DNA of 64,000 nt from Linderina pennispora (Eukaryota; Kickxellomycota; Kickxellomycetes; Kickxellales; Kickxellaceae), in assembly GCF_002104995.1 (NCBI RefSeq), contig NW_024468255.1:1-64000 (forward strand), written 5' to 3'. Each line of letters begins with the position of its first letter. Positions within the stretch are counted from its first letter, which is position 1. Positions 1-64,000 of the stretch are shown in pieces. A model generated the notes under the pieces. That model did not search any database and was not told where the DNA came from. It saw only the letters and a list, made by a program, of their open reading frames with translations. Both the position numbers and the translations under genes were made by a program.

Positions 1-11
1 CAAGTCCAGGA

Positions 12-1646
12 ATGACCCCCTTCCAAAGTGAACTAAGAGCATTGCTAACAAGAGTGCTGTCAGAAAGAAGAAATATGCCTGATGTTGCTGATGCCAGGTA
101 TACTGCTAGAGGTGTAGAGCAACTTGGATTTGAGCATTCTTCTGAAATATTTGTTGACTCATTCATTGTTGAGGTTGTTGTTGAGAAATGCAGTGAATCA
201 GATATAAAGGTGAAGCAGAAGTCAGCAAGTGTTAGATTGCATAAAGTATTTGGAGAAGGTTTTGGCTATAAGTATGTTAGAAGTAAGATTAGTGAGCAAT
301 ATGGACCAGTTGCTATTTACAAAGTATCTACACCAAATATTGCAATAGCTAGTTCTTTGTTAACAGTGAAGTTTGCTGCTATGGCTGATTACAAAATATA
401 TCTACAAAATTATGATATCACAATGGATTGTAAGAATGTGTCATCTAGAAATATTATATATAAATACCTTTTAGAAAGAGGAGTTGAAAAGAAAGATGTT
501 GTAGATGATTTACGCAAGTCTGGCTCTAACTGCATTAGCTGGTTTACAAAGAAAGGAGATGTTAAAGTTAAGAACAAAATTTATAACAAGTTTATTCAGC
601 TTCTTGAGAGTGGTGAAGTTCGTAACCCTCTTAGTTCAAAACTTTCTGAATTTGTAATGCCAACTTTACATAACTTTGGAGAAACATTATATGCTTGCAG
701 AAACTCTGGTTTGACTAGGATAGAACTAACTGTACATTCTTCTCAGATGCAAACATTTGAATGGAATAGCAACTTGCTTCTTAACACAGTTCAGTTTATG
801 AATGAATGCAGAACATTTGCAACTTCTTATGAAAAGCAGTGGATGGCACTTGTTGATAAAGTTAGTAGTTGTTATACTGTTTGTATTTATGTGAGACAAC
901 AGCATACTCTAGCATATTGTCATTGGTTTAACTCTATCACATCAAAGAAGCAAGGAATTATTAAGAAACTAAACAAGAATGATGATCCAATGGTAGTTGT
1001 TGCTAATCTCTCATTCAACAACAGACCTACTCTTTATCAAATATATGATTCACTAGAGAGTGGTCTTGAAACAGAAAAAGTTCTTAGAAGAGTTGATGAG
1101 AATATAACTATTGTTCCAAGTCAGAGAAACTCCTTCTGGTCTACTTATCCTACAACTAAGCAGTATCACACTTTTGAAGAGATGGGATTAGTTAACTACA
1201 AAGGAATGCATATTGGTTGGATAGATAGTAAGCAAGCAAAGAGTAAGATATGTCTATCAGAAATGTCAGAGGTTGAATATTCTGCAGATGAGGAAAACAT
1301 CAATGCACTAACAACAGCAATAGACAATATCACACTTGATGAAACTAGGCATATATTTATCAAAGAGAATACAGATCTGAAACCTTCATTGTATAGAGTT
1401 GCTTACAATGTTCTTCAGTTAGGTGATGAATTTATAGTTACACATTATGCACTCCATACTTTCAGAGGACATTCATACTTCTATATTGATATTCATATTA
1501 AAGGGAGAGATAAACAGCCAACTCTTATTAGGACACCAGCTGACAGTTCTATTGGAAAAGCAATTTCTCAACAGTTAGGTGAATCAAAGCAACAAATATA
1601 TCTGAGAGTTGTAAGTGTAGGATATAGAACAGTCACAGTTGAGTAG
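12..1646 (+). CDS. Unrecognised 544-aa transposon protein
   Basis: Intact 544-codon ORF and the largest gene of the transposon unit. I do not recognise the family. What can be seen: a Lys-rich stretch near residues 180-200 (KNKIYNKFIQLLESG), then a GLTRIELTVHSS segment near residue 235, preceded by a beta-strand-like YDITMDC near residue 135. This order is loosely reminiscent of rolling-circle Rep proteins of the Rep_trans/G2P type, but no HUH pair or catalytic Tyr motif could be assigned, so this is a weak hypothesis. The ATG and the next two codons lie inside the terminal repeat (ATGACCCCC), so the first residues M-T-P are encoded by the repeat end. A truncated inverted copy of its first ~205 codons lies at 3670-4305. 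It sits upstream of and co-oriented with the transposase, as expected for an accessory transposition protein. Confidence 0.6.
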   Translation: MTPFQSELRALLTRVLSERRNMPDVADARYTARGVEQLGFEHSSEIFVDSFIVEVVVEKCSESDIKVKQKSASVRLHKVFGEGFGYKYVRSKISEQYGPVAIYKVSTPNIAIASSLLTVKFAAMADYKIYLQNYDITMDCKNVSSRNIIYKYLLERGVEKKDVVDDLRKSGSNCISWFTKKGDVKVKNKIYNKFIQLLESGEVRNPLSSKLSEFVMPTLHNFGETLYACRNSGLTRIELTVHSSQMQTFEWNSNLLLNTVQFMNECRTFATSYEKQWMALVDKVSSCYTVCIYVRQQHTLAYCHWFNSITSKKQGIIKKLNKNDDPMVVVANLSFNNRPTLYQIYDSLESGLETEKVLRRVDENITIVPSQRNSFWSTYPTTKQYHTFEEMGLVNYKGMHIGWIDSKQAKSKICLSEMSEVEYSADEENINALTTAIDNITLDETRHIFIKENTDLKPSLYRVAYNVLQLGDEFIVTHYALHTFRGHSYFYIDIHIKGRDKQPTLIRTPADSSIGKAISQQLGESKQQIYLRVVSVGYRTVTVE

Positions 1647-1654
1647 CAGCCATT

Positions 1655-1894
1655 TTAAAACATAGTATAAGCAACCATTCTCTCCATATCTCTATGGAAA
1701 GTATGACAAACATCATACACATGTTCAACCCTTACCTCACAATCAGTAGCAATATGTTGGATCCAATTACGCACTTGTATTGCTAGGTCATCACTCATAT
1801 CAAAGTCATGAATAAGTAGCAGAGTAAGCATATCTCTTTCTTCCTCACACATCTCAACTAAATGTTGCTTGAAGAAGTTCTGGAATGATCCCAT
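1655..1894 (-). CDS. Small 79-aa ORF within the transposon
   Basis: Opposite-strand ORF in the gap between the 544-aa ORF and the transposase, ending 8 bp from the stop of the former. It starts MGSFQNFFKQHLVEM and is acidic with several His and Cys residues; no domain is recognised. It fills almost all of the inter-ORF gap and its composition looks protein-like (no low complexity), which is the only argument for its being real. Its start codon overlaps a stretch (AAGTTCTGGAATGATCCCATT, 1874 onward) that resembles the terminal repeat of the element. It could be a third element-encoded peptide or a chance ORF. Confidence 0.35.
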   Translation of the reverse strand: MGSFQNFFKQHLVEMCEEERDMLTLLLIHDFDMSDDLAIQVRNWIQHIATDCEVRVEHVYDVCHTFHRDMERMVAYTMF

Positions 1895-1945
1895 TTTCTA
1901 AAATTGATAAAAGTTGAAATTTTTATTTATGACTACCTCACACAG

Positions 1946-3175
1946 ATGGACAATCAATTACAAGAATTAAGAGAGAAGGAGTGGAATGTGCTCTACACAA
2001 CAAAGTGGAGATTTCTTGATGAAGATTGGTTAGTGCATAAACAACAGAAGTACTATAGGAGTGAAGCTCATGATGTGAAAGAAATAAAGCTCATCAAAGA
2101 TACACTTATAAAGCAACTTGGAATGATCCCTGTGTTCTTCTTCCTAAATGTTCTATTTGGTGGAAAGCAGTATCCATGTCCATACAGAAATGTTGAGAAA
2201 GGACTCTTGATTTTGTACCAGTTAGTTGCTGGGCTATCAATCAATGAGATGGAGAGGTTTATTCCTAAGAGCAGCTATCAGGTAATTCATAATATGTTCT
2301 ATATCTCAGAGTTAAGTGAGTTGAACAAGAAGCTTTCACACTACTTGCACACAATGTTCTCCACTCCAGAACTAAGAGTGATCTCAGCAAAGATTCAGAA
2401 TCCACAAGGGTTTAAGCATATTACTCTTATGCTAGATGGCCATGACTCACGAGCTCTACATAATGGTGCATACAAACCAAATCTTTATTCCTTCAAGTTG
2501 AAGAAGTCAGGATATAGAACACAAGTTTGCATTGATTTGAATGGAATGGTTGTCCTTGTTTCACCAACAGAGGAATGTAAAGACCACCCAGATTCAAAGA
2601 TGATTAAGAACATGTCACTATTGAAATACATCTCTCCAGTAGATTGTGTTGTATTAGATGGTGGCTATCCTCAAAGTATTCTGGAAGAGTTAACAGAAGC
2701 AGAAGAGAATGAGAATTTTGGAATGCATAACTTTTGCTTACCAGTTAGAAAGCCAAGAGGAACCAACTTAAGTGAGGCAGAGTTAGAATATAATAGCAAA
2801 CTTGGGTCATTTAGATCAATGGTTGAGAGCACATTTGGAGAACTAGGTAACACATTTAAGAGACTTTCAAATAGAGAAGTTGTGAGAATTAGAAATACAA
2901 CTGTGTACAATGTGCAGTTTAAACTCTGTTGCTTACTCTACAATATGAAGAAGATCCTAGCAGCTAGTAAAGTTCCTATTGAACATCACCACACACTTTG
3001 GGTTCTATCTAACTTTGACTACCCAAGCAACAACCAGGAGAGATCAACTCATGCTGAAGTTGGAAGTACTTTACCACAAAAAGTAGAACTAGAAGCTTCA
3101 ATGAGAGAACTACAAGATAGACTTATTCAAGCTAAAATTGATGAGTCAATGAACTTCTATGTAGACATGTCATAA
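1946..3175 (+). CDS. DDE superfamily transposase (DDE_Tnp_4 / Harbinger-like)
   Basis: 409 aa from the first in-frame ATG; the open frame extends upstream to 1904 without an ATG. Likely acidic triad: D164 in MLDGHDSRA, D238 in VVLDGGY, and E294 in MVESTFGEL, followed by a helix rich in Arg and aromatic residues. This order is typical of DDE_Tnp_4 endonuclease-type transposases (HARBI1/PIF/IS5 relatives). A helical segment around residues 85-110 (AGLSINEMERFIP) fits the HTH that precedes the catalytic core in this family. It would excise and insert the element by recognising its terminal repeats. No stop or frameshift is present, so the enzyme may be active. The family call is from motifs only; exact superfamily placement is uncertain. 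Confidence 0.75.
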   Translation: MDNQLQELREKEWNVLYTTKWRFLDEDWLVHKQQKYYRSEAHDVKEIKLIKDTLIKQLGMIPVFFFLNVLFGGKQYPCPYRNVEKGLLILYQLVAGLSINEMERFIPKSSYQVIHNMFYISELSELNKKLSHYLHTMFSTPELRVISAKIQNPQGFKHITLMLDGHDSRALHNGAYKPNLYSFKLKKSGYRTQVCIDLNGMVVLVSPTEECKDHPDSKMIKNMSLLKYISPVDCVVLDGGYPQSILEELTEAEENENFGMHNFCLPVRKPRGTNLSEAELEYNSKLGSFRSMVESTFGELGNTFKRLSNREVVRIRNTTVYNVQFKLCCLLYNMKKILAASKVPIEHHHTLWVLSNFDYPSNNQERSTHAEVGSTLPQKVELEASMRELQDRLIQAKIDESMNFYVDMS

Positions 3176-3236
3176 GCAACTTTTAAAATAGGAATTTTCA
3201 ATAAGAATTTTGCATTGATAGAAAATGCTTCAATAA

Positions 3237-3699
3237 GGAGGTCATTCAGAGCTAGTTATCTGCATAACAACTATTTGTACATGTTAAAACTATTGGCAAT
3301 TTCAGTGAAATAAAAATTTCACCCAAACCGCCATCGGCATCTTGGAAAAGTTTCAGTGAACATAATTTCAACCAGAAAGAAAAACCTTTGCATATTTGGG
3401 GTTAATTATCATTGGGCAACAAAAGTCAATATCTCAATAGATGTGGCTAAGCAACCACAAGGAAATTATGTTCACTGAAACTTTTCCAAGATGCCGATGG
3501 CGGTTTGGGTGAAATGGCAAAAAAAAATATTTGTATTTTTAAAATCAATTATACACACAAAAACATTCTGGACACAACAATTATAGTTATCTGTTCCAAA
3601 AATATCTAGTAGCTAAAAATAGTTCTGAAAACGATTATTCAAATAACTATCTAACTAAATTACAAATAACTAAAATTTATAAGTCCAGGAATGACCCCC
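3237..3699 (+). mobile_element. MITE-like fold-back arm (left)
   Basis: 463-bp sequence beginning GGAGGTCATTC and ending GAATGACCCCC (terminal inverted repeats, 10 of 11 matching). Inside is a second inverted pair: 3329-3370 (CACCCAAACCGCCATCGG) and its reverse complement around 3460-3515, so the arm itself can fold. The same sequence recurs inverted at 4297-4758 and in part at 49447-49694, showing it is a repeat family and not a unique flank. It immediately follows the transposase gene, so it may serve as that element's terminus. Confidence 0.75.
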
Positions 3700-4305
3700 T
3701 TCACCACTCTCAAGAAGCTGAATAAACTTGTTGTAAATTTTGTTCTTAACTTTAACATCTCCTTTCTTTGTAAACCAGCTAATACAGTTAGAGCCAGACT
3801 TGCGTAAATCATCTACAACATCTTTCTTTTCAACTCCTCTTTCTAAAAGGTATTTATAGATAATATTTCTAGTTGAGATATTCATACAATCCATTGTGAT
3901 GTCATAATTCTGTAGAAATATTTTGTGATCAGCCATAGTAGCAAATTTCACTGTTAACAAAGAACTAGTTATTGCAATGTTTGGGGTAGATACTTTATAA
4001 ATATCAACTGGTCCATATTGCTCACTAATCTTGCTTCTAACATACTTATAACCAAAACCTTCTCCAAATACTTTATGCAATCTAATACTAGCTGACTTCT
4101 GCTTTACCTTTATATCTGATTCACTGCATTTCTCAACAACAACCTCAACAATGAATGAGTCAATAAATATTTCAGAAGAATGCTCAAATCCAAGTTGCTC
4201 TACACCTCTAGCAGTATACCTAGCATCAGCAACATCAGGCATATTTCTTCTTTCTGATAACACTCTTGATAGTAATGCTCTTAGTTCACTTTGGAAGGGG
4301 GTCAT
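3670..4305 (-). pseudogene. Truncated inverted copy of the 544-aa transposon gene
   Basis: The first ~205 codons match the protein starting at position 12 with scattered substitutions (for example FVDSF to FIDSF and CKNVSS to CMNIST). The frame then runs into the neighbouring arm and ends after a short unrelated tail (GGHSWTYKF). The junction falls exactly at the CCCCC terminus of the left arm. It is therefore a deletion derivative carrying only the 5' third of the gene between two inverted arms, and not a functional gene. Confidence 0.85.
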
Positions 4306-4758
4306 TCCTGGACTTGTAAATTTTAGTAAATTACAATTTTGTTAGATAGATATTTGACTAATCGTTTTCAGAACTATTTTTAGCTACTAATTATTTTTTT
4401 CATAGTTATTATTTGTTATCATGTCCAGAATGTTTTTGTGTGTATAATTGATTTTAAAAATACAAATATTTTTTTTGCCATTTCACCCAAACCGCCATCG
4501 GCATCTTGGAAAAGTTTCAGTGAACATAATTTCCTTGTGGTTGCTTAGCCACATCTATTGAGATATTGACTTTTGTTGCCCAATGATAATTAACCCCAAA
4601 TATGCAAAGGTTTTTCTTTCTGGTTGAAATTATGTTCACTGAAACTTTTCCAAGATGCCGATGGTGGTTTGGGTGAAATTTTTATTTCACTGAAATTGCT
4701 AATAGTTCCAGCATGCATAAATAGTTAATGGGCAGATAAGTATCTCTGTATAACCCCC
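4297..4758 (-). mobile_element. MITE-like fold-back arm (right, inverted)
   Basis: Reverse complement of 3237-3699 with moderate divergence; starts GGGGGTCATTC and ends TATAACCCCC. With the left arm and the ORF fragment between them it makes a ~1.5-kb inverted-repeat unit (3237-4758). Divergence between the arms is visible by eye (single-base changes and small indels), so the structure is not a recent assembly artefact. Confidence 0.8.
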
Positions 4759-4846
4759 ACTAGTAATTGATTTATTATATGTTAACTAGTTATTCTGATA
4801 ATAGATATTTAGTTTCTTTAAACTTTCATATTTGTGAATGGCCTCC

Positions 4847-6225
4847 ATTGTTCATTGCAGCTCACCAATTTTATTTTAGGAGCTGCCCACAGTGAGTTCG
4901 CTGAGGGCGGCCCGGCAACAAGCTTATAGTGGAGCTTAGGTCGCATGAGAGCAAAGGAAAACAAGGGAGAGGAAAACCTCTCCTGAATCATAAAAAAGCA
5001 AGCCAGTTTTCGCCTCTTCCAAAACCTTTTCTCTTCCTTGTCTTAATAAAATATTGCTACACATAATATCCACTCTATTCCTACACACACTTGTACTTTG
5101 TTATCTGCCCATGGTTCAGCCGCGTAAACTCACTGTTTTCTGGATAGGTAAATACTCTTACTTTCCACTTCGTGTTCCATACTAACCGTTTTTATTGCCG
5201 TTCTCCACTAGCGCACCTTTGCCGAAATAAAAACTGTATTTCTTGGTACACTTACAATTCGCAACATCGCTGTACTCTTGCACAGCACGATTTGATCCTG
5301 CCCTTGCAGGTCTCTAGTTGCTGTTCGATCTTTCCTCCTTCTCGCCTTTGTCTTCTTTCTGGCCCTCACATGTTTGCTCTAGTCTCTGTGTGGTGTCAGT
5401 GCGGATCCTACTTTTCATGGCCGTACACTCCCCCATGAAAGTCTTGTCGCGTGCTATCCGGTACTGGGTAATGGGGGGTCGTCACCTTGAGGTGTCCCGG
5501 GAAGGTGGTGATGGTTGGGATTCCACCAGGCCCGGTTGCGGGGTGCTGTGCGGCACACGTGGCAACAGCCGAAGTGCAGGAGTTGTATGAGTTTGGAAGG
5601 TCTGGCGGGTCTTTCACTTTTACTCTGCTGAGCATTCTAGCGGGTTGGTATTCCATTTAGATTATTGAAGGCGAATCAGGGACTGAGAGGCAGTGGCAAC
5701 TAGAGATCTGCAAGCGCTGGAGCAAAATATGCTGCACAATTGTTGGTGGTAACATTGTTACTTCTTTGACCCAAGATATGTGTAAACACTTCAAGAACTG
5801 GTTCAAGACCGTAGACGATTTCTAGCATCGCTGCTCTGCGTGTGGACCAGAGAAGCAGTGAGGTTCAACACCAATAACTACGGCTGATGCCCAATAGTTG
5901 TATTTGAATATACTACATGCTCATCAATGGACATAGCAGAGGCTAGTGTGTTGGTTTTCCAGACCATCTATGTCGTGTTCCAGCATATCGGAGATATCGA
6001 GCAGCACCAGAGATAGAATCACTATAAACACCCTTGTTTCCTTATGCTAGTGCCAGACCCTTCGTTAGACTATTCAATATAGTCCATCACACTAGCAGCG
6101 GTCCATTTTAAAAATTGATAAGTGCTGAGATTCCTCAGACAGGATAAAGGTGATCATTCTCTTATTATGATTTTGGAAATAGGATAAGCACTGCAAAATA
6201 TTGGAAATCAAGGTATGGTAACAGC
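4847..6225. repeat. Downstream half of segmental duplication, copy 1 (possible retroelement remnant)
   Basis: Near-identical to 22709-24086 in direct orientation; contains no complete gene. A ~54-codon open stretch at 5661-5825 (RQWQLEICKRWSKI, ending KTVDDF then stop) is protein-like and conserved in both copies. Near 4910 CGGCAACAAGCTTATAGTGG loosely resembles the primer-binding region after an LTR. A degraded LTR-retrotransposon 5' region is one reading, but I see no convincing LTR ends. The left boundary abuts GAATGGCCTCC (4836-4846), which resembles the terminus of the MITE family to its left. Confidence 0.6.
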
Positions 6226-7602
6226 TTAGACCGAGACCTTCTCGTCCGAATCGGCGACATACTCCTTGCCGGCGACAGCATCATCATCAGGGACAGCATC
6301 ATTGACGTGGTCCTTCAAATTCCAGACGACATAGAACATCGGGAAGAGCGAGATGCCGAGCAAGACCCAGTTACCAATGAGCTGGTGCATAAACGTGACC
6401 TTTTTGGCGTCCAGCTGCCACGCAGCAGTGGCACCGAGCGACTGGATGCCCTTGTAGAAGCCGGCGTAGCGTGAAAGCTTCTGGTTGTCGTTGGTAAGAG
6501 CACCAATGATCCAGTAGGCAAAGTTCTGGTACAAGGCATCACCGACACCACAGAGCAGGTACAGGATGATCGGGCCAGCGGCACGGCTATGCTCCATGAA
6601 GTCGATGCTGCCTCCAGGATAGTCGGTATCTTCATCCGCTGTGGGGCCGTGGGTGTAGCGGAGCTGCAGCTTGAGGGTTCCTCCCCAAATGGCATTGAAG
6701 AACACGGCGACGATACCAAAGACGATGAGGCCACGCTTGCGCTTGGTCCACTCTTGCTTATCTAGAAGGAACGACAGGAGGTACGAACCAACCATCTGGA
6801 ATCCCCAGTAGAAGATATTGTTGAAGCCACGGGTACGGATGTTGAAGATGCCACCATTAAAGCAGTTGAACTGGTAGCCGTAGAAAAAGTTGGATGCAAA
6901 GCACATTGGAAGTAGTGCAAGCATGGTGGGGTTCAAGAACAGCTTGATGATCTCAATAGCCTCCTTGCGAGCGCTGGTGTACTTGACCAGAACGACCGAC
7001 GAACCGTCATCACGCACGACTTTCGCAGGCGGGCACAGGGCTAGACTCAAAAAGGCACCCAAGCACTCGAGGATAACAAAGGCGATGTAGACGCCATCTG
7101 CAAGGGACTTCTTGTCACTATGGAAGTTGATGGCGAAGGGGAGAATACCGCCAAGCATACCACCAAGGTTGAAGATGATCCAGAAGACGGCAATGTACTT
7201 GCCCTTCTCCTCCTCCCTCGGATACGAAACCATGATCATGCCTTGCGCAGCCCACAGGATACCGGCACCGACACCAAGGAGTGCTCCCGCAGCGATGGTT
7301 AAGCCGCCTTTCTGGGTGTGGTTGAGGTAGATATACGAGCCAGAGTACAGAGCATATGTGAAACCAGAGCCAAAGATCGTCCAGCGGACACCGAACAGGT
7401 TGACAATCGATCCGCCAATGACACCGAAGACAACGAACGTGCAGTAGAGAGCCGTGTTGGCGTTGGATCCGGTAGTATGGTCAACTTGACCACCACCACC
7501 CATACCGTTGAGGGCATTATACATGCCTGGGTTGAGGAAGCACACGAAGCCCACGAGGACTACCTGGGTCATCGGGCTGTTGTAGCGCGGGAGTTTAAAC
7601 AT
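6226..7602 (-). CDS. UNC93-like MFS membrane protein, copy 1
   Basis: 458 aa from the ATG of MFKLPRYNSPMTQ; an upstream in-frame TTG codon is not a plausible start. Polytopic protein of the UNC93-like (DUF895) branch of the major facilitator superfamily. The N-terminal LVGFVCFLNPGMYNALNGMG is typical of fungal UNC93-like proteins, followed by about 11-12 hydrophobic segments and an acidic cytosolic tail (residues ~425-458). Substrate unknown. One of three paralogs in the window. The body of the protein matches copy 3 (51623-53002) more closely, whereas the last ~25 residues (VAGKEYVADSDEKVSV) and the whole 3' flank match copy 2 (24087-25463), so this gene looks like a recombinant. Intronless. 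Confidence 0.85.
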   Translation of the reverse strand: MFKLPRYNSPMTQVVLVGFVCFLNPGMYNALNGMGGGGQVDHTTGSNANTALYCTFVVFGVIGGSIVNLFGVRWTIFGSGFTYALYSGSYIYLNHTQKGGLTIAAGALLGVGAGILWAAQGMIMVSYPREEEKGKYIAVFWIIFNLGGMLGGILPFAINFHSDKKSLADGVYIAFVILECLGAFLSLALCPPAKVVRDDGSSVVLVKYTSARKEAIEIIKLFLNPTMLALLPMCFASNFFYGYQFNCFNGGIFNIRTRGFNNIFYWGFQMVGSYLLSFLLDKQEWTKRKRGLIVFGIVAVFFNAIWGGTLKLQLRYTHGPTADEDTDYPGGSIDFMEHSRAAGPIILYLLCGVGDALYQNFAYWIIGALTNDNQKLSRYAGFYKGIQSLGATAAWQLDAKKVTFMHQLIGNWVLLGISLFPMFYVVWNLKDHVNDAVPDDDAVAGKEYVADSDEKVSV

Positions 7603-7740
7603 TTTGTACAATGTTTATCAGAGATTATTAGTATTGACGAGTAACTGGAGAGATTAGAAAAATTATTAGTGGGTACACAAGTATAAAAAAGTGAAGATAG
7701 ATTGGAGATGGTAGGGGGAAAGAATGGATGGAGGGACTCT

Positions 7741-7749
7741 ATTTATATG
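7741..7749 (-). promoter_or_regulatory. TATA box of UNC93-like copy 1
   Basis: CATATAAAT on the minus strand, about 140 bp upstream of the ATG. It is conserved in all three UNC93 copies (25607-25614 and 51478-51485), although the surrounding leader of copy 2 has diverged. Confidence 0.6.
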
Positions 7750-9163
7750 TCCACAGATGATGCTGCTTCCCGCAAAACCGTTTGCAAATGGCCGATGTGG
7801 TGGTACATTTTTCGGAAGGCTAGCAGGTAAACGGTGCTGATTCACACCCTACGGAGGACATTCCATAGGTACAAAATATTCATCTTCCCACAGCTGACAG
7901 GAATCTGCACAGCGCGACGGCCACAAATCTGCATAAGATGCGGCCATCTGGCACATTTCTGCTCGAAACATATATTTTGTGGAGCTCAACCTCTTTGCGA
8001 ATGGTCATGGGCCGAGATCTCGCAACAGAATCAAGGCTACTCTGGATGTATGCAGACCCCTCCTCTCCTCGCCGTCAAAGGGAATAAAAAGAAGGCGCGA
8101 TGCGGGGAGTGGAGTAGGTGCATCGGCGTATGTGGGCTGCCCACATGATCTTGTTGTCCTGGTGGTGCGGACTTTGCCTCCATGCATGTCTATTTTCATA
8201 CAATATCAGTCAATCCCGAAAATACCCTCACCAACTATAGCAGATTGACCGAGCTGATGTGCCATTGCTATTGGCTTGAACAGGCAACTGCAAGATACGG
8301 TTCTGCAGCTGTATGCGTAATGACTTGGGTTCAAAGAAAAGGTGCAGCTTTGGATGTTTGTCCCGGCATGCATGTGGGCAGTTCCCGATAAGTATAGACA
8401 TCTAGAGGCAGGAATCTCCGCTCAAACCACTTATTGGCTATAAATAATGAATGCCGCCAGGTGCTAAACACAAGAAACACGATAGGAGATGGTATCTCCG
8501 AGAGGTTTGAATCGGATGCTGTATTACTACTGAGATATGATAGCAAAAGGACTAGATAGACAACACAGGCAGTGCTTCTATACCGCAAACTATCAAGTGA
8601 ATATGGAGCTTAAGCTATAAATACAGATTAAGACGTCATTATGTTGTGCATCAATCATTGTTCTATATTAGATGGAGCAACATTGCAGGCTGTAGTGGTA
8701 GCAAATGAACGCTAGAAGCACCGAAGATGTGGCCGCCGTAGAGCCCTTCTGTGCGGAAAAGCAGCCGAATTCTCAGCACTTGTCAAGGATGATCATTGTA
8801 TACTAGTGATTTATCTTTTCAGCGGAAAAGAGCATAGAGCAGAGTCGTATGAGTGTGTTGCAGATCTAAGGAACGGCAACTATAAACACTCTCCCTCCAA
8901 TAGAATAATACAATCATCCTGGAGTAGGCAACAGCCAAAGCCGCCCAGAGGTAACAGCACCTAGTGTGCCCCAAATAGCATGCAGATGCTTGATATTTAG
9001 AAAATTTAAGAGATCAGTACTTGTGAGAAACGTCTAATGATGTTGCCAAACTACCACATGCTGGGCCGGTGGGAAGGTTTACATGCTATCATGTATCTTG
9101 GTTACTTGGGTCCAGATATAGCTGAACTGTACGAATTGTGCAGGATATCAGCAGTAGTCAATC
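7750..9163. repeat. Upstream region shared with UNC93 copy 3 (inverted)
   Basis: No gene seen. The whole stretch, up to and including the last two codons and stop of the oxidoreductase (9164-9172), is repeated in inverse orientation at 49695-51480. The copy at 50259-50617 is interrupted by a solo LTR that is absent here, so this is the uninterrupted allele. It contains short ORFs present in both copies, but substitutions there are mostly non-synonymous and one copy has a stop, so I do not call them genes. Confidence 0.8.
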
Positions 9164-10474
9164 TTAGATGATAGTGATATTGTGCTGCTTGCGGAACTCG
9201 TCCAGGTTGACCACCTTCCCCTGCCGGCGTGCCTCCTCGGCGGCAAAGACAACAAGGTACGAGTCAAGCGAGTTCAAGGCGTCCGACGACATAAAGCTCT
9301 GGTTGTTGTGTGCAACCGCATCGACAAATGCCGTGATCACCCCCATGTCACCACCTCCATGGCCAGCCAGGCTGCCAGTGACCAGCTGGGGCGTGTGCTT
9401 GGTCTTTTGCCCAGTCAGAAAGTCGTAGACTTCGATCGACTCGTTGCCGTCGCCTACCAGCTCGCCCTTGGAGCCAAAGATGCGTGTCTTGCGCACACAA
9501 ATCTCCTCGGTGAAGGCAACCATGGAGAACGAGACGTACTTGTTGCCGGTGAATTCCATATTTACCACTTGGTTGTCACACACGTCGTTGTCGCACTCGT
9601 ACACGCACCGGCCATAGGGGCCAGCGGCTAGGGCCTTGTGGACGTTTTCGATGTCGACAATATCGGTGATGCCATCCACCGGCCACCCAGTGTGTCCCTT
9701 CTCAATGGGCTCGAGATAGATCTTCTTGGCCGAGTACGCGCAGTTCTGCTCGTGTGGGCAGTCCAGGCACTTGGTGGCACCCTGTGCCTCTGCTGGCTTC
9801 TTGTCCTTGGTAAAGTGAGACAGCCCGCCGAACGACGACACCTTGGTGCACTGAGCCTTGTCGCCGAGGAAATACAGCAGGATATCGATGTCGTGGCAGC
9901 TCTTGGACATTAGTGAAAACGAGGATTCAGCCTCCTTGCGCCAGTTACCACGTACATACGAGTGGGCAAAGTGGTAGTGTCCGACTGGCTCCATGTGCTG
10001 AATCCCGGCGATATCGCCTAGCGCACCCGAGTCGATGATCTCCTTGATCTTCTGGTTATAGGCTGTATACCTCAGCACATGGGAAACACCTAGAATGATG
10101 TTGTTGCGGCGTACAGCGTCGTACACCTCCTTGCAGTCGTCAATTTCGGTTGCCATGGGCTTCTCCAAGAGAATGTGATAGCCCTTGTTGGCAAATGCTA
10201 CTGCCACTTCCTTGTGCAGGCGGTCGATGACGCAGATGAGCACGGCGTCGGCAATCTTGGGTGCATTCAGCAGGTCCTCCCATGATGAGTAGCAGGACGA
10301 GTCGTCCAGAGAAAGCTTCTTGGCAAGCGACCTCAGACGTACAGAGGAGCGGCTGGCAAGCTGAACGACCTGCATTCGCGACGATTGCTGCGCGTAGGTG
10401 CTGTAGATGGTGCCGCGGTTGCCGCAGCCGACAATGGCGACCTTGACGGGGAGGCTTGGCGAGGCTTGAGTCAT
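9164..10474 (-). CDS. Gfo/Idh/MocA family NAD(P)-dependent oxidoreductase
   Basis: 436 aa. The N-terminal Rossmann fold has the dinucleotide motif VAIVGCGNRG (residues ~12-21). Near residue 105 is the family's EKPMATEIDDC segment, whose Lys is the usual substrate/cofactor-contacting residue. The C-terminal half is the alpha/beta substrate domain, with H-D residues in KSCHDIDILLYFLGD near residue 195. A Cys cluster (CLDCPHEQNCAYS, ~240-252) resembles the extra segment of sugar/inositol-dehydrogenase-like members found in bacteria. It likely oxidises a sugar, sugar acid or inositol; the substrate cannot be read from sequence. Cytosolic (no signal peptide). Its last codons were carried into the duplication at 49695. 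A TATA box lies at 10581-10588. Confidence 0.85.
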   Translation of the reverse strand: MTQASPSLPVKVAIVGCGNRGTIYSTYAQQSSRMQVVQLASRSSVRLRSLAKKLSLDDSSCYSSWEDLLNAPKIADAVLICVIDRLHKEVAVAFANKGYHILLEKPMATEIDDCKEVYDAVRRNNIILGVSHVLRYTAYNQKIKEIIDSGALGDIAGIQHMEPVGHYHFAHSYVRGNWRKEAESSFSLMSKSCHDIDILLYFLGDKAQCTKVSSFGGLSHFTKDKKPAEAQGATKCLDCPHEQNCAYSAKKIYLEPIEKGHTGWPVDGITDIVDIENVHKALAAGPYGRCVYECDNDVCDNQVVNMEFTGNKYVSFSMVAFTEEICVRKTRIFGSKGELVGDGNESIEVYDFLTGQKTKHTPQLVTGSLAGHGGGDMGVITAFVDAVAHNNQSFMSSDALNSLDSYLVVFAAEEARRQGKVVNLDEFRKQHNITII

Positions 10475-10580
10475 GTTTATCGGGAAAGCAAATCGAGGTG
10501 TGTACTGTTAACGAATCGAAGTGTTTGGAATGAATGATCTTGTAATGAAGCAACAGCCAGGTGGAGGAAACTTGTGGGGA

Positions 10581-10588
10581 TTTATATA
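10581..10588 (-). promoter_or_regulatory. TATA box of the oxidoreductase gene
   Basis: TATATAAA on the minus strand about 110 bp upstream of the start codon of the Gfo/Idh/MocA gene. Confidence 0.6.
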
Positions 10589-10680
10589 CTTGGAGATTAG
10601 ATGAAACATCTGCGATGTATCTGTCGATTTGGAGCAGGGGACAGCATCGACGAGTAGTGATGACCATGGGCGCCAATCTC

Positions 10681-10726
10681 CCATATATGGATCATTAGTA
10701 CATGTGTGGCAATCTCCCATATATGG
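10681..10726. promoter_or_regulatory. Paired CArG boxes (CCATATATGG) in a tandem repeat
   Basis: Two perfect CC(A/T)6GG palindromes at 10681-10690 and 10717-10726, each inside a repeated CAATCTCCCATATATGGATC unit 36 bp apart. CArG boxes bind MADS-box factors of the SRF/Mcm1/Rlm1 type. They lie ~100-150 bp upstream of the oxidoreductase TATA box and far from the next plus-strand gene, so they most likely control the oxidoreductase. Confidence 0.55.
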
Positions 10727-11396
10727 ATCATTCTCGCATGTGGAAATCCGCACAAAGAGATAGTGCAAAGGATGTGCCAGTACACGATTATGTGATTGGT
10801 AAGGTAAAAATCATCTATATCACAAGTAATCAGATCAAACACTTAATGTACCAGTGGGAATACATAGGCACAGCCCAGGTGCTCCAGCATGCTGATATGC
10901 ATTCAATTGCAACTGTCCTGAACATTACGCACATGCGGGAATGGTGTGGTAGATGCTGTCTTCGCCCATGCTGTCCACTCTGCGGTGTATTATTATCCCT
11001 TTATTAGATTCCGCTTGTAGGTGGACTAGCAGATCAACGGTGTGTGAGTCGCTAATATATATAAAAAATCTCATAGCTGTAAAAGATATCAGAAACCATG
11101 ACCGCATAGACACCCCAGCAAGGAGTTCACTACGCACACAATTTCAGGGGGAGCTGCAGGGCTGTCTGATTTGCAGCAAGGCGTTTTTCAGATGTCCCCG
11201 CCTATGGCGCCTGAGCTGATTTTTGCCTTGTTCTGCTCTGACTACCAGGTGTCACGGCCAATTGTTGCGTGGCAAAAATAGTCAGTGCCTGAATGATCTA
11301 AAAATGGCTCTGAGCATGGCTGTCCAAGATGCCAGTGTGTGCTTTCCTCCATATTTGAAACCCAGATATCGCTCACCATACCTGGTTACCGTCTTG
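10727..11396. other. Intergenic region
   Basis: Divergent promoter space between the oxidoreductase and the CBM-repeat gene. Several overlapping ORFs on both strands look like chance; nothing else recognised. Confidence 0.6.
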
Positions 11397-11404
11397 TATA
11401 AAAG
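11397..11404 (+). promoter_or_regulatory. TATA box of the triple-CBM gene
   Basis: TATAAAAG 100 bp upstream of the ATG at 11504. The leader just before the start carries a short ACAGCAAC tandem repeat (11474-11501). Confidence 0.65.
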
Positions 11405-11503
11405 AACCACATCTGTATATGCAGTTTGCGATTCACGCATCATCCACAACACAAAGCACTCTTTTCTTCTACTACAGCAACACAGCAACACAGCAACACA
11501 GAA

Positions 11504-12145
11504 ATGGCTCTCTACACTGCTACTCTCCTTCTGATTGCCTCTTCTCTCGGCTTCATGGCCAGCGCTGCTGACTGCTCTGGCAACCAGTCGATGTGCCCTA
11601 ACGGTGTCGATGGTGTCTCTTCAACCTACCTCCAGTGCGACAGCTGGAGCGGCACCTGGCAGACACAGAGCTGCGCCAGCGGCCAGGTCTGCTACGCCAA
11701 CCCGAACAAGCCTGGAACCGCCATGTGTGGATTCCCTGGCGCCAGCACCCAGAAGAGGAACCAGGCGCCAAACAACGGCAACACCAATGCCCGCCAGTGC
11801 AATGGAAATGAGTCAAAGTGCCCGAACGGAGCTGACGGTGTTTCAGCTACCTACTGGCAATGCGACAACTGGAGCGGAACGTGGCAGACGCAGACATGCG
11901 CCAATGGCCAGGTGTGCTATGCTAATCCGAACAAGCCTGGCACTACCATGTGCGGCATGCCTAGCACTGCTGGCAATACTGGCGCCGGCCAATGCGCTGG
12001 AAACACTGCAAAGTGCGTCTCTGCCGGCCAGACTGGCGATTACCTGCAGTGTGAGAGCTGGAGTGGCCAATTCAAGAATGCTGCTTGCCAGGGCGGCCTC
12101 AAGTGCTACAACAACGCTGCTGGCACCGGTGTGTACTGCAACTGA
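11504..12145 (+). CDS. Secreted protein with three CBM19-like chitin-binding repeats
   Basis: 213 aa. Begins with a clear signal peptide (MALYTATLLLIASSLGFMASA). The mature part is three Cys-rich repeats of ~50-58 residues, each with six Cys and a shared core (YLQCDSWSGTWQTQSC, then GQVCYANP in repeats 1-2), joined by Asn/Gly/Thr linkers. The pattern fits a CBM19-type carbohydrate-binding module, suggesting a secreted, non-catalytic chitin/cell-wall binder; the family assignment is by pattern only. Repeats 1 and 2 are nearly identical, repeat 3 is divergent, pointing to a recent internal duplication. The first linker contains a dibasic site (TQKRN) that Kex2 could cleave, releasing single- and double-module forms. 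The ATG was chosen because upstream codons in frame lie in the leader. Confidence 0.8.
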   Translation: MALYTATLLLIASSLGFMASAADCSGNQSMCPNGVDGVSSTYLQCDSWSGTWQTQSCASGQVCYANPNKPGTAMCGFPGASTQKRNQAPNNGNTNARQCNGNESKCPNGADGVSATYWQCDNWSGTWQTQTCANGQVCYANPNKPGTTMCGMPSTAGNTGAGQCAGNTAKCVSAGQTGDYLQCESWSGQFKNAACQGGLKCYNNAAGTGVYCN

Positions 12146-12986
12146 GTAAAAGCTAGTGCATTTCTATACAGTTATTCAAGTATATATCTTTTATCCTCTA
12201 TTCATAAAATAAACGCATTGATAGACATTTTTGCAGCTAGTTTATTTTGTATCTGCTGTCTTGTTTAGATTACTTATAGCATTGTGAATTGCGATAGGCA
12301 GTTGCAGCCAGGTAATGAATCACCAACCACGTAATGGATTGGTCTGCTAGTTAAATTCACCATATGGTTGGGCCAAATACAAGCATTCACTGGTTATACT
12401 GTAAAGACAGCTGGCACTGAGTGCGTCAAATCCAAAGTTAAAGAAATCTTAAAGCTTCCAATATCAGAGTACTGGAAAGAGAGGCTAGTCTACTTTGGAA
12501 ATGCTTACCATTTGTAATACCGGTACTTTGCGAATGCGACACACATCCAGGGAATACAGGGGTAACGGTGCAGAGGATGCTCGAGAGGACGAAGGGTGAC
12601 TCGAGGACCAGGTTGTGTGGCCTTTTTGGACCACATAGGCGGGATGTCAGGAGAATAGGGGGACTAGAAAGAGCTGTGAGCGTCTTGGGCTCCCAGTGCT
12701 TATCCAGTGTCTGGCCGCTATCTCCCAGCCAATGATTGTACATGATTGCACCTGATTTCCAATCACCGCTAATTTGAGGAGATTTTGAAAGCAGTAAGGC
12801 CCAGAAAATGGCACACATGAGCAAGGTGCATTGTGGTTGTGTCGTCATCAAAATAGCAGATTGATTTAAAAGGCGCCTGCCGGGGGAGGATAAAATCTAA
12901 CAATCGAACAAGTTGCAAACTGAATCTTTGCAAGAATCTCATCTATCCTACTGCTTCGAACTCCCATTTCTAAGCTATTATTTTCC
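12146..12986. other. Intergenic region
   Basis: 841 bp without a convincing gene; a 137-codon minus-strand ORF (12438-12851) has no recognisable feature and is probably chance. The last ~80 bp are the pyrimidine-rich leader of the next gene. Confidence 0.6.
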
Positions 12987-15900
12987 ATGAACGAGTATCG
13001 CGAGAGCCTTCTCTTTTACGTCAACGGCGAGCGCCGCATCATCCAGTCGGGCTCCATGGACATGACGATGTCGCTGGCCAACTATCTCCGCAGCGAGGGA
13101 CTGACCGGCACAAAGCTGGGCTGTAATGAGGGTGTGTGCAGTGCCTGCACCGTCATGCTGTCAAAGTTTGACACCGTCGAGAACAGGGTCGAGAACCTGG
13201 CCATCAACAGCTGCTTGACACCACTGTATGCGCTGGATGGCAAGCACGTCACCACCATCGAGGGCATTGGCTCGCCGACCTACCCGCACCCAGTGCAGGA
13301 ACGCATCGCCCTGTTGCACGGCACGCAGTGCGGGTTCTGCTCGCCTGGGTTCTCAATGTCGCTCTACGCTCTGCTCAGGAACAACCCGCACGAGCTGCCC
13401 ACCGAGGCCGAGATCGAGGAGTGCCTGGCTGGGAACCTGTGCCGCTGCACTGGCTACCGCCCCATCCTGGATGCGGCAAAGACGCTGGCGCGGGACAACC
13501 GCTGGAACCAGGGTGGTGCTGGCTGTGGTAGGGTTGATTGCTGCAAGCTCAAGGCTGAGAATGGCGCTTCCCCGTGTCATGAAAAAAGCAAATTCCGTCA
13601 ATACAACGCATCTCAGGAGCTTATTTTCCCTCCGGCGCTTGTCCGCTATGCCAAAGCACAGATCGACGGCGATGCAGAGCAGTGCATGGGGGGTTTGCGT
13701 CTTGCATCAGCCTCTAGCACAACCCTTGTATATCGGCCTATGACAATGGGGGGCGTGCAAGACATATTCTCCAGACATCACCACGCGGCACTTGTTGCTG
13801 GAAACACTGCATTCCGCCTCCAGAGCTATGCGGACCTGGCGAGGAGTCCACATGTGTACATTGGCGACATTGTGGAGCTGCAGGAACTACATCTTTCTAA
13901 CGAGGGACAGGAGCTGGTTGTTGGTGGATGTGTCACGCTGGCGCAACTGCTGCAAAAAGTCCAGACCATTAACAGACTTGGTGCTCTGCGCGACTGTCTG
14001 GCACGTATTGGCAACCCGCATGTGCGCAATGCGGCAACTGTGGGTGGCCACATTGCCGCCATACCCTCCTCATCAGACCTTATCCCTGTGCTGCTCGTTC
14101 TACACGCAGCGGTTAGCCTACAGCACGCTATTTCGGGAGTGCAACGCACAGTCAGTCTGGATAGATACCTGCATGATGGTGCTGGTCTAGCCGACGGCGA
14201 GATCATCATGCACATACACATCCCACTGAACTTGCCTTCAGCGGCAAGTGGTGCACTGGTGTTTGTTCACTCGCAGAAGCAGTCGATGCGCAAGGCTAAT
14301 GACTCAACAATCGTGAGCTGTGGCATGCGTGTGAGCATCGACCCTGCTACATTCAGGGTTCTGGATGCAAGCTTCGTATTTGCTGGTCTTGAACGAAGGC
14401 ACTTTGTCGCCCAGGAGACAGCTAGCTTGGCCCATGGAGCGGACTGGTCAGACAGCGGCTTTATCAACAGCACACTGCTTGAGACGTGTGCACAAGAGGC
14501 CGCATCAGCATTAGCTGACAATGTCGACAGGCCCAAGTACCGCGTATCACTTGCTGCCAGCCTGCTGTACCAGTTCTGGATGGCATCGTGCAAGGAATTT
14601 GGCATTGACCATGGGCTCGGACCACGCATTCCAGACGACTATTTGGCGTACACGCAGCCCAGGTCCATGATCTCAGAACAGGCATTTGTACCAGTTGAGG
14701 AGAAAGCGATCATCGGTAAGGGCGAGCCGCACCTATCGGCGCTCAAGCACACAACTGGACAGGCAGTATATGTTGACGACATGCCACCAGTCCACGGTGA
14801 GCTCTCTGTTGGTTTGGTGCTGTCGACACGCTCGCACGCCCGAATCCTGTCGATTGACCCATCGCCAGCACTGGGCATGGAGGGTGTCTATCCCAAGCTG
14901 TTCACTGCCTCTGATATACCTGGCAAAAATGTCTGGAACCTTTGGCAGGACGAGGAAATCCTCGCATCCAAGGAAGTGCATTTTCACGGCCAGATTATTG
15001 CCGCTGTTGCCGCCAAAGACCGCGAGACTGCTAGACGCGCCGCAGCCGCTGTTGTGATCGAGTACGAGGACCTCCCTGCAATCTACTCGATCGACCAGGC
15101 CATCGAACAAGAGTCGTTCTTTGAGGAAGTCAGCGAGATTGAGTGTGGGGATGTCGAGGCTGCGTTTGCCAGCGCTGATTATGTATTCGAAGGAGAGGCG
15201 CGGTGCGGCGCTCAGGAGCATCTGTATATGGAGCCGCAAGCGTTTCTGGTTGTCCCAAAGGGCGAGGATGACGAGTACGATGTTTTTGCGACCACCCAGT
15301 CATTGCAGAGTTCGCAGCTTACAGTTGCATCAGCGCTTGGTGTTCCGGCTAACCGCATTGCCTGCCGTGCTAAGCGTCTTGGCGGAGGATTCGGAGGCAA
15401 GGACGGCGTCCCTGCGCATTATGCATCCATTGCTGCGATTGTAGCGCAAGGTACCAAGAAGGCTGCTCGTCTAGTGCTCCCGCGTGACCAGGATATGAAG
15501 ACCACAGGCCACAGGCATCCGTTTTTGGGCAAATGGAAGGTTGGCGTAATGCAGGATGGCCGTATTGTCGGACATAAAGTGGAGGCCTTCAGTAACGGTG
15601 GTCATTCGCACGACTACTCGGTTTTGGTCATGCGTGCTTGTCTGTCGTCGCTTGATGGCTGCTACTACAGCCCCAATTCGCATTTTATTGGGAAAGTGTG
15701 CAGGACTAACATCACCAGCATGACTGCATTCAGGGGGTTCGGCATGTGTCAGTCCGAGTACATTACCGAGTCGATGATGACTGAGGTCGCTGAGAGGCTG
15801 GGTATGGATGCCGACTTGTTCCACCGAATCAATTTGTACAAGGAGGGTGACCTGAATCCATCAGGACACCCTATGCACGACTGGACGGTGCCGCAAATGT

Positions 15901-16994
15901 TTGACGAGATCCAACAGTCGGCCGAGTACGTGAAGCGCAAAGTTGCCGTCGACGAGTACAACAAGCAGTCGATGTTCAGAAAGCGAGGTATTGCACTGGT
16001 CCCAACCAAACACGGTATTACCAATGGTATCCGCGAGATGCTCGAAGCAGCAGCGCTGGTACACATACACCTCGACGGCAGTGTCATGGTGCACCACCAT
16101 GGCGTGGAAATGGGTCAGGGACTGCACACCAAGATGGCCATGATTGCAGCAGATACCCTGGGTGTACCGCTGAGCTCAGTGTATATACCAGGTTCATCTA
16201 CGGAGGTTCTCGCAAATCCAACGCCATCGTCCGCATCGATTTCGACAGACCTCAATGGTGGCGCTGTTCTGAAGGCATGTAAAGCCTTGGCCAGCCGTCT
16301 ACAGCCATATCGCGAACGCATGCCTAACAGCGACTTCTCAGCTGTGGTCAGAGCCGCATTCGCTGACCAGGTTGACCTGTCTGAGCGGGCATTCTTCAAC
16401 ATTGACACGATCCCCGAGGATTTTGCCAACAAGCGTGGTTTCAACTTCAACTACTTCACTCAAGGCGTGGCGATTGCCGAGGTGGAGCTGGACACATTGA
16501 CCGGAGCCCACACTGCCCACCGTGTCGACATACTCATGGATGTCGGTCGCTCGCTCAACAAGGCTGTGGATATTGGGCAAATTGAAGGCGCATTCATGCA
16601 GGGCGTTGGATGGTGCACGACCGAAGAGCTGATGCTTGACACTTCCAGTGGTGCGCTGAGTACTAACCGCCTGGGTCTGTACCGGGTGCCTACATGCATG
16701 GATATCCCGCGTGATTTCCGTGTGGCGATTCTGGAAGGCGTCGAGTACAAGCATCTGAACAACATCCATTCGTCACGAGCTGTGGGCGAGCCGCCCCTGT
16801 TCCTTGGCTCGTCAGTGTTCTTTGGGCTGCGGGAGGCGGTCAAGGCGGCTAGAGTCAGTCACGGTACCCTGCACATGGATATCCCAGCTACAGTCGAAAC
16901 ACTGCGCATGGCTTGTGACGATGGCATCACCACCATTGCTGACAAACTCGAGGAGCAGGGAAAACTGGCAAAGCCTACTATTCAGCGCATTTAG
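12987..16994 (+). CDS. Xanthine dehydrogenase/aldehyde oxidase family molybdenum hydroxylase
   Basis: 1335 aa, full length for the family. N-terminal plant-type [2Fe-2S] domain (LGCNEGVCSACTVM), then the second [2Fe-2S] helical domain (CGFCSPG and GNLCRCTGYRP). FAD domain around residues 240-560 (IGNPHVRNAATVGGHIA). Molybdopterin domain from ~590 to the end. Active-site residues seen: R916 in TAFRGFG and the catalytic base E1268 in AVGEPPLFLGS. At the position of the purine-binding Glu of classical xanthine dehydrogenases (FGGKE) this protein has D806 (FGGKDG), and GMCQ replaces the usual GGPQ after the FRGF motif. These suggest an altered substrate range, such as the nicotinate hydroxylase (HxnS-like) branch or another N-heterocycle hydroxylase. 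Cytosolic, needs Moco, Fe-S and FAD. Intronless; no neighbouring purine-pathway genes. Confidence 0.88.
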   Translation: MNEYRESLLFYVNGERRIIQSGSMDMTMSLANYLRSEGLTGTKLGCNEGVCSACTVMLSKFDTVENRVENLAINSCLTPLYALDGKHVTTIEGIGSPTYPHPVQERIALLHGTQCGFCSPGFSMSLYALLRNNPHELPTEAEIEECLAGNLCRCTGYRPILDAAKTLARDNRWNQGGAGCGRVDCCKLKAENGASPCHEKSKFRQYNASQELIFPPALVRYAKAQIDGDAEQCMGGLRLASASSTTLVYRPMTMGGVQDIFSRHHHAALVAGNTAFRLQSYADLARSPHVYIGDIVELQELHLSNEGQELVVGGCVTLAQLLQKVQTINRLGALRDCLARIGNPHVRNAATVGGHIAAIPSSSDLIPVLLVLHAAVSLQHAISGVQRTVSLDRYLHDGAGLADGEIIMHIHIPLNLPSAASGALVFVHSQKQSMRKANDSTIVSCGMRVSIDPATFRVLDASFVFAGLERRHFVAQETASLAHGADWSDSGFINSTLLETCAQEAASALADNVDRPKYRVSLAASLLYQFWMASCKEFGIDHGLGPRIPDDYLAYTQPRSMISEQAFVPVEEKAIIGKGEPHLSALKHTTGQAVYVDDMPPVHGELSVGLVLSTRSHARILSIDPSPALGMEGVYPKLFTASDIPGKNVWNLWQDEEILASKEVHFHGQIIAAVAAKDRETARRAAAAVVIEYEDLPAIYSIDQAIEQESFFEEVSEIECGDVEAAFASADYVFEGEARCGAQEHLYMEPQAFLVVPKGEDDEYDVFATTQSLQSSQLTVASALGVPANRIACRAKRLGGGFGGKDGVPAHYASIAAIVAQGTKKAARLVLPRDQDMKTTGHRHPFLGKWKVGVMQDGRIVGHKVEAFSNGGHSHDYSVLVMRACLSSLDGCYYSPNSHFIGKVCRTNITSMTAFRGFGMCQSEYITESMMTEVAERLGMDADLFHRINLYKEGDLNPSGHPMHDWTVPQMFDEIQQSAEYVKRKVAVDEYNKQSMFRKRGIALVPTKHGITNGIREMLEAAALVHIHLDGSVMVHHHGVEMGQGLHTKMAMIAADTLGVPLSSVYIPGSSTEVLANPTPSSASISTDLNGGAVLKACKALASRLQPYRERMPNSDFSAVVRAAFADQVDLSERAFFNIDTIPEDFANKRGFNFNYFTQGVAIAEVELDTLTGAHTAHRVDILMDVGRSLNKAVDIGQIEGAFMQGVGWCTTEELMLDTSSGALSTNRLGLYRVPTCMDIPRDFRVAILEGVEYKHLNNIHSSRAVGEPPLFLGSSVFFGLREAVKAARVSHGTLHMDIPATVETLRMACDDGITTIADKLEEQGKLAKPTIQRI

Positions 16995-17359
16995 TCGCGC
17001 CACAGTCTGCGTATGCTGGAAATCGCCAGTGGATGTGTGGTTAATAAATACCAAAGATATAGTAGCAAGCAGTCTGGCTGCGCCTGACATTTTGTCTGCA
17101 AGTAGCAGTCACCAAGACGAGCCTGAATGAGTAGTTGGCTGGACTATATGCCTAGTTGCGGAATAATTACCATACCGCAAAGCGGTAGGTATGATTTCAG
17201 TCTTGGAACCGCAGCATGGAAATGGACGATCTCTTTGCTGGTTAATGGCTCAACCTTACTTCAATGCTCAGGACCACTGCAGTTTTCTGTTTATTTTCTG
17301 AACCTCCAAAGTTATTTCTCTCAGCTCCCTCCAGCAACTGCCACTACCTATTTTGCGCC
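16995..17359. other. Intergenic region
   Basis: 365 bp between the molybdenum hydroxylase and the F-box-like locus. No gene or clear signal seen. Confidence 0.5.
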
Positions 17360-19278
17360 ATGCCTTCGCTCGCTCAGAATCTGCCTATGCTTATCCTCGA
17401 GAGGATTGTAGATGTGTACGTCGGCGATATCATTCCCGATGATCCCACCATTGGTGCTTGCTTCTGCAAACCCTATATTCGCATCGCTGCCCTACTTGCT
17501 ACCTGTCACTGGTGGCGAGAGGCTGCACTAGATAAATTTTACAAAGGTAGCTGGTTTTGCGGCGTGAATGAATGCCATTATTGTGATCTGATTGATTGCT
17601 GTGAGCGTACAGTGACATGCGAACTGAAAGGGCAAATGCCTGCTGGGGATATCATGCACATGAAGAAATCTAGTCTCCATTGGAAAATTGGCGATATCAT
17701 GGACGGCACAGCGAATCTGATGTTCATGAATCCTCCACTCAACCAGGTTTTCCCCAACGTGTCAGCTCTCGATCTATTCGTCAATGAGTGGGATGGATAG
17801 CTGGGTAGCAGCATGTTTAATGAAACATCACATGCAGAGAATTTCTGCAGCAAAATATGAAGGGTTTTCCAAACCTGAGAGGCATCGAGCTATACGGATA
17901 TCCTGGCTTCGAGGATATCATATGATGTTCGTTCATTCGTGTTCTACTTTCAGGCTTGTGTTCTCAAGCAACCTCAATCCATCTCCGCGGGTTTCACCAA
18001 CCAAATCTTGATAATATCCCTTTCAGCAGAACCGACATACGCAGCCTATCACTCAACATCCCGAACACAGGTTCACCAACTATTGAGGTGATCTGCCGCA
18101 GCACAGTCACGCTTGAGTATCTTTATATCTCTAGCGACTCACACAAGGTGTTTACCAAAACTATTTTCACTGACGACAGTACACAAATAGCGTACCCACG
18201 CGTTCGGTCCCTTCAGATATACTTTAATTTATGCTGGGTGTCTGCTGATTCTATATTCCTTGATTCGCCAGGTGGTTCCCCCTTTCCAGCCCTAGAGAAG
18301 CTGGAATATTGGTCACCCTATCCATTCAACAACGATGTACTCTTCAAGGGAAACAGTGAACCACTTATAAGCCTAACGCTTCGTTTGGATCCGCGATCAG
18401 CTTTGGTCTTAAACAATCACGGTGTTTTTAGCGCTAGCCGGTTCCCCGTACTGGAATATCTCAATACACGGATATCGCTTAGTGATGCGGATGTCGCCCT
18501 CAATGAGGATACCAGGTCGGTCCTCCTCTTGGGCGCAAAAGCTCAGACTATAAAAAGCGTCTCAGCTTACTGCGATTTCGACCAACTGGGGATTTCGATT
18601 GATAGCTTTGGGCATAATATCACCATCCTCGACATCCCGACCATTCGATTCACTCTCCGGTGGACTGTTCAGCTGATAAAAGTATTGCCCTTTTTACGAC
18701 GGATGGCAACTGGAATCGAGATCACCGATGAGCTGCGTAGCGCTGACCAGACGCATAGCAGGTGCATTGGCAAGTGCCGCCATAGCTGGGGATTGGACGA
18801 TCTATCCAGTGGTGGCACAGAGGGGCTGGTGGATACAGAAACAGACAAGGGCTTGGAAAATACCAGTAACGAAGGCAGCGGCTATTCACAAGATAGTTAT
18901 GACCGGTATTACAACGGTGGCTGCAGCTGTGACGATCTCCTTTGTGAGTTCCTGTTCGACCATTTGGATATTGTCTACTCAGAAATGGATTTCATGGATG
19001 AGATCTATACAGAGTGCTACCCTCTGTCCAATACTCTGGATATTTTGGACAAAGAACCCTACAAGAGCGAGCCGATGGCTAATTCGAAGATGATTGCCAT
19101 TCTAGTCGCACTCTGCCCAAGCATTCAGCGTGACCAAACCAACTGGTTAACGAACCAACGCCATGGTGATTCCTTGCTTGCACTAGATAAATTTATACCT
19201 CGAGCTGAGGTGGAAGAAACAAGGCACCATGCAAGCTTTATGCATCGTCTCGAGCGTGTAGGCTCTGCTATTCTATAG
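17360..19278 (+). pseudogene. F-box/LRR-like protein, interrupted (pseudogene or unannotated introns)
   Basis: The N-terminal part (17360-17800, 146 codons) starts with an F-box-like helix (LPMLILERIVDVYVGD, then ALLATCHWWREAAL). The C-terminal part (17956-19278) is a leucine-rich body (VRSLQIYFNL, FPALEKLEYW, FPVLEYLNTRI) resembling the intact relative at 20109-21782. Between them all three frames are interrupted: frame-matching coding (PNLRGIELYGYPGFEDII) is visible near 17869-17920 but is followed by TGA. One acceptor-like CTACTTTCAG (17944-17953) sits right where the C-terminal frame resumes, so two short introns could rescue the gene; otherwise it is broken by frameshifts. F-box proteins recruit SCF substrates; the target is unknown. 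The C-terminal half also has an acidic insert and a CSCDDLLCEF segment. Confidence 0.55.
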
Positions 19279-20108
19279 CACTTCTACTAGTTAATGCGAT
19301 CGTATTTGGCGTATCAAAGTCAATCAGAATATATCAGAGAGATATGAGTTATATAACTTGGTGCACTTCCGCACTCAATTATATTCTTCCAATATATATC
19401 TTTGGGTGTCTCGGCCTGCTCCTGATGAAGCAGAGAAAAGTAATAGGAAGAGAAGCAAGAAGGAATCAAATCCAGGATCGGATAGTGTGGCTAATACAAA
19501 GGGAATAGCGAATAGTGAGATGAGTAGAATTAACTAATTCTGACACAGAGTGCATCCCGCCCACCAAGCATTACCTCCATAGTACTCGAAATGGCAGCAT
19601 GCATTGGGCCACCAGTGTTGCTCATCAGCCACCCAGAGCCAATACTGTGGTTGCCAAACCTGCGGAATGACCGCATACTGAGCGCAATGGCCCTCACAAT
19701 TGTCGTTAGTTGCTGGTCCTAGAGCACTGGCACACTCAGATTCCACCGCGATTTAGGCTAGCACTTCCACATGTAGCTCTCTAGCAATCAAAGGACAGTA
19801 TTTGGCCTCGAAGATCACCGCTTTTCTGAGCTTTGTTGTGCATCAGGCAAAGGACACATTAGCTATTACCTGGAATAATAGCGAATGTTCCGTTACTTTA
19901 CTACCTTTCGAATATTTGTCGCATGTTTCAATACATGGCCCGTGGGATGGTTGACTCAGAATAAAAACACTGACAATGTGAGGGATTGCCTCTATATGCA
20001 GCAAGCAACATAGCATTTGAAGAGCACAAATGACAGACTGCCAATTCATTGTTGAATCTCCGAGAAGACGTATATTGATGATGATAAGAAGTAAAGAACT
20101 CCAAAAGC
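19279..20108. other. Intergenic region holding a Trp/Cys-rich ORF
   Basis: No standard gene. The minus-strand ORF at 19534-19746 (70 codons, opening with GTG and not ATG) is unusually rich in Trp and Cys (WQPQYWLWVADEQHWW, then CCHFEYYGGNAWWAGC). It could be a final exon of a small secreted peptide, with an upstream exon between 19750 and 20060. I cannot place its start or a signal peptide. Confidence 0.35.
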
Positions 20109-21782
20109 CTAGTTGCTGTCGGTGCTCAAACGAGCAGCAAGCTCAGCAAAGTGCTTGTCTCGCACAAGGTCAGCGCGGGCTATGTCAAAGTCTTCGGTGA
20201 AGAACGAGCGAAAAATGCGGATTGTTGGGCACCGCAACGCTAGAATGGTTGTCAGCCATGCAGCCTGAACATGTCCTCCACTGTGGTCTGGACGAACAGA
20301 GATGTTTTGGAGTGTTTGGGAGATAGGAGGTTCAGGTAGAATTGGGCTGCTAGTTCTGCCCATAGCCTGGCAAACATGAGCAATGATACCGACAGCGTCA
20401 TTTTTCGTCAAGCCCACTTGTGCCACAGATTCAACCACAGCTGGAATATCCGTCATATCTGCCAGAGCAGCACTTCGGCGACAGGTCACGGCGAGGCTCC
20501 TGATGAAGGGCAGAGACTCGATTAAATGGAGGATCTCATCAAAAGTGCACCTTACTCCAGGGATCTTTAGATCACGAACACCCTGGGCCAAGCCGCTGAT
20601 ATATGGTTGAAGAATGGTATATCCAAACTGAAAGCCGTCGCTAAACTCTATCATTGGCGTCCGGTGGAAAGCACCAAGTACAAGAGAAGCGCGATCCTCA
20701 GTAATCATGTTGGACCCAGTGGATGAATTTGTAAGTCTCACAGACTCAAGCACCATATATCGCCCCTCATCAAGCAAACCGGCCGCGCCGAGAATGTCGA
20801 TAGTACTATCCCACAAATGCAAGTCCAAGAACGTAAGTGAGTCCTCCGATCCGCGCAGAATAGAGTCGTCAGAAACCGGATAGCGCCCATGGATAGTCAA
20901 AGATCTCAGCACCGGGAATGGCACTCCATCAAATGAAGGACGGGGAGCGACATTCCAGGACTTGTCCATAGTAGTTAGGCGAATGATATGAAGCTGAGGG
21001 TACACAACTGCTGAACCGTCGCTGTTGGTCACCACGCGTCTGATCAGGACGGACGCGCTCAGGTCAAGGTGGAGTCTTTGCAATGACTGCGAGTTTTTGC
21101 GGATAAGAGTGAACACATTTGTCATCTTACCACACCCACTCGTGGCCAAGCTTTGCAGCGGGACCGGGGTTGGAGGGAATGGAAGTGCATCGGCCAGACA
21201 ATATCCGTCAGTAGTTATTGCGGTTCTTCCGGCGAGTAGACGTTTCAAGAGATTGACTATATGAGAAGGAAGATTATCGCTTAAGAGATCCCAGTTGTGC
21301 TCCACTCCAATGTGGGTAATGGATGGAAATATGCGGAGTAACTCGTTACTGAATTGACGAGAACGTAGTTTGGCCAGTGCGCCTTTCGCCCAGTAAATAT
21401 TTCCAGCAAAGATGAAAGTGAGACTTTTGATGCTTGGGAATGAAAGATCACTTGCTATATGTCGTCTTAACAGAGCAGCACTTGGAGTGTGGAATATGCT
21501 GTTCGTCTGAAGTTTTATCGTGACTCCCTTGATCAGGTCACAGACCTTCAGCGTCTGAGCCAATTTGAGAGTTGGTTTAGTGTGAGTCCCTACGTGGACA
21601 TACCGGAATGCATGGCAGAGAGAGACTTGCCGCCATGACTGGCAAACATGAGAAACCGGCATAATAGCCTCATATACGGAATTCTGATAATGCTGACCAA
21701 CATTTATAGATTTTTCAGGAGTAAGATAATAAATGACACGTTCCAATACAGGAATGGGAAGGTGCTGAACCGTGGGCTCCAT
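20109..21782 (-). CDS. F-box/LRR-like protein
   Basis: 557 aa, intact and intronless. N-terminal F-box-like segment (LPIPVLERVIYYLTPE, then MPVSHVCQSWRQVSL, residues 8-55), followed by a long repeat body with irregular leucine-rich units (FPSIKSLTFIF, LQRLHLDLS, FPVLRSLTIHG, LTFLDLHLWD). This architecture fits the large, fast-evolving F-box-like families of Kickxellales. Expected role: substrate receptor of an SCF ubiquitin ligase; the substrate is unknown. The repeat FPVLRSLTIHGRYPVSDDSI corresponds to FPALEKLEYWSPYPFNNDVL of the broken neighbour at 17360-19278, so the two are paralogs in opposite orientation. Confidence 0.7.
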   Translation of the reverse strand: MEPTVQHLPIPVLERVIYYLTPEKSINVGQHYQNSVYEAIMPVSHVCQSWRQVSLCHAFRYVHVGTHTKPTLKLAQTLKVCDLIKGVTIKLQTNSIFHTPSAALLRRHIASDLSFPSIKSLTFIFAGNIYWAKGALAKLRSRQFSNELLRIFPSITHIGVEHNWDLLSDNLPSHIVNLLKRLLAGRTAITTDGYCLADALPFPPTPVPLQSLATSGCGKMTNVFTLIRKNSQSLQRLHLDLSASVLIRRVVTNSDGSAVVYPQLHIIRLTTMDKSWNVAPRPSFDGVPFPVLRSLTIHGRYPVSDDSILRGSEDSLTFLDLHLWDSTIDILGAAGLLDEGRYMVLESVRLTNSSTGSNMITEDRASLVLGAFHRTPMIEFSDGFQFGYTILQPYISGLAQGVRDLKIPGVRCTFDEILHLIESLPFIRSLAVTCRRSAALADMTDIPAVVESVAQVGLTKNDAVGIIAHVCQAMGRTSSPILPEPPISQTLQNISVRPDHSGGHVQAAWLTTILALRCPTIRIFRSFFTEDFDIARADLVRDKHFAELAARLSTDSN

Positions 21783-22708
21783 GGCAAGAGAAGTATGATA
21801 GTAAGGTTTGGAATGAAAAGCAAAGCTGAAGCAAGGAGAAAACTATGGACAATGATCCGGGGATATAGGAAGAAATAAGACTGGAGCAGAAGAGAAGTGT
21901 TGGGAAAAGTTGAGGCATTTTGCTGAATCCAACAGGTTTATAAACCCATCTGTTAGTAGCATTAGGACCAAGTACATTCCCAAGCTGTCATCTCGGGCAG
22001 CAACTCCTATATGCACAGCGATCATGCCTCCTGCATGCTGTTTTTGCCGGTTCCGGGTCAGGCCGTTTATGGCTCAACATCTGGCCATTGTTTAGAGAAG
22101 TTTGCTTTTTGAAAGCCACATAGCGGGCCGCATGCCCCCTTGGGGCATCGTTACGGCGAACAATTATAGTGGAAAATAGAGGAAAGCCAACCCAACACCC
22201 AATGCTCTGCTATCGATCTTGAGATTTTACCCTAGGGGATTGTGCTTGTAGCTTCTAAGGTTATCACCCATGGGGTATATCACATTTTACAGCTGTAAAT
22301 GGTCAAGATTGATACACCCGATTCGACACACTAGCATCTGAAATGTAGCTTCACCAAAAAAATCAATAGCTCATCACTACGCATCTAAATGCTGCTTTGT
22401 GCGCCTGGAAACATGGCACACCAGTATTTTCGAATCCATCGCTCACAACCGAATCCGTGGCCCTATGGTTCGCTGACCGCCCTTGTCTCTCGCACTATTT
22501 CTCCTCCATCTGAAACAAGGTTATGCAACTACCGCGTATTTTAGCATGGTTCTGCAGCCCCTTGAAATGACGCCTGCCGCTTGGCAAACATATGCAGGCT
22601 GCGTATCTGCAACAATGACATTCGACATCAGCTGTTTTGCCATATTTGACACGGCTAACCACATTGTTAAGACTTACAATCTACATCCCAATTTGTCACC
22701 ATTCTGCC
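21783..22708. other. Intergenic region
   Basis: 926 bp between the F-box-like gene and the start of the second segmental duplication. A 148-codon plus-strand ORF (22483-22929) runs across the duplication boundary, which argues against its being a conserved gene. Nothing else recognised. Confidence 0.5.
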
Positions 22709-24086
22709 ATTGTTCATTGCAGCTCACCAATTTTATTTTAGGAGCTGCCCAGAGTGAGTTCGCTGAGGGGCGGCCCGGCAACAAGCTTACAGTGGAGGTT
22801 AGGTCGCATGAGAGCAAAGGAAAACAAGGGGGAGGAAAACCTCTCCTGAATCATAAAAAAGCAAGCCAGATTTCGCCTCTTCCAAAACCTTTTCTCTTCC
22901 TTGTCCTAATAAAATATTGCTACACATAATATCCACTCTATTCCTACACACACTCCTACTTTGTTATTTGCCCGTGGTTCAGCCATGTAAACACTGTTTT
23001 CTGGACAGGTAAATACTCTTACTTTCCACTTCGTGTTCCATACTAACCGTTTTTATTGCCGTTCTCCACTAGCGCACCTTTGCCGAAATAAAAACTGTAT
23101 TTCTTGGTACACTTACAATTCGCAACATCGCTGTACTCTTGCACAGCACGTTTTGATCCTGCCCTTGCAGGTCTCTAGTTGCTGTTCGATCTTTCCTCCT
23201 TCTCACCTTTGTCTTCTTTCTGGCCCTCACATGTTTGCTCTAGTCTTTGTGTGGTGTCAGTGCAGATCCTACTTTTCATGGCCGTACACTCCCCCATGAA
23301 AGTGTTGTTGCGTGCTATCCGGTACTGGGTAATGGGGGATCGTCACCTTGAGGTGTCCCGGGAAGGTGGTGATGGTTGGGATTCCACCAGGCCCGGTTGC
23401 GGGGTGCTGTGCGGCACACGTGGCAACAGCCGAAGTGCAGGAGTTGTATGAGTTTGGAAGGTCTGGTGGGTCTTTCACTTTCACTCTGCTGAGCATTCTA
23501 GTGGGTTGGTATTCCATTTAGATTATTGATGGCGAATCAGGGACTGAGAGGCAGTGGCAACTAGAGATCTGCAAGCGCTGGAGCAAAATATGCTGCACAA
23601 TTGTTGGTGGTAACATTGTTACTTCTTTGACCCAAGATATGTGTAAACACTTCAAGAACTGGTTCAAGACCGTAGACGATTTCTAGCATCGCTGCTCTGC
23701 ATGTGGACCAGAGAAGCAGTGAGGTTCAACACCAATAACTACGGCTGATGCCCAATAGTTGTATTTGAATATACTACATGCTCATCAATGGACATAGAAG
23801 AGGCTAGTGTGTTGGTTTTCCAGACCATCTATGTTGTGTTCCAGCATATCGGAAATATCGAGCAGCACCAGAGATGGAATCACTATAAACACCCTTGTTT
23901 CCTTATGCTAGTGCTAGACCCTTCGTTAGACTATTCAATATAGTCCATCGCACTAGCAGCGGTCCATTTTAAAAATTGATAAGTGCTGAGATTCCTCAGA
24001 CAGGATAAAGGTGATCATTCTCTTATTATGATTTTGGAAATAGGATAAGCACTGCGAAATATTGGAAATCAAGGTATGGTAACAGC
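22709..24086. repeat. Downstream half of segmental duplication, copy 2
   Basis: Direct repeat of 4847-6225 with few substitutions; same short conserved open stretch and no complete gene. The boundary with copy 1 is sharp: CC|ATTGTTCATTGCAG in both, preceded by unrelated sequence. Confidence 0.8.
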
Positions 24087-25463
24087 TTAGACCGAGACCT
24101 TCTCGTCCGAATCGGCGACATACTCCTTGCCGGCGACAGCATCATCATCAGGGACAGCATCATTGACGTGGTCCTTGAGGTGAAGAACGACATAGAACAT
24201 CGGGAAGAGCGAGATGCCGAGCAAGACCCAGTTACCAATGAGCTGGTGCATAAACGTGACCTTCTTGGCGTCCAGCTGCCACGCAACAGTGGCACCGAGC
24301 GACTGGATGCCCTTGTAGAAGCCGGCGTAGCGTGAAAGCTTCTGGTTGTCGTTGGTAAGAGCACCAATGATCCAGTAGGCAAAGTTCTGGTACAAGGCAT
24401 CACCGACACCATACAGGAGGTACAGAATGATCGGGCCAGCAGCGCGGCTATGCTCCAGGAAATCGATATGGCCTCCAGGATAGTCAGTATCTCCATTATC
24501 ACTAGGGCCATGGGTGTAGCGGAGCTGCAGCTTGAGGGTTCCTCCCCAGATGGCATTGAAGAACACGGCGACAATACCAAAGACGATGAGGCCACGCTTG
24601 CGCTTGGTCCACTCTTGCTTATCTAGAAGGAACGACAGGAAGTACGAACCAACCATCTGGAATCCCCAGTAGAAGATGTTGTTGAAGCCACGTGTGCGGA
24701 CGTTGAAGATGGCGCCGTTGACACAGTTGAACTGGTAGCCATAGAAGAAGTTGGAGGTAAAGCACATGGGGATTAAGGCAAGCATGGTGGGGTTCAAGAA
24801 CAGCTTGATGATCTCAATAGCCTCCTTACGGGCGCTGGTGTACTTGACCAGAACGACCGACGAACCGTCATCACGCACGACATTCGCAGGCGGACACAGG
24901 GCAAGTCCGAGGATAGCACCAAGGCACTCAAGGATAACAAAGGCAATGTAGACACCATCCTCAAGCGACTTCTTTTCGCTGTGGAAGTTGATGGCGAAGG
25001 GGAGAATACCGCCAAGCATACCACCAAGGTTGAAGATGATCCAGAAGATGGCAATGTACTTGCCCTTCTCCTCCTCAGTAGGGTATGAGACCATGATCAT
25101 GCCTTGCGCAGCCCACAGAATACCGGCACCGACACCAAGGAGCGCTCCCGCAGCGATGGTGAACGAGCCCTTCTGAGTGTGGTTGAGGTAGATATACGAG
25201 CCAGAGTACAGAGCATACGTGAAACCAGAGCCAAAGATCGTCCAGCGGACACCGAACAGGTTGACAATCGATCCACCAATAATACCGAAGACAATGAACG
25301 TGCAGTAGAGAGCCGTGTTGGCGTTGGATCCAGTTGTCGGGTCCATCTGACCACCACCACCCATACCGTTGAGGGCGTTGAACATGCCTGGGTTGAGGAA
25401 GCACACGAAGCCCACGAGGACCACCTGGGTCATCGGGCTGTTGTAGCGCGGGAGCTTAAACAT
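24087..25463 (-). CDS. UNC93-like MFS membrane protein, copy 2
   Basis: 458 aa, intact. Same family and topology as copy 1, with conservative changes spread through the body (GMFNALNG, QMDPTTGS, FIVFGIIGG, PSDNGDTDYPGGHIDFLEH). The C-terminal tail and 3' flank are nearly identical to copy 1. Its promoter and leader share only the TATA region (CAGACATATAAATA) with copies 1 and 3 and are otherwise diverged, so it may be regulated differently. It probably represents the older paralog, with its 3' end homogenised with copy 1 by gene conversion or unequal exchange. Confidence 0.85.
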   Translation of the reverse strand: MFKLPRYNSPMTQVVLVGFVCFLNPGMFNALNGMGGGGQMDPTTGSNANTALYCTFIVFGIIGGSIVNLFGVRWTIFGSGFTYALYSGSYIYLNHTQKGSFTIAAGALLGVGAGILWAAQGMIMVSYPTEEEKGKYIAIFWIIFNLGGMLGGILPFAINFHSEKKSLEDGVYIAFVILECLGAILGLALCPPANVVRDDGSSVVLVKYTSARKEAIEIIKLFLNPTMLALIPMCFTSNFFYGYQFNCVNGAIFNVRTRGFNNIFYWGFQMVGSYFLSFLLDKQEWTKRKRGLIVFGIVAVFFNAIWGGTLKLQLRYTHGPSDNGDTDYPGGHIDFLEHSRAAGPIILYLLYGVGDALYQNFAYWIIGALTNDNQKLSRYAGFYKGIQSLGATVAWQLDAKKVTFMHQLIGNWVLLGISLFPMFYVVLHLKDHVNDAVPDDDAVAGKEYVADSDEKVSV

Positions 25464-25606
25464 GGCTGAGGATGTTTAAAGGCAATTAGTAGCTGCAAAA
25501 TAACAAGGGCTCGGAAACTAGGAATAGATAAATTGTAGAGGGGAGACGTCGACTATAGACAATGGGTGAAAAAGAAAAGTGGAGGGAGGGAGGAGACCCG
25601 GCGAGT

Positions 25607-25614
25607 TATTTATA
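25607..25614 (-). promoter_or_regulatory. TATA box of UNC93-like copy 2
   Basis: TATAAATA on the minus strand ~145 bp upstream of the ATG, same position as in the other two copies. Confidence 0.55.
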
Positions 25615-27349
25615 TGTCTGCCGATGAGGCTGCTGGAAGAACAATCAGAATTGCCGTCTCAAAGCGGGCAAACAAGCGTCGAGCAGGGACATTTTGCACT
25701 TGGTGAAGAACAAAACGAGGTGCACGGCAAGTTCCGTACTCATTTTTCTTGGTTTAATTGCTAGGCAGCATCCCCAAACAGTTTGCGCCTGGACAAAAAA
25801 GCAGGGAGCAATCCACCACCACGCGCCGGCAATGCAGCTGCCTGTGCTGCAGAAAATGGCTGAAATGGCTACCGGGGGGTGCTGGCAGAGCGGAAAAGAC
25901 TGGGCGTGATATATAGGATCGGCAGCCCTGGTCAACACCGGCCCAAACAGAGGCAGTCTGACAAAACCGAGCTATCAGGAAAGCGTCAGGCTGCAGCTAA
26001 TCCTTCCGGTATTAGCAACACACAACTGGATAGCAGCAAATCAGTTTGGCGTGTCGAGATAACAACAGAGAGAATAAAGGAAGCATGGAGGGATGGCGGG
26101 CATATGATATGGAGAAAGATGCATGGATGGTTCTTGGCAGGCACTGCATTCTTTTGTGTTGCTACGTTGTCAATGCCAGAGCAAACTGATTTGCAGACAG
26201 CCTCACAGCGGCCATCTCCACCTCCGTCTCCACCTCCACCTCCCTGATAATGCCCGTGAATTTCGCCTTGTGACATCCCGGGGTTGAGACAGAAAGGGGA
26301 CTCTCAGTGCAGGCATGCATGGTGCCATGATACTGTTTTCCGTTCTATTCGTCCCAGCGTGGAACACCGCTAGTTCAAACGAACTGCAAATAAGCTGATG
26401 TACGGACACATGCTGACAGAGATTTCCGCTCAAAATTGGCCGGTGCGAGCGGTGCCTTTTTCGGGAAGACGCCGCCAGCATATGAACCCGTACTGCTGCT
26501 TCCGGCAGCAATGTACCTGGGTTAGGCAGGTGCGCGGCCCTTGCGCTGGCCCGCCTACCATCCAAGGACGCGGATCTTCTCGACATCTCCCGCGTATTTG
26601 GCACGTGGTTCCCACCTCCTGCCCCCAACGCCAACAGAGCCATGCGAAACTGCTCGAGCGACGCTCTGTTGCGAGAGATACCGGCGATTCTGACACGGGG
26701 TTGCTATTGCAGAGTTGGGCTGATTCGACGTCTTCACTAATGAGGTCATGGGCACGTATCTGAATACCAAATCATGGCCATTTTGGATGCATGTTAATCC
26801 TCGCGCTGATGCTGGATGTTGCAACAAAGGAAGTGTAAAATGTGGGGAGGGGAAGTGCAGAGCCGTGCCCAAGCAAAAGCCGCACTTGTCGACATTGGTG
26901 TGGTGCGGACTTCGCGACGCTGCAGTTGTTTGTTTTATTTTCATGGGTGGCAATCAGGCAGCCAGACATGCGGACTTTCGCGCTGTCGCTGGTGTGCTTC
27001 AAGTGACCGCTCCTTGAACAGCAATTAGGTACCGCCCGCATTAAAGTTGTCTCAATCCCTCAAGAAAAAACCCCAGCGGTTCCAGAATATATTTTTCTGC
27101 CGACAGCTACATGCGTGTCGGTTACTGGTACGGCTCGTCTCACGAGCCTCATATGCACTATCGAATATTGGCTGGGATAGAAGCTGGATTAGCTTCATTC
27201 TAGTAGCCTCCAGCGAAGCAAAAACCGGATTAGAACTACCATCAGTTGCTCCAGAAAACGAGGGAGCGCAGCTTGTCCCTTTCCTGAATGCCTCGACGGA
27301 CAAAATAAAAAACAAAGCGAGCTCGGCGAAATCACAAAAAGTAAACAGG
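25615..27349. other. Long intergenic region
   Basis: About 1.7 kb with many overlapping short ORFs on both strands and no recognisable protein. A low-complexity CCTCC/CCACC tract lies at 26214-26246. I see no gene I can support. Confidence 0.5.
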
Positions 27350-28984
27350 TTATTTTTCAGTTGCAAATCCCTCAAAAACCTTTGTCACTTTTTGGGCCAC
27401 TGCGCAAAGTTCAGCAATTGCGGCTGCATCCTGGCCGAATGCAAAGCGGGGCGGCGGGCCAACTGAGGCCAGGAGCCGGAGTTCCTCGATCGCCCTGGGG
27501 AACAGGAATATGTGGTTGAGGCTACCAAGGTTGTCTAGCAAATCAAACAGCATGCTGACACTTGCGGCGTCCCAGCGCTGGCTGTTGCTTCTGTCGCTGA
27601 ACAGCCAGAGGTGCCGCAGGCTGTGGCCCCCATATTGCACATGCCTCGGCGCTTTTGTCGCCGCAGATAAGCCCGGGGCAATGTTTATCTGCAACGATAC
27701 CAGCTGCGGCTGCTGCACCACAAAGCCAATCAAGCCGTCGACCGTAAATGTCCACCCCTTGAGCATCAGGAACTGGATCCTGGAACATTCGACCTGCCCC
27801 ACAGGAACCGTGCCAGAAACGGCAGCGGGGTATTCGAATGATGTCAGCCGCGGGTGCGACAGCACTGATTCCAGCATGCTGGCAGCCTGGTCACTGCGCA
27901 GTGACGATCCGTGCCAATACGCCTGATCAAACAGCTCCAGCGTTTCCAGACGCGGAAACCGGTCTTGGTCGATGATCAGGCGTCCAGGATCAACTTTGAA
28001 ATTAAACTTGAGCGCTTGCAGATTTGGCAGCGGATTAGCCAAGAATAGGTCATGCAGTGCCATGTACACGCGGTCATCGACGGCAATATCGGCCGACCGA
28101 AAGTTGTCGCAGAACAGCTCCTCGATGTTGGGGAAGAAGCACGAGCTTGCAGGCGGGTACTTCTGGGCGACGCCACTGCTGAGCGAATAGTGCAGGCGGC
28201 GGAGCTGTGGGAACAGGACCTGCTCGGCGACAGCAACTCGGTTACTCTCGGTATTGTGGAGGTGCTTTGTAGTGAAAAAGATGCGCGCCAGCACATTGCC
28301 CGAGACCAGCCCAATGTCTAAATGCTTGACATATGGTGCGCATCGCCGGATCAGGCTGAACAGGTGCGATGGCGAACTGTCCAGCAGCCGGTGAAACGAG
28401 AGCGAGTGAAGCAGATGCAAAGCCTCGTCAAGGGTGGGGGTGGAAATAGCAGTTTGGGCTATGGCATGCTGGTAGGAGATCTGCTCTGCGCTGGGAACCG
28501 AGTAGAGTTCCATATCCAGGTAGGTGTTGTGCAGATGTGGGAATGCAGTGCTGACATAACACAGATATTCTAGCGGCACCGACATGTTGTTGTGCATCCA
28601 CACGGCCAGCAGCTTGGTATTAAGTCGAATGTCGAGTGGGATTGCTGTGAATGGTGGCTGCTCCTGCCAGCGGATGTCTTTGTGGCTCGCTGGTATGAAA
28701 ATGAACAGGCCGTGAAGCAAGTGCCGGTACTCTGGCGGTACACACACAGGAACCGCACTGGCCTCGTCGCAGGTTGCGTATCTGAAATAGTACGGCAGTG
28801 CAGCGTGGCGCCAGGCACGGTTTACATACAATACCGCCGGGCTCCTTGATCGTATATACTCATGTACTTGTTTGTGGTAATAGCTGCGCGATTGCGGTGA
28901 GCGGCGCTTAAAGAACTGATCAATGTACTCGCAGTTGGTGGCATGGCGCAGCACATGTATGAGTATGCTGTACGGGAGAAACAT
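27350..28984 (-). CDS. F-box/LRR-like protein (divergent)
   Basis: 544 aa, intact, starting MFLPYSILIHVLRHA, an F-box-like opening followed by SPAVLYVNRAWRHAALPYYF (residues ~47-66, the usual helix 2-3 signature). The remainder is an irregular leucine-rich body (FPNIEELFCDNF, LPNLQALKFNF, FPRLETLELFD, LRHLWLFSDR). It probably serves as a substrate receptor of an SCF-type ligase; the target is unknown. More diverged from the 17-22 kb pair than those are from each other. GC-richer than the mobile regions, so it appears to be a resident gene. Confidence 0.65.
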   Translation of the reverse strand: MFLPYSILIHVLRHATNCEYIDQFFKRRSPQSRSYYHKQVHEYIRSRSPAVLYVNRAWRHAALPYYFRYATCDEASAVPVCVPPEYRHLLHGLFIFIPASHKDIRWQEQPPFTAIPLDIRLNTKLLAVWMHNNMSVPLEYLCYVSTAFPHLHNTYLDMELYSVPSAEQISYQHAIAQTAISTPTLDEALHLLHSLSFHRLLDSSPSHLFSLIRRCAPYVKHLDIGLVSGNVLARIFFTTKHLHNTESNRVAVAEQVLFPQLRRLHYSLSSGVAQKYPPASSCFFPNIEELFCDNFRSADIAVDDRVYMALHDLFLANPLPNLQALKFNFKVDPGRLIIDQDRFPRLETLELFDQAYWHGSSLRSDQAASMLESVLSHPRLTSFEYPAAVSGTVPVGQVECSRIQFLMLKGWTFTVDGLIGFVVQQPQLVSLQINIAPGLSAATKAPRHVQYGGHSLRHLWLFSDRSNSQRWDAASVSMLFDLLDNLGSLNHIFLFPRAIEELRLLASVGPPPRFAFGQDAAAIAELCAVAQKVTKVFEGFATEK

Positions 28985-29501
28985 GGCGCGGGCGAAGAGT
29001 GACAGCTAAGCCTTTCTTTGGAGACGAGTAGAGACGACAGGCAAGAAAAAAGCTGTACATAGTAGCAGGGGCAGGCGTAGGTCAGCATGCCCAGCACATG
29101 TCTCTGTCCACAAATCAGCTAAATACGTCGATTTTCACCCAGCTGCTGCCTTCTTTTGATTTCTTCAAAGAAAAGGGGCACGAGATTGGCTGCACTGTCA
29201 TAACATATTCCCGGTTTCTAGCCGGTAAATGTCTAGAAAAGGCGTCTGGAAGATAGCGTAAGTAGGAGTCTAGGAAAGGGGCTATGTGCAAAATGATATG
29301 CGGCCAACGCAACTGCACACACCAGCACATGGCTTTGAGTGGATCAAAGAGCGTCGTCTGGGATCGAGGGATCAAGCAGTCGCACAAATTTTGGCTGGCA
29401 AGAAAAAAGCTGCTGCTGCTGCTTCTGGGCTTGTGCCGAAAGGTTGCTTTCTTTACAGTTCCAATTACTAGCACCTTTGCGCATTTGCCTTCACATCAGC
29501 A
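28985..29501. other. Divergent intergenic region
   Basis: 517 bp between divergently transcribed genes (F-box-like on minus, small ORF on plus). Nothing specific recognised. Confidence 0.5.
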
Positions 29502-29720
29502 ATGTCAGCAGTTCAGCGGCCACTCGTTATCGCGGAGGAGAGGAGCAAGGAGATCAGCGTTGCAGACGTTGAAAAGAAGCTGGGCAAGTTCCTGACCAAC
29601 GAGGCGGGACTCCAGGCAGCCCCCAGCGGCACCTCGCAGCAGCTCCAGCTCTTGCTTGAGGGCATCAGCGGAGCTGCCGATGGTGCTGACAAGAGCGGTG
29701 ACGACGAGGACAACGAGTAG
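29502..29720 (+). CDS. Small acidic protein of unknown function (72 aa)
   Basis: Compact ORF with a good start context (CAGCAATGTCA) and a protein-like central helix (SVADVEKKLGKFLTNEAGL), ending in an acidic tail (DKSGDDEDNE). No family recognised. The acidic tail and short helical core are common in small subunits of nuclear complexes, but this is only an analogy. It is convergent with RAD6, the stops being 119 bp apart. Nothing suggests secretion or membrane insertion. Confidence 0.6.
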   Translation: MSAVQRPLVIAEERSKEISVADVEKKLGKFLTNEAGLQAAPSGTSQQLQLLLEGISGAADGADKSGDDEDNE

Positions 29721-29838
29721 GGCGGGCGCGCTCTCTGCGCACGGCATAATAAATACTTGTAAAGCTGGAGAAGAAATATTGAGGCAGTTGTATATAGCGT
29801 TAAAGAAAGGACTATTGAAGAGGCAACGAGGGGGTGCA

Positions 29839-30416
29839 TTACTCCCACGACGATTCGACTGTCTCGCGCACTCGCCGCACGTACTCCTTGCGGTTCTCCC
29901 GATACAGGGAGGCAGCTTCGGCGTTGGCAGGGCTGTTTGGGTTCGGGTCGTGCAGCAGACTCTGGATGGAGGTCAGGATGGCAGCCACATCGTAGGTGGG
30001 TGACCAGCGGTTCTGCAGAATGTCCAGACACAGCTCGCCGTTGGCGTAGACGTTGGGGTGGAACATCTTTGACGCAAACCGAACAGTGGGCGGCTTGTTT
30101 GGGTATGTCTCGTCAAATGTCAGGACCAGCTTGAAGGTCCCGTCCTCGAATGGGGTGTCGGCTACAGTGGCAATGGTTGTGGCGGGGATGGGCATCAGTG
30201 GTTGATTGAGGCGTCTAGTCAGCAAAGGAGAGCCGAGCAGACATTGCAGAGGGTAATAAAGTACGCCAGAGGCATGTGTCGCTTACCTGGGCCGAAAATA
30301 ACGGCATTCCAAACCATGATGTTGTCTGGGCACGGTGCACCCGAAATTCCACCGGGCGGGTCGCTCTGCAGGCGCTTAAAGTCACGCATAAGTCGGCGGC
30401 GAGTAGGGGTGGACAT
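29839..30416 (-). CDS. RAD6: Ubiquitin-conjugating enzyme E2, Rad6 type (two exons)
   Basis: Exon 1 is 30416-30287 and exon 2 is 30161-29839, separated by a 125-nt intron (30286-30162) with a GTAAGC donor and TAG acceptor; splicing gives exactly 150 aa. The product starts [20 protein letters not shown] and has the E2 core with [19 protein letters not shown], in which C88 is the catalytic Cys at the same number as in yeast Rad6. It ends at [10 protein letters not shown], lacking the acidic tail of the S. cerevisiae protein, as in S. pombe and animal homologs. Role: E2 for Rad18 (PCNA), Bre1 (histone H2B) and Ubr1 (N-degron) pathways, in nucleus and cytosol. Identification is very secure. Confidence 0.96.
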
Positions 30417-30826
30417 TGTGTGTTTGCCAGCAAGAGTAATAAATGGCGGTTGGAGCAAAGTAGAAAAGAACTATAGAATGCCAGGTCCACGCGCAGGCTG
30501 CCATCACAAGACTACGCTGATCAGATATCGGCCGGTACTTGATTTGATCTCCGCCCGCGCGCCGCAAGAAAAAAACTCCTTAAATGGCACCAGCGTCCTG
30601 TGGCCCTGCGCCAGAGCCAGTTTGCTTTTCCCTTCCTTTTTTTTATTTTCAATCGTCAGCCAATTTTTCTTGTTTTTCCACAAACAACACTTTCAACGAC
30701 TCTAGGTACACCAGAAGGTAAGTTGGCCCACCCCCGCTCCTTTTCAAGAGCCTGATTTCTGCGTCCTTGCTCTATACCAGTCTCTCTAAAATCCATTGTG
30801 AATTTGGCATAGATCAACTTTGAACA
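30417..30826. other. Shared promoter region with a possible 5'-UTR intron
   Basis: Divergent promoter of RAD6 (minus) and NUP98-NUP96 (plus). A consensus donor AAG|GTAAGTTG at 30718 and an acceptor CTATACCAG ending at 30780 suggest a 63-nt intron in the leader of the nucleoporin gene. Confidence 0.45.
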
Positions 30827-33800
30827 ATGTTCAACTCGAGCAGCTCTTTTGGCGGCGGAGGCTCGAGTGGCAGTGGATTCGGCGGGTTCAACCAGGCCAG
30901 CAACACCACTGCGACGCGTACCGGCTTTGGCGCGTTCGGGCAGAGCAACAACACTGGAAATACGTTTGGTAATGCTAGTGGGGCGTTTGGCCAGTCAAAC
31001 ACGGCGGGTGGGTTTGGAAACACGCCTGGTGGTTTTGGTCAGGCCAGTAGCAGCGGCACGACTGGATTTGGGCAGTCGGCGGCAACCGGCTTTGGGCAGA
31101 GGACTGCTGGCACTGCGGCTACGGCTGGGGCATCATCAGGCATGTCGACGTTCGGGCAGTCGGCCGCAGGCGGGTTTGGTCAGCAGACTGGTGGTGGGAT
31201 GTTCGGTCAATCGTCGGCCGGCGGAGGAGGATTTGGCGGTGCTGCGGCCACCAGCACGTTTGGCGGTGCACTTGGCAATACCAACACGGGTACAGGTCAT
31301 ACGCCGTTTAAGGAGCACATTGAGCGCAATCCCACAGGCGCCAAGGAGGCCTACCAGAACATCTGCGCGATGAACGAGTATATGAACTTTTCTCCTGAAG
31401 AACTGCGGTTGCAGGACTACCTTGCCAACCGGAAGCAGCCGGGTGCGGCCGGAGCTTCGGGCTTTGGAACCGCCAGCACCGCTGGGTTTGGGCAGACTAG
31501 CGCTGCTGGGGGATTCGGCAGCACCGGCAGCACTGGGTTTGGCCAAACCTCGGCGGCAGGCGGCGGCGGTTTTGGTCAGACTAACACAGCCACAGGCTTT
31601 GGCCAGACCAGCAATGCGCCAGCATTTGGCCAGGCGAACACCAGCACCACTGGGTTTGGCGCAAACACGTTTGGCCAGTCGAATACGGGCGGAGGGTTTG
31701 GCCAGGCCACCAACACTGGCGGAGGGTTTGGTCAGAACAACGCGACGACTGGGTTTGGCGCCAATACCGGCTTTGGCGCTGCCACCAACAAGCCTGCCTT
31801 TGGGCAGAGCGCAGCAACCGGATTTGGCCAGACAAGCACGTCGGGCGGGTTTGGTGGCGGTGCCTTTGGAGCCGCAGCAAACAAGCCGGCGTTCGGGCAG
31901 ACCAGCGGCACCGGGTTCGGGCAAACCTCTACGGCCACAACAGGCTTTGGAGGCGGCAGCTTTGGATCATCGGCAGCGCCTGCGACCACTGGGTTTGGCG
32001 CAGCAACGACAACTGGGTTCCCTCAGTCAAGCACGACAGGGTTCGGCCAGGCACCCAACACTGGGTTTGGTCAGACCAGCACTGCAGGCACGGGCCTGAC
32101 TTTTGGTGCTGCGGCGAACAAGCCGACATTTGGCGGGTTTGGCCAGACCAACACGTCAGCACCGGCTGCATCCGGTGGGCTGTTTGGAGCGTCAACTGGA
32201 ACCACCGGAGGCTTTGGCCAGACAAACACCAGCACTGCCGGCGGTCTGTTTGGATCCAATACCAACGCCGGTAACGCTGGCGGGGGTCTGTTCGGATCTA
32301 ACGCCAACGCGGGCACTACTGGAGGAGGGCTATTTGGCAACAAGCCTGCTACTAGCGTGGCAGGCGGCGGGCTGTTTGGGTCAAATGCCAACACGGCTAC
32401 CAACACTGGAGGTGGGCTGTTTGGCTCCAACGCGAACACAGGGACCACCGGTGGGGGACTGTTTGGCACCAACAGCACCAACGCGGCTACCAACACTGGC
32501 GGCAACCTCTTTGGGGCCAACAGCGCGAACATGGGTAACACTGGAGGAGGGCTGTTTGGCACCAACAACACGGCCACCAGCACCGGCGGAGGGCTGTTGT
32601 TTGGTAGCAAGCCCGCTACTGGGGCAACAGGCGGCGGCCTCTTTGGCTCCAGCAACACTGCCAGCACCAATACTGGCGGCGGCCTATTCGGTTCCAGCAC
32701 CAACACCGGAGGCGGCCTCTTTGGTGGTTCTAAGCCTGCGTTTGGGCAGCCAGCAGCTGGCACGGCTGGCGGTGGTCTGTTCGGCTCCAGCACCAACACC
32801 GGTGGTGGGCTATTTGGTGGCATGCAGAACCAGCAGCAGACGCCCAGCATGCAGCAGCCGCTTCAGCTTGGGCAGCTGTCGGCCCAGATCGACAAGCAGC
32901 CGTACGGCACCAGCTCGCTGTTTGACACGACGAAGCTTACTGGAAAGGCCGGGCTGTTCACCAAGACCGGCAGCAGCCATCTGACCGCCACTCCCCTGCG
33001 CTCATCGATCGTCGAGCAGTCCACCGTCGAGAAGGAGCGCGAGCTCAAGAAGCGGGGCCTGAGCCTGCACTCGATTAGCTCGCCGCAAACCGCAACCAGC
33101 AGCCGCCTGCGCTCACGTGGATTTGTTGCGCCGACTACGGCCAAGCGATCGTCACTGGGCATCTCGGCTGCGGGCATCTCGTCGCCGTCTGTTGCCACTG
33201 CGCATGTGCCGGCCATCACTGGCTCTAGCGCTGACAACTCGCGTCGCGAGCCTGTTGCGCTGTTTGGGCGGGATGGGTTCTTGTCGCCGGCTCCTCAGAC
33301 TCCTCGGTCCAGTGTCAAGCGGCTGGTTATCAACCGCAAGCCTGCTGAGAGCGGATTCACTGCTGCCTCCTCGTCGCCGGTGGCTGCAGCAGTTGCTGCA
33401 GTTCCTGCCGAGCCTGCCAGTCCGTGGACAGGAGTGAAGCGGACGCAATCAATGGCGGCTGACCCCGAGGAGTCGCCGGCTGCTGTTGTTTCGGCGCCAA
33501 AGGTTGTGTCCCAGGCAGAAGCCGAGAGCGATGCCGAGAGTGATGCTGAGAGCGATGCTGAGAACGACGATGGCGAGTACTGGATGGCTCCGAACCTGGC
33601 GGAGCTGCGCAGCATGCCTGAGCAGAAGCTGCGGGCGGTCAAGGAGTTTGTCGTTGGTCGCAATGGCGTGGGTCAGGTCCGGTTTATGGAGCCTGTTGAC
33701 CTGACCAGTGTTGGCTCGCTTGGATCTATTGCGGGCGGAGTTGTCCTGTTCGACGACCGCGTGTGCACAGTTTACCCTGACGAGACCAACAAGCCGCCTC

Positions 33801-36800
33801 GCGGGCAGGGTCTGAATGTCCCTGCCATCATCTCTCTTGATGACTGCTGGCCCAGCGACCGCTCGACAGGCAAGCTTATCACAAAGGTGGACGATGTCCG
33901 TGTGCGCAAGCATATCCGGCGTCTGAAGAAGGCTGAAGACACCGAGTTTATCAGCTTCATCGACGGCACTTGGGTCTTCCGCGTGGAGCACTTTTCGCGG
34001 TATGGACTGGAGGACGACATGTACGATGATGATGACGACGGAGATGACGACGACGATGACGACTATGTGATGGTGAAGGCTGGAGAGGAGAACAAGAAGC
34101 AGGGTTTTTCTAAGGCCACCGCGGCATCAGCGGTAGGAGCGCAGGGCCATACGGGCGGCTCGCGTGCGGTGGCCCAATCCCAGCCCAAGGAGGAGAGCAT
34201 CTCGCCAGATGGAGATGCGGATGCAGATATGGATATGGAGAGTGGAGGAGTGAGCAGCAGTGGCGAGCAGGGCATGGCAGCCACGCAACAGCTGCCAGCG
34301 TCAAGGGGACGTGCCCCGGCTATGCGTGCATCGCTGTTTCCAAAGCAAACTTCAGGCATGGACATGGGCCAGACGATCGATGGGCATGCTGCTGGTTCTT
34401 TTGGGCGGTCCGCAAAGCATAGGCAGGATGATGGGGCGGAAAGCCAACGGAGGCCATTGGAAGCCCTGGCCAGGAATGGCTTTGACCGCGCCGAGCCCCA
34501 GACCGCCAACCCATTTGTGCTAAGGGCAAAGCCGGCACCTAAGCAAGGCCGTCGGGCTCGTGGATTTGGCAGCCGGGACAATATGTCGGGTGTCACTTCA
34601 GCGACAGGCGCTCCATCGCTCGCAGCGCCGTCAATCGATGCGCTGGATTTGCCATCACCCAGCAAGTACTTGCGGACCAGTGAGCCGCGAATCGTACGTG
34701 ACCTGCTGGCCCAGCCCCAGCCGTACTCTGCGTCTGTCACCCATGGCCGGTCTGGTGTGGGTGCCGATGCCGGAATGATGATGGCACGTAGCTTCCGCGT
34801 CTCGTTTGGCCCGCAGGGGCAGCTTGTGTACCTCCAGAGCGGCGGCTCCAAGGCCAAAGGCGGCGCATCGACAGCGCTTGTTATTGACAGCCTCTCTCGT
34901 CACATCCATGCAGCACCTGGCAAATCGTCGACTATTGCTCAAAGCACAGACGCCGACGGTTCAGACGCTATCCTGGAAACCCAGCGGCAAATGCACATGA
35001 GCCTGATTCGCGCGCAGTGGGAGCACGCCCACATTGAGTGGTCGGTGGCGACAGCTTGCCCAGCAGTGACATTTCGTGACGGAACGACTATCGCGTCGGT
35101 GGTCGGAGCGCTGTCTCGAATCGACAGCGACGCATCAAAGGCGATCCCCCAAGAGGAGTCGCGCATTCTGGAGCTGGCGGCGGTGCTGTTTGACGAGCTG
35201 GCGGCGGAAGAGAACGAAGACGAGCTCACCAGCGAGCAGCTCGCACGCATCCGCACTGTTCGCCGCAGGCAAGGCTTGACGCGCTGGCTGATGTCAGCGG
35301 TCCACGAGTCAGTGCAGAGCGACCTGGTCCATGCTGGGGAATCCGCATCGCCATCGGCATCATCGGTGTTTGCCCTGCTCTCTGGAAACAAGATCGAATC
35401 CGCGTGCCTGTCAGCAATCTCTCACCGCGACTACCGCTTGGCGACTCTGGTCTCGCAGTGTGGCAGCGGTGCTGTTGGCGGAGGCGGCAGCGACACGCAG
35501 TTCCAGGAGTTTGTGCGCACGCAGCTCCATCGCCTCGAGGAAGTCGGCGACAGCAAGACCTTCCCCAGCAGCTATCGCCGTGTGTACGAGCTGCTGTCAG
35601 GCAATGTCGAGTGGGAGGCATCGCAGCTTCCAAGATCGTCGTCGTCGGGCTGCTTTGTGACGCGTGGTCTTGACTGGAAGCGCGCGTTTGGCGTGACTCT
35701 GTGGTACGCGCAAGCGCCAGCGGACCCTATTGCAGGGGCTGTGCGGCAGTATGAGCGCATGTTCAAGGAAGGCTCTCTGTCGTCGGGCACTGCGGTGCCG
35801 TCGCCGATTGCTCCTCCGCTGCCGTCGTGGCTCTTTGCTGATGGCGAGCTCTCGCAGCGCACCAGTGCGCTGGCCGAGTTTGAGCAGGCAGACTCCCATT
35901 TGGCCAAGCGAGCCGTCACTCTGTCGCGGAGCAGCGTGTGGGATGCTGCGTTCCAGCTGCTGAAACTCTTCAGCGAGCCGACCATGCCTCTGGAGAAGGC
36001 GCTGGTATCCGAGTCATTCACTGCTGCGCGCGGCGACTCGCGTCTAGCCACTGTTATGGCGTGGCTGCTCAGTGCTGTCAGGCAGTGCCGTGGATTCGAG
36101 GATGCTCGGCAAGTTGCTGGCGGCAAGCTTATATCGCTTGCTTACGACAGCATGCTCGCGGGGTGGGCGTTCCAGCTCGAGACCCTCGGTCTGTGGCAGT
36201 GGTCGTGTTATTTGCTGCTGCAATTGTCGAGCGACTTGCACAAAACCCACGCGATCCGGGCGCTTCTTGACCGCTCGCTGACCAGCTCGACCCCAAACGG
36301 TGCCCTGGTACCGGCTGCGGTCAGCGAGCTGCTGCCAAAATCCTCTCTTGGCGCCGGTGACATGGGCAGTATTGAGCAGCAGGTGCGGTTTGTACGCAAC
36401 GACCTGCATCTTCCTGAGCTGTGGCTGTACGAGTCGTACGCTAACCGCAGCCGGTATGATCGCCAGCTGATTGAGGCCCATTCTGGCACCCAGCAGCTGG
36501 CCTTCCTTACCGGCCGCCGTGCTCAGACATCGTCACCGGCTGTGGTTGCGGCGGCGCCGCTCTTCAACCCAGGCATCTTTGCCGGCAGCCAGCTGGCGCA
36601 GTTCGCCAGTCCTTTGGCCACGGTTGCGCTGGATTCGGCCGCTGTGGCCGTGCTGCGTGAGGTCGCCTGGCTGATTGGCGCCCGCCGTCTGTCGTCAGCC
36701 CACCTGCTGGTCATGCAAAAGATCGCCCCTGATGCCATCCTGCGCGGCGACTACCGGCTGCTGTCCAAGGTGCTTTCATATCTGGATCCGGCTGTTACCA

Positions 36801-37363
36801 GCCCGGGCGGCAGTGGTGCGTGCGTGCCGGGCGAGAGCTGGATGTGTGGCGGCCAGGTGTACAAGTCGTTCCTGGTTGCCGTCGAGGACCTGCCAGCGAT
36901 CCTGAAGCAGCTTGCGGCAGCGAAGCAGATCGACGAGCAAAGCAGCACTGTGCAGCAACTGACCGAGCAGGTCAAGCAGATCTACTCGCAAATGGCCACG
37001 CTGCTGTCGTCTCTGCCGTCGCTGTCGGCCAGGTTCGAAGCCTTCTCTAAATCAATGGACGCGTCGCTTGGGTTCTATGACGGCACGGAGGTGTTCTGGT
37101 ACTCGGCCCGCGAGGCCCGCGAGCTGCGGATCAAGTATTCTGTCGCTATTTCCGAGATGGCCACCGTTGTCACTGGCCAGGTCCAGCAGCTGGAATCATG
37201 CTTCCCTGGCCTCGCTTCTAGCAGCAGCCGTGCTTCGCCGCTGCACCTGCAGACTGCCATCCCGGCTATGCTGCCGCTGGCCGAGGACATGCGCATCCTG
37301 CGCACATACCAAATGGCCCAGACGTGCTTTGACTCGCTCGTTGCTGACGAGCTTGAGGCTTGA
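30827..37363 (+). CDS. NUP98-NUP96: Nucleoporin Nup98-Nup96 precursor (Nup145/Nup189 type)
   Basis: 2178 aa in a single exon. Residues 1-155 and ~210-690 are Gly/Thr/Asn-rich FG and GLFG repeats, the permeability barrier of the pore. Between them (~158-205) is a GLEBS-like motif (AMNEYMNFSPEELRLQDY), the docking site for Gle2/Rae1. Residues ~910-1060 are the Nup98 autoproteolytic domain, with the cleavage triad H1055-F1056-S1057 (HFSRYG); cleavage after F1056 would release a Nup98-like FG protein and a 1122-residue Nup96. The latter begins with an acidic Asp run and has an alpha-helical scaffold that joins the Y-complex. Identification from order of domains and motif; secure. Confidence 0.95.
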   Translation: MFNSSSSFGGGGSSGSGFGGFNQASNTTATRTGFGAFGQSNNTGNTFGNASGAFGQSNTAGGFGNTPGGFGQASSSGTTGFGQSAATGFGQRTAGTAATAGASSGMSTFGQSAAGGFGQQTGGGMFGQSSAGGGGFGGAAATSTFGGALGNTNTGTGHTPFKEHIERNPTGAKEAYQNICAMNEYMNFSPEELRLQDYLANRKQPGAAGASGFGTASTAGFGQTSAAGGFGSTGSTGFGQTSAAGGGGFGQTNTATGFGQTSNAPAFGQANTSTTGFGANTFGQSNTGGGFGQATNTGGGFGQNNATTGFGANTGFGAATNKPAFGQSAATGFGQTSTSGGFGGGAFGAAANKPAFGQTSGTGFGQTSTATTGFGGGSFGSSAAPATTGFGAATTTGFPQSSTTGFGQAPNTGFGQTSTAGTGLTFGAAANKPTFGGFGQTNTSAPAASGGLFGASTGTTGGFGQTNTSTAGGLFGSNTNAGNAGGGLFGSNANAGTTGGGLFGNKPATSVAGGGLFGSNANTATNTGGGLFGSNANTGTTGGGLFGTNSTNAATNTGGNLFGANSANMGNTGGGLFGTNNTATSTGGGLLFGSKPATGATGGGLFGSSNTASTNTGGGLFGSSTNTGGGLFGGSKPAFGQPAAGTAGGGLFGSSTNTGGGLFGGMQNQQQTPSMQQPLQLGQLSAQIDKQPYGTSSLFDTTKLTGKAGLFTKTGSSHLTATPLRSSIVEQSTVEKERELKKRGLSLHSISSPQTATSSRLRSRGFVAPTTAKRSSLGISAAGISSPSVATAHVPAITGSSADNSRREPVALFGRDGFLSPAPQTPRSSVKRLVINRKPAESGFTAASSSPVAAAVAAVPAEPASPWTGVKRTQSMAADPEESPAAVVSAPKVVSQAEAESDAESDAESDAENDDGEYWMAPNLAELRSMPEQKLRAVKEFVVGRNGVGQVRFMEPVDLTSVGSLGSIAGGVVLFDDRVCTVYPDETNKPPRGQGLNVPAIISLDDCWPSDRSTGKLITKVDDVRVRKHIRRLKKAEDTEFISFIDGTWVFRVEHFSRYGLEDDMYDDDDDGDDDDDDDYVMVKAGEENKKQGFSKATAASAVGAQGHTGGSRAVAQSQPKEESISPDGDADADMDMESGGVSSSGEQGMAATQQLPASRGRAPAMRASLFPKQTSGMDMGQTIDGHAAGSFGRSAKHRQDDGAESQRRPLEALARNGFDRAEPQTANPFVLRAKPAPKQGRRARGFGSRDNMSGVTSATGAPSLAAPSIDALDLPSPSKYLRTSEPRIVRDLLAQPQPYSASVTHGRSGVGADAGMMMARSFRVSFGPQGQLVYLQSGGSKAKGGASTALVIDSLSRHIHAAPGKSSTIAQSTDADGSDAILETQRQMHMSLIRAQWEHAHIEWSVATACPAVTFRDGTTIASVVGALSRIDSDASKAIPQEESRILELAAVLFDELAAEENEDELTSEQLARIRTVRRRQGLTRWLMSAVHESVQSDLVHAGESASPSASSVFALLSGNKIESACLSAISHRDYRLATLVSQCGSGAVGGGGSDTQFQEFVRTQLHRLEEVGDSKTFPSSYRRVYELLSGNVEWEASQLPRSSSSGCFVTRGLDWKRAFGVTLWYAQAPADPIAGAVRQYERMFKEGSLSSGTAVPSPIAPPLPSWLFADGELSQRTSALAEFEQADSHLAKRAVTLSRSSVWDAAFQLLKLFSEPTMPLEKALVSESFTAARGDSRLATVMAWLLSAVRQCRGFEDARQVAGGKLISLAYDSMLAGWAFQLETLGLWQWSCYLLLQLSSDLHKTHAIRALLDRSLTSSTPNGALVPAAVSELLPKSSLGAGDMGSIEQQVRFVRNDLHLPELWLYESYANRSRYDRQLIEAHSGTQQLAFLTGRRAQTSSPAVVAAAPLFNPGIFAGSQLAQFASPLATVALDSAAVAVLREVAWLIGARRLSSAHLLVMQKIAPDAILRGDYRLLSKVLSYLDPAVTSPGGSGACVPGESWMCGGQVYKSFLVAVEDLPAILKQLAAAKQIDEQSSTVQQLTEQVKQIYSQMATLLSSLPSLSARFEAFSKSMDASLGFYDGTEVFWYSAREARELRIKYSVAISEMATVVTGQVQQLESCFPGLASSSSRASPLHLQTAIPAMLPLAEDMRILRTYQMAQTCFDSLVADELEA

Positions 37364-37555
37364 ATAGTTTTTTTCTCGCTTTTAAATACATCATTCATTT
37401 GGTAATTCTTGATCTAATCACTAAAAAACTTCGAGGGCGTTTTTTTCTGCGCTAAAGATCCAAAAGGCATGCTTGTCCCCGGTTGGTTCTGTTCTAGCTA
37501 ATTTGCCTACTCCACTCCTTTTTTATATAGCCATATTAACTCTTATTGTCAAAAC

Positions 37556-40288
37556 ATGGGCAAGTCGAACGGCAGCAGCAAGCAGTCGGCACTGAAGCGG
37601 CTGCGCTCCTCTCTCTCGGCAGCCGGCCTGACCGGCCCCAAGGCGCATGTCACCAAAAAGGACAAGAAGCGCGGGGTAACAAAAGCCAGCGGCCGCAACG
37701 AGGACCGCAAGCAGAAGCTCAAGGCGATCCAGTCAGCAATGAACCCGTTCGAGCTGCAAGTGAACCGCAAGAAACTAAGCGTTTTGGGCTTGAAGCGCAA
37801 GGACGAGCAAGTCAACGTGGCCGTGGCCCGACAGAAGGCCATGGAGAAGCGCAAGGCAACAATTGGCAGCGAGCGCAAGAACCGCAACAAGGCCGGCGCC
37901 TTTATCGATCGGCGTATTGGCGAGAACGACGCAAAGATGGATCCTGAGGAGAAAATGCTGCAGAGATTTACGCTTGAGCGGCAGAAGCGCAGCCGCAACT
38001 CATCCATGTTCAACCTGGAGGACGACGATGACGTTGAGGGAGCGATTACGTCCTTGACACATTTTGGCCAGTCTCTGGATGACATGGATACGTTTGACGA
38101 TATGGTTGGCAGCGACGATGAGGGCACGGGGGCGATTGACCGGGACACTGTTGCTGGTGACCACTTTGGTGGATTTGAGCAGGAGGGCCCAGCGCGCAAG
38201 AAGACAAAGGCCGAGGTCATGCAGGAAGTCATTGCCAAGAGCAAGCAGTTCAAGCACGAGCGCCAGCTGGCCAAGGAGCAGGACGACGAGGTGCGCCAGG
38301 AGCTTGACGACGACTTCGCCGCCGTCCGTGCACTGCTGTTTGACGGCGACGACGATTCCAAGCCTATGATGAAGGCTGCCGATGGCGAGGACAACGATAT
38401 GGATCAGTCGTACGACGCTGCAGTGCGCGAACTGATCTTTGAACAGCGGGCCCGTCCGCAGGACCGCCTTAAGACCGAGGACGAGCTCATCCGTGAGGAG
38501 AAGGAAAAGCTCGAGCGGGCAGAGCGCCACCGGCAGCGGCGCATGGACGGCTTGCCCTCCGACTCAGAGCCCGAGTCAGACGACGAGGATGGCCTCAAGA
38601 AGGGGTATGCTGCGCAGAGCAACCGTGCGCCTGAGGCCGACGATCTTGGTGATGATTTCGCTGTGGCCGACAGTGACGATGAGGGCAATGCCGCCGATAT
38701 TCAGCTTGGAGCCGGCCTTGGTGCCGAGGAGTCGGAGGATGAGGATGATGAAGATCGCAGTGATGGGTCAGATGAGGACAGTGATAGCGAGGACAATGAC
38801 GACGAGGGCAGTGACCTTGGTGACAGCGATTCCGAGACAGAGTCGGAGCCAAAGAAGGTAAAAAAGGTTACCAAGGCCCTAAAGGTCTCTGCCGACTCAA
38901 AGCCATCGTCATCCGATGATGCCCTGCCGTTCACATTTACTGCGCCAGCCGATTACGACCAGTGGCTCGAAATCGTCGGCGACTACACACTTGAGCAGCA
39001 GCTGGTGGTGATCAAGCGTCTACGCACGCTGTATCACATTCGCCTCTCACCACAGAACAAGGAGAAGCTCTCCAACTTGTGCATCATTCTGCTGGAGCAC
39101 CTTGCCGTTCTGACTGAGCAGGATCCGCCGGTACCCATGGTGATCATTGACGAGATCTCGAAGCACATTGGCGAGCTCATCTCTATTGATGTTGACCGTA
39201 TTGGCGAGCACTGCCGGCAAACAGTCATTGAAATCCACATGCGCATTCTGGCAGCGATCAAGGGCTCAGCGGGCACTGCCGAGAAGCACGTCACTGCCCC
39301 AGCGGTTATGCGCCCGTCGGATGTCGCGCTGATGCGCCTGTTTGTCTCGCTGTTCTCATCGTCTGACCGGTACAATTCGGTGGTCACACCGATGCTCATG
39401 GCAATGTGCCAGTTCCTGTCGCAGTACACGTTCACTGAGGTCAATGACTTTGCTGCTGGCCTGGTTCTGGTTGGCATCATCCATGAAACCCAGCGTTTGT
39501 CGCGGCGCTTTGTCCCTGAGACGCTTAGCTTTTTGTTCGCGACCCTGTCTGCCACTGTCTGCGATCCAGCCAACTCGAAGGACTGGAACGGCCAGTTCCC
39601 GCTGTCGAAGCGGCAGCGCGAGGCATATGGAGCCTTGTGTATTTCTGACAAGTCGTCGACTGTAGCGCCGGTCACCTGGGCATGGCTGTCCGCTACTTTT
39701 GGCGATGAGGGCGAAATTACCACCGCACAAAAGCTAGGTGTTCTGCGATCGTGCTTGCTGCTCGCGCGCAAGTACATTGACGTGTATTTTTCCACACCTG
39801 CATTCATCGAGCTGTTTACCCCGCTGCAGGCGATTCTCGGCCAGGTCTCGGAGCGCACCGCAGATAAGGCACCTAAGGAGATTGGCGACCTCGTAAACGA
39901 GGTTCGGTCGTATCTCGACGAACAGCTCGAGCAGTCGCATGCCTCGCGGGCACCACTCAAGATGCAGTACCACAAGCCGCTCGCCATCCAGTCGATTACA
40001 CCAAAGTTCGAGTCCAACTACAGCATCGATGCGCACTACGATCCAAACCACGATCGTAACGAGATTCTCAAGCTGCGCCGCCAGGTCAACAAGGAGAAGC
40101 GCGGTGCCGTCCGCGAGCTGCGGCGTGACGCCCAGTTCATCCAGGCTGAGCGGCTCAAGGAGATGCGTGAGAAGGACAAGACCTATGATGCGAAGATGAA
40201 GAAGGCGTGGGGTGTTTTGGAGAACGACCAGAGCGAGATGAAGAAGCTCGACAAGCTGCGTATCAAAGAGCAAAAGGGCAAAATTTAG
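37556..40288 (+). CDS. NOP14: Nucleolar protein 14 (90S pre-ribosome/U3 snoRNP factor)
   Basis: 910 aa, single exon. Basic N-terminus, then the family signature NPFELQVNRKKLSVLGLKRK (residues ~62-81) and RNKAGAFIDRRIGEND. The middle is very acidic (long Asp/Glu/Ser tracts at ~340-450), followed by the helical Nop14 core and a basic C-terminus (RLKEMREKDKTYDAKMKKAW). Nop14 works with Noc4, Emg1 and the U3 snoRNP in 40S subunit maturation and 18S rRNA processing, in the nucleolus. It lies 192 bp downstream of the nucleoporin on the same strand. Confidence 0.93.
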   Translation: MGKSNGSSKQSALKRLRSSLSAAGLTGPKAHVTKKDKKRGVTKASGRNEDRKQKLKAIQSAMNPFELQVNRKKLSVLGLKRKDEQVNVAVARQKAMEKRKATIGSERKNRNKAGAFIDRRIGENDAKMDPEEKMLQRFTLERQKRSRNSSMFNLEDDDDVEGAITSLTHFGQSLDDMDTFDDMVGSDDEGTGAIDRDTVAGDHFGGFEQEGPARKKTKAEVMQEVIAKSKQFKHERQLAKEQDDEVRQELDDDFAAVRALLFDGDDDSKPMMKAADGEDNDMDQSYDAAVRELIFEQRARPQDRLKTEDELIREEKEKLERAERHRQRRMDGLPSDSEPESDDEDGLKKGYAAQSNRAPEADDLGDDFAVADSDDEGNAADIQLGAGLGAEESEDEDDEDRSDGSDEDSDSEDNDDEGSDLGDSDSETESEPKKVKKVTKALKVSADSKPSSSDDALPFTFTAPADYDQWLEIVGDYTLEQQLVVIKRLRTLYHIRLSPQNKEKLSNLCIILLEHLAVLTEQDPPVPMVIIDEISKHIGELISIDVDRIGEHCRQTVIEIHMRILAAIKGSAGTAEKHVTAPAVMRPSDVALMRLFVSLFSSSDRYNSVVTPMLMAMCQFLSQYTFTEVNDFAAGLVLVGIIHETQRLSRRFVPETLSFLFATLSATVCDPANSKDWNGQFPLSKRQREAYGALCISDKSSTVAPVTWAWLSATFGDEGEITTAQKLGVLRSCLLLARKYIDVYFSTPAFIELFTPLQAILGQVSERTADKAPKEIGDLVNEVRSYLDEQLEQSHASRAPLKMQYHKPLAIQSITPKFESNYSIDAHYDPNHDRNEILKLRRQVNKEKRGAVRELRRDAQFIQAERLKEMREKDKTYDAKMKKAWGVLENDQSEMKKLDKLRIKEQKGKI

Positions 40289-40465
40289 TGGCCAGCTAGA
40301 ATATATTCAAAACTTGTCTTATCCTGCTTGAACACCCCTATTAACTGTAGACTCGCTTGTTGGTTTGCGTATATGTGCTGGCAACTATTTAGCTATAATA
40401 TCTGGTGAGCCATTTACTCACTTGTTTCTAAATCGTTTGGATAGATGGCACTGCTAGCAGGGCTA

Positions 40466-41455
40466 TCATAGTCGAAGGGACCTGTAAAGTGTACATTGTG
40501 GTGAAGCATCGTAAGCCTGATTGCATGCAGTGCTCCTTACGAGCTTTGCTGATCCTGTGAACTGCTTCAACTCATTCGATGTGCTACCTTGAACCTCGTA
40601 CTCTCGGCGAAGACCATCCTGAGACAGCCTCTTTAGCCACACTTGCAGGTACCCTTCATGATGGAATAGGCACTGGTACATGGGGTAGAGCAAAACTATC
40701 CAGATAGCGACAAGTGTCAGAAGCAAGTCGTACGATGCTGCAAGTCCGCACTGCCAGTCATGTAAAGCGTAGTCAGGAAGGTAACAATGCGCTAGTGTCA
40801 TTTTCTGGTAGTCAAGCAAGTGGAGGATAACTGTGGCAAGCGACTCGTGGTACTCATTGAAGCAGATTTGGATATTGCGACAGCACCAGGTGATGACAAG
40901 GCACAGCGACCACATCCCCCAATTCAATGCAATGCAAGTGTAGCGGAATCCATACACATAATGGCATGACTCGTAGAAGTCTAGGTATATGACAGTAAGG
41001 CAGTCTGGGACAGCCTGTGCGACGACACAAAAGACAGTCAGGGATATTGCAAGTCCACCAACTGGTGTCAACATGCTCCAGCTGCGATATGTCTTTCCCT
41101 GAACAAAGATGCGGTCCAGCGCATAGTTTCGGAACACAACTGTACAGAAGAATACAAATCTGCACAAGGCACGCAGCCAAATAATCCATCCGCAACAGGC
41201 CCGGAACAAGCAGTCGCCCAGCATGAGGACGCTGCCCATGAACAAGCCCTAAAACCATCCAAGACCCAAGAGATACATAATTGCGACAAGCGTAAGGTTG
41301 CATGCCTTTAGTGGAAGGTACTGGGGGTTGACCAATGCGTATATCAGCATCAACGCCGTCACACAGTAGAGAACCAAACTGCTGTACACAATAATATGAT
41401 CTGGTTGACCTAAAAGATCCCGTTTGTGGGGGACTCGCTTGTAATTGCGGCCCAT
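40466..41455 (-). pseudogene. 7TM receptor-like membrane protein with one in-frame stop
   Basis: Starts MGRNYKRVPHKRDLLGQPDH and continues in the same frame past a single TAG at 41249-41251 (LGLGWF-stop-GLFMG) to 40466, 329 codons in all. About seven hydrophobic segments are visible (IIVYSSLVLYCVTALMLIYA, ACNLTLVAIMYLLGLGWF and others). The part ALCRFVFFCTVVFRNYALDRIF resembles the R-N-x-x-L-D/R-hF segment of fungal 7TM proteins that carry an RGS domain. No RGS domain follows, so it may also be truncated at the 3' end. Apart from the one stop the frame is clean, implying recent inactivation or readthrough. Confidence 0.5.
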
Positions 41456-41516
41456 TTCAATATCAAGTTTATGCAGTGTCCCTTGTAAAGTTGGGATATA
41501 AATCTTTATCTTTACC

Positions 41517-41526
41517 TATATATAAG
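41517..41526 (+). promoter_or_regulatory. TATA-like element upstream of the Fanzor gene
   Basis: TATATATAAG ~80 bp upstream of the Fanzor ATG at 41605. Plausible core promoter, though the region is AT-rich. Confidence 0.4.
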
Positions 41527-41604
41527 ATTTTATAGTCCAAAAAGTGTCCGACCGTCCGCTAGAAATTATTTAGGCACCCTGATCTCAGTGTGCTCACCCC
41601 GCCG

Positions 41605-43437
41605 ATGCTTGCAATCTACAACAAGCTGGCACCAGTCCTTAATGCCTATGGTGCCAAGTACAGATTCGCCAAAGGCAGCCGATACTATGATGCCAAGGTG
41701 AATCCACTTAAGCATCTGCGTGCATACATTCGTCTATGCCAGCTTATCGAGAATGAGCAGCTTGGCAAGTCTCCCCCCCCCCAATGCTTGCCTCTGCGGA
41801 CATCATGGATCCCAGGCCATGTGCGTTTGGACAAGCAAATAATCAATCAGGTGTTTATTTCGAAAACACGCGAGCAGGTTACCAAGATCAACGCAGCAAA
41901 GAGGGCAGCAATAGAGGCAAGGAAAGCAGCAGAAAAGGGCGAAAAATTGGCCGAGAAGGCTGCACACGAAGCAGCAAAGATGCCATCAGATGAAACAGAG
42001 GCCGCTGCAGCAACTGCAGCAGTAGCGGCTGATTCGCTTGCTGCTGCATCGGCGACAGTAGCAGACACTGTTGCAGCACTTAACAATGCATATGCACCAG
42101 CACCCCCAGTCTGTGCACACGACCCGGTCCAAGGGATCACACAACCTGTGTGGGATGTGTGGGGCCGGGTCGCAGATCTAACATCAAAGCCATTTAAGGC
42201 GCATGGTGATAGAAAATTCCACGGAATGGCAACAACAGATGGTGTAACGATATGCATTTTGTTGCAAGACAAGATATCCAAGGCTGATGGTGCAGTAGAT
42301 GCTGATGGTGCAGGAGGTGGTGCTGCAGGAGGCAATGCTACAGCTGATTGTCGCCATATCCACCAGATCCCACAGCCAGAGCTGCAGAATCTGAAAGGCC
42401 GCTGTGTATTCATCGATCCAGGTCGGAGCGATTTGCTATACATGATGCACGAAAATAGCAGCAATGGGAAAGAAGGTGAAAGAATGCTCTACCGCTACAC
42501 ACGGCAGCAGCGCAATAAGGAGCTCAAGCTGCGCCACTATGACAGGATTCACTGGGCTACAAAGGATTAAGTCCCAGAAGATGCTGTCCGCAGAGCAGAG
42601 GCAGAGCTTTCCAAGCACTGCTGCCGGACCCTTAGCCCAGCAAAATTCCGTGCCTACGTTGCTACCCGTGCATCTGTGCGGTGTGTCCTAGCACCGTTTT
42701 ATGCCAGCACGATGACAGCGCGAAGGTTACCAGAGCAGCAGCTCACTAAGTCAAACAAGCAGCACCAGAGGCGCTGGAAGGCCCATCCGGGTGTCGGGAC
42801 CAGTCCCAAGGTGTACCCGCTTCACCGCAAGTTGCGCCTTGATTCATTCATGAACCAGGCCCGTGCAGACCACAGGCTTGCCGCGAAACTCCGGAGCAAG
42901 TTTGGTCCAGATCCAGTGCTGACCATGGGCAATTGGAGTGCGCCGATGGCCCGACACCATGCGCCGATCCGTGGCAAGGGATGGCGCGACAAGTTCAAGC
43001 ACCATGGCTTTGAAGTCTATCTGATCGACGAATTCCGGATATCGTCGATGTGCCCGTTCTGCTGCGAAAAGTCACTGCAGACATTCCGGCATGTTCCCAA
43101 TCCGCGGCCCTACCAGAGATCGAAGAACCCAACTGTGAAGTGCCATGGCCTTCTCCGCTGTACAAGCGAGTCATGTAAGCGGGCCATGGCACAATACAGA
43201 CGAGCCTATTCGTCTCGGCTCTTGAACCGCGATTTCGCAGCAGTTCTAAACTTCAGACTCGTTTTCCAGCCACTCTGTGATTCAGGAAGTATTCCTGAAC
43301 GGTTCTGTCGTTCTACGGCCATTGCTGCCAATGCTTCTGGCACCACTCTGGCAACAAAGAGGCCGCGCAAGAAGCGTGCAGCAGCAGGCGATTCTGCTGC
43401 TAGCAGCAGCGAGCCAGCGCTGAAGCGCCTACGCTGA
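41605..43437 (+). pseudogene. Fanzor (eukaryotic TnpB-like RNA-guided nuclease) with one in-frame stop
   Basis: One reading frame of 611 codons broken only by TAA at 42568-42570. RuvC-I: VFIDPGRSDLLY with D at 42415. RuvC-II: VYLIDEFRISSMCPFC with E at 43030. A zinc-finger with CPFCCEK and CTSESCK follows, then RuvC-III: NRDFAAVLNFR with D at 43231. All three catalytic acids are therefore intact. The C-terminus is a basic tail (KRPRKKRAAAGD) fitting a nuclear signal. An Ala/Glu-rich insert lies in the N-terminal half. Just after the stop, VPEDAVRRAEAELSKH continues the family pattern, so the stop is a recent nonsense change or a readthrough site. A C10 homopolymer near 41776 is a possible slippage point. 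Fanzors are DNA nucleases guided by an RNA from the flank of the gene, spread inside eukaryotic transposons; no terminal repeats were identified here. Confidence 0.88.
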
Positions 43438-43600
43438 GCAGGTCACCAAGGTGGGAGATGTCCATGGTCGACATTGCACCAACAACCATCCGACACGTTC
43501 AAATGACCGGTTCGCCGTGATGCCCTTATCGACGTGTCAACCCATGCTGACTAGCAGCCGAGCTCGCATCGCGAGCAGAGCAATTCTAGTAGTAAATAAT
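43438..43600 (+). other. Hairpin-rich tail, candidate Fanzor guide RNA
   Basis: The 160 bp right after the Fanzor stop contains several self-complementary stretches: CACC/GGTG (43444-43453), ATGTC/GACAT with a 7-nt loop (43458-43474), and GCTCGC-ATC-GCGAGC (43562-43576). Guide RNAs of TnpB/Fanzor loci usually start near the 3' end of the gene and extend past it to the element boundary. GC content here is higher than in the AT-rich DNA that follows from ~43600. A candidate only; no covariation can be tested. Confidence 0.35.
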
Positions 43601-44637
43601 AAGAAATAGGCGATCTAAAGGTAGGGCAGGTGTAAATGTAAACTTTTGGTCATGCTAACATAACATTGCCACTTTAAGTGCATTCGCAATACAATCGCAT
43701 CCAATAGCAGACAGCGGGAAGAGAGGAGCGAAGCATGAAACTGTGATAGTCTATTAGGGCAATCCATGTAAAACTATCGTAGACCATGCCGATCAGTTTC
43801 AGTCAACAATGTTCCCGTCACCACTCCTCATTCATCTTGTGGAGGGAATCGATATTCTTAAAATAGTTAGATTTAAGGTTAATATACTAGAAAGGAAGGG
43901 CAGTGTTCTGTTGATTTTCCATACTATCTCGTTTTTGAAAAAATATTTTACCTATGCAAAATACCACGGCTGGTGTTGTTTAGCCTTTAAGAAGAGGGAT
44001 AAGAGTCCACAATTGGTTAAAGCCTATATTCGAAATTCTATGACTGCGTCTTGCTTTAGAGAGCTTTCTACTTTTTAACTCTCCACCAGATGGTATCATA
44101 ATCCATAGTTATTATATCCTTCCTAGAACTGTGATTCAAGTAAATACTGGAATTGCCAGCATATATAAAGAAACCATATGGCGACCTATTCAAGCTCAAT
44201 CCCTCTCGGTTCTTGATGAAAAGCGCACTTATGTATGTTTGGTTTTGGACTCAGTCCAAGTGGTCAGCCATCTTAGACCGCAAATAGCCAATAAATGCAA
44301 TTATCCTGTTATAGTAGATATTGGCCACTACTTTGTCACCTGGCCAATGTAGCCAGATTGCAGCTGTCATTATTCATTGGTGAAACGCTCTGAAGTTGTT
44401 CCTGTTCCTTTTTTCATAATATTTAGTATTCAATCAATAATCAATAGCAAGCAGCACTTTGCACTGCAGGACATGCATGCTATGGGCTAGATATCTTATG
44501 CCCAATCGCCGATTTGCTAACCTCTCTGCCAGATTTGAAGAAATTTGTGTTGACAAGAGTGGCTGGTCAGTTTTGTATTCTAGTGGCAGATCGCTAAATC
44601 GATCTATAACTCTGGGAGAATGGTGTGAAAAGAAAGC
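43601..44637. other. AT-rich intergenic region
   Basis: About 1 kb with two short plus-strand ORFs (43809-44078 and 44131-44352) that have protein-like composition but no recognised domain. They could be decayed mobile DNA flanking the Fanzor. Confidence 0.45.
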
Positions 44638-47600
44638 TTACGCAGCAATAGCTACTGGTATCGACGATGCGGTGCTTGGGCTTGGGTCGTCAAACAGCAG
44701 CGGGCGCTTGGTCGGCTTGATGTTGCGGTCATAGTCCATCAGCAGCTTGAACATGCCAGTGCCAATCGGCATTTGCTGGCCCATGATGATACGCTCAGAC
44801 ACACCGTGCACCATGTCGCGCTTGCCAAAGACAGCGGCGTCGAACAGGTGGTCGGTTGTCTTTTCAAACGACGCCAGCATCATGACCGAGTCATTCATCT
44901 TGGCGATACCGTACCGGGTAATGCCGAGAATCTCGCCCTTGTAGCACATTAGATCACCCAAGAGCATCAGATGGCGCTGGTCAATGACGATCGAGTATGT
45001 GGTGAAAATAGCCGCCAGCTCCTTGATCATCTGGGTGCGTGCCGCCTCAATACCCAGGATCTTGAGGTTGTCCATGATGTGGTTGCTGTGCGTATATCGT
45101 CCATCGACACCATCGGTGTTCATCGACTCGAGCAGGCCGTATCCCTCCGCAGACAGTTTTACGCCGGTGCCCTTTTCCTTCTTCATAATGACTGCCCGAT
45201 GCACACTGGGCACACCATGCACAATGATGTTGGGCAGGGCACGTCTCATGACCTGTAGCTGGTAGAACAACTGCTTCTGGTTGCCTGACGACACATACAC
45301 ACTGAGCTTATTGGGCGGCTCCATGTGCACATTATTTCCAATCTTGAGCTTGGGCGCGCTTGCGATTGCATTGCAGATGTCGGCCAGGTCGATCTCCAGC
45401 TGCAGCTTCTTGATGACATCCATATCGATTGTGACGCCAAGATAGCAGCTGGTCGCCGTATACACCTCCTCGATGCTCTGAGTGATATCTCCTAGCAATG
45501 TGCGCTCAATACGACCCTTGACGATACGCGCCGACGACTCGCTCTCTTCATTGATCAGCTTGCATTCGACAATAGGCGTCGAAATATTCTTGGCTGCGTT
45601 GATGATCTCCTTGATGCGCGGCACACCCATCGACACGTTCATGCTAGCAATACCGGCGAAATGGAACGCCTTTAGCGTCATCTGCGTGGTCGGTTCTCCA
45701 ATACTCTGCGCTCCAACGGCTCCAACCGCACTGCCAGGATCGGCACGCGATCTCTGGTACTTGGTAATACACAGGTCAAGGAACTTTTCCAGGCATATGC
45801 GGGTGACAACGAGTTTGTTGTCGACGATCCTGCGCGCCGCAGATGGTGCATTGGCATCAGCCTTACCCAGTGACCACGAAAGTATGTCTTCCAAGCTCGC
45901 CTCCACGGAATCAGCTGCCTTCGCTGCCTTCTTCCCACGGCCCTTGGGCTTAGCGGACTCGCCGGTCAGCTCAGCGGGGATGTCGTGGTATGGCTTAAGC
46001 TTGTATGCCGCACGCAGCTCGCCAAGACGTCCCGCCAGCGACTGGTGAACATACTCCTTTATCTCGTCTCGCCAGTACGAATTGGTCCAGTCAACAAACC
46101 GCGGCTCCAGGATGACCTTGTCGACGATATGCTTGATCTGGAATGGTGCCAGGTGCTCTTCATCTGGCGATACCTCGGTGGTGTTTCTGATGAACGTCCA
46201 GTTGTGGTCAAAGAGAACAGGAACACCATCACCCTCGAGGCGGTAGGGATCAAGCGAATCGCCGCCGTACTCAAACTGCACCACTGTGCCCGACGAGTTG
46301 CGCACAGATGAATCATACTGTACGCGCAGGTCCTCAAACGCCTTGACAAGACGGCGCTGCATGTAGCCTGTCTCAGCGGTCTTAACAGCTGCGTCGACAA
46401 GACCCTCACGGCCGGATCCCGCATGGAAGAAGAACTCAGTCGGGTACAGGCCGGTGTAGAAACTGCTGGCAGCGAATCCCTTCGCCTCGGGCGTGCGCGA
46501 GCGCTTCAAAAAGTGCGGCAGAGTACGGTCAGTGAATCCGTCGGCAATACGCGTGCCGCTGACAATCTGCTGGCCGAGACAGGCAACCATCTGGCACACG
46601 TTGACAGGGCTTCCCTTGGACCCGCACTGGGCCATGATCAGTGGAGCATTGAAACGGTCAAGTTCCTCCATACAGATCATACCGGCATTATCACGCACTG
46701 CATTCAGTTCTTTAGTGATGATGGCATCGAGTGTCTTCGCCTGATCACACCCTGGCAGGGTCTCAAGAACACCGCGCCGGCTCTCATCAATGAACCCGTC
46801 ACACGTGCTGTACGCGTCGGCGATCAGCTTGTCCTTGCGGTCTCTCAAGATCTTGCCCGGAGTTACATCTGACAACCCGATCGAGAAGCCCTGGTTGCAA
46901 CTCCAACGCGCAGACAGCTTGGCCAGGCGGTTCATGATCGCTGCAGCTTCCTCCGTGCCATAGTCGCGCAGCGCAACAAAGAAGATCGACTTCTTCTTAC
47001 CGTCACCAACGACGCTCTTGTCAAGCGAACCGCACAGAAGCTCACTGTTACGAATGATCATGTAGCCGTCATTGGGGCAGAGATCAGGGATGGCAGAGCG
47101 CTTGAACATCTTGGTCTTGGTCTCCAAGTTGATGGACATCTTGGTTGCGTAGTTGGGCCGCATCAGGACGTTGATGATCTGCTTGCCCGACCAGAGCCGA
47201 CGCGGCTTGATGATGCACGGCGGCGGAATGTCGATGAACACGTTGGCATCAAAGCAATAAGAGACGATCTGTGTGAACTGAGACCGATCGTAGAAGCAGT
47301 CCTTCTGCGTGATCAGGAACGCGGTGGTAATGAAATCCTGGGTGGCTCCAATGATGGGCTCGCCATTGCGCGGCGTCACCAGGTTGTTGCGAACGCCCAT
47401 CAGTTCGCGTGCCTCGACACGTGCCTCTTCAGTCTGCGGCAGATGCAGGTTCATTTCATCTCCGTCAAAATCGGCGTTATAGGGAGTGCACACACACTCG
47501 TTGAAGCGGAACGTGCGCCAGGGCATCACGCGCGCCGAGTGAGCCATAATCGACAGACGATGCAGAGACGGCTGGCGGTTGAACAGCACAACATCGCCGT

Positions 47601-49043
47601 TGACCAGATGGCGCTCAACGATGTCGCCGACACGCAGATTGTCGGCAGTCTGCTCGCGGATCGACCGAATAAGCATACGCTTCTGGCCGCTGGAGCCAAA
47701 GACAACAAAGTTGGCACCAGGATGCACATCGGGACCGTTGCGCACGTTTTTCTGGAGCCGCTTCAGGTTGTGCGGCGTCACGCGTTCCGGGTAGGTCAGG
47801 ATCTTCGCCACACGCTGCGGCACGGCAACCTCGTCGATGCGCATGTTGGGATCAGGCGAAATGACAGTACGACCACTGAAATCGACTCGCTTTCCTGACA
47901 AGTTACCACGGAAACGACCCTGCTTACCCTTCAAGCGCTGGGTGAAGCCACGGATTGGCTTGCCCACCACCGAAATGGGCACGCCAGGCACATCGCTGTT
48001 AATGTACATGGCGATGGCCAGGCCAAGATAGTCCCACTGCTCCATGATGTTGATCGTGCCAGCGCCCTGCTTCATGCCAGTCTCAATGAGCGCGTTGGTA
48101 AAGATGATCTCTGACAGCTTGACAGTCAGATCGTCTTCGTTGCTGGCACCGTCCTGAGCGACCGACGGACGAATGCAAACTGGCGGAACTGGCACGCTGG
48201 TCCACAAGAACAACTCCGGACGGCCGCTGTCCGGGTTCATTCCCATCAGCTCGCAGTCCTCGTCCGAAATATTCTTGAACAGCTGGTACACACGCAGCGG
48301 AGTCATCTCCTCGGTCTGCGCCTTCTCCACAAACGGCTTCAGCTGTGGATCGGCTTCTACCGCATTCGCGAGCGTCTTTCTGTAGTCCTCCTGCTCGTCG
48401 GCCGTGCGCTTCTGGCGGTACTTGTCATGCACAATCTTCAGTGGACCACCCTTCTTCACCACGCCATTGGTTGCCAGACAGTGTGGGCAATATGTGACCT
48501 TCTTGCAGCGGTCATTGACTGCCTTTACGATCAGGCGCATTTGCAGCCCATCGATTCCAGGGGCCCTCAGCCTGCGCAAGAACATGCGCCGATCCGACTC
48601 CTCAAGCATCACGCGTGCGCACGTCTTGCAAATATCCTGCAGAATCGTCTGCGTCATCTTGAAGTAGCCAAAGTGGAACACAGGCACGCACAGATCGATG
48701 AATCCCCAATGGCCGACACAGTCCGACATGTTTTGTCCGCACGTCTCGCAAATGTCGTTCTTGTTCGACACACCCAGCCGCGGATCCAGTACGCCATTGG
48801 GGACAGGCTTGCGAGTCTCGGCCGTGTAGAGATCGCGCTGGTTAATCACCACCTCCGCCGCCTGACGAATATCGTGTGGGCTCGGAACTCCAAACTGAAT
48901 GCAATGACTACGCCAGAGAAAAATCAGGGCAGGTCAAAGGGTTAGTGACAACTGGCCGGTCGGCGTTGTGGCAGCTGGCTGTGCGGCCGCGGCTGCACTA
49001 CTTACATTTGCTTCGGTGCCTGTGCTAGCACCTGCCCCTTCAT
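44638..49043 (-). CDS. RPC1: DNA-directed RNA polymerase III largest subunit (two exons)
   Basis: Exon 1 is 49043-49006 (MKGQVLAQAPKQ plus two bases), the intron is 49005-48908 (GTAAGT...TAG, 98 nt), and exon 2 is 48907-44638; the spliced frame is exactly 1435 aa. The junction restores the expected start KQIHCIQFGVPSPHDIRQA. Downstream: zinc-binding CETCGQNMSDCVGHWG; the active-site loop NADFDGDEMN (47450-47479), whose three Asp bind the catalytic Mg; the RQPSLHRLSIMAH segment; and the bridge/trigger region (QFEYGGDSLDP and GEPTTQMTLKAFHFAG). It transcribes tRNA and 5S genes. The absence of a CTD heptad tail and the length mark Pol III rather than Pol II. Very secure. Confidence 0.95.
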
Positions 49044-49446
49044 TTTTCATAAAACTTGTAATATGTACTATTTTAAAAAAGAGCTTTTTAGAGTATAGAT
49101 TGAAGGAAAAAGTGAATGGTATGAAAATACTGCTGCGGCCACCATTTGGATTCTGACATACAAAATCAACAATCCGAACAATAGCAGTATAATTTTTCGC
49201 ATAGTGAGCAATAAAAGTTTCTTAGATATTATTAGGGAAATACTGCTATTTATTATGATCAGGTTGTTGATGAATAGTTGCATGATAGTATGAACTTCTC
49301 ATCAGCTTGGAAATGAAATCAAACTACTCTGGAAAGGGTCAAGCATAAGAATTGGATTTTGAGGTGTTTCTTTTGTTTGTTATCTTTATAGGATAAATGG
49401 AGCTAGAGGAATATGTTTCAGCTTTGCTTATGAGAAGTCATAGTGT
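49044..49446. other. AT-rich intergenic region
   Basis: Upstream of RPC1; AT-rich, nothing recognised up to the MITE copy at 49447. Confidence 0.5.
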
Positions 49447-49694
49447 GGCAGTCATTCTTAAACTTATAAATATAAGTTGTTTGGAATTTAGCTATAGGGG
49501 GTTAATTATTATTAGGCAACAAAAGTCAATATCTCAATAGATGTGGTTAAGCAACTATAAGGAAATTATGTTCACTGAAACTTTTCCAAGATGCTGATAG
49601 CAGTTTGGGTGAAATTTATATTTCACTGAAATTGCCAGTAGTTTCAATATGCATAAATAATTATTGTACAGATAAGTAACTATGAACAACCTCC
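49447..49694 (+). mobile_element. MITE of the fold-back arm family
   Basis: 248 bp beginning GGCAGTCATTC and ending GAACAACCTCC. Its 3' two thirds match the arm family (GGCAACAAAAGTCAATATCTC, then CTTTTCCAAGATGC, then TTTCACTGAAATTGCCAG), as seen at 3405-3515 and in reverse complement at 4470-4758. Its right terminus abuts, with no spacer, the breakpoint of the inverted duplication that begins at 49695. Confidence 0.65.
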
Positions 49695-50258
49695 ATCATC
49701 TAAGATTGACTATTGCTGACATCCTGCATAATTTGTACAGTTCAGCTATATCTGGACCCAAGTAACTAAGATATATGATAGTATGTAAACCTTCCCACCA
49801 GCCCACTATATGGTAGTTTGGCAACATCATTAGATGTTTCTTACAAGTACTGATCTCTTAAATTTTCTAAATATCAAGCATCTGCATGCTATTTGGGGCA
49901 CACTAGGTGCTGTTACCTCTGGGCGGCTTTGGCTGTTGCCTACTCCGGGATGATTGTATTATTCTATAAGAGGGAGACTGTATATAGTTGCTGTTCCTTA
50001 GATCTGCAACACACTCATACGACACTGCTCTATGCTCTTTTCCGCTGAAAAGATAAATCACTAGTATACAATGATCATCCTTGACAAGTGCTGAGAATTC
50101 GGCTGCTTTTCCGCACAGAAGGGCTCTACGGCGGCCACATCTTCGGTGCTTCTAGCACTCATTTGCTACCACTACAGCCTGCAATGTTGCTCCATCTAAT
50201 ATAGAATAATGATTGGTGCACAATATAATGACGTCTTAATCTGTATTTATAGCCTATG

Positions 50259-50617
50259 TGTCATGCCGCTAGGGTGGTTCCAACTAACCCAAGGCGGATT
50301 AATCACTGAGAGTGGCGCAGCTTTATCCAGGACCGTATGCGGCTTAGATGAGGGTTCAGTATGCGCACTTGGCGCTTGCTTAAATACCCCTTGCTGGCTC
50401 CTAGCAGCAGGGATTCCTCCTGGTTTTCCAATATAATTTTGTGAACGCTTACTTTTGATTTTATCAGCACATTTACAATCATCACTAGGAGAACACGCTA
50501 CCTAGTTTCCTCTTCCCTGACATTTGACCTAGGTCGTTTTAGGCACGCACTGTATTATTTAAGTATATTTTGTAGGCTATGATGAGTGCTGACAGAAGAA
50601 GGGCACCTGGCACCACA
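50259..50617 (+). mobile_element. Solo LTR (copy a)
   Basis: 359 bp starting TGTCATGCCGC and ending CACCACA, flanked by a 4-bp target-site duplication TATG (50255-50258 and 50618-50621). Comparison with the uninterrupted sequence near 8600-8640 confirms a clean insertion. Contains a promoter-like TTAAATA (GCTTGCTTAAATACC) as expected for an LTR. The internal part of the retrotransposon is not in the window. Confidence 0.85.
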
Positions 50618-51477
50618 TATGTTCCATACTCACTTGATAGTTTGCAGTATAGAAGCACTGCATGTGTTTTCTATCTAGTCCTTTTGCTATCATATCTCAG
50701 TAGTAATACAGCACCCGACTCAAATCTCTCGGAGATACCATCTCCTATCGTGTTTCTTGTGTTTAGCACCTGGTGGCATTCATTATTTATAGCCAATAGG
50801 TGGTTTGAGCGGAGATTCCTGCCTCTAGATGTCTATACTTATCAGGAACTGCCCACATGCATGCCGGGACAAACATCCAAAGCTGCACCTTTTCTTTGGA
50901 CCCGGGCCATTACGCATACAGCTGCAGAACAGTATCTTGCAACTGCCTGTTCAAACCGATAGCAATGGCACATCAGCTCGGTCAATCTGCGATGGTAGGT
51001 GAGGGTATCTTCAAGATTGGCTGATATTGTATGAAAATAGGCATGCATGGAGGCAAAGTCCGCACCACCTGGACAAGATCATGTGGGCAGCCCACATACG
51101 CCGATGCACCTACTCCACTCCCCGCATCACGCCTTCTTTTATTCCCTTTGACGGCGAGCAGAGAAGGGATCTGCATACATCCAGAGTAGCCTCGATTCTG
51201 TTGCGAGATCTGGGCCATGACCGTTTGCAAAGAGATTGGGCTCCACAAAATACAGGTTTCGAGCAGAAATGTGCCAGATGGCCGCATCTTATGCAGATTT
51301 GTGGCCATCGCGCTGTGCAGATTCCTGTCAGCTGTGGGAAGATGAATATTTTGTACCTATGGAATGTCCTCCGTAGGGTGGGAATCAGCACCGTTTACCT
51401 GCTAGCCTTCCGAAAAATGTACCACCACATCGGCCATTTGCAAACGGTTTTGCGGGAAGCAGCATCATCTGTGGACA

Positions 51478-51485
51478 TATAAATA
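51478..51485 (+). promoter_or_regulatory. TATA box of UNC93-like copy 3
   Basis: TATAAATA ~140 bp upstream of the ATG at 51623, matching the element of copy 1 on the other strand at the same distance. Confidence 0.6.
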
Positions 51486-51622
51486 GAGTCCCTCCATCCA
51501 TTCTTTCCCCCTACCATCTCCAATCTATCTTCACTTTTTTATATTTGTGTACCCACTAATAATTTTTCTAATCTCTCCAGCTACTCGTCAATACTAATAA
51601 TCTCTGATAAACATTGTACATA

Positions 51623-53002
51623 ATGTTTAAACTCCCACGCTACAACAGCCCGATGACCCAGGTTATCATCGTGGGCTTCGTGTGCTTCCTCAACCCAGGC
51701 ATGTATAATGCCCTCAACAGTATGGGTGGTGGTGGTCAAGTTGACCATACTACCGGATCTAACGCCAACACGGCTCTCTACTGCACGTTCGTCGTCTTCG
51801 GTGTCATTGGCGGATCGATTGTCAACCTGTTCGGTGTCCGCTGGACGATCTTTGGCTCTGGTTTCACGTATGCTCTGTACTCTGGCTCGTATATCTACCT
51901 CAACCACACCCAGAAAGGCGGCTTAACCATCGCTGCGGGAGCACTCCTTGGTGTCGGTGCCGGTATCCTGTGGGCTGCGCAAGGCATGATCATGGTTTCG
52001 TATCCGAGGGAGGAGGAGAAGGGCAAGTACATTGCCGTCTTCTGGATCATCTTCAACCTTGGTGGTATGCTTGGCGGTATTCTCCCCTTCGCCATCAACT
52101 TCCATAGTGACAAGAAGTCCCTTGCAGATGGCGTCTACATCGCCTTTGTTATCCTCGAGTGCTTGGGTGCCTTTTTGAGTCTAGCCCTGTGCCCGCCTGC
52201 GAAAGTCGTGCGTGATGACGGTTCGTCGGTCGTTCTGGTCAAGTACACCAGCGCTCGCAAGGAGGCCATTGAGATCATCAAGCTGTTCTTGAACCCCACC
52301 ATGCTTGCACTGCTTCCAATGTCCTTTGCATCCAACTTTTTCTACGGCTACCAGTTCAACTGCTTTAATGGTGGCATCTTCAACGTCCGCACACGTGGCT
52401 TCAACAACATCTTCTACTGGGGATTCCAGATGGTTGGTTCGTACCTTCTGTCGTTCCTTCTAGATAAGCAAGAGTGGACCAAGCGCAAGCGTGGCCTCAT
52501 CGTCTTTGGTATCGTCGCCGTGTTCTTCAATGCCATCTGGGGAGGAACTCTCAAGCTGCAGCTCCGCTACACCCACGGCCCCACCGCGAATGAAGATACC
52601 GACTATCCTGGAGGCAGCATCGACTTCACGGAGCATGGCCGTGCTGCTGGCCCGATCATCCTGTACCTGCTCTGTGGTGTCGGTGATGCCTTGTACCAGA
52701 ACTTTGCCTACTGGATCATTGGTGCTCTTACCAACGACAACCTGAAGCTTTCGCGCTACGCCGGCTTCTACAAGGGCATCCAGTCACTCGGTGCCACTGT
52801 TGCGTGGCAGCTGGACGCCAAGAAGGTCACGTTTATGCACCAGCTCATTGGCAACTGGGTCTTGCTCGTCATCTCGCTCATTCCGATGTTCTATGTCGTC
52901 TGGAATTTGAAGGATCATGTCAATGATGCCATTCCTGATGATGATGCTGTTGTCACCGGCAAGGAATATACTGCTGAGGCTGATGAGAAGGTCATAGCCT
53001 AA
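51623..53002 (+). CDS. UNC93-like MFS membrane protein, copy 3
   Basis: 459 aa, intact, starting MFKLPRYNSPMTQVIIVGF. Same polytopic family as copies 1 and 2; the body follows copy 1 closely (QVDHTTGSNANTALYC, FVVFGVIGG) but the C-terminal tail differs (IPDDDAVVTGKEYTAEADEKV). Its stop codon is followed after 14 bp by a solo LTR, so its native 3' UTR has been separated from the gene and the LTR probably supplies polyadenylation. Upstream it shares the copy 1 promoter, again near a solo LTR. Whether it is still expressed normally cannot be read from sequence. Confidence 0.85.
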   Translation: MFKLPRYNSPMTQVIIVGFVCFLNPGMYNALNSMGGGGQVDHTTGSNANTALYCTFVVFGVIGGSIVNLFGVRWTIFGSGFTYALYSGSYIYLNHTQKGGLTIAAGALLGVGAGILWAAQGMIMVSYPREEEKGKYIAVFWIIFNLGGMLGGILPFAINFHSDKKSLADGVYIAFVILECLGAFLSLALCPPAKVVRDDGSSVVLVKYTSARKEAIEIIKLFLNPTMLALLPMSFASNFFYGYQFNCFNGGIFNVRTRGFNNIFYWGFQMVGSYLLSFLLDKQEWTKRKRGLIVFGIVAVFFNAIWGGTLKLQLRYTHGPTANEDTDYPGGSIDFTEHGRAAGPIILYLLCGVGDALYQNFAYWIIGALTNDNLKLSRYAGFYKGIQSLGATVAWQLDAKKVTFMHQLIGNWVLLVISLIPMFYVVWNLKDHVNDAIPDDDAVVTGKEYTAEADEKVIA

Positions 53003-53016
53003 GAGTTTACTGTATC

Positions 53017-53371
53017 TGTCATGCCGCTAGGGTGGTTCCATCGTACCTGAGGCGGCTTACTGAGAGTGGCGCAGCTTTATCTACGGCCGTGTACGGCTTA
53101 GCTAAGGGCTCCGTATGCGCACTCGGCGCTTGCTTAAATACTCCTTGCTGGCTCCTAGCAGCAGGGATTCCACATGGTTTTTCCAATATATTTTTGCAAA
53201 CGTTTACGATTGGTTTTATCACCACCCGCATAGTTTACTACCAGGAGAACACGCTACCTAGTATCTTCCTCCCAGACAGCTGAACCAAGGTCTTTTTAGG
53301 CACACACTGTTTATATTCATTTGTATTTCGTGGGCTACCATGAGCACCGATAGAAGGCATCTGACACTGCA
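53017..53371 (+). mobile_element. Solo LTR (copy b)
   Basis: 355 bp of the same family and orientation as 50259-50617 (starts TGTCATGCCGC, ends GACACTGCA), flanked by TATC target-site duplications (53013-53016 and 53372-53375). The different TSD (TATC versus TATG) shows the two LTRs are independent insertions or solo remnants, and not the two ends of one element. Confidence 0.85.
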
Positions 53372-53426
53372 TATCTTGGTTTTCGGGTCTCTGGATACAT
53401 TTTATAATACCACCAAATTTTAATAT

Positions 53427-55685
53427 TCACAACTGCGAGTATCCATCATGTGCAGCCCTTTGCTCGCTGGCATTCTCCTCGTCATGCAGCCGGCGGACAT
53501 GGCGCAGGACATCTTTGCGTGTAAGCAGACCAGCTAGCTGGCCATCCTCGTTTTCCACCAGAATCACCCGCGGGCCAAGCTTGCGGAATATCTCGAGTAC
53601 CGTATCGGCTGCGGTGCGTGGGCTGACTGTAATCGGGCTTGTGTTCACCAGAGAAGAAAGATTGGTAACTGAGGATGGGTGCTGCAAATCGCTGTCGAGT
53701 GTAGCCTCAGCAGTATACGGGCTTGTCTCAATCGTGCTCTCGCCAGAAGAGCTGCTGCCAAAGGAAAACGTGGCTGTGTCCCCAGCAGTCCGCACGCTGA
53801 GCAGCGCTCGTACAAGCGCATCGCGCTGCACGTATCCAACTAGCCGTACATCATGGATGTTGTCAACAACTGGGAACCCTTTGATATTCTGTGTATCATC
53901 CAGCAGTTGGCGCAGCTCGCCGTACTGAATTCCGTTGGCTGGAAGCATTTGCACATCCATGCGCATAATTGAAGCCACAGGCGTGTCAAGCAAGTCGACC
54001 TCTTCGTCAAAGAACGGCAGGCCATTGAGCAGAATCAGCTGCTCTGAAATCCCTCCCTCGACGATTGCATCACCAATGACGCGAGCAACCATCACCACAA
54101 TCACAGTTGGCACAATGAAGTTCAGGGCACCCGTCAGCTCATACATGATCACTACAACGGCCACTGTAACCTTCGTGACACCGCACAGTGCAGCCGCCGC
54201 ACCCAAGAACGCATAGGTGGCGGGTGTAATGCATGGAGTATCGGGCGCGCATTGTGAGAACAGTGCCGACTTGGGATACGCCCTGTGCATCGACTGGGCA
54301 ACAATTCCGAGCATGCGGCCGAATGTCGCACCAACCGCCATGGATGGCACAAAGATACCGCAGGGGATCTTGCATCCGTATGCACAGATCGTGCCCACTG
54401 CCCGGATAAGAGTAGCCATTAGCAAGCCCCAGATCACCCACGAGCTGTTCTCGGCCACACAGATGCCACCCCAATCGCCCTGCTTGCACTCGCGCAGCAG
54501 ATAGGATAGTAGCTCGCCCATGTCCTGCTGAGTGTACTTGTTGGTAAATGTGATAGCAGTTGTAACAAGCGCCAGCACTGCAACCTCTTTTACCACGTGG
54601 TGCGCTAGGTACTTTTTGCGGAACGCAGTAACCTTGAGGTTGAGCCGGATGCAGACGCCACCGTAGACGCCGCCGAATACGCCCAAGATCACGAAAAACA
54701 GGATCTCGAAAAAGTGCCAGTCGCGGTCGTACGTGGCCTGGAACATTACCAACTTGCCTGTGCGGAACGGGTTCATGGCCTGCAGACTGACTGTGGCTAT
54801 CAGAGCACAGAAAAAGCTCCTCCACATCGTCTTTAGCGGGAAATGAGAGCTCAGGTCTTCGAGCGAAAACAGAACACCGCCGATCGGCGACCCAAAGGCG
54901 ACAGCGACGCCAGCCGCTGCCGCCGCCGAAATGATCTCGCGCTGCCGGGCGTAGTTGCGCCGGTACTTTGAAAAGTTTCGCGACACAACGTTGCCAACAC
55001 AGCAGCCCATGTGGACAGCAGGCCCCTCCTTGCCCACACTCAAGCCCGATGCAACAGCCATTGCCAGCCCGATGCTCTTCATCATCAGTGTCCATCCGCC
55101 CATAAATCCTCGGATGACAAACCCGCCCAGTATCGATTTGATTTCAGGCAGGCCAGAGCCAGCTGCCAGCGGCGCGTACTCGCGGACCAGGAGCGCGCAT
55201 GTGGTTGCGATTAAGGTGCCTATTACGACAAATGCAAGCCAGCGCACAAACACATAGTCGTGGCCCAGGATCACTCGGTCCCACGTAATCCAGTCCTCAC
55301 AGACATCCGAGTCTGGTGTCTCCCAGCAGCAAAAATTTTCGTTCAACCACCACGCAGACGAGCACACACCGAGCTTGGTGTCGCTGAGCCACTCTGTGAT
55401 GATTGATATCAACGCAGTGTTGACCCCAATGAACATGCCAACCAGCAGAACCACAATCCATGCGACTGTCGACTCGTACGCCAACCGTAGCCAAGCCAGC
55501 GGGCCAGAGCCGAGGTGTGTCCATAGTGTATGCAGGCGCCGCCGCTCCTTGGAGTCGTTTTCTATCCAGTCGACAGTGGTAAACTCGTCAAAGCGTGCTG
55601 TTGACTTGGGCTCCTGCGAGGGCGCTGCTCTGCGGGTTAGCTGACCGCTGTGTCGATTATGTAGCGACCGGGTTGTTGAGTCCAT
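53427..55685 (-). CDS. CLC-type voltage-gated chloride channel/exchanger
   Basis: 752 aa from the ATG of MDSTTRSLHN; an upstream GTG in frame lies in the leader. CLC core with the anion-pathway motifs GSGLPEIKS, GKEGPAVHMG (containing the gating Glu) and GIFVPSMAVGA, plus SPIGGVLFSLEDLS. Two CBS domains lie in the cytosolic C-terminal part (from ~residue 560: MRMDVQMLPANG and PRTAADTVLEIFRKLG). Similar in layout to yeast Gef1, which acidifies Golgi/endosomal compartments by Cl-/H+ exchange. The gating Glu in GKEGP is kept, as in exchangers and most channels. Downstream of the RTA1-like gene on the same strand (119 bp apart). Confidence 0.9.
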   Translation of the reverse strand: MDSTTRSLHNRHSGQLTRRAAPSQEPKSTARFDEFTTVDWIENDSKERRRLHTLWTHLGSGPLAWLRLAYESTVAWIVVLLVGMFIGVNTALISIITEWLSDTKLGVCSSAWWLNENFCCWETPDSDVCEDWITWDRVILGHDYVFVRWLAFVVIGTLIATTCALLVREYAPLAAGSGLPEIKSILGGFVIRGFMGGWTLMMKSIGLAMAVASGLSVGKEGPAVHMGCCVGNVVSRNFSKYRRNYARQREIISAAAAAGVAVAFGSPIGGVLFSLEDLSSHFPLKTMWRSFFCALIATVSLQAMNPFRTGKLVMFQATYDRDWHFFEILFFVILGVFGGVYGGVCIRLNLKVTAFRKKYLAHHVVKEVAVLALVTTAITFTNKYTQQDMGELLSYLLRECKQGDWGGICVAENSSWVIWGLLMATLIRAVGTICAYGCKIPCGIFVPSMAVGATFGRMLGIVAQSMHRAYPKSALFSQCAPDTPCITPATYAFLGAAAALCGVTKVTVAVVVIMYELTGALNFIVPTVIVVMVARVIGDAIVEGGISEQLILLNGLPFFDEEVDLLDTPVASIMRMDVQMLPANGIQYGELRQLLDDTQNIKGFPVVDNIHDVRLVGYVQRDALVRALLSVRTAGDTATFSFGSSSSGESTIETSPYTAEATLDSDLQHPSSVTNLSSLVNTSPITVSPRTAADTVLEIFRKLGPRVILVENEDGQLAGLLTRKDVLRHVRRLHDEENASEQRAAHDGYSQL

Positions 55686-55804
55686 TATGAAAAAGGAAAT
55701 AGTTAATTTCTGAGCCACTCTGGACCGTGGGCGGACCACCACCCGCCTTCAGAATTATCAGCAAATAGCATATTTATTCGAGTATGGCTCAAAAAACTGC
55801 GCTC

Positions 55805-56740
55805 TTAAAAGCTGGATGCCGATACTTTCTTGTCGCTGTATGGTGGGGTGTGGGCATCGGTCAGACCGGTGGTACTGTTGTTGGCCACAGTGCTATCTCT
55901 ATGGACCATATCGCCACCCTGGTCTCTGAGCCCAGGCACGACCCTGGTGAAGTTGTGGCCGATGAACCAGTACACGTAGACAAGGAACGCAAAGAAAATA
56001 AAGATAGTGTCAAACACGTAGAACGCCCACTCGCAACTATAGATCACACCAGCATAGCCATCAGCGAACTCGGCGACACGGTAAATGGAGCGGAGGTACA
56101 GGATAATGGTGGTGCTGAGAAGGACCCACATAACCTTCTTCTTGGCCGCCTCGGGGCTGGCATCCTTCTTGCTCTGGCGTACCGTATACGCAGGGTTGCG
56201 CATGACATGGACAGAGATGAAGAAGAAGCTGGCAAAGAAGAAGAGCTGCACAATGAGGCCAATCAGTGCAATCATCTTTCCAGTATTACGCATTTCGTAG
56301 CTGGTCATCATTCCACCACCAGCGCCTTGCATCAAAATGGAGAACACATCGCTGGAGAAGAAGAACCACGTCACAAACTTGGGCTTGAGCCAGAAACGCC
56401 TGGTATCGACGTTGGACAGGCGGATGATCTCGGCTTGTGTTTTGTAGTTGAAAAGAGCCATTGCATTGGGCGGTAGCAGCAGGAACAGAGTCATTAGCAC
56501 ATAGAGCAGCATATTTGTTTTGTAAACGCATACTGTCCGGAATATGTAGCCGATGCCCTCTGCAAACGCCGTCCCGGCCAAAATGTACAGCCATTTCTGG
56601 GCGCGGGACCGGATAGTGAGGAATACCAAGGCGCCGCAGACAGCAAAGTACACGACCGCTGAAACTTCAGGAGCGTAGTTGACCGGGAAGTACGTAAAGT
56701 ACAGGAGCCGATTGTCGACTTGGGGCAAAACGTGATTCAT
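55805..56740 (-). CDS. RTA1-like 7TM membrane protein
   Basis: 311 aa, seven hydrophobic segments. The family signature is in place: SIYRVAEFADGYAGVIYSCEWAFYVFD (split by TM5-6) and a short polar C-terminal tail. RTA1-like proteins (PF04479) include yeast Rta1/Rsb1, linked to azole/7-aminocholesterol resistance and sphingoid-base export. They are fungal-specific, which supports the lineage call. Start at MNHVLPQVDNRLLYF; no introns. Substrate not predictable. Confidence 0.85.
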   Translation of the reverse strand: MNHVLPQVDNRLLYFTYFPVNYAPEVSAVVYFAVCGALVFLTIRSRAQKWLYILAGTAFAEGIGYIFRTVCVYKTNMLLYVLMTLFLLLPPNAMALFNYKTQAEIIRLSNVDTRRFWLKPKFVTWFFFSSDVFSILMQGAGGGMMTSYEMRNTGKMIALIGLIVQLFFFASFFFISVHVMRNPAYTVRQSKKDASPEAAKKKVMWVLLSTTIILYLRSIYRVAEFADGYAGVIYSCEWAFYVFDTIFIFFAFLVYVYWFIGHNFTRVVPGLRDQGGDMVHRDSTVANNSTTGLTDAHTPPYSDKKVSASSF

Positions 56741-58091
56741 GGTAGATGAGGATACAAGAGAGGGGCGGGCAAGGAGGGGAGAGATAGAGAGCGGGGGGAA
56801 GAGAGAAGAAACAACAGACGCTCTACTTTGCCGCTGATTTTTTCCTCTCTAAGGCCAGGTTTTTTCTCGAGAGCACTCAACAGAATAACAAGAAATGTGT
56901 ATGCCAAGAACCATCCTGCCATCTGCTATCGCGGATCATTAGCGGACCTTGCGCTGTTATTGGCGATGCCGTCTTCACCTCCGATGCCCGTGTACGGATC
57001 CGAGAGCAAATTACACCCACTTATTGGTTGGCGACAGTGAGGCGTCCTAAAAAAAACCCTTTGGCCAACAATGTGCTAGTCTGGGCAACCACAGCCAGCC
57101 GATGAATGCTAAACTGAGCATTTATCTCGAAGGCATGACTCGGCTGCCACACAAGATCCTAGGCCACCCCATGGGCTGGACAGAATATGAGGGCAGAGTC
57201 AACAGGCACGTGTGCCGGAATCGCCGCAACTAAGAGGGAAAAAGTGAGTAAACTCGTCAACATTCCATAAATCTCGTCTATCACCGATTGCCCTCTTCTC
57301 ACCAACAACACCCCTCTCCCCCACCGACAGCAACCCGAAGTTAATACCATGCTCCATCGCCCATAGATTAGTTGATTAAGTTTATGTCGCCAGCTGCCCA
57401 TTTGAGGGACGACTGACATGCATGTCTGACATCTGCTCTACATTTTTGGGGACTGGACTGGTGAGAAAAATCTGCCAGAGGCTTGCTTACGAACCTCTGC
57501 TTTTGACATGCGCCCACGCATATGGGCGGTTTCTTTCTGTGCTTTTCAACGGAACCGCGCTGGAGCGATGGGCGGCGAATTTCCTTTTCCAGTAGACTCG
57601 TCGGAGCAGACTGACAACAGGTGTCAAGGTTGTTTTTAGCAAACTATTTGTCTGACAGGTCCATCTGCATCCCCTTTCACACCCTTTTCACCCTGTAGAT
57701 GTGGGAAATCTGGAATTCTATTGTATGAATTGGGTATACACTGCACTATAACTACCCGATACGTCATTGACAAATGGCTTCTAGCTATCGTGTGCAGTGC
57801 GCACCACGTGGAGTGCTGGGTGAATCTCATTTTGCGTCGCACCAAGCATGTCCCTTGTCCATGGCCTGCCATCTGAAAACACTCAGTCAAATGTCGCCGG
57901 CAATAGCTTAAAAAGGAGGAACGGGGGTCGGCTTTTAGTGCCCTCCTCTCCATTGTTTCGAAATAGTATTCCCTCAAACACCAGTTCCATTTCGTAACAG
58001 CACGCTCGCAAGGTATATCCCTTGACCCCACTCAACAGTCCCCACTATTTACTCCCACTAAGCTATAAGCCACATAGTTTACAGATATACA
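56741..58091. other. Long divergent intergenic region
   Basis: 1.35 kb of promoter space between the RTA1-like gene and RNase T2. Two minus-strand ORFs (57159-57419, 57636-58031) have no recognisable features and look like chance. A pyrimidine-rich leader lies just before 58092. Confidence 0.5.
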
Positions 58092-58847
58092 ATGCGCCTC
58101 TCGCTCCTCGCTGCGTGTGCTTCCTCTGCTGCCCTCGCCTTCTCTGGCTCTGCTGCTGCTCAAGACAGCGCCTCTTGCTCCCCTGACACCATATCGTGCC
58201 AGAGCTCATCGCCAAGCGTCGACACATGCTGCTCTCCCAAGAACGGTGTCGTCGTACTTGTCCAGCAGTGGTTCAAGGGCCTTGGCCCAGATGACCAGTT
58301 CACACTGCACGGTCTGTGGCCCAATACCTGCTCCGGCGCCCAGACCGGCAACAATGGCTGCGACGACTCGCGCCTGTACCCGGACCTTGGCACAATCATC
58401 CAGGGCTTCAACTCCACGCTATACGACCAACTGAACACATACTGGCCGTCCTACAAGGGCGACAACCCTGCGTTCTGGTCACACGAGTGGAACAAGCACG
58501 GGACCTGCGTAACAACTCTGGACCCCAGCTGCTACACCGACTACAAGAAGTACCAGGATGTCAACGACTATTTTACAAAGGTCCTGAGCCTGCGCAAACA
58601 GTATGACTACTATGGTGTATTGGCTAAGGCTGGCATTACCCCTGGCTCAGGCAAGACATACAAGTCTTCACAGTTCAAGGCTGCTATCAAGGCTGCGCTA
58701 GGAGTTGACGTTGCAATCAAGTGCCAAAACGGCGCCCTCAACGAAATCTGGGCTTGGTTTAACGTGCAGGGCACAGATAACTATATCCCGACACGCACCT
58801 GGGCCAAGGACTCGTGCACCTCCTTTACTTATAGCAACAAGAACTAA
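58092..58847 (+). CDS. Secreted ribonuclease T2
   Basis: 251 aa with a signal peptide (MRLSLLAACASSAALAFSGS). Both catalytic blocks are intact: CAS1 FTLHGLWPNTC with H73, and CAS2 WSHEWNKHGTC with E132 and H136. Eight or more Cys fit the disulfide pattern of fungal T2 enzymes. It cleaves single-stranded RNA via 2',3'-cyclic phosphates, in the vacuole or secreted, for RNA scavenging. Length is typical for a minimal T2 enzyme without a C-terminal extension. Confidence 0.93.
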   Translation: MRLSLLAACASSAALAFSGSAAAQDSASCSPDTISCQSSSPSVDTCCSPKNGVVVLVQQWFKGLGPDDQFTLHGLWPNTCSGAQTGNNGCDDSRLYPDLGTIIQGFNSTLYDQLNTYWPSYKGDNPAFWSHEWNKHGTCVTTLDPSCYTDYKKYQDVNDYFTKVLSLRKQYDYYGVLAKAGITPGSGKTYKSSQFKAAIKAALGVDVAIKCQNGALNEIWAWFNVQGTDNYIPTRTWAKDSCTSFTYSNKN

Positions 58848-59341
58848 TGCGGTATATCCTGCTGCGCATAAATAATACGCGTGTACCTACTGCGACATGC
58901 CCAGCATGCGTATCTCTTGAACGCACGCCATTGCCATCGGCATTATTGCAAAAGTACGCATGTGTGGTCTAGACTCGGCCGATACTGCTTGCACCTCAGC
59001 GAGTTTCTGGCCCGGTTTAGCTCACTGACAATGCAAGAATTAATATCGCAACTTTCTGACTTTTCCTGGCTGATGACAAAAAGTCGCCCTGTGACTAGAC
59101 CACCCGCCTCAGCGTACCGCATATTCCGGCTGCGGGAAAGCGGTGTCTTCTCGTTCACTGTGAAACCGGAGCGTTTCACACACAAGCCCTGCCCTTCTCC
59201 ACCCCTTCCTTCTCTTCTCCGCTTCTCACAAAGCGCACTATTATTTCGCACCTTTAGCCTCCGCTCGCTCCTTATTAACCCGCCTATTCCTCACCTATCT
59301 CCTGTGCCTGAATAAGCCTGTATCCTTTGTACAATAATACC
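58848..59341. other. Intergenic region
   Basis: 494 bp between RNase T2 and the next gene on the same strand. Nothing recognised apart from a pyrimidine-rich leader. Confidence 0.5.
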
Positions 59342-60712
59342 ATGCGCTCGCTGCTAAAATGGGCTCGGCTGCGGGCCGCTCAGACAGCTGCTGCGCTTGA
59401 GACTGTGTCGATAAACTGGCTAGCAGTAGTCATTGCCCTCAACACGTTTGCACAACTGCTGCGCCTATACAGCTCGCTCGATGTGGATGGAAGCAGCAGT
59501 GATAGAACCCCTGGTCGCAACAGAGGTGGCAAGGGAAGCAGGCGATATAGCGAAGACAGCGACGGGTTAATCGTGCTGTTTACTGTGATTATCTCGATTG
59601 CAGCCCTGGTTCTCTTTCTGGTGCTTATTCCCGTCCTGGGCATACGCTACCTGGTCTCCAGCGCTCGCAGAGGCTGGCAGATTTCCTCAGTCAGAGCGCT
59701 CATCGGCGCTGTGTATCTGCTGCTGATTGCTCTGCTGTCGGCAGTGTCCAACTTTTCTGGCATTGTCGACGTCACCGCAGCGCCGCTTCTTGCCGACATC
59801 TCGCTCACGATATGGCGCGCATTGGCATGGGCAAGCCTTGTTGCAGCCGCTTCAGCAATTCCTGTATATTTACTCTGCCGGTTCCGGGCCAACGGTGAAA
59901 CCATCAATATCAACAACGCCAGTATACCACACTGGTATCTGCTGTTTTTGCCTTGTGTCGTTGCCAGTGCAACAGCCGGTGATTTGACGCTTATCATTGA
60001 GCCAAAGCAGGCGTCCGCCGTTCTTATGTTCGCCTTCGTGCTCTGGGGATTCAGCATCACTCCTCTACTCGTGTATACTGCTGTGTATATCAAGTGTCCC
60101 CTCCATCAGCGCCGTGGGTCGGGCGAGTTACCCACAGGCATTCTGGATATGCTGCTTCCGCTTGCTCCGATCAGCCAGGCCGCTCTGGCGATCATGCTGC
60201 TTGGGGTGCAGAGCCGGCGTGTGTGGGCTGACACTGTGGGACCATCGACAGCGCCGCTGCTGCTGGGTGAAATGGCCATGGCAGTGGGAGCAATTCTTGG
60301 GCTCATTCTGTGGGCGTCAGCCGCCGCTTGGTTCATCAACGCCCATGTGCTCATCATCGCGTCGTGGGTCAGACAAATACGGAGCGACACCAGTGATCGT
60401 CTGTCACGCCTGTGGCAGCCGACAGTGGGCAAGCTGGCCATGTGCCATGTCGTGTACCCGGTGGGCTCATTCGCAATGGCCACTGCGTACCTGGCCCATG
60501 TATGGAATTCACTCACTGCGCTGTACACCGCAGAGGTCCTTGTCATCTGGGTTACAGTACTGCTGGCGTTAGTATTGGCGAGGTCGTTTGTCGACTCAGT
60601 TCACTTCATGACCGCCCTTCTTCGCCGCTCCAGGCAGCCGCTTCTGCCAACTCAGTCAAGGGCTAGCCGCACTGCTACCACGGCTGTCATCACTGTCTAC
60701 GGCTCGATATAG
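59342..60712 (+). CDS. TDT/SLAC1-like polytopic transporter
   Basis: 456 aa from the first ATG (MRSLLKWARLRAAQ), about ten hydrophobic segments. The part CHVVYPVGSFAMATAYLA (residues ~370-387) resembles the P-x-G-x-(F/Y)-A-x-A/T signature of the tellurite-resistance/dicarboxylate transporter (TDT) family, which includes fungal malate permeases and the sulfite pump Ssu1. Other family features (a central Phe gate) cannot be placed with confidence. A short Arg/Ser/Gly-rich cytosolic loop follows the first TM. Substrate unknown; other polytopic families are not excluded. Confidence 0.5.
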   Translation: MRSLLKWARLRAAQTAAALETVSINWLAVVIALNTFAQLLRLYSSLDVDGSSSDRTPGRNRGGKGSRRYSEDSDGLIVLFTVIISIAALVLFLVLIPVLGIRYLVSSARRGWQISSVRALIGAVYLLLIALLSAVSNFSGIVDVTAAPLLADISLTIWRALAWASLVAAASAIPVYLLCRFRANGETININNASIPHWYLLFLPCVVASATAGDLTLIIEPKQASAVLMFAFVLWGFSITPLLVYTAVYIKCPLHQRRGSGELPTGILDMLLPLAPISQAALAIMLLGVQSRRVWADTVGPSTAPLLLGEMAMAVGAILGLILWASAAAWFINAHVLIIASWVRQIRSDTSDRLSRLWQPTVGKLAMCHVVYPVGSFAMATAYLAHVWNSLTALYTAEVLVIWVTVLLALVLARSFVDSVHFMTALLRRSRQPLLPTQSRASRTATTAVITVYGSI

Positions 60713-61297
60713 ACTGGCTTCTACCTAATCACCACTCGCAATCTGTACTTGTTTGAACATATTTAAATTACTGGCTGTCCATCCTCCCCCACTATACACG
60801 CAGCGTGCTGCAACCTGGGAAATTGCAGATTCTGGAAAGACTGCTTCTGGGAACCAATGGCGAGTTGAGCACAGCAATTCTATTATTAGCCTGTGCTATT
60901 TTCGGACCAGAATCTGCAGACATGCATGTCTGCATATCACCTTGCATGTTTTGATAGTTACATGCCTTTTGCTGAAAGTATACCCTTTAGCCATGTTTCT
61001 ATTTTTAACTCGACGTAGCATGCATATGTGGTTACAGCGCTCAGGTTTCAAGCTAGTATTAGCTAAGACGATTAGCTAACTGCGCTAATAATAGAAACAC
61101 CGATAGTTTACAGCAAGCCGTGGACCCCAGCGTGGGCCATACGGCTACATCTCGACTATATAAACTCCATTGTCAAAGCAGCAAAGGTTGTCTGAATCTA
61201 CATCAACAAACAGCACAATACTTCTCTCTTACCCTCAAAACCACGCTACTCTTTTGTACAGACAGCTCGAAAAAGCAACCACCACCCAAAATTCACA
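60713..61297. other. Promoter region of the Kex2-repeat gene
   Basis: 585 bp; contains a TATA box TATATAAA at 61157-61164, ~135 bp upstream of the ATG, then a CA-rich leader ending CACAATG. No gene. Confidence 0.6.
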
Positions 61298-62197
61298 ATG
61301 AAGTTCAACTTTGCCTCTCTGTTTTTCATCGCTGCCGCCCTTGCCGCTCCTATTCCAGACAACGCTGACTCATACGATGTATATGTCGGAGAGCTCAACC
61401 CTGAGCCTGTCAACATCCGCGATTTCGTCCCCTTCGCCAATGTAGAATACGACATCACCGCCCAAGTAGACAAGCGCGAATATAACGATTCTCCTCAGGT
61501 CGCTGATGACTATGCCGACCTCAGGAAGCGTGAATTCTACGATGGTCCTCAGGTTGCTGATGACTACACTGATCTCGAGAAGCGGGACTACAATGATGGT
61601 CCTCAGGTCGCCGACGATTACGCCGACTTTAAGAAGCGCGAGTTCTACGAGGGTCCTCAGGTCGCCGATGACTACGCTGACCTTGAGAAGCGTGAATTCT
61701 ACGATGGCCCTCAGGTTGCCGACGACTACGCTGATCTCGAGAAGCGGAACTACAATGATGGTCCTCAGGTTGCTGACGATTATGTTGATCTTGAGAAGCG
61801 TGATTTTGATGATGGTCCTCAGGTCGCCGATGACTACGCCGACCTTGAGAAGCGCGATTTTGATGATGGTCCTCAGGTTGCTGATGACTACGCTGATCTT
61901 GAGAAGCGGGACTACAATGATGGTCCTCAGGTCGCCGATGACTACGCCGACTTTAAGAAGCGCGAGTTCTACGATGGTCCTCAGGTTGCCGACGACTACG
62001 CTGATCTCGAGAAGCGGGACTACAATGATGGTCCTCAGGTTGCTGATGACTACGCTGATCTTGAGAAGCGTGATCATGAGGAGGATGCCCAAGATGATAT
62101 TGAAGTCGAGGTCGAGGATGTCGATGGTGATGACTCTGATCTAAACAAGCGCGAGTATGAGGTGTACGCAGCCGATATGGCTCAGGATGCAGAGTAA
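61298..62197 (+). CDS. Secreted precursor of Kex2-processed repeat peptides
   Basis: 299 aa. Signal peptide (MKFNFASLFFIAAALAAPI), a ~45-residue pro-region ending VDKR, then eleven tandem 18-residue repeats (61478-62071), each ending in a Kex2 site (KR). The consensus unit is EFYDGPQVADDYADLEKR. The first 3-4 residues vary (EFYD, DYND, NYND, DFDD, EFYE), while GPQVADDYADLEKR is nearly fixed; position 18 is always Arg and 17 always Lys. An acidic segment and a last dibasic site (LNKREYEVY) follow. Kex2 and Kex1 would free acidic Tyr-containing 16-mers. This is the layout of alpha-factor-type pheromone precursors, Kex2-processed repeat proteins and dikaritin (ustiloxin-type) RiPP precursors. 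No tailoring gene (UstYa/DUF3328, oxidase) lies within the window, so modification is unknown. The family is not recognised. Confidence 0.85.
   Translation: MKFNFASLFFIAAALAAPIPDNADSYDVYVGELNPEPVNIRDFVPFANVEYDITAQVDKREYNDSPQVADDYADLRKREFYDGPQVADDYTDLEKRDYNDGPQVADDYADFKKREFYEGPQVADDYADLEKREFYDGPQVADDYADLEKRNYNDGPQVADDYVDLEKRDFDDGPQVADDYADLEKRDFDDGPQVADDYADLEKRDYNDGPQVADDYADFKKREFYDGPQVADDYADLEKRDYNDGPQVADDYADLEKRDHEEDAQDDIEVEVEDVDGDDSDLNKREYEVYAADMAQDAE
61478..62071 (+). repeat. Eleven tandem 54-bp coding repeats
   Basis: Eleven 54-bp in-frame units inside the precursor gene. Third-position changes are frequent between units, while GPQVADDY is preserved, suggesting selection on the peptide and not just recent amplification. 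Similar units recur at intervals (DFDD twice in a row at units 7-8), as expected from unequal exchange. Confidence 0.9.
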
Positions 62198-62749
62198 ATA
62201 CTACAAGCGAGCAAAACTGCCTTTGGCAGCCATGTAACTTTTGTAATTTCCTTTCAATTATTTCTTTTTCTCTCCAACTCAAAACTGGCAACTATTGCTT
62301 TGAACATTTCTCTGTACTCTCGAGAGTATTGCAAACCAGCTGGTCTATAGACAAGTAGTACTCTTGTCTTTTATGTGTTCTTTGGATATTATTGCTGACG
62401 CCGGTTTCTACAAGTCATTGAATTCTCATTCAGCTGTTCTCACCTTGAACATTGCATATGATGAGATTTGGCAACAGAGTGTCTGCTTTTTAAAAAAAGA
62501 AATACATCACCACCGAATCTAAATACCACCTGCTCCAAGAATAGCCCTTGAGCTATCCAAAGCAAGATTTCAGCGCACTATAAATAGTGAACTTTCCGCT
62601 TGCACCCTGAAGGAGAGGAGAGCAGCCCTAGCATTCAGTACATAGCCATCTATAAGAGTGCTCTGGCACACCCAATTTCTTATCTCACGCATATTCTCAA
62701 TCAATTGGCACTACAGTACTTCATCTCGTTACATAGAATTTAACTAGCC
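62198..62749. other. Intergenic region with TATA box
   Basis: 552 bp. A TATAAATA at 62579-62586, inside the palindrome CACTATAAATAGTG, is the probable core promoter of the next gene. Confidence 0.55.
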
Positions 62750-63187
62750 ATGAGCCACACGCACAATTCACAGATGAGAAATGTCGTATCATCAAAGGCA
62801 CCATCACCATCATCTCCTGCGACCTCTGCACATACAAAAGCTACCAGGTATAATGGCGTCATAGCCTCACGGCCGACATACGCGCCACCACAGTACCCTG
62901 CAAGCGCCATACCAAACCGGGGTGTGGCTACTATTGGTGCGGGCGCTGCTGCTGGTGCTGTTGGTGCGGCTGCCATAGCAAATAGCCAATGCAGATGGGA
63001 GAGTACTCGTGTAGATGATGATGTATACTGCAATGGATCATGTGATAGTATCCCAGGACCTGACTGCAGCTCGTACGCACATCCAATCGGATGCCTTGGC
63101 GAGAATAACAGCGGTGCCTGTTGCGGCTGTTGTGGTGGCTGCATCCGTGGATATTATGGCAGTTGTGGTGGTTGCGTGGCCATGTAA
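62750..63187 (+). CDS. Small Cys/Gly-rich protein
   Basis: 145 aa, no signal peptide. N-terminal two thirds Ser/Ala/Pro-rich and disordered, including an Ala/Gly run (GAGAAAGAVGAAAIA). The C-terminus is Cys-rich: CRWESTR, then YCNGSC, then GACCGCCGGCIRGYYG and CGGCVAM. The CCGCCGGC pattern resembles Cys-rich membrane-tail or metal-binding small proteins; no family assigned. Composition and layout (Ser-rich head, Cys-rich tail) match the next gene, so the two may be related or coregulated. Confidence 0.6.
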   Translation: MSHTHNSQMRNVVSSKAPSPSSPATSAHTKATRYNGVIASRPTYAPPQYPASAIPNRGVATIGAGAAAGAVGAAAIANSQCRWESTRVDDDVYCNGSCDSIPGPDCSSYAHPIGCLGENNSGACCGCCGGCIRGYYGSCGGCVAM

Positions 63188-63564
63188 CCAGCATGAAATG
63201 TTCATCCGGGTGCCTATATTCTCTCTTTTAAAGGGTAAGCACAGAGCTATATACTGGGTACAAGATGCCAAGACCATATACAGATCCGGACAGCCTACAC
63301 TCCTCTCAGTCAAAGCGCCTGAAAAGGCAAAAGAAAAAAGCATACCAACCATGCTTTAGTCTTGGCCTCCACTGTTGCTCTCAACCACAGCCATGGTGAA
63401 GATTGACGGAGTCATACGATTTCTGTCGTCCAAGGGAATAAGCCTCGCACAGCTTTACGCCCCCATAGTCATACCGGTTGAGGAGGGGTTTCTCAGGATC
63501 TCCTTACAATTATTTACTTGACCAGCTTGCCTTTTCGAAAATACAACCCTTTCTCTTGCACAGT

Positions 63565-63837
63565 ATGAGCTCTGACACATCATCATCATCATCATCTAGA
63601 CCAGCCTCGCGGTATTTGAACGGATATGATAACTTTAGAAACCCCGGCGGCGACATAGTACAAGGGCTGGCAGTCGTCGATGCCCAACCTATAGCTTCAG
63701 TGGTCGAGCCAGGTAACGGGGACTGCTGCTGCTGCTGTGGCGATGTCCTCTGTGACAGCAGCTGTGGCGACTGCTCCTGCTGTGAGTGCTGCAGCGAAGT
63801 GCTTTGCGGCAATGGTTGCGACGGATGCAACTGCTGA
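63565..63837 (+). CDS. Small Cys-rich protein, possible metallothionein-like
   Basis: 90 aa from ATG 63565; the open frame upstream has no ATG. N-terminus Ser-rich (SSDTSSSSSSRP). The last 40 residues hold 17 Cys, in DCCCCCGDVLC, then DCSCCECCSEVLC and CDGCNC. The clustered CxC/CC pairs with few aromatic residues favour a metal-binding role like metallothionein, but a CYSTM-type membrane-associated tail is an alternative. No signal peptide. Confidence 0.6.
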   Translation: MSSDTSSSSSSRPASRYLNGYDNFRNPGGDIVQGLAVVDAQPIASVVEPGNGDCCCCCGDVLCDSSCGDCSCCECCSEVLCGNGCDGCNC

Positions 63838-64000
63838 CGCTTATTGCTTCAATCCCTCCATCTCGGACGAAGCCCCTCCTGGTTTCTCTGCCAGCTTTCG
63901 GATGTGTGCAACCAAAATGGAGGGGATTGGCATCCGGCATGGTAAGACCCAAGCTGAAAGCAGGCACCGTGAGATTGACAATCAAAACTGAACACCTGTT
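63838..64000. other. Window end
   Basis: 163 bp after the last stop; nothing further recognised. Confidence 0.5.

Follow-up and report, generated by a model that had tools for sequence, protein, structure and literature searches.

The Fanzor-like reading frame at positions 41605-43437 of the 64,000-nucleotide stretch of DNA analysed here (the window), from Linderina pennispora, a fungus of the Kickxellales, very probably belongs to a non-functional deletion derivative of a high-copy, canonical Helitron that carries a Fanzor1 gene. Fanzors are CRISPR-like, RNA-guided DNA cutters, and Helitrons are rolling-circle jumping genes. The whole element copy occupies 41509-43589 on the plus strand (2081 bp), with limits taken from homology to 20 other copies, from its ends and from its length. 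A complete element measures about 3.35 kb, and the 18 copies that have neither a large 5' loss nor a large deletion range from 3316 to 3443 bp. The copy sits among host genes: a xanthine dehydrogenase-like gene (12924-16991), Nup98-96 (30824-37360) and Nop14 (37502-40285) precede it, and RPC1, its neighbour on the minus strand (44641-48933, with 97% identity to a record of Linderina pennispora), a CLC channel gene (53430-55748) and a SLAC1-type transporter gene (59312-60709) follow.

All parts of the copy lie on the plus strand. Its 5' terminus (TCTTTACC..., 41509-41572) shares 64 bp at 98.4% identity with the RepHel Helitron at locus L038, and positions 41510-41572 are 100% identical to positions 1-63 of the Fanzor element at locus L009. 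The junction of an internal deletion of about 1.17 kb was placed by alignment at 41571-41572, with 2 bp (TA) occurring at both edges. The first part of the Fanzor1 remnant (41573-42567), corresponding to L009 residues from about 212, runs up to an in-frame TAA (42568-42570), and the second part (42571-43437) runs to the end stop. A 3' noncoding block of low diversity (43468-43573), a candidate omega-RNA scaffold, overlaps the hairpin of the Helitron 3' end, which consists of GCTCGC-ATC-GCGAGC, nine nucleotides and CTAG (43562-43589). The final base of the left flank is A (41508), in a short ATCTTT-type repeat, and the right flank opens with TA (43590-43591). A repeat search for terminal inverted repeats at this copy gave just short, chance-like pairs, and an Rfam search of 41400-43800 gave one weak match, on the opposite strand and under the gathering score.

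The initial annotation had described a single frame of 611 codons with one internal stop, and this was seen directly in the window sequence: the count includes the end stop, and the TAA at 42568-42570 is the sole interruption. The three RuvC acids (D at 42415-42417, E at 43030, D at 43231) align with D383, E541 and D606 of SpuFz1. The presumed zinc-finger cysteines are present at 43051, 43060, 43159 and 43174, within a finger spanning 43051-43176, and the frame ends in a basic tail. A chance frame is excluded, with long-frame paralogues showing about 91-94% protein identity, and up to about 95-96% in DNA pieces. The copy had also been called near-intact, but this description does not hold. Relative to the L009 frame, the initial ~211 codons are lost with the deleted 1.17 kb, and the ATG at 41605 corresponds to an internal residue, Met 224. 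Compared with the published Fanzor1 motif and whole protein, the window copy keeps the acids and the finger, but it differs at the first position of [TS][TS]XX-C, contains the stop and lacks the N-terminal codons. No Pfam family matched either half of the window frame. Of the states first proposed, that of a pseudogene is the one borne out by the N-terminal deletion and the internal TAA. The copy is an ordinary dead one and no lead for a working nuclease; it would at most be movable DNA and a possible source of guide RNA.

The family to which this copy belongs is large. A six-frame search with the 288-aa second half gave at least 136 genome matches, window included, a lower bound because 135 of 279 first-look candidates were scored. 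Open, stop-free frames of 798-894 aa were found at 14 of the matches. Nine of these share the N-terminus M[ND]IT and measure 860-894 aa from stop to stop, and the other five have a later start or a different beginning. For family comparison, 20 loci were fetched and their copies were aligned together with that of the window; the median pairwise identity among these 21 copies was 95.3%, and the window copy was 95.5% identical to its nearest relative among the other 20.

Against solved structures, the L009 protein matched PpFz1 of Parasitella (E = 1.9e-84), SpuFz1 (1.3e-34) and GtFz1 of Guillardia (9.7e-06). It also contains the Fanzor1 motif D-X(125,275)-[TS][TS]XX-C4 finger-X(5,50)-RD as given in the accessible part of PMC3627910, with D523, TS at 731-732, cysteines at 735, 738, 771 and 776, and RD at 794-795 (hand-counted on the alignment). 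By sequence, the long-frame members are Fanzor1 proteins. The identification of a Fanzor in a fungal genome stood once the family protein was aligned with characterised Fanzor1 members, and the catalytic acids were retained in that alignment. Pfam reported for two intact proteins Cas12f1-like_TNB alone, below the cut-off, and a database search with the L009 protein found no relative outside this genome among 7985 scored candidates. In pairwise comparison of the 14 long frames (91 pairs), the median dN/dS (NG86) was 0.334 (range 0.245-0.645), a value that the choice of these frames for length may have lowered. Nucleotide diversity in the 21 copies was 0.033, 0.035 and 0.062 at codon positions one, two and three, respectively. 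These values indicate that the Fanzor protein was under purifying selection while the family spread.

We compared the ends of the copies and their flanks with those of known Helitrons. Canonical ends consist of 5' TC and a 3' hairpin followed by CTRR, and the window copy fits this plan exactly. The 5' start TCTTTACC was present in 15 of the 19 fetched copies that have a 5' end, window included. The exact hairpin GCTCGC-ATC-GCGAGC occurred in 17 of 21 copies, the remaining four having at least one change in it. The spacing from hairpin to CTRR was nine bases, or eight in 4 of the 21, and the final CTAG was found in all but one copy, which ends in CTGG. Genome-wide, the pattern GCTYGCATCGYRAGC-N9-CTRGTA with any spacer occurred 142 times, as compared to 0 in a backward control. 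When TA was not demanded, 91 ends were listed, 11 of which carry spacers belonging to other subfamilies, and the 91 gave 75 distinct flanks; the base after CTAG was T in 74 and TA followed in 70. The base before TC was A in 78 of 88 listed 5' ends, and in 47 of 50 distinct flanks after 29 ends behind ATCTTT-type repeats and five behind a Helitron end were set aside and duplicates collapsed; at either terminus these are samples rather than full counts, and both end patterns weakly constrain an outer base. By these flank statistics, insertion takes place between A and T without target duplication. The A|T target is that of canonical Helitrons, according to the accessible text of PMC5148889. In a comparison of flanks alone, our sites fit A|T and not the TTTT|T or TT of Helitron2/Helentron. 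A genome search for an empty allele of the window site returned the window itself alone. Judged from its termini and target, the carrier is a canonical (Helitron1-type) Helitron.

Some ends go beyond a plain Helitron model, namely the 29 of 88 repeat-fronted 5' ends and the 4 of 19 copies that do not begin with TCTTTACC. The repeats in front of the 29 are extra ATCTTT- or CTTTACC-type units, for example at window 41498-41508, and these ends look as if the element start had been multiplied during insertion. The same hairpin was also seen with other nine-base spacers, some then followed by TT (C1:3026627, C1:3233754, C100:7531 and C14:20153). Such 3' ends are those of other Helitron subfamilies.

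The order of the two lesions in the window copy can be read from a sibling. At 41571 the window copy jumps from the element start to L009 element position ~1235, with about 1170 bp lost. In a search with 201 bases across this junction, 40 of 303 candidates were scored. These comprised the window, one further locus with the junction (C79:174390-174564, 97%, query bases 23-200), and 38 matches covering query bases 92-201 alone. The flanks of the window and C79 insertions are unlike on both sides. In the C79 copy, the frame stays open for 318 codons and extends beyond the TAA point (the shortest other open frame was 298 among genome matches spanning residue 1 to at least 283). Since C79 has the same junction within other flanks and lacks the TAA, the deletion is the older event and the TAA came later. 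The shortened form thus reached at least one further site. This derivative moved without a whole Fanzor, and therefore the nuclease was not needed in cis.

Three other explanations were weighed. The initial annotation had named an intron at the TAA as one finding that would overturn its reading; an intron at 42568 is ruled out because the 14 long frames continue across that point. Those 14 frames and C79 are also the TAA-free copies for which it had suggested a search. Its further idea was that the TAA is read through, or that the two halves act as a split Fanzor, and for this speak the frame and most motifs kept on either side of the stop. A C-terminal dN/dS of 0.34, obtained by comparing the window copy with the 14 long frames, might be added, but it largely reflects shared history, and with 0.36 among the 14 themselves it is uninformative on the stop. 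With the N-terminal codons gone, a whole Fanzor could not result however the stop is read. A weak alignment (13 bits) places within the lost part the SpuFz1 region that contains Q129/Q130/N133, residues that contact the target motif according to the accessible part of PMC10432273. In addition, the TAA is missing from the sibling with the same deletion. We consider readthrough or a split protein extremely improbable. An assembly or base-call error as the source of the deletion or the stop is also improbable, if not to the same degree. The data come from a single assembly, and some loci look haplotype-like (L011 and L024 are 97.4% identical over 9.7 kb), but the deletion junction recurs at a second place with other flanks, and stops occur in many other copies too. 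The window copy as a dead deletion derivative of the Helitron remains the reading that we favour.

The noncoding block next to the 3' end was conserved. At element positions 3222-3327 (window 43468-43573), pi was 0.023 and 15 of 106 sites were variable in the 21 copies; third codon positions gave a pi of 0.061, and the 608 bp preceding the gene one of 0.060. Randomly drawn sets of the same number of sites were as low in 0 of 20000 cases when taken from the 5' region and, when taken from third positions, in a fraction of 0.0001 of 20000; these fractions are no true probabilities, because the bounds of the block were chosen after the diversity profile was seen and common descent links the sites. 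Among 503 windows of the same length in the 5' region, the lowest pi was 0.041. Over the whole element the block ranks 312 of 3238 same-length windows, with parts of the coding region among the lower ones. The Helitron end itself makes up part of the conserved block. The fold of the block is barely better than that of shuffled sequences (z of -1.4), of which 19 in 200 did as well or better. Six of the 40 places scored (from 248 candidates), the window copy included, are identical over 113 bases taken from this copy, and therefore its block is unharmed. The conserved block is compatible with an omega-RNA produced from the element end and is a candidate guide RNA.

A likely source of mobility was found in the same genome. 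The Helitron Rep domain (PF14214) gave 13 genome matches, several per unit, 3 of the 13 with a stop. The RepHel unit at L038 is 5541 bp long (2439-7979 in reverse-strand numbering) and encodes Rep and PIF1 helicase domains. Its 5' end shares 77 bp with that of the Fanzor element at 98.7% identity. Its 3' end follows the same plan, with GCTTGC/GCAAGC for GCTCGC/GCGAGC, so that both partners of one base pair are altered. The genome thus contains a putative RepHel transposase with the same ends, the partner looked for in a Helitron1. The RepHel-type 3' end occurred 8 times (at most two mismatches), and in 8 of 8 cases the element 5' end follows directly, altered in its first bases in three. In seven of the eight the match extends further than the shared 77 bp and reaches at least Fanzor position 318; at C2 the terminal part of the following element alone was seen. 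Such a RepHel end running into a Fanzor start lies in the L038 tandem (reverse strand 2439-8401) and in L010, L014 and L041-L044. The right flanks of the tandem units whose far end was seen (L010, L014 and C23) are all unlike. We favour the interpretation that RepHel and Fanzor move together as a single unit, with the inner end being read through. Repeated insertion of Fanzor elements at the RepHel end is the less favoured alternative. A different Helitron Rep match at C68:198243-198650 lies in an uninterrupted frame of 1989 aa.

We propose the following course of events. The RepHel protein, an HUH/helicase transposase, would act in trans on all copies and bring them into A|T(A) sites through rolling-circle transposition, and intact copies would make Fanzor1. 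The nuclease would use an RNA from the element 3' end, with the scaffold reaching up to CTAG and the guide taken from the right flank. It would then cut matching empty sites, and repair would copy the element into them. The TAM of PpFz1 is ATN in the accessible part of PMC11423790; its agreement with the site A|TA here is suggestive only. Saito et al. 2023, in the accessible part of PMC10432273, go no further than the suggestion that cleavage by Fanzor might aid single-strand transposons. The full scheme, in which the RepHel-Fanzor tandem uses A|TA as both target and TAM, the guide RNA stops at the CTAG terminus of the Helitron, the element homes through cutting of empty alleles and deleted copies supply guides to Fanzor made elsewhere, is put forward tentatively, and we think it rather unlikely to be right as a whole. 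Another possibility, compatible with our explanation of the window copy, is that Fanzor is a mere passenger, a gene that the Helitron once took up and that contributes nothing to the spread of the element. Helitrons do capture genes (accessible part of PMC5148889), and the window/C79 derivative still moved with much of its Fanzor gone. However, the dN/dS of 0.33 among long copies, the conserved 3' noncoding block and the joining of 7 of 8 RepHel ends to Fanzor all suggest that it was kept for use, and we regard a mere passenger as unlikely, though by no means far-fetched.

The presence of Fanzors in Helitrons is already known, and the fungal version on a canonical Helitron, in tandem with RepHel, looks new. 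Helitrons are reportedly also named in a survey from 2023 that covers eukaryotic and viral Fanzors. We found no description of a Fanzor in Linderina in the open-access literature searched, nor, in the part of that literature searched, a Fanzor-in-Helitron variant like the present one. The nearest precedents, by the accessible part of Bao and Jurka 2013 (PMC3627910), are CRe-1, CRe-2 and CRe-3 of Chlamydomonas reinhardtii, which likewise carry Fanzor1 on high-copy non-autonomous Helitrons. Similar to the Linderina element, they show frequent internal deletions, 5' truncation and ends common to the Helitrons of their genome. They differ in being Helitron2 elements with asymmetric terminal repeats, two hairpins and insertion after TTTT, and in a Fanzor of five or ten exons, as compared to the single open frame, the Helitron1 ends, the A|T(A) target and the head-to-tail RepHel and Fanzor in Linderina.

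The best-scoring solved protein, PpFz1 of Parasitella parasitica (PDB 9cf0, accessible part of PMC11423790), is aligned with L009 over the greater part of its length, in four segments. It comes from a different fungal group, and about 100 of its residues (995-1095) face 26 in L009. SpuFz1/SPu-1 of Spizellomyces punctatus is likewise a single-frame Fanzor1 on an element that lacks its own transposase, and loci keeping the RNA and not the protein are reported there too. SPu-1 differs in its 33-bp terminal inverted repeats, putative TA duplications and lack of Helitron ends (accessible parts of PMC10432273 and PMC3627910). The MuDr-type elements ROr-4, PBl-3 and MCi-4 of Rhizopus, Phycomyces and Mucor also carry fungal Fanzor1 without a transposase of their own, but have terminal inverted repeats and 9-bp duplications (accessible part of PMC3627910). 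The Linderina genome brings together a long-frame, high-copy Fanzor1 beside its likely transposase, many defined insertions and a candidate guide RNA; with these resources, it can therefore be tested why Fanzors ride on Helitrons.

Several minor observations concern the genome at large. Element-end pairs lie 1.4-1.7 kb apart with no Fanzor match between them at C1:2696752-2698427, C87:437-1832 and C155:3297-4734, and these short derivatives resemble the 'ghost loci' of Spizellomyces. Three pairs of loci, each on a large and a small contig, have similar flanks: L011 (C46) and L024 (C53), L020 (C162) and L026 (C1), and C57 and C175. They are likely alternate haplotypes or duplications, with the element in both members. 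A second Linderina RPC1 record is 92% identical to the RPC1 of the window, perhaps a second copy in the genome. At window 1889-3172 a 428-aa frame contains a DDE_Tnp_4 transposase domain.
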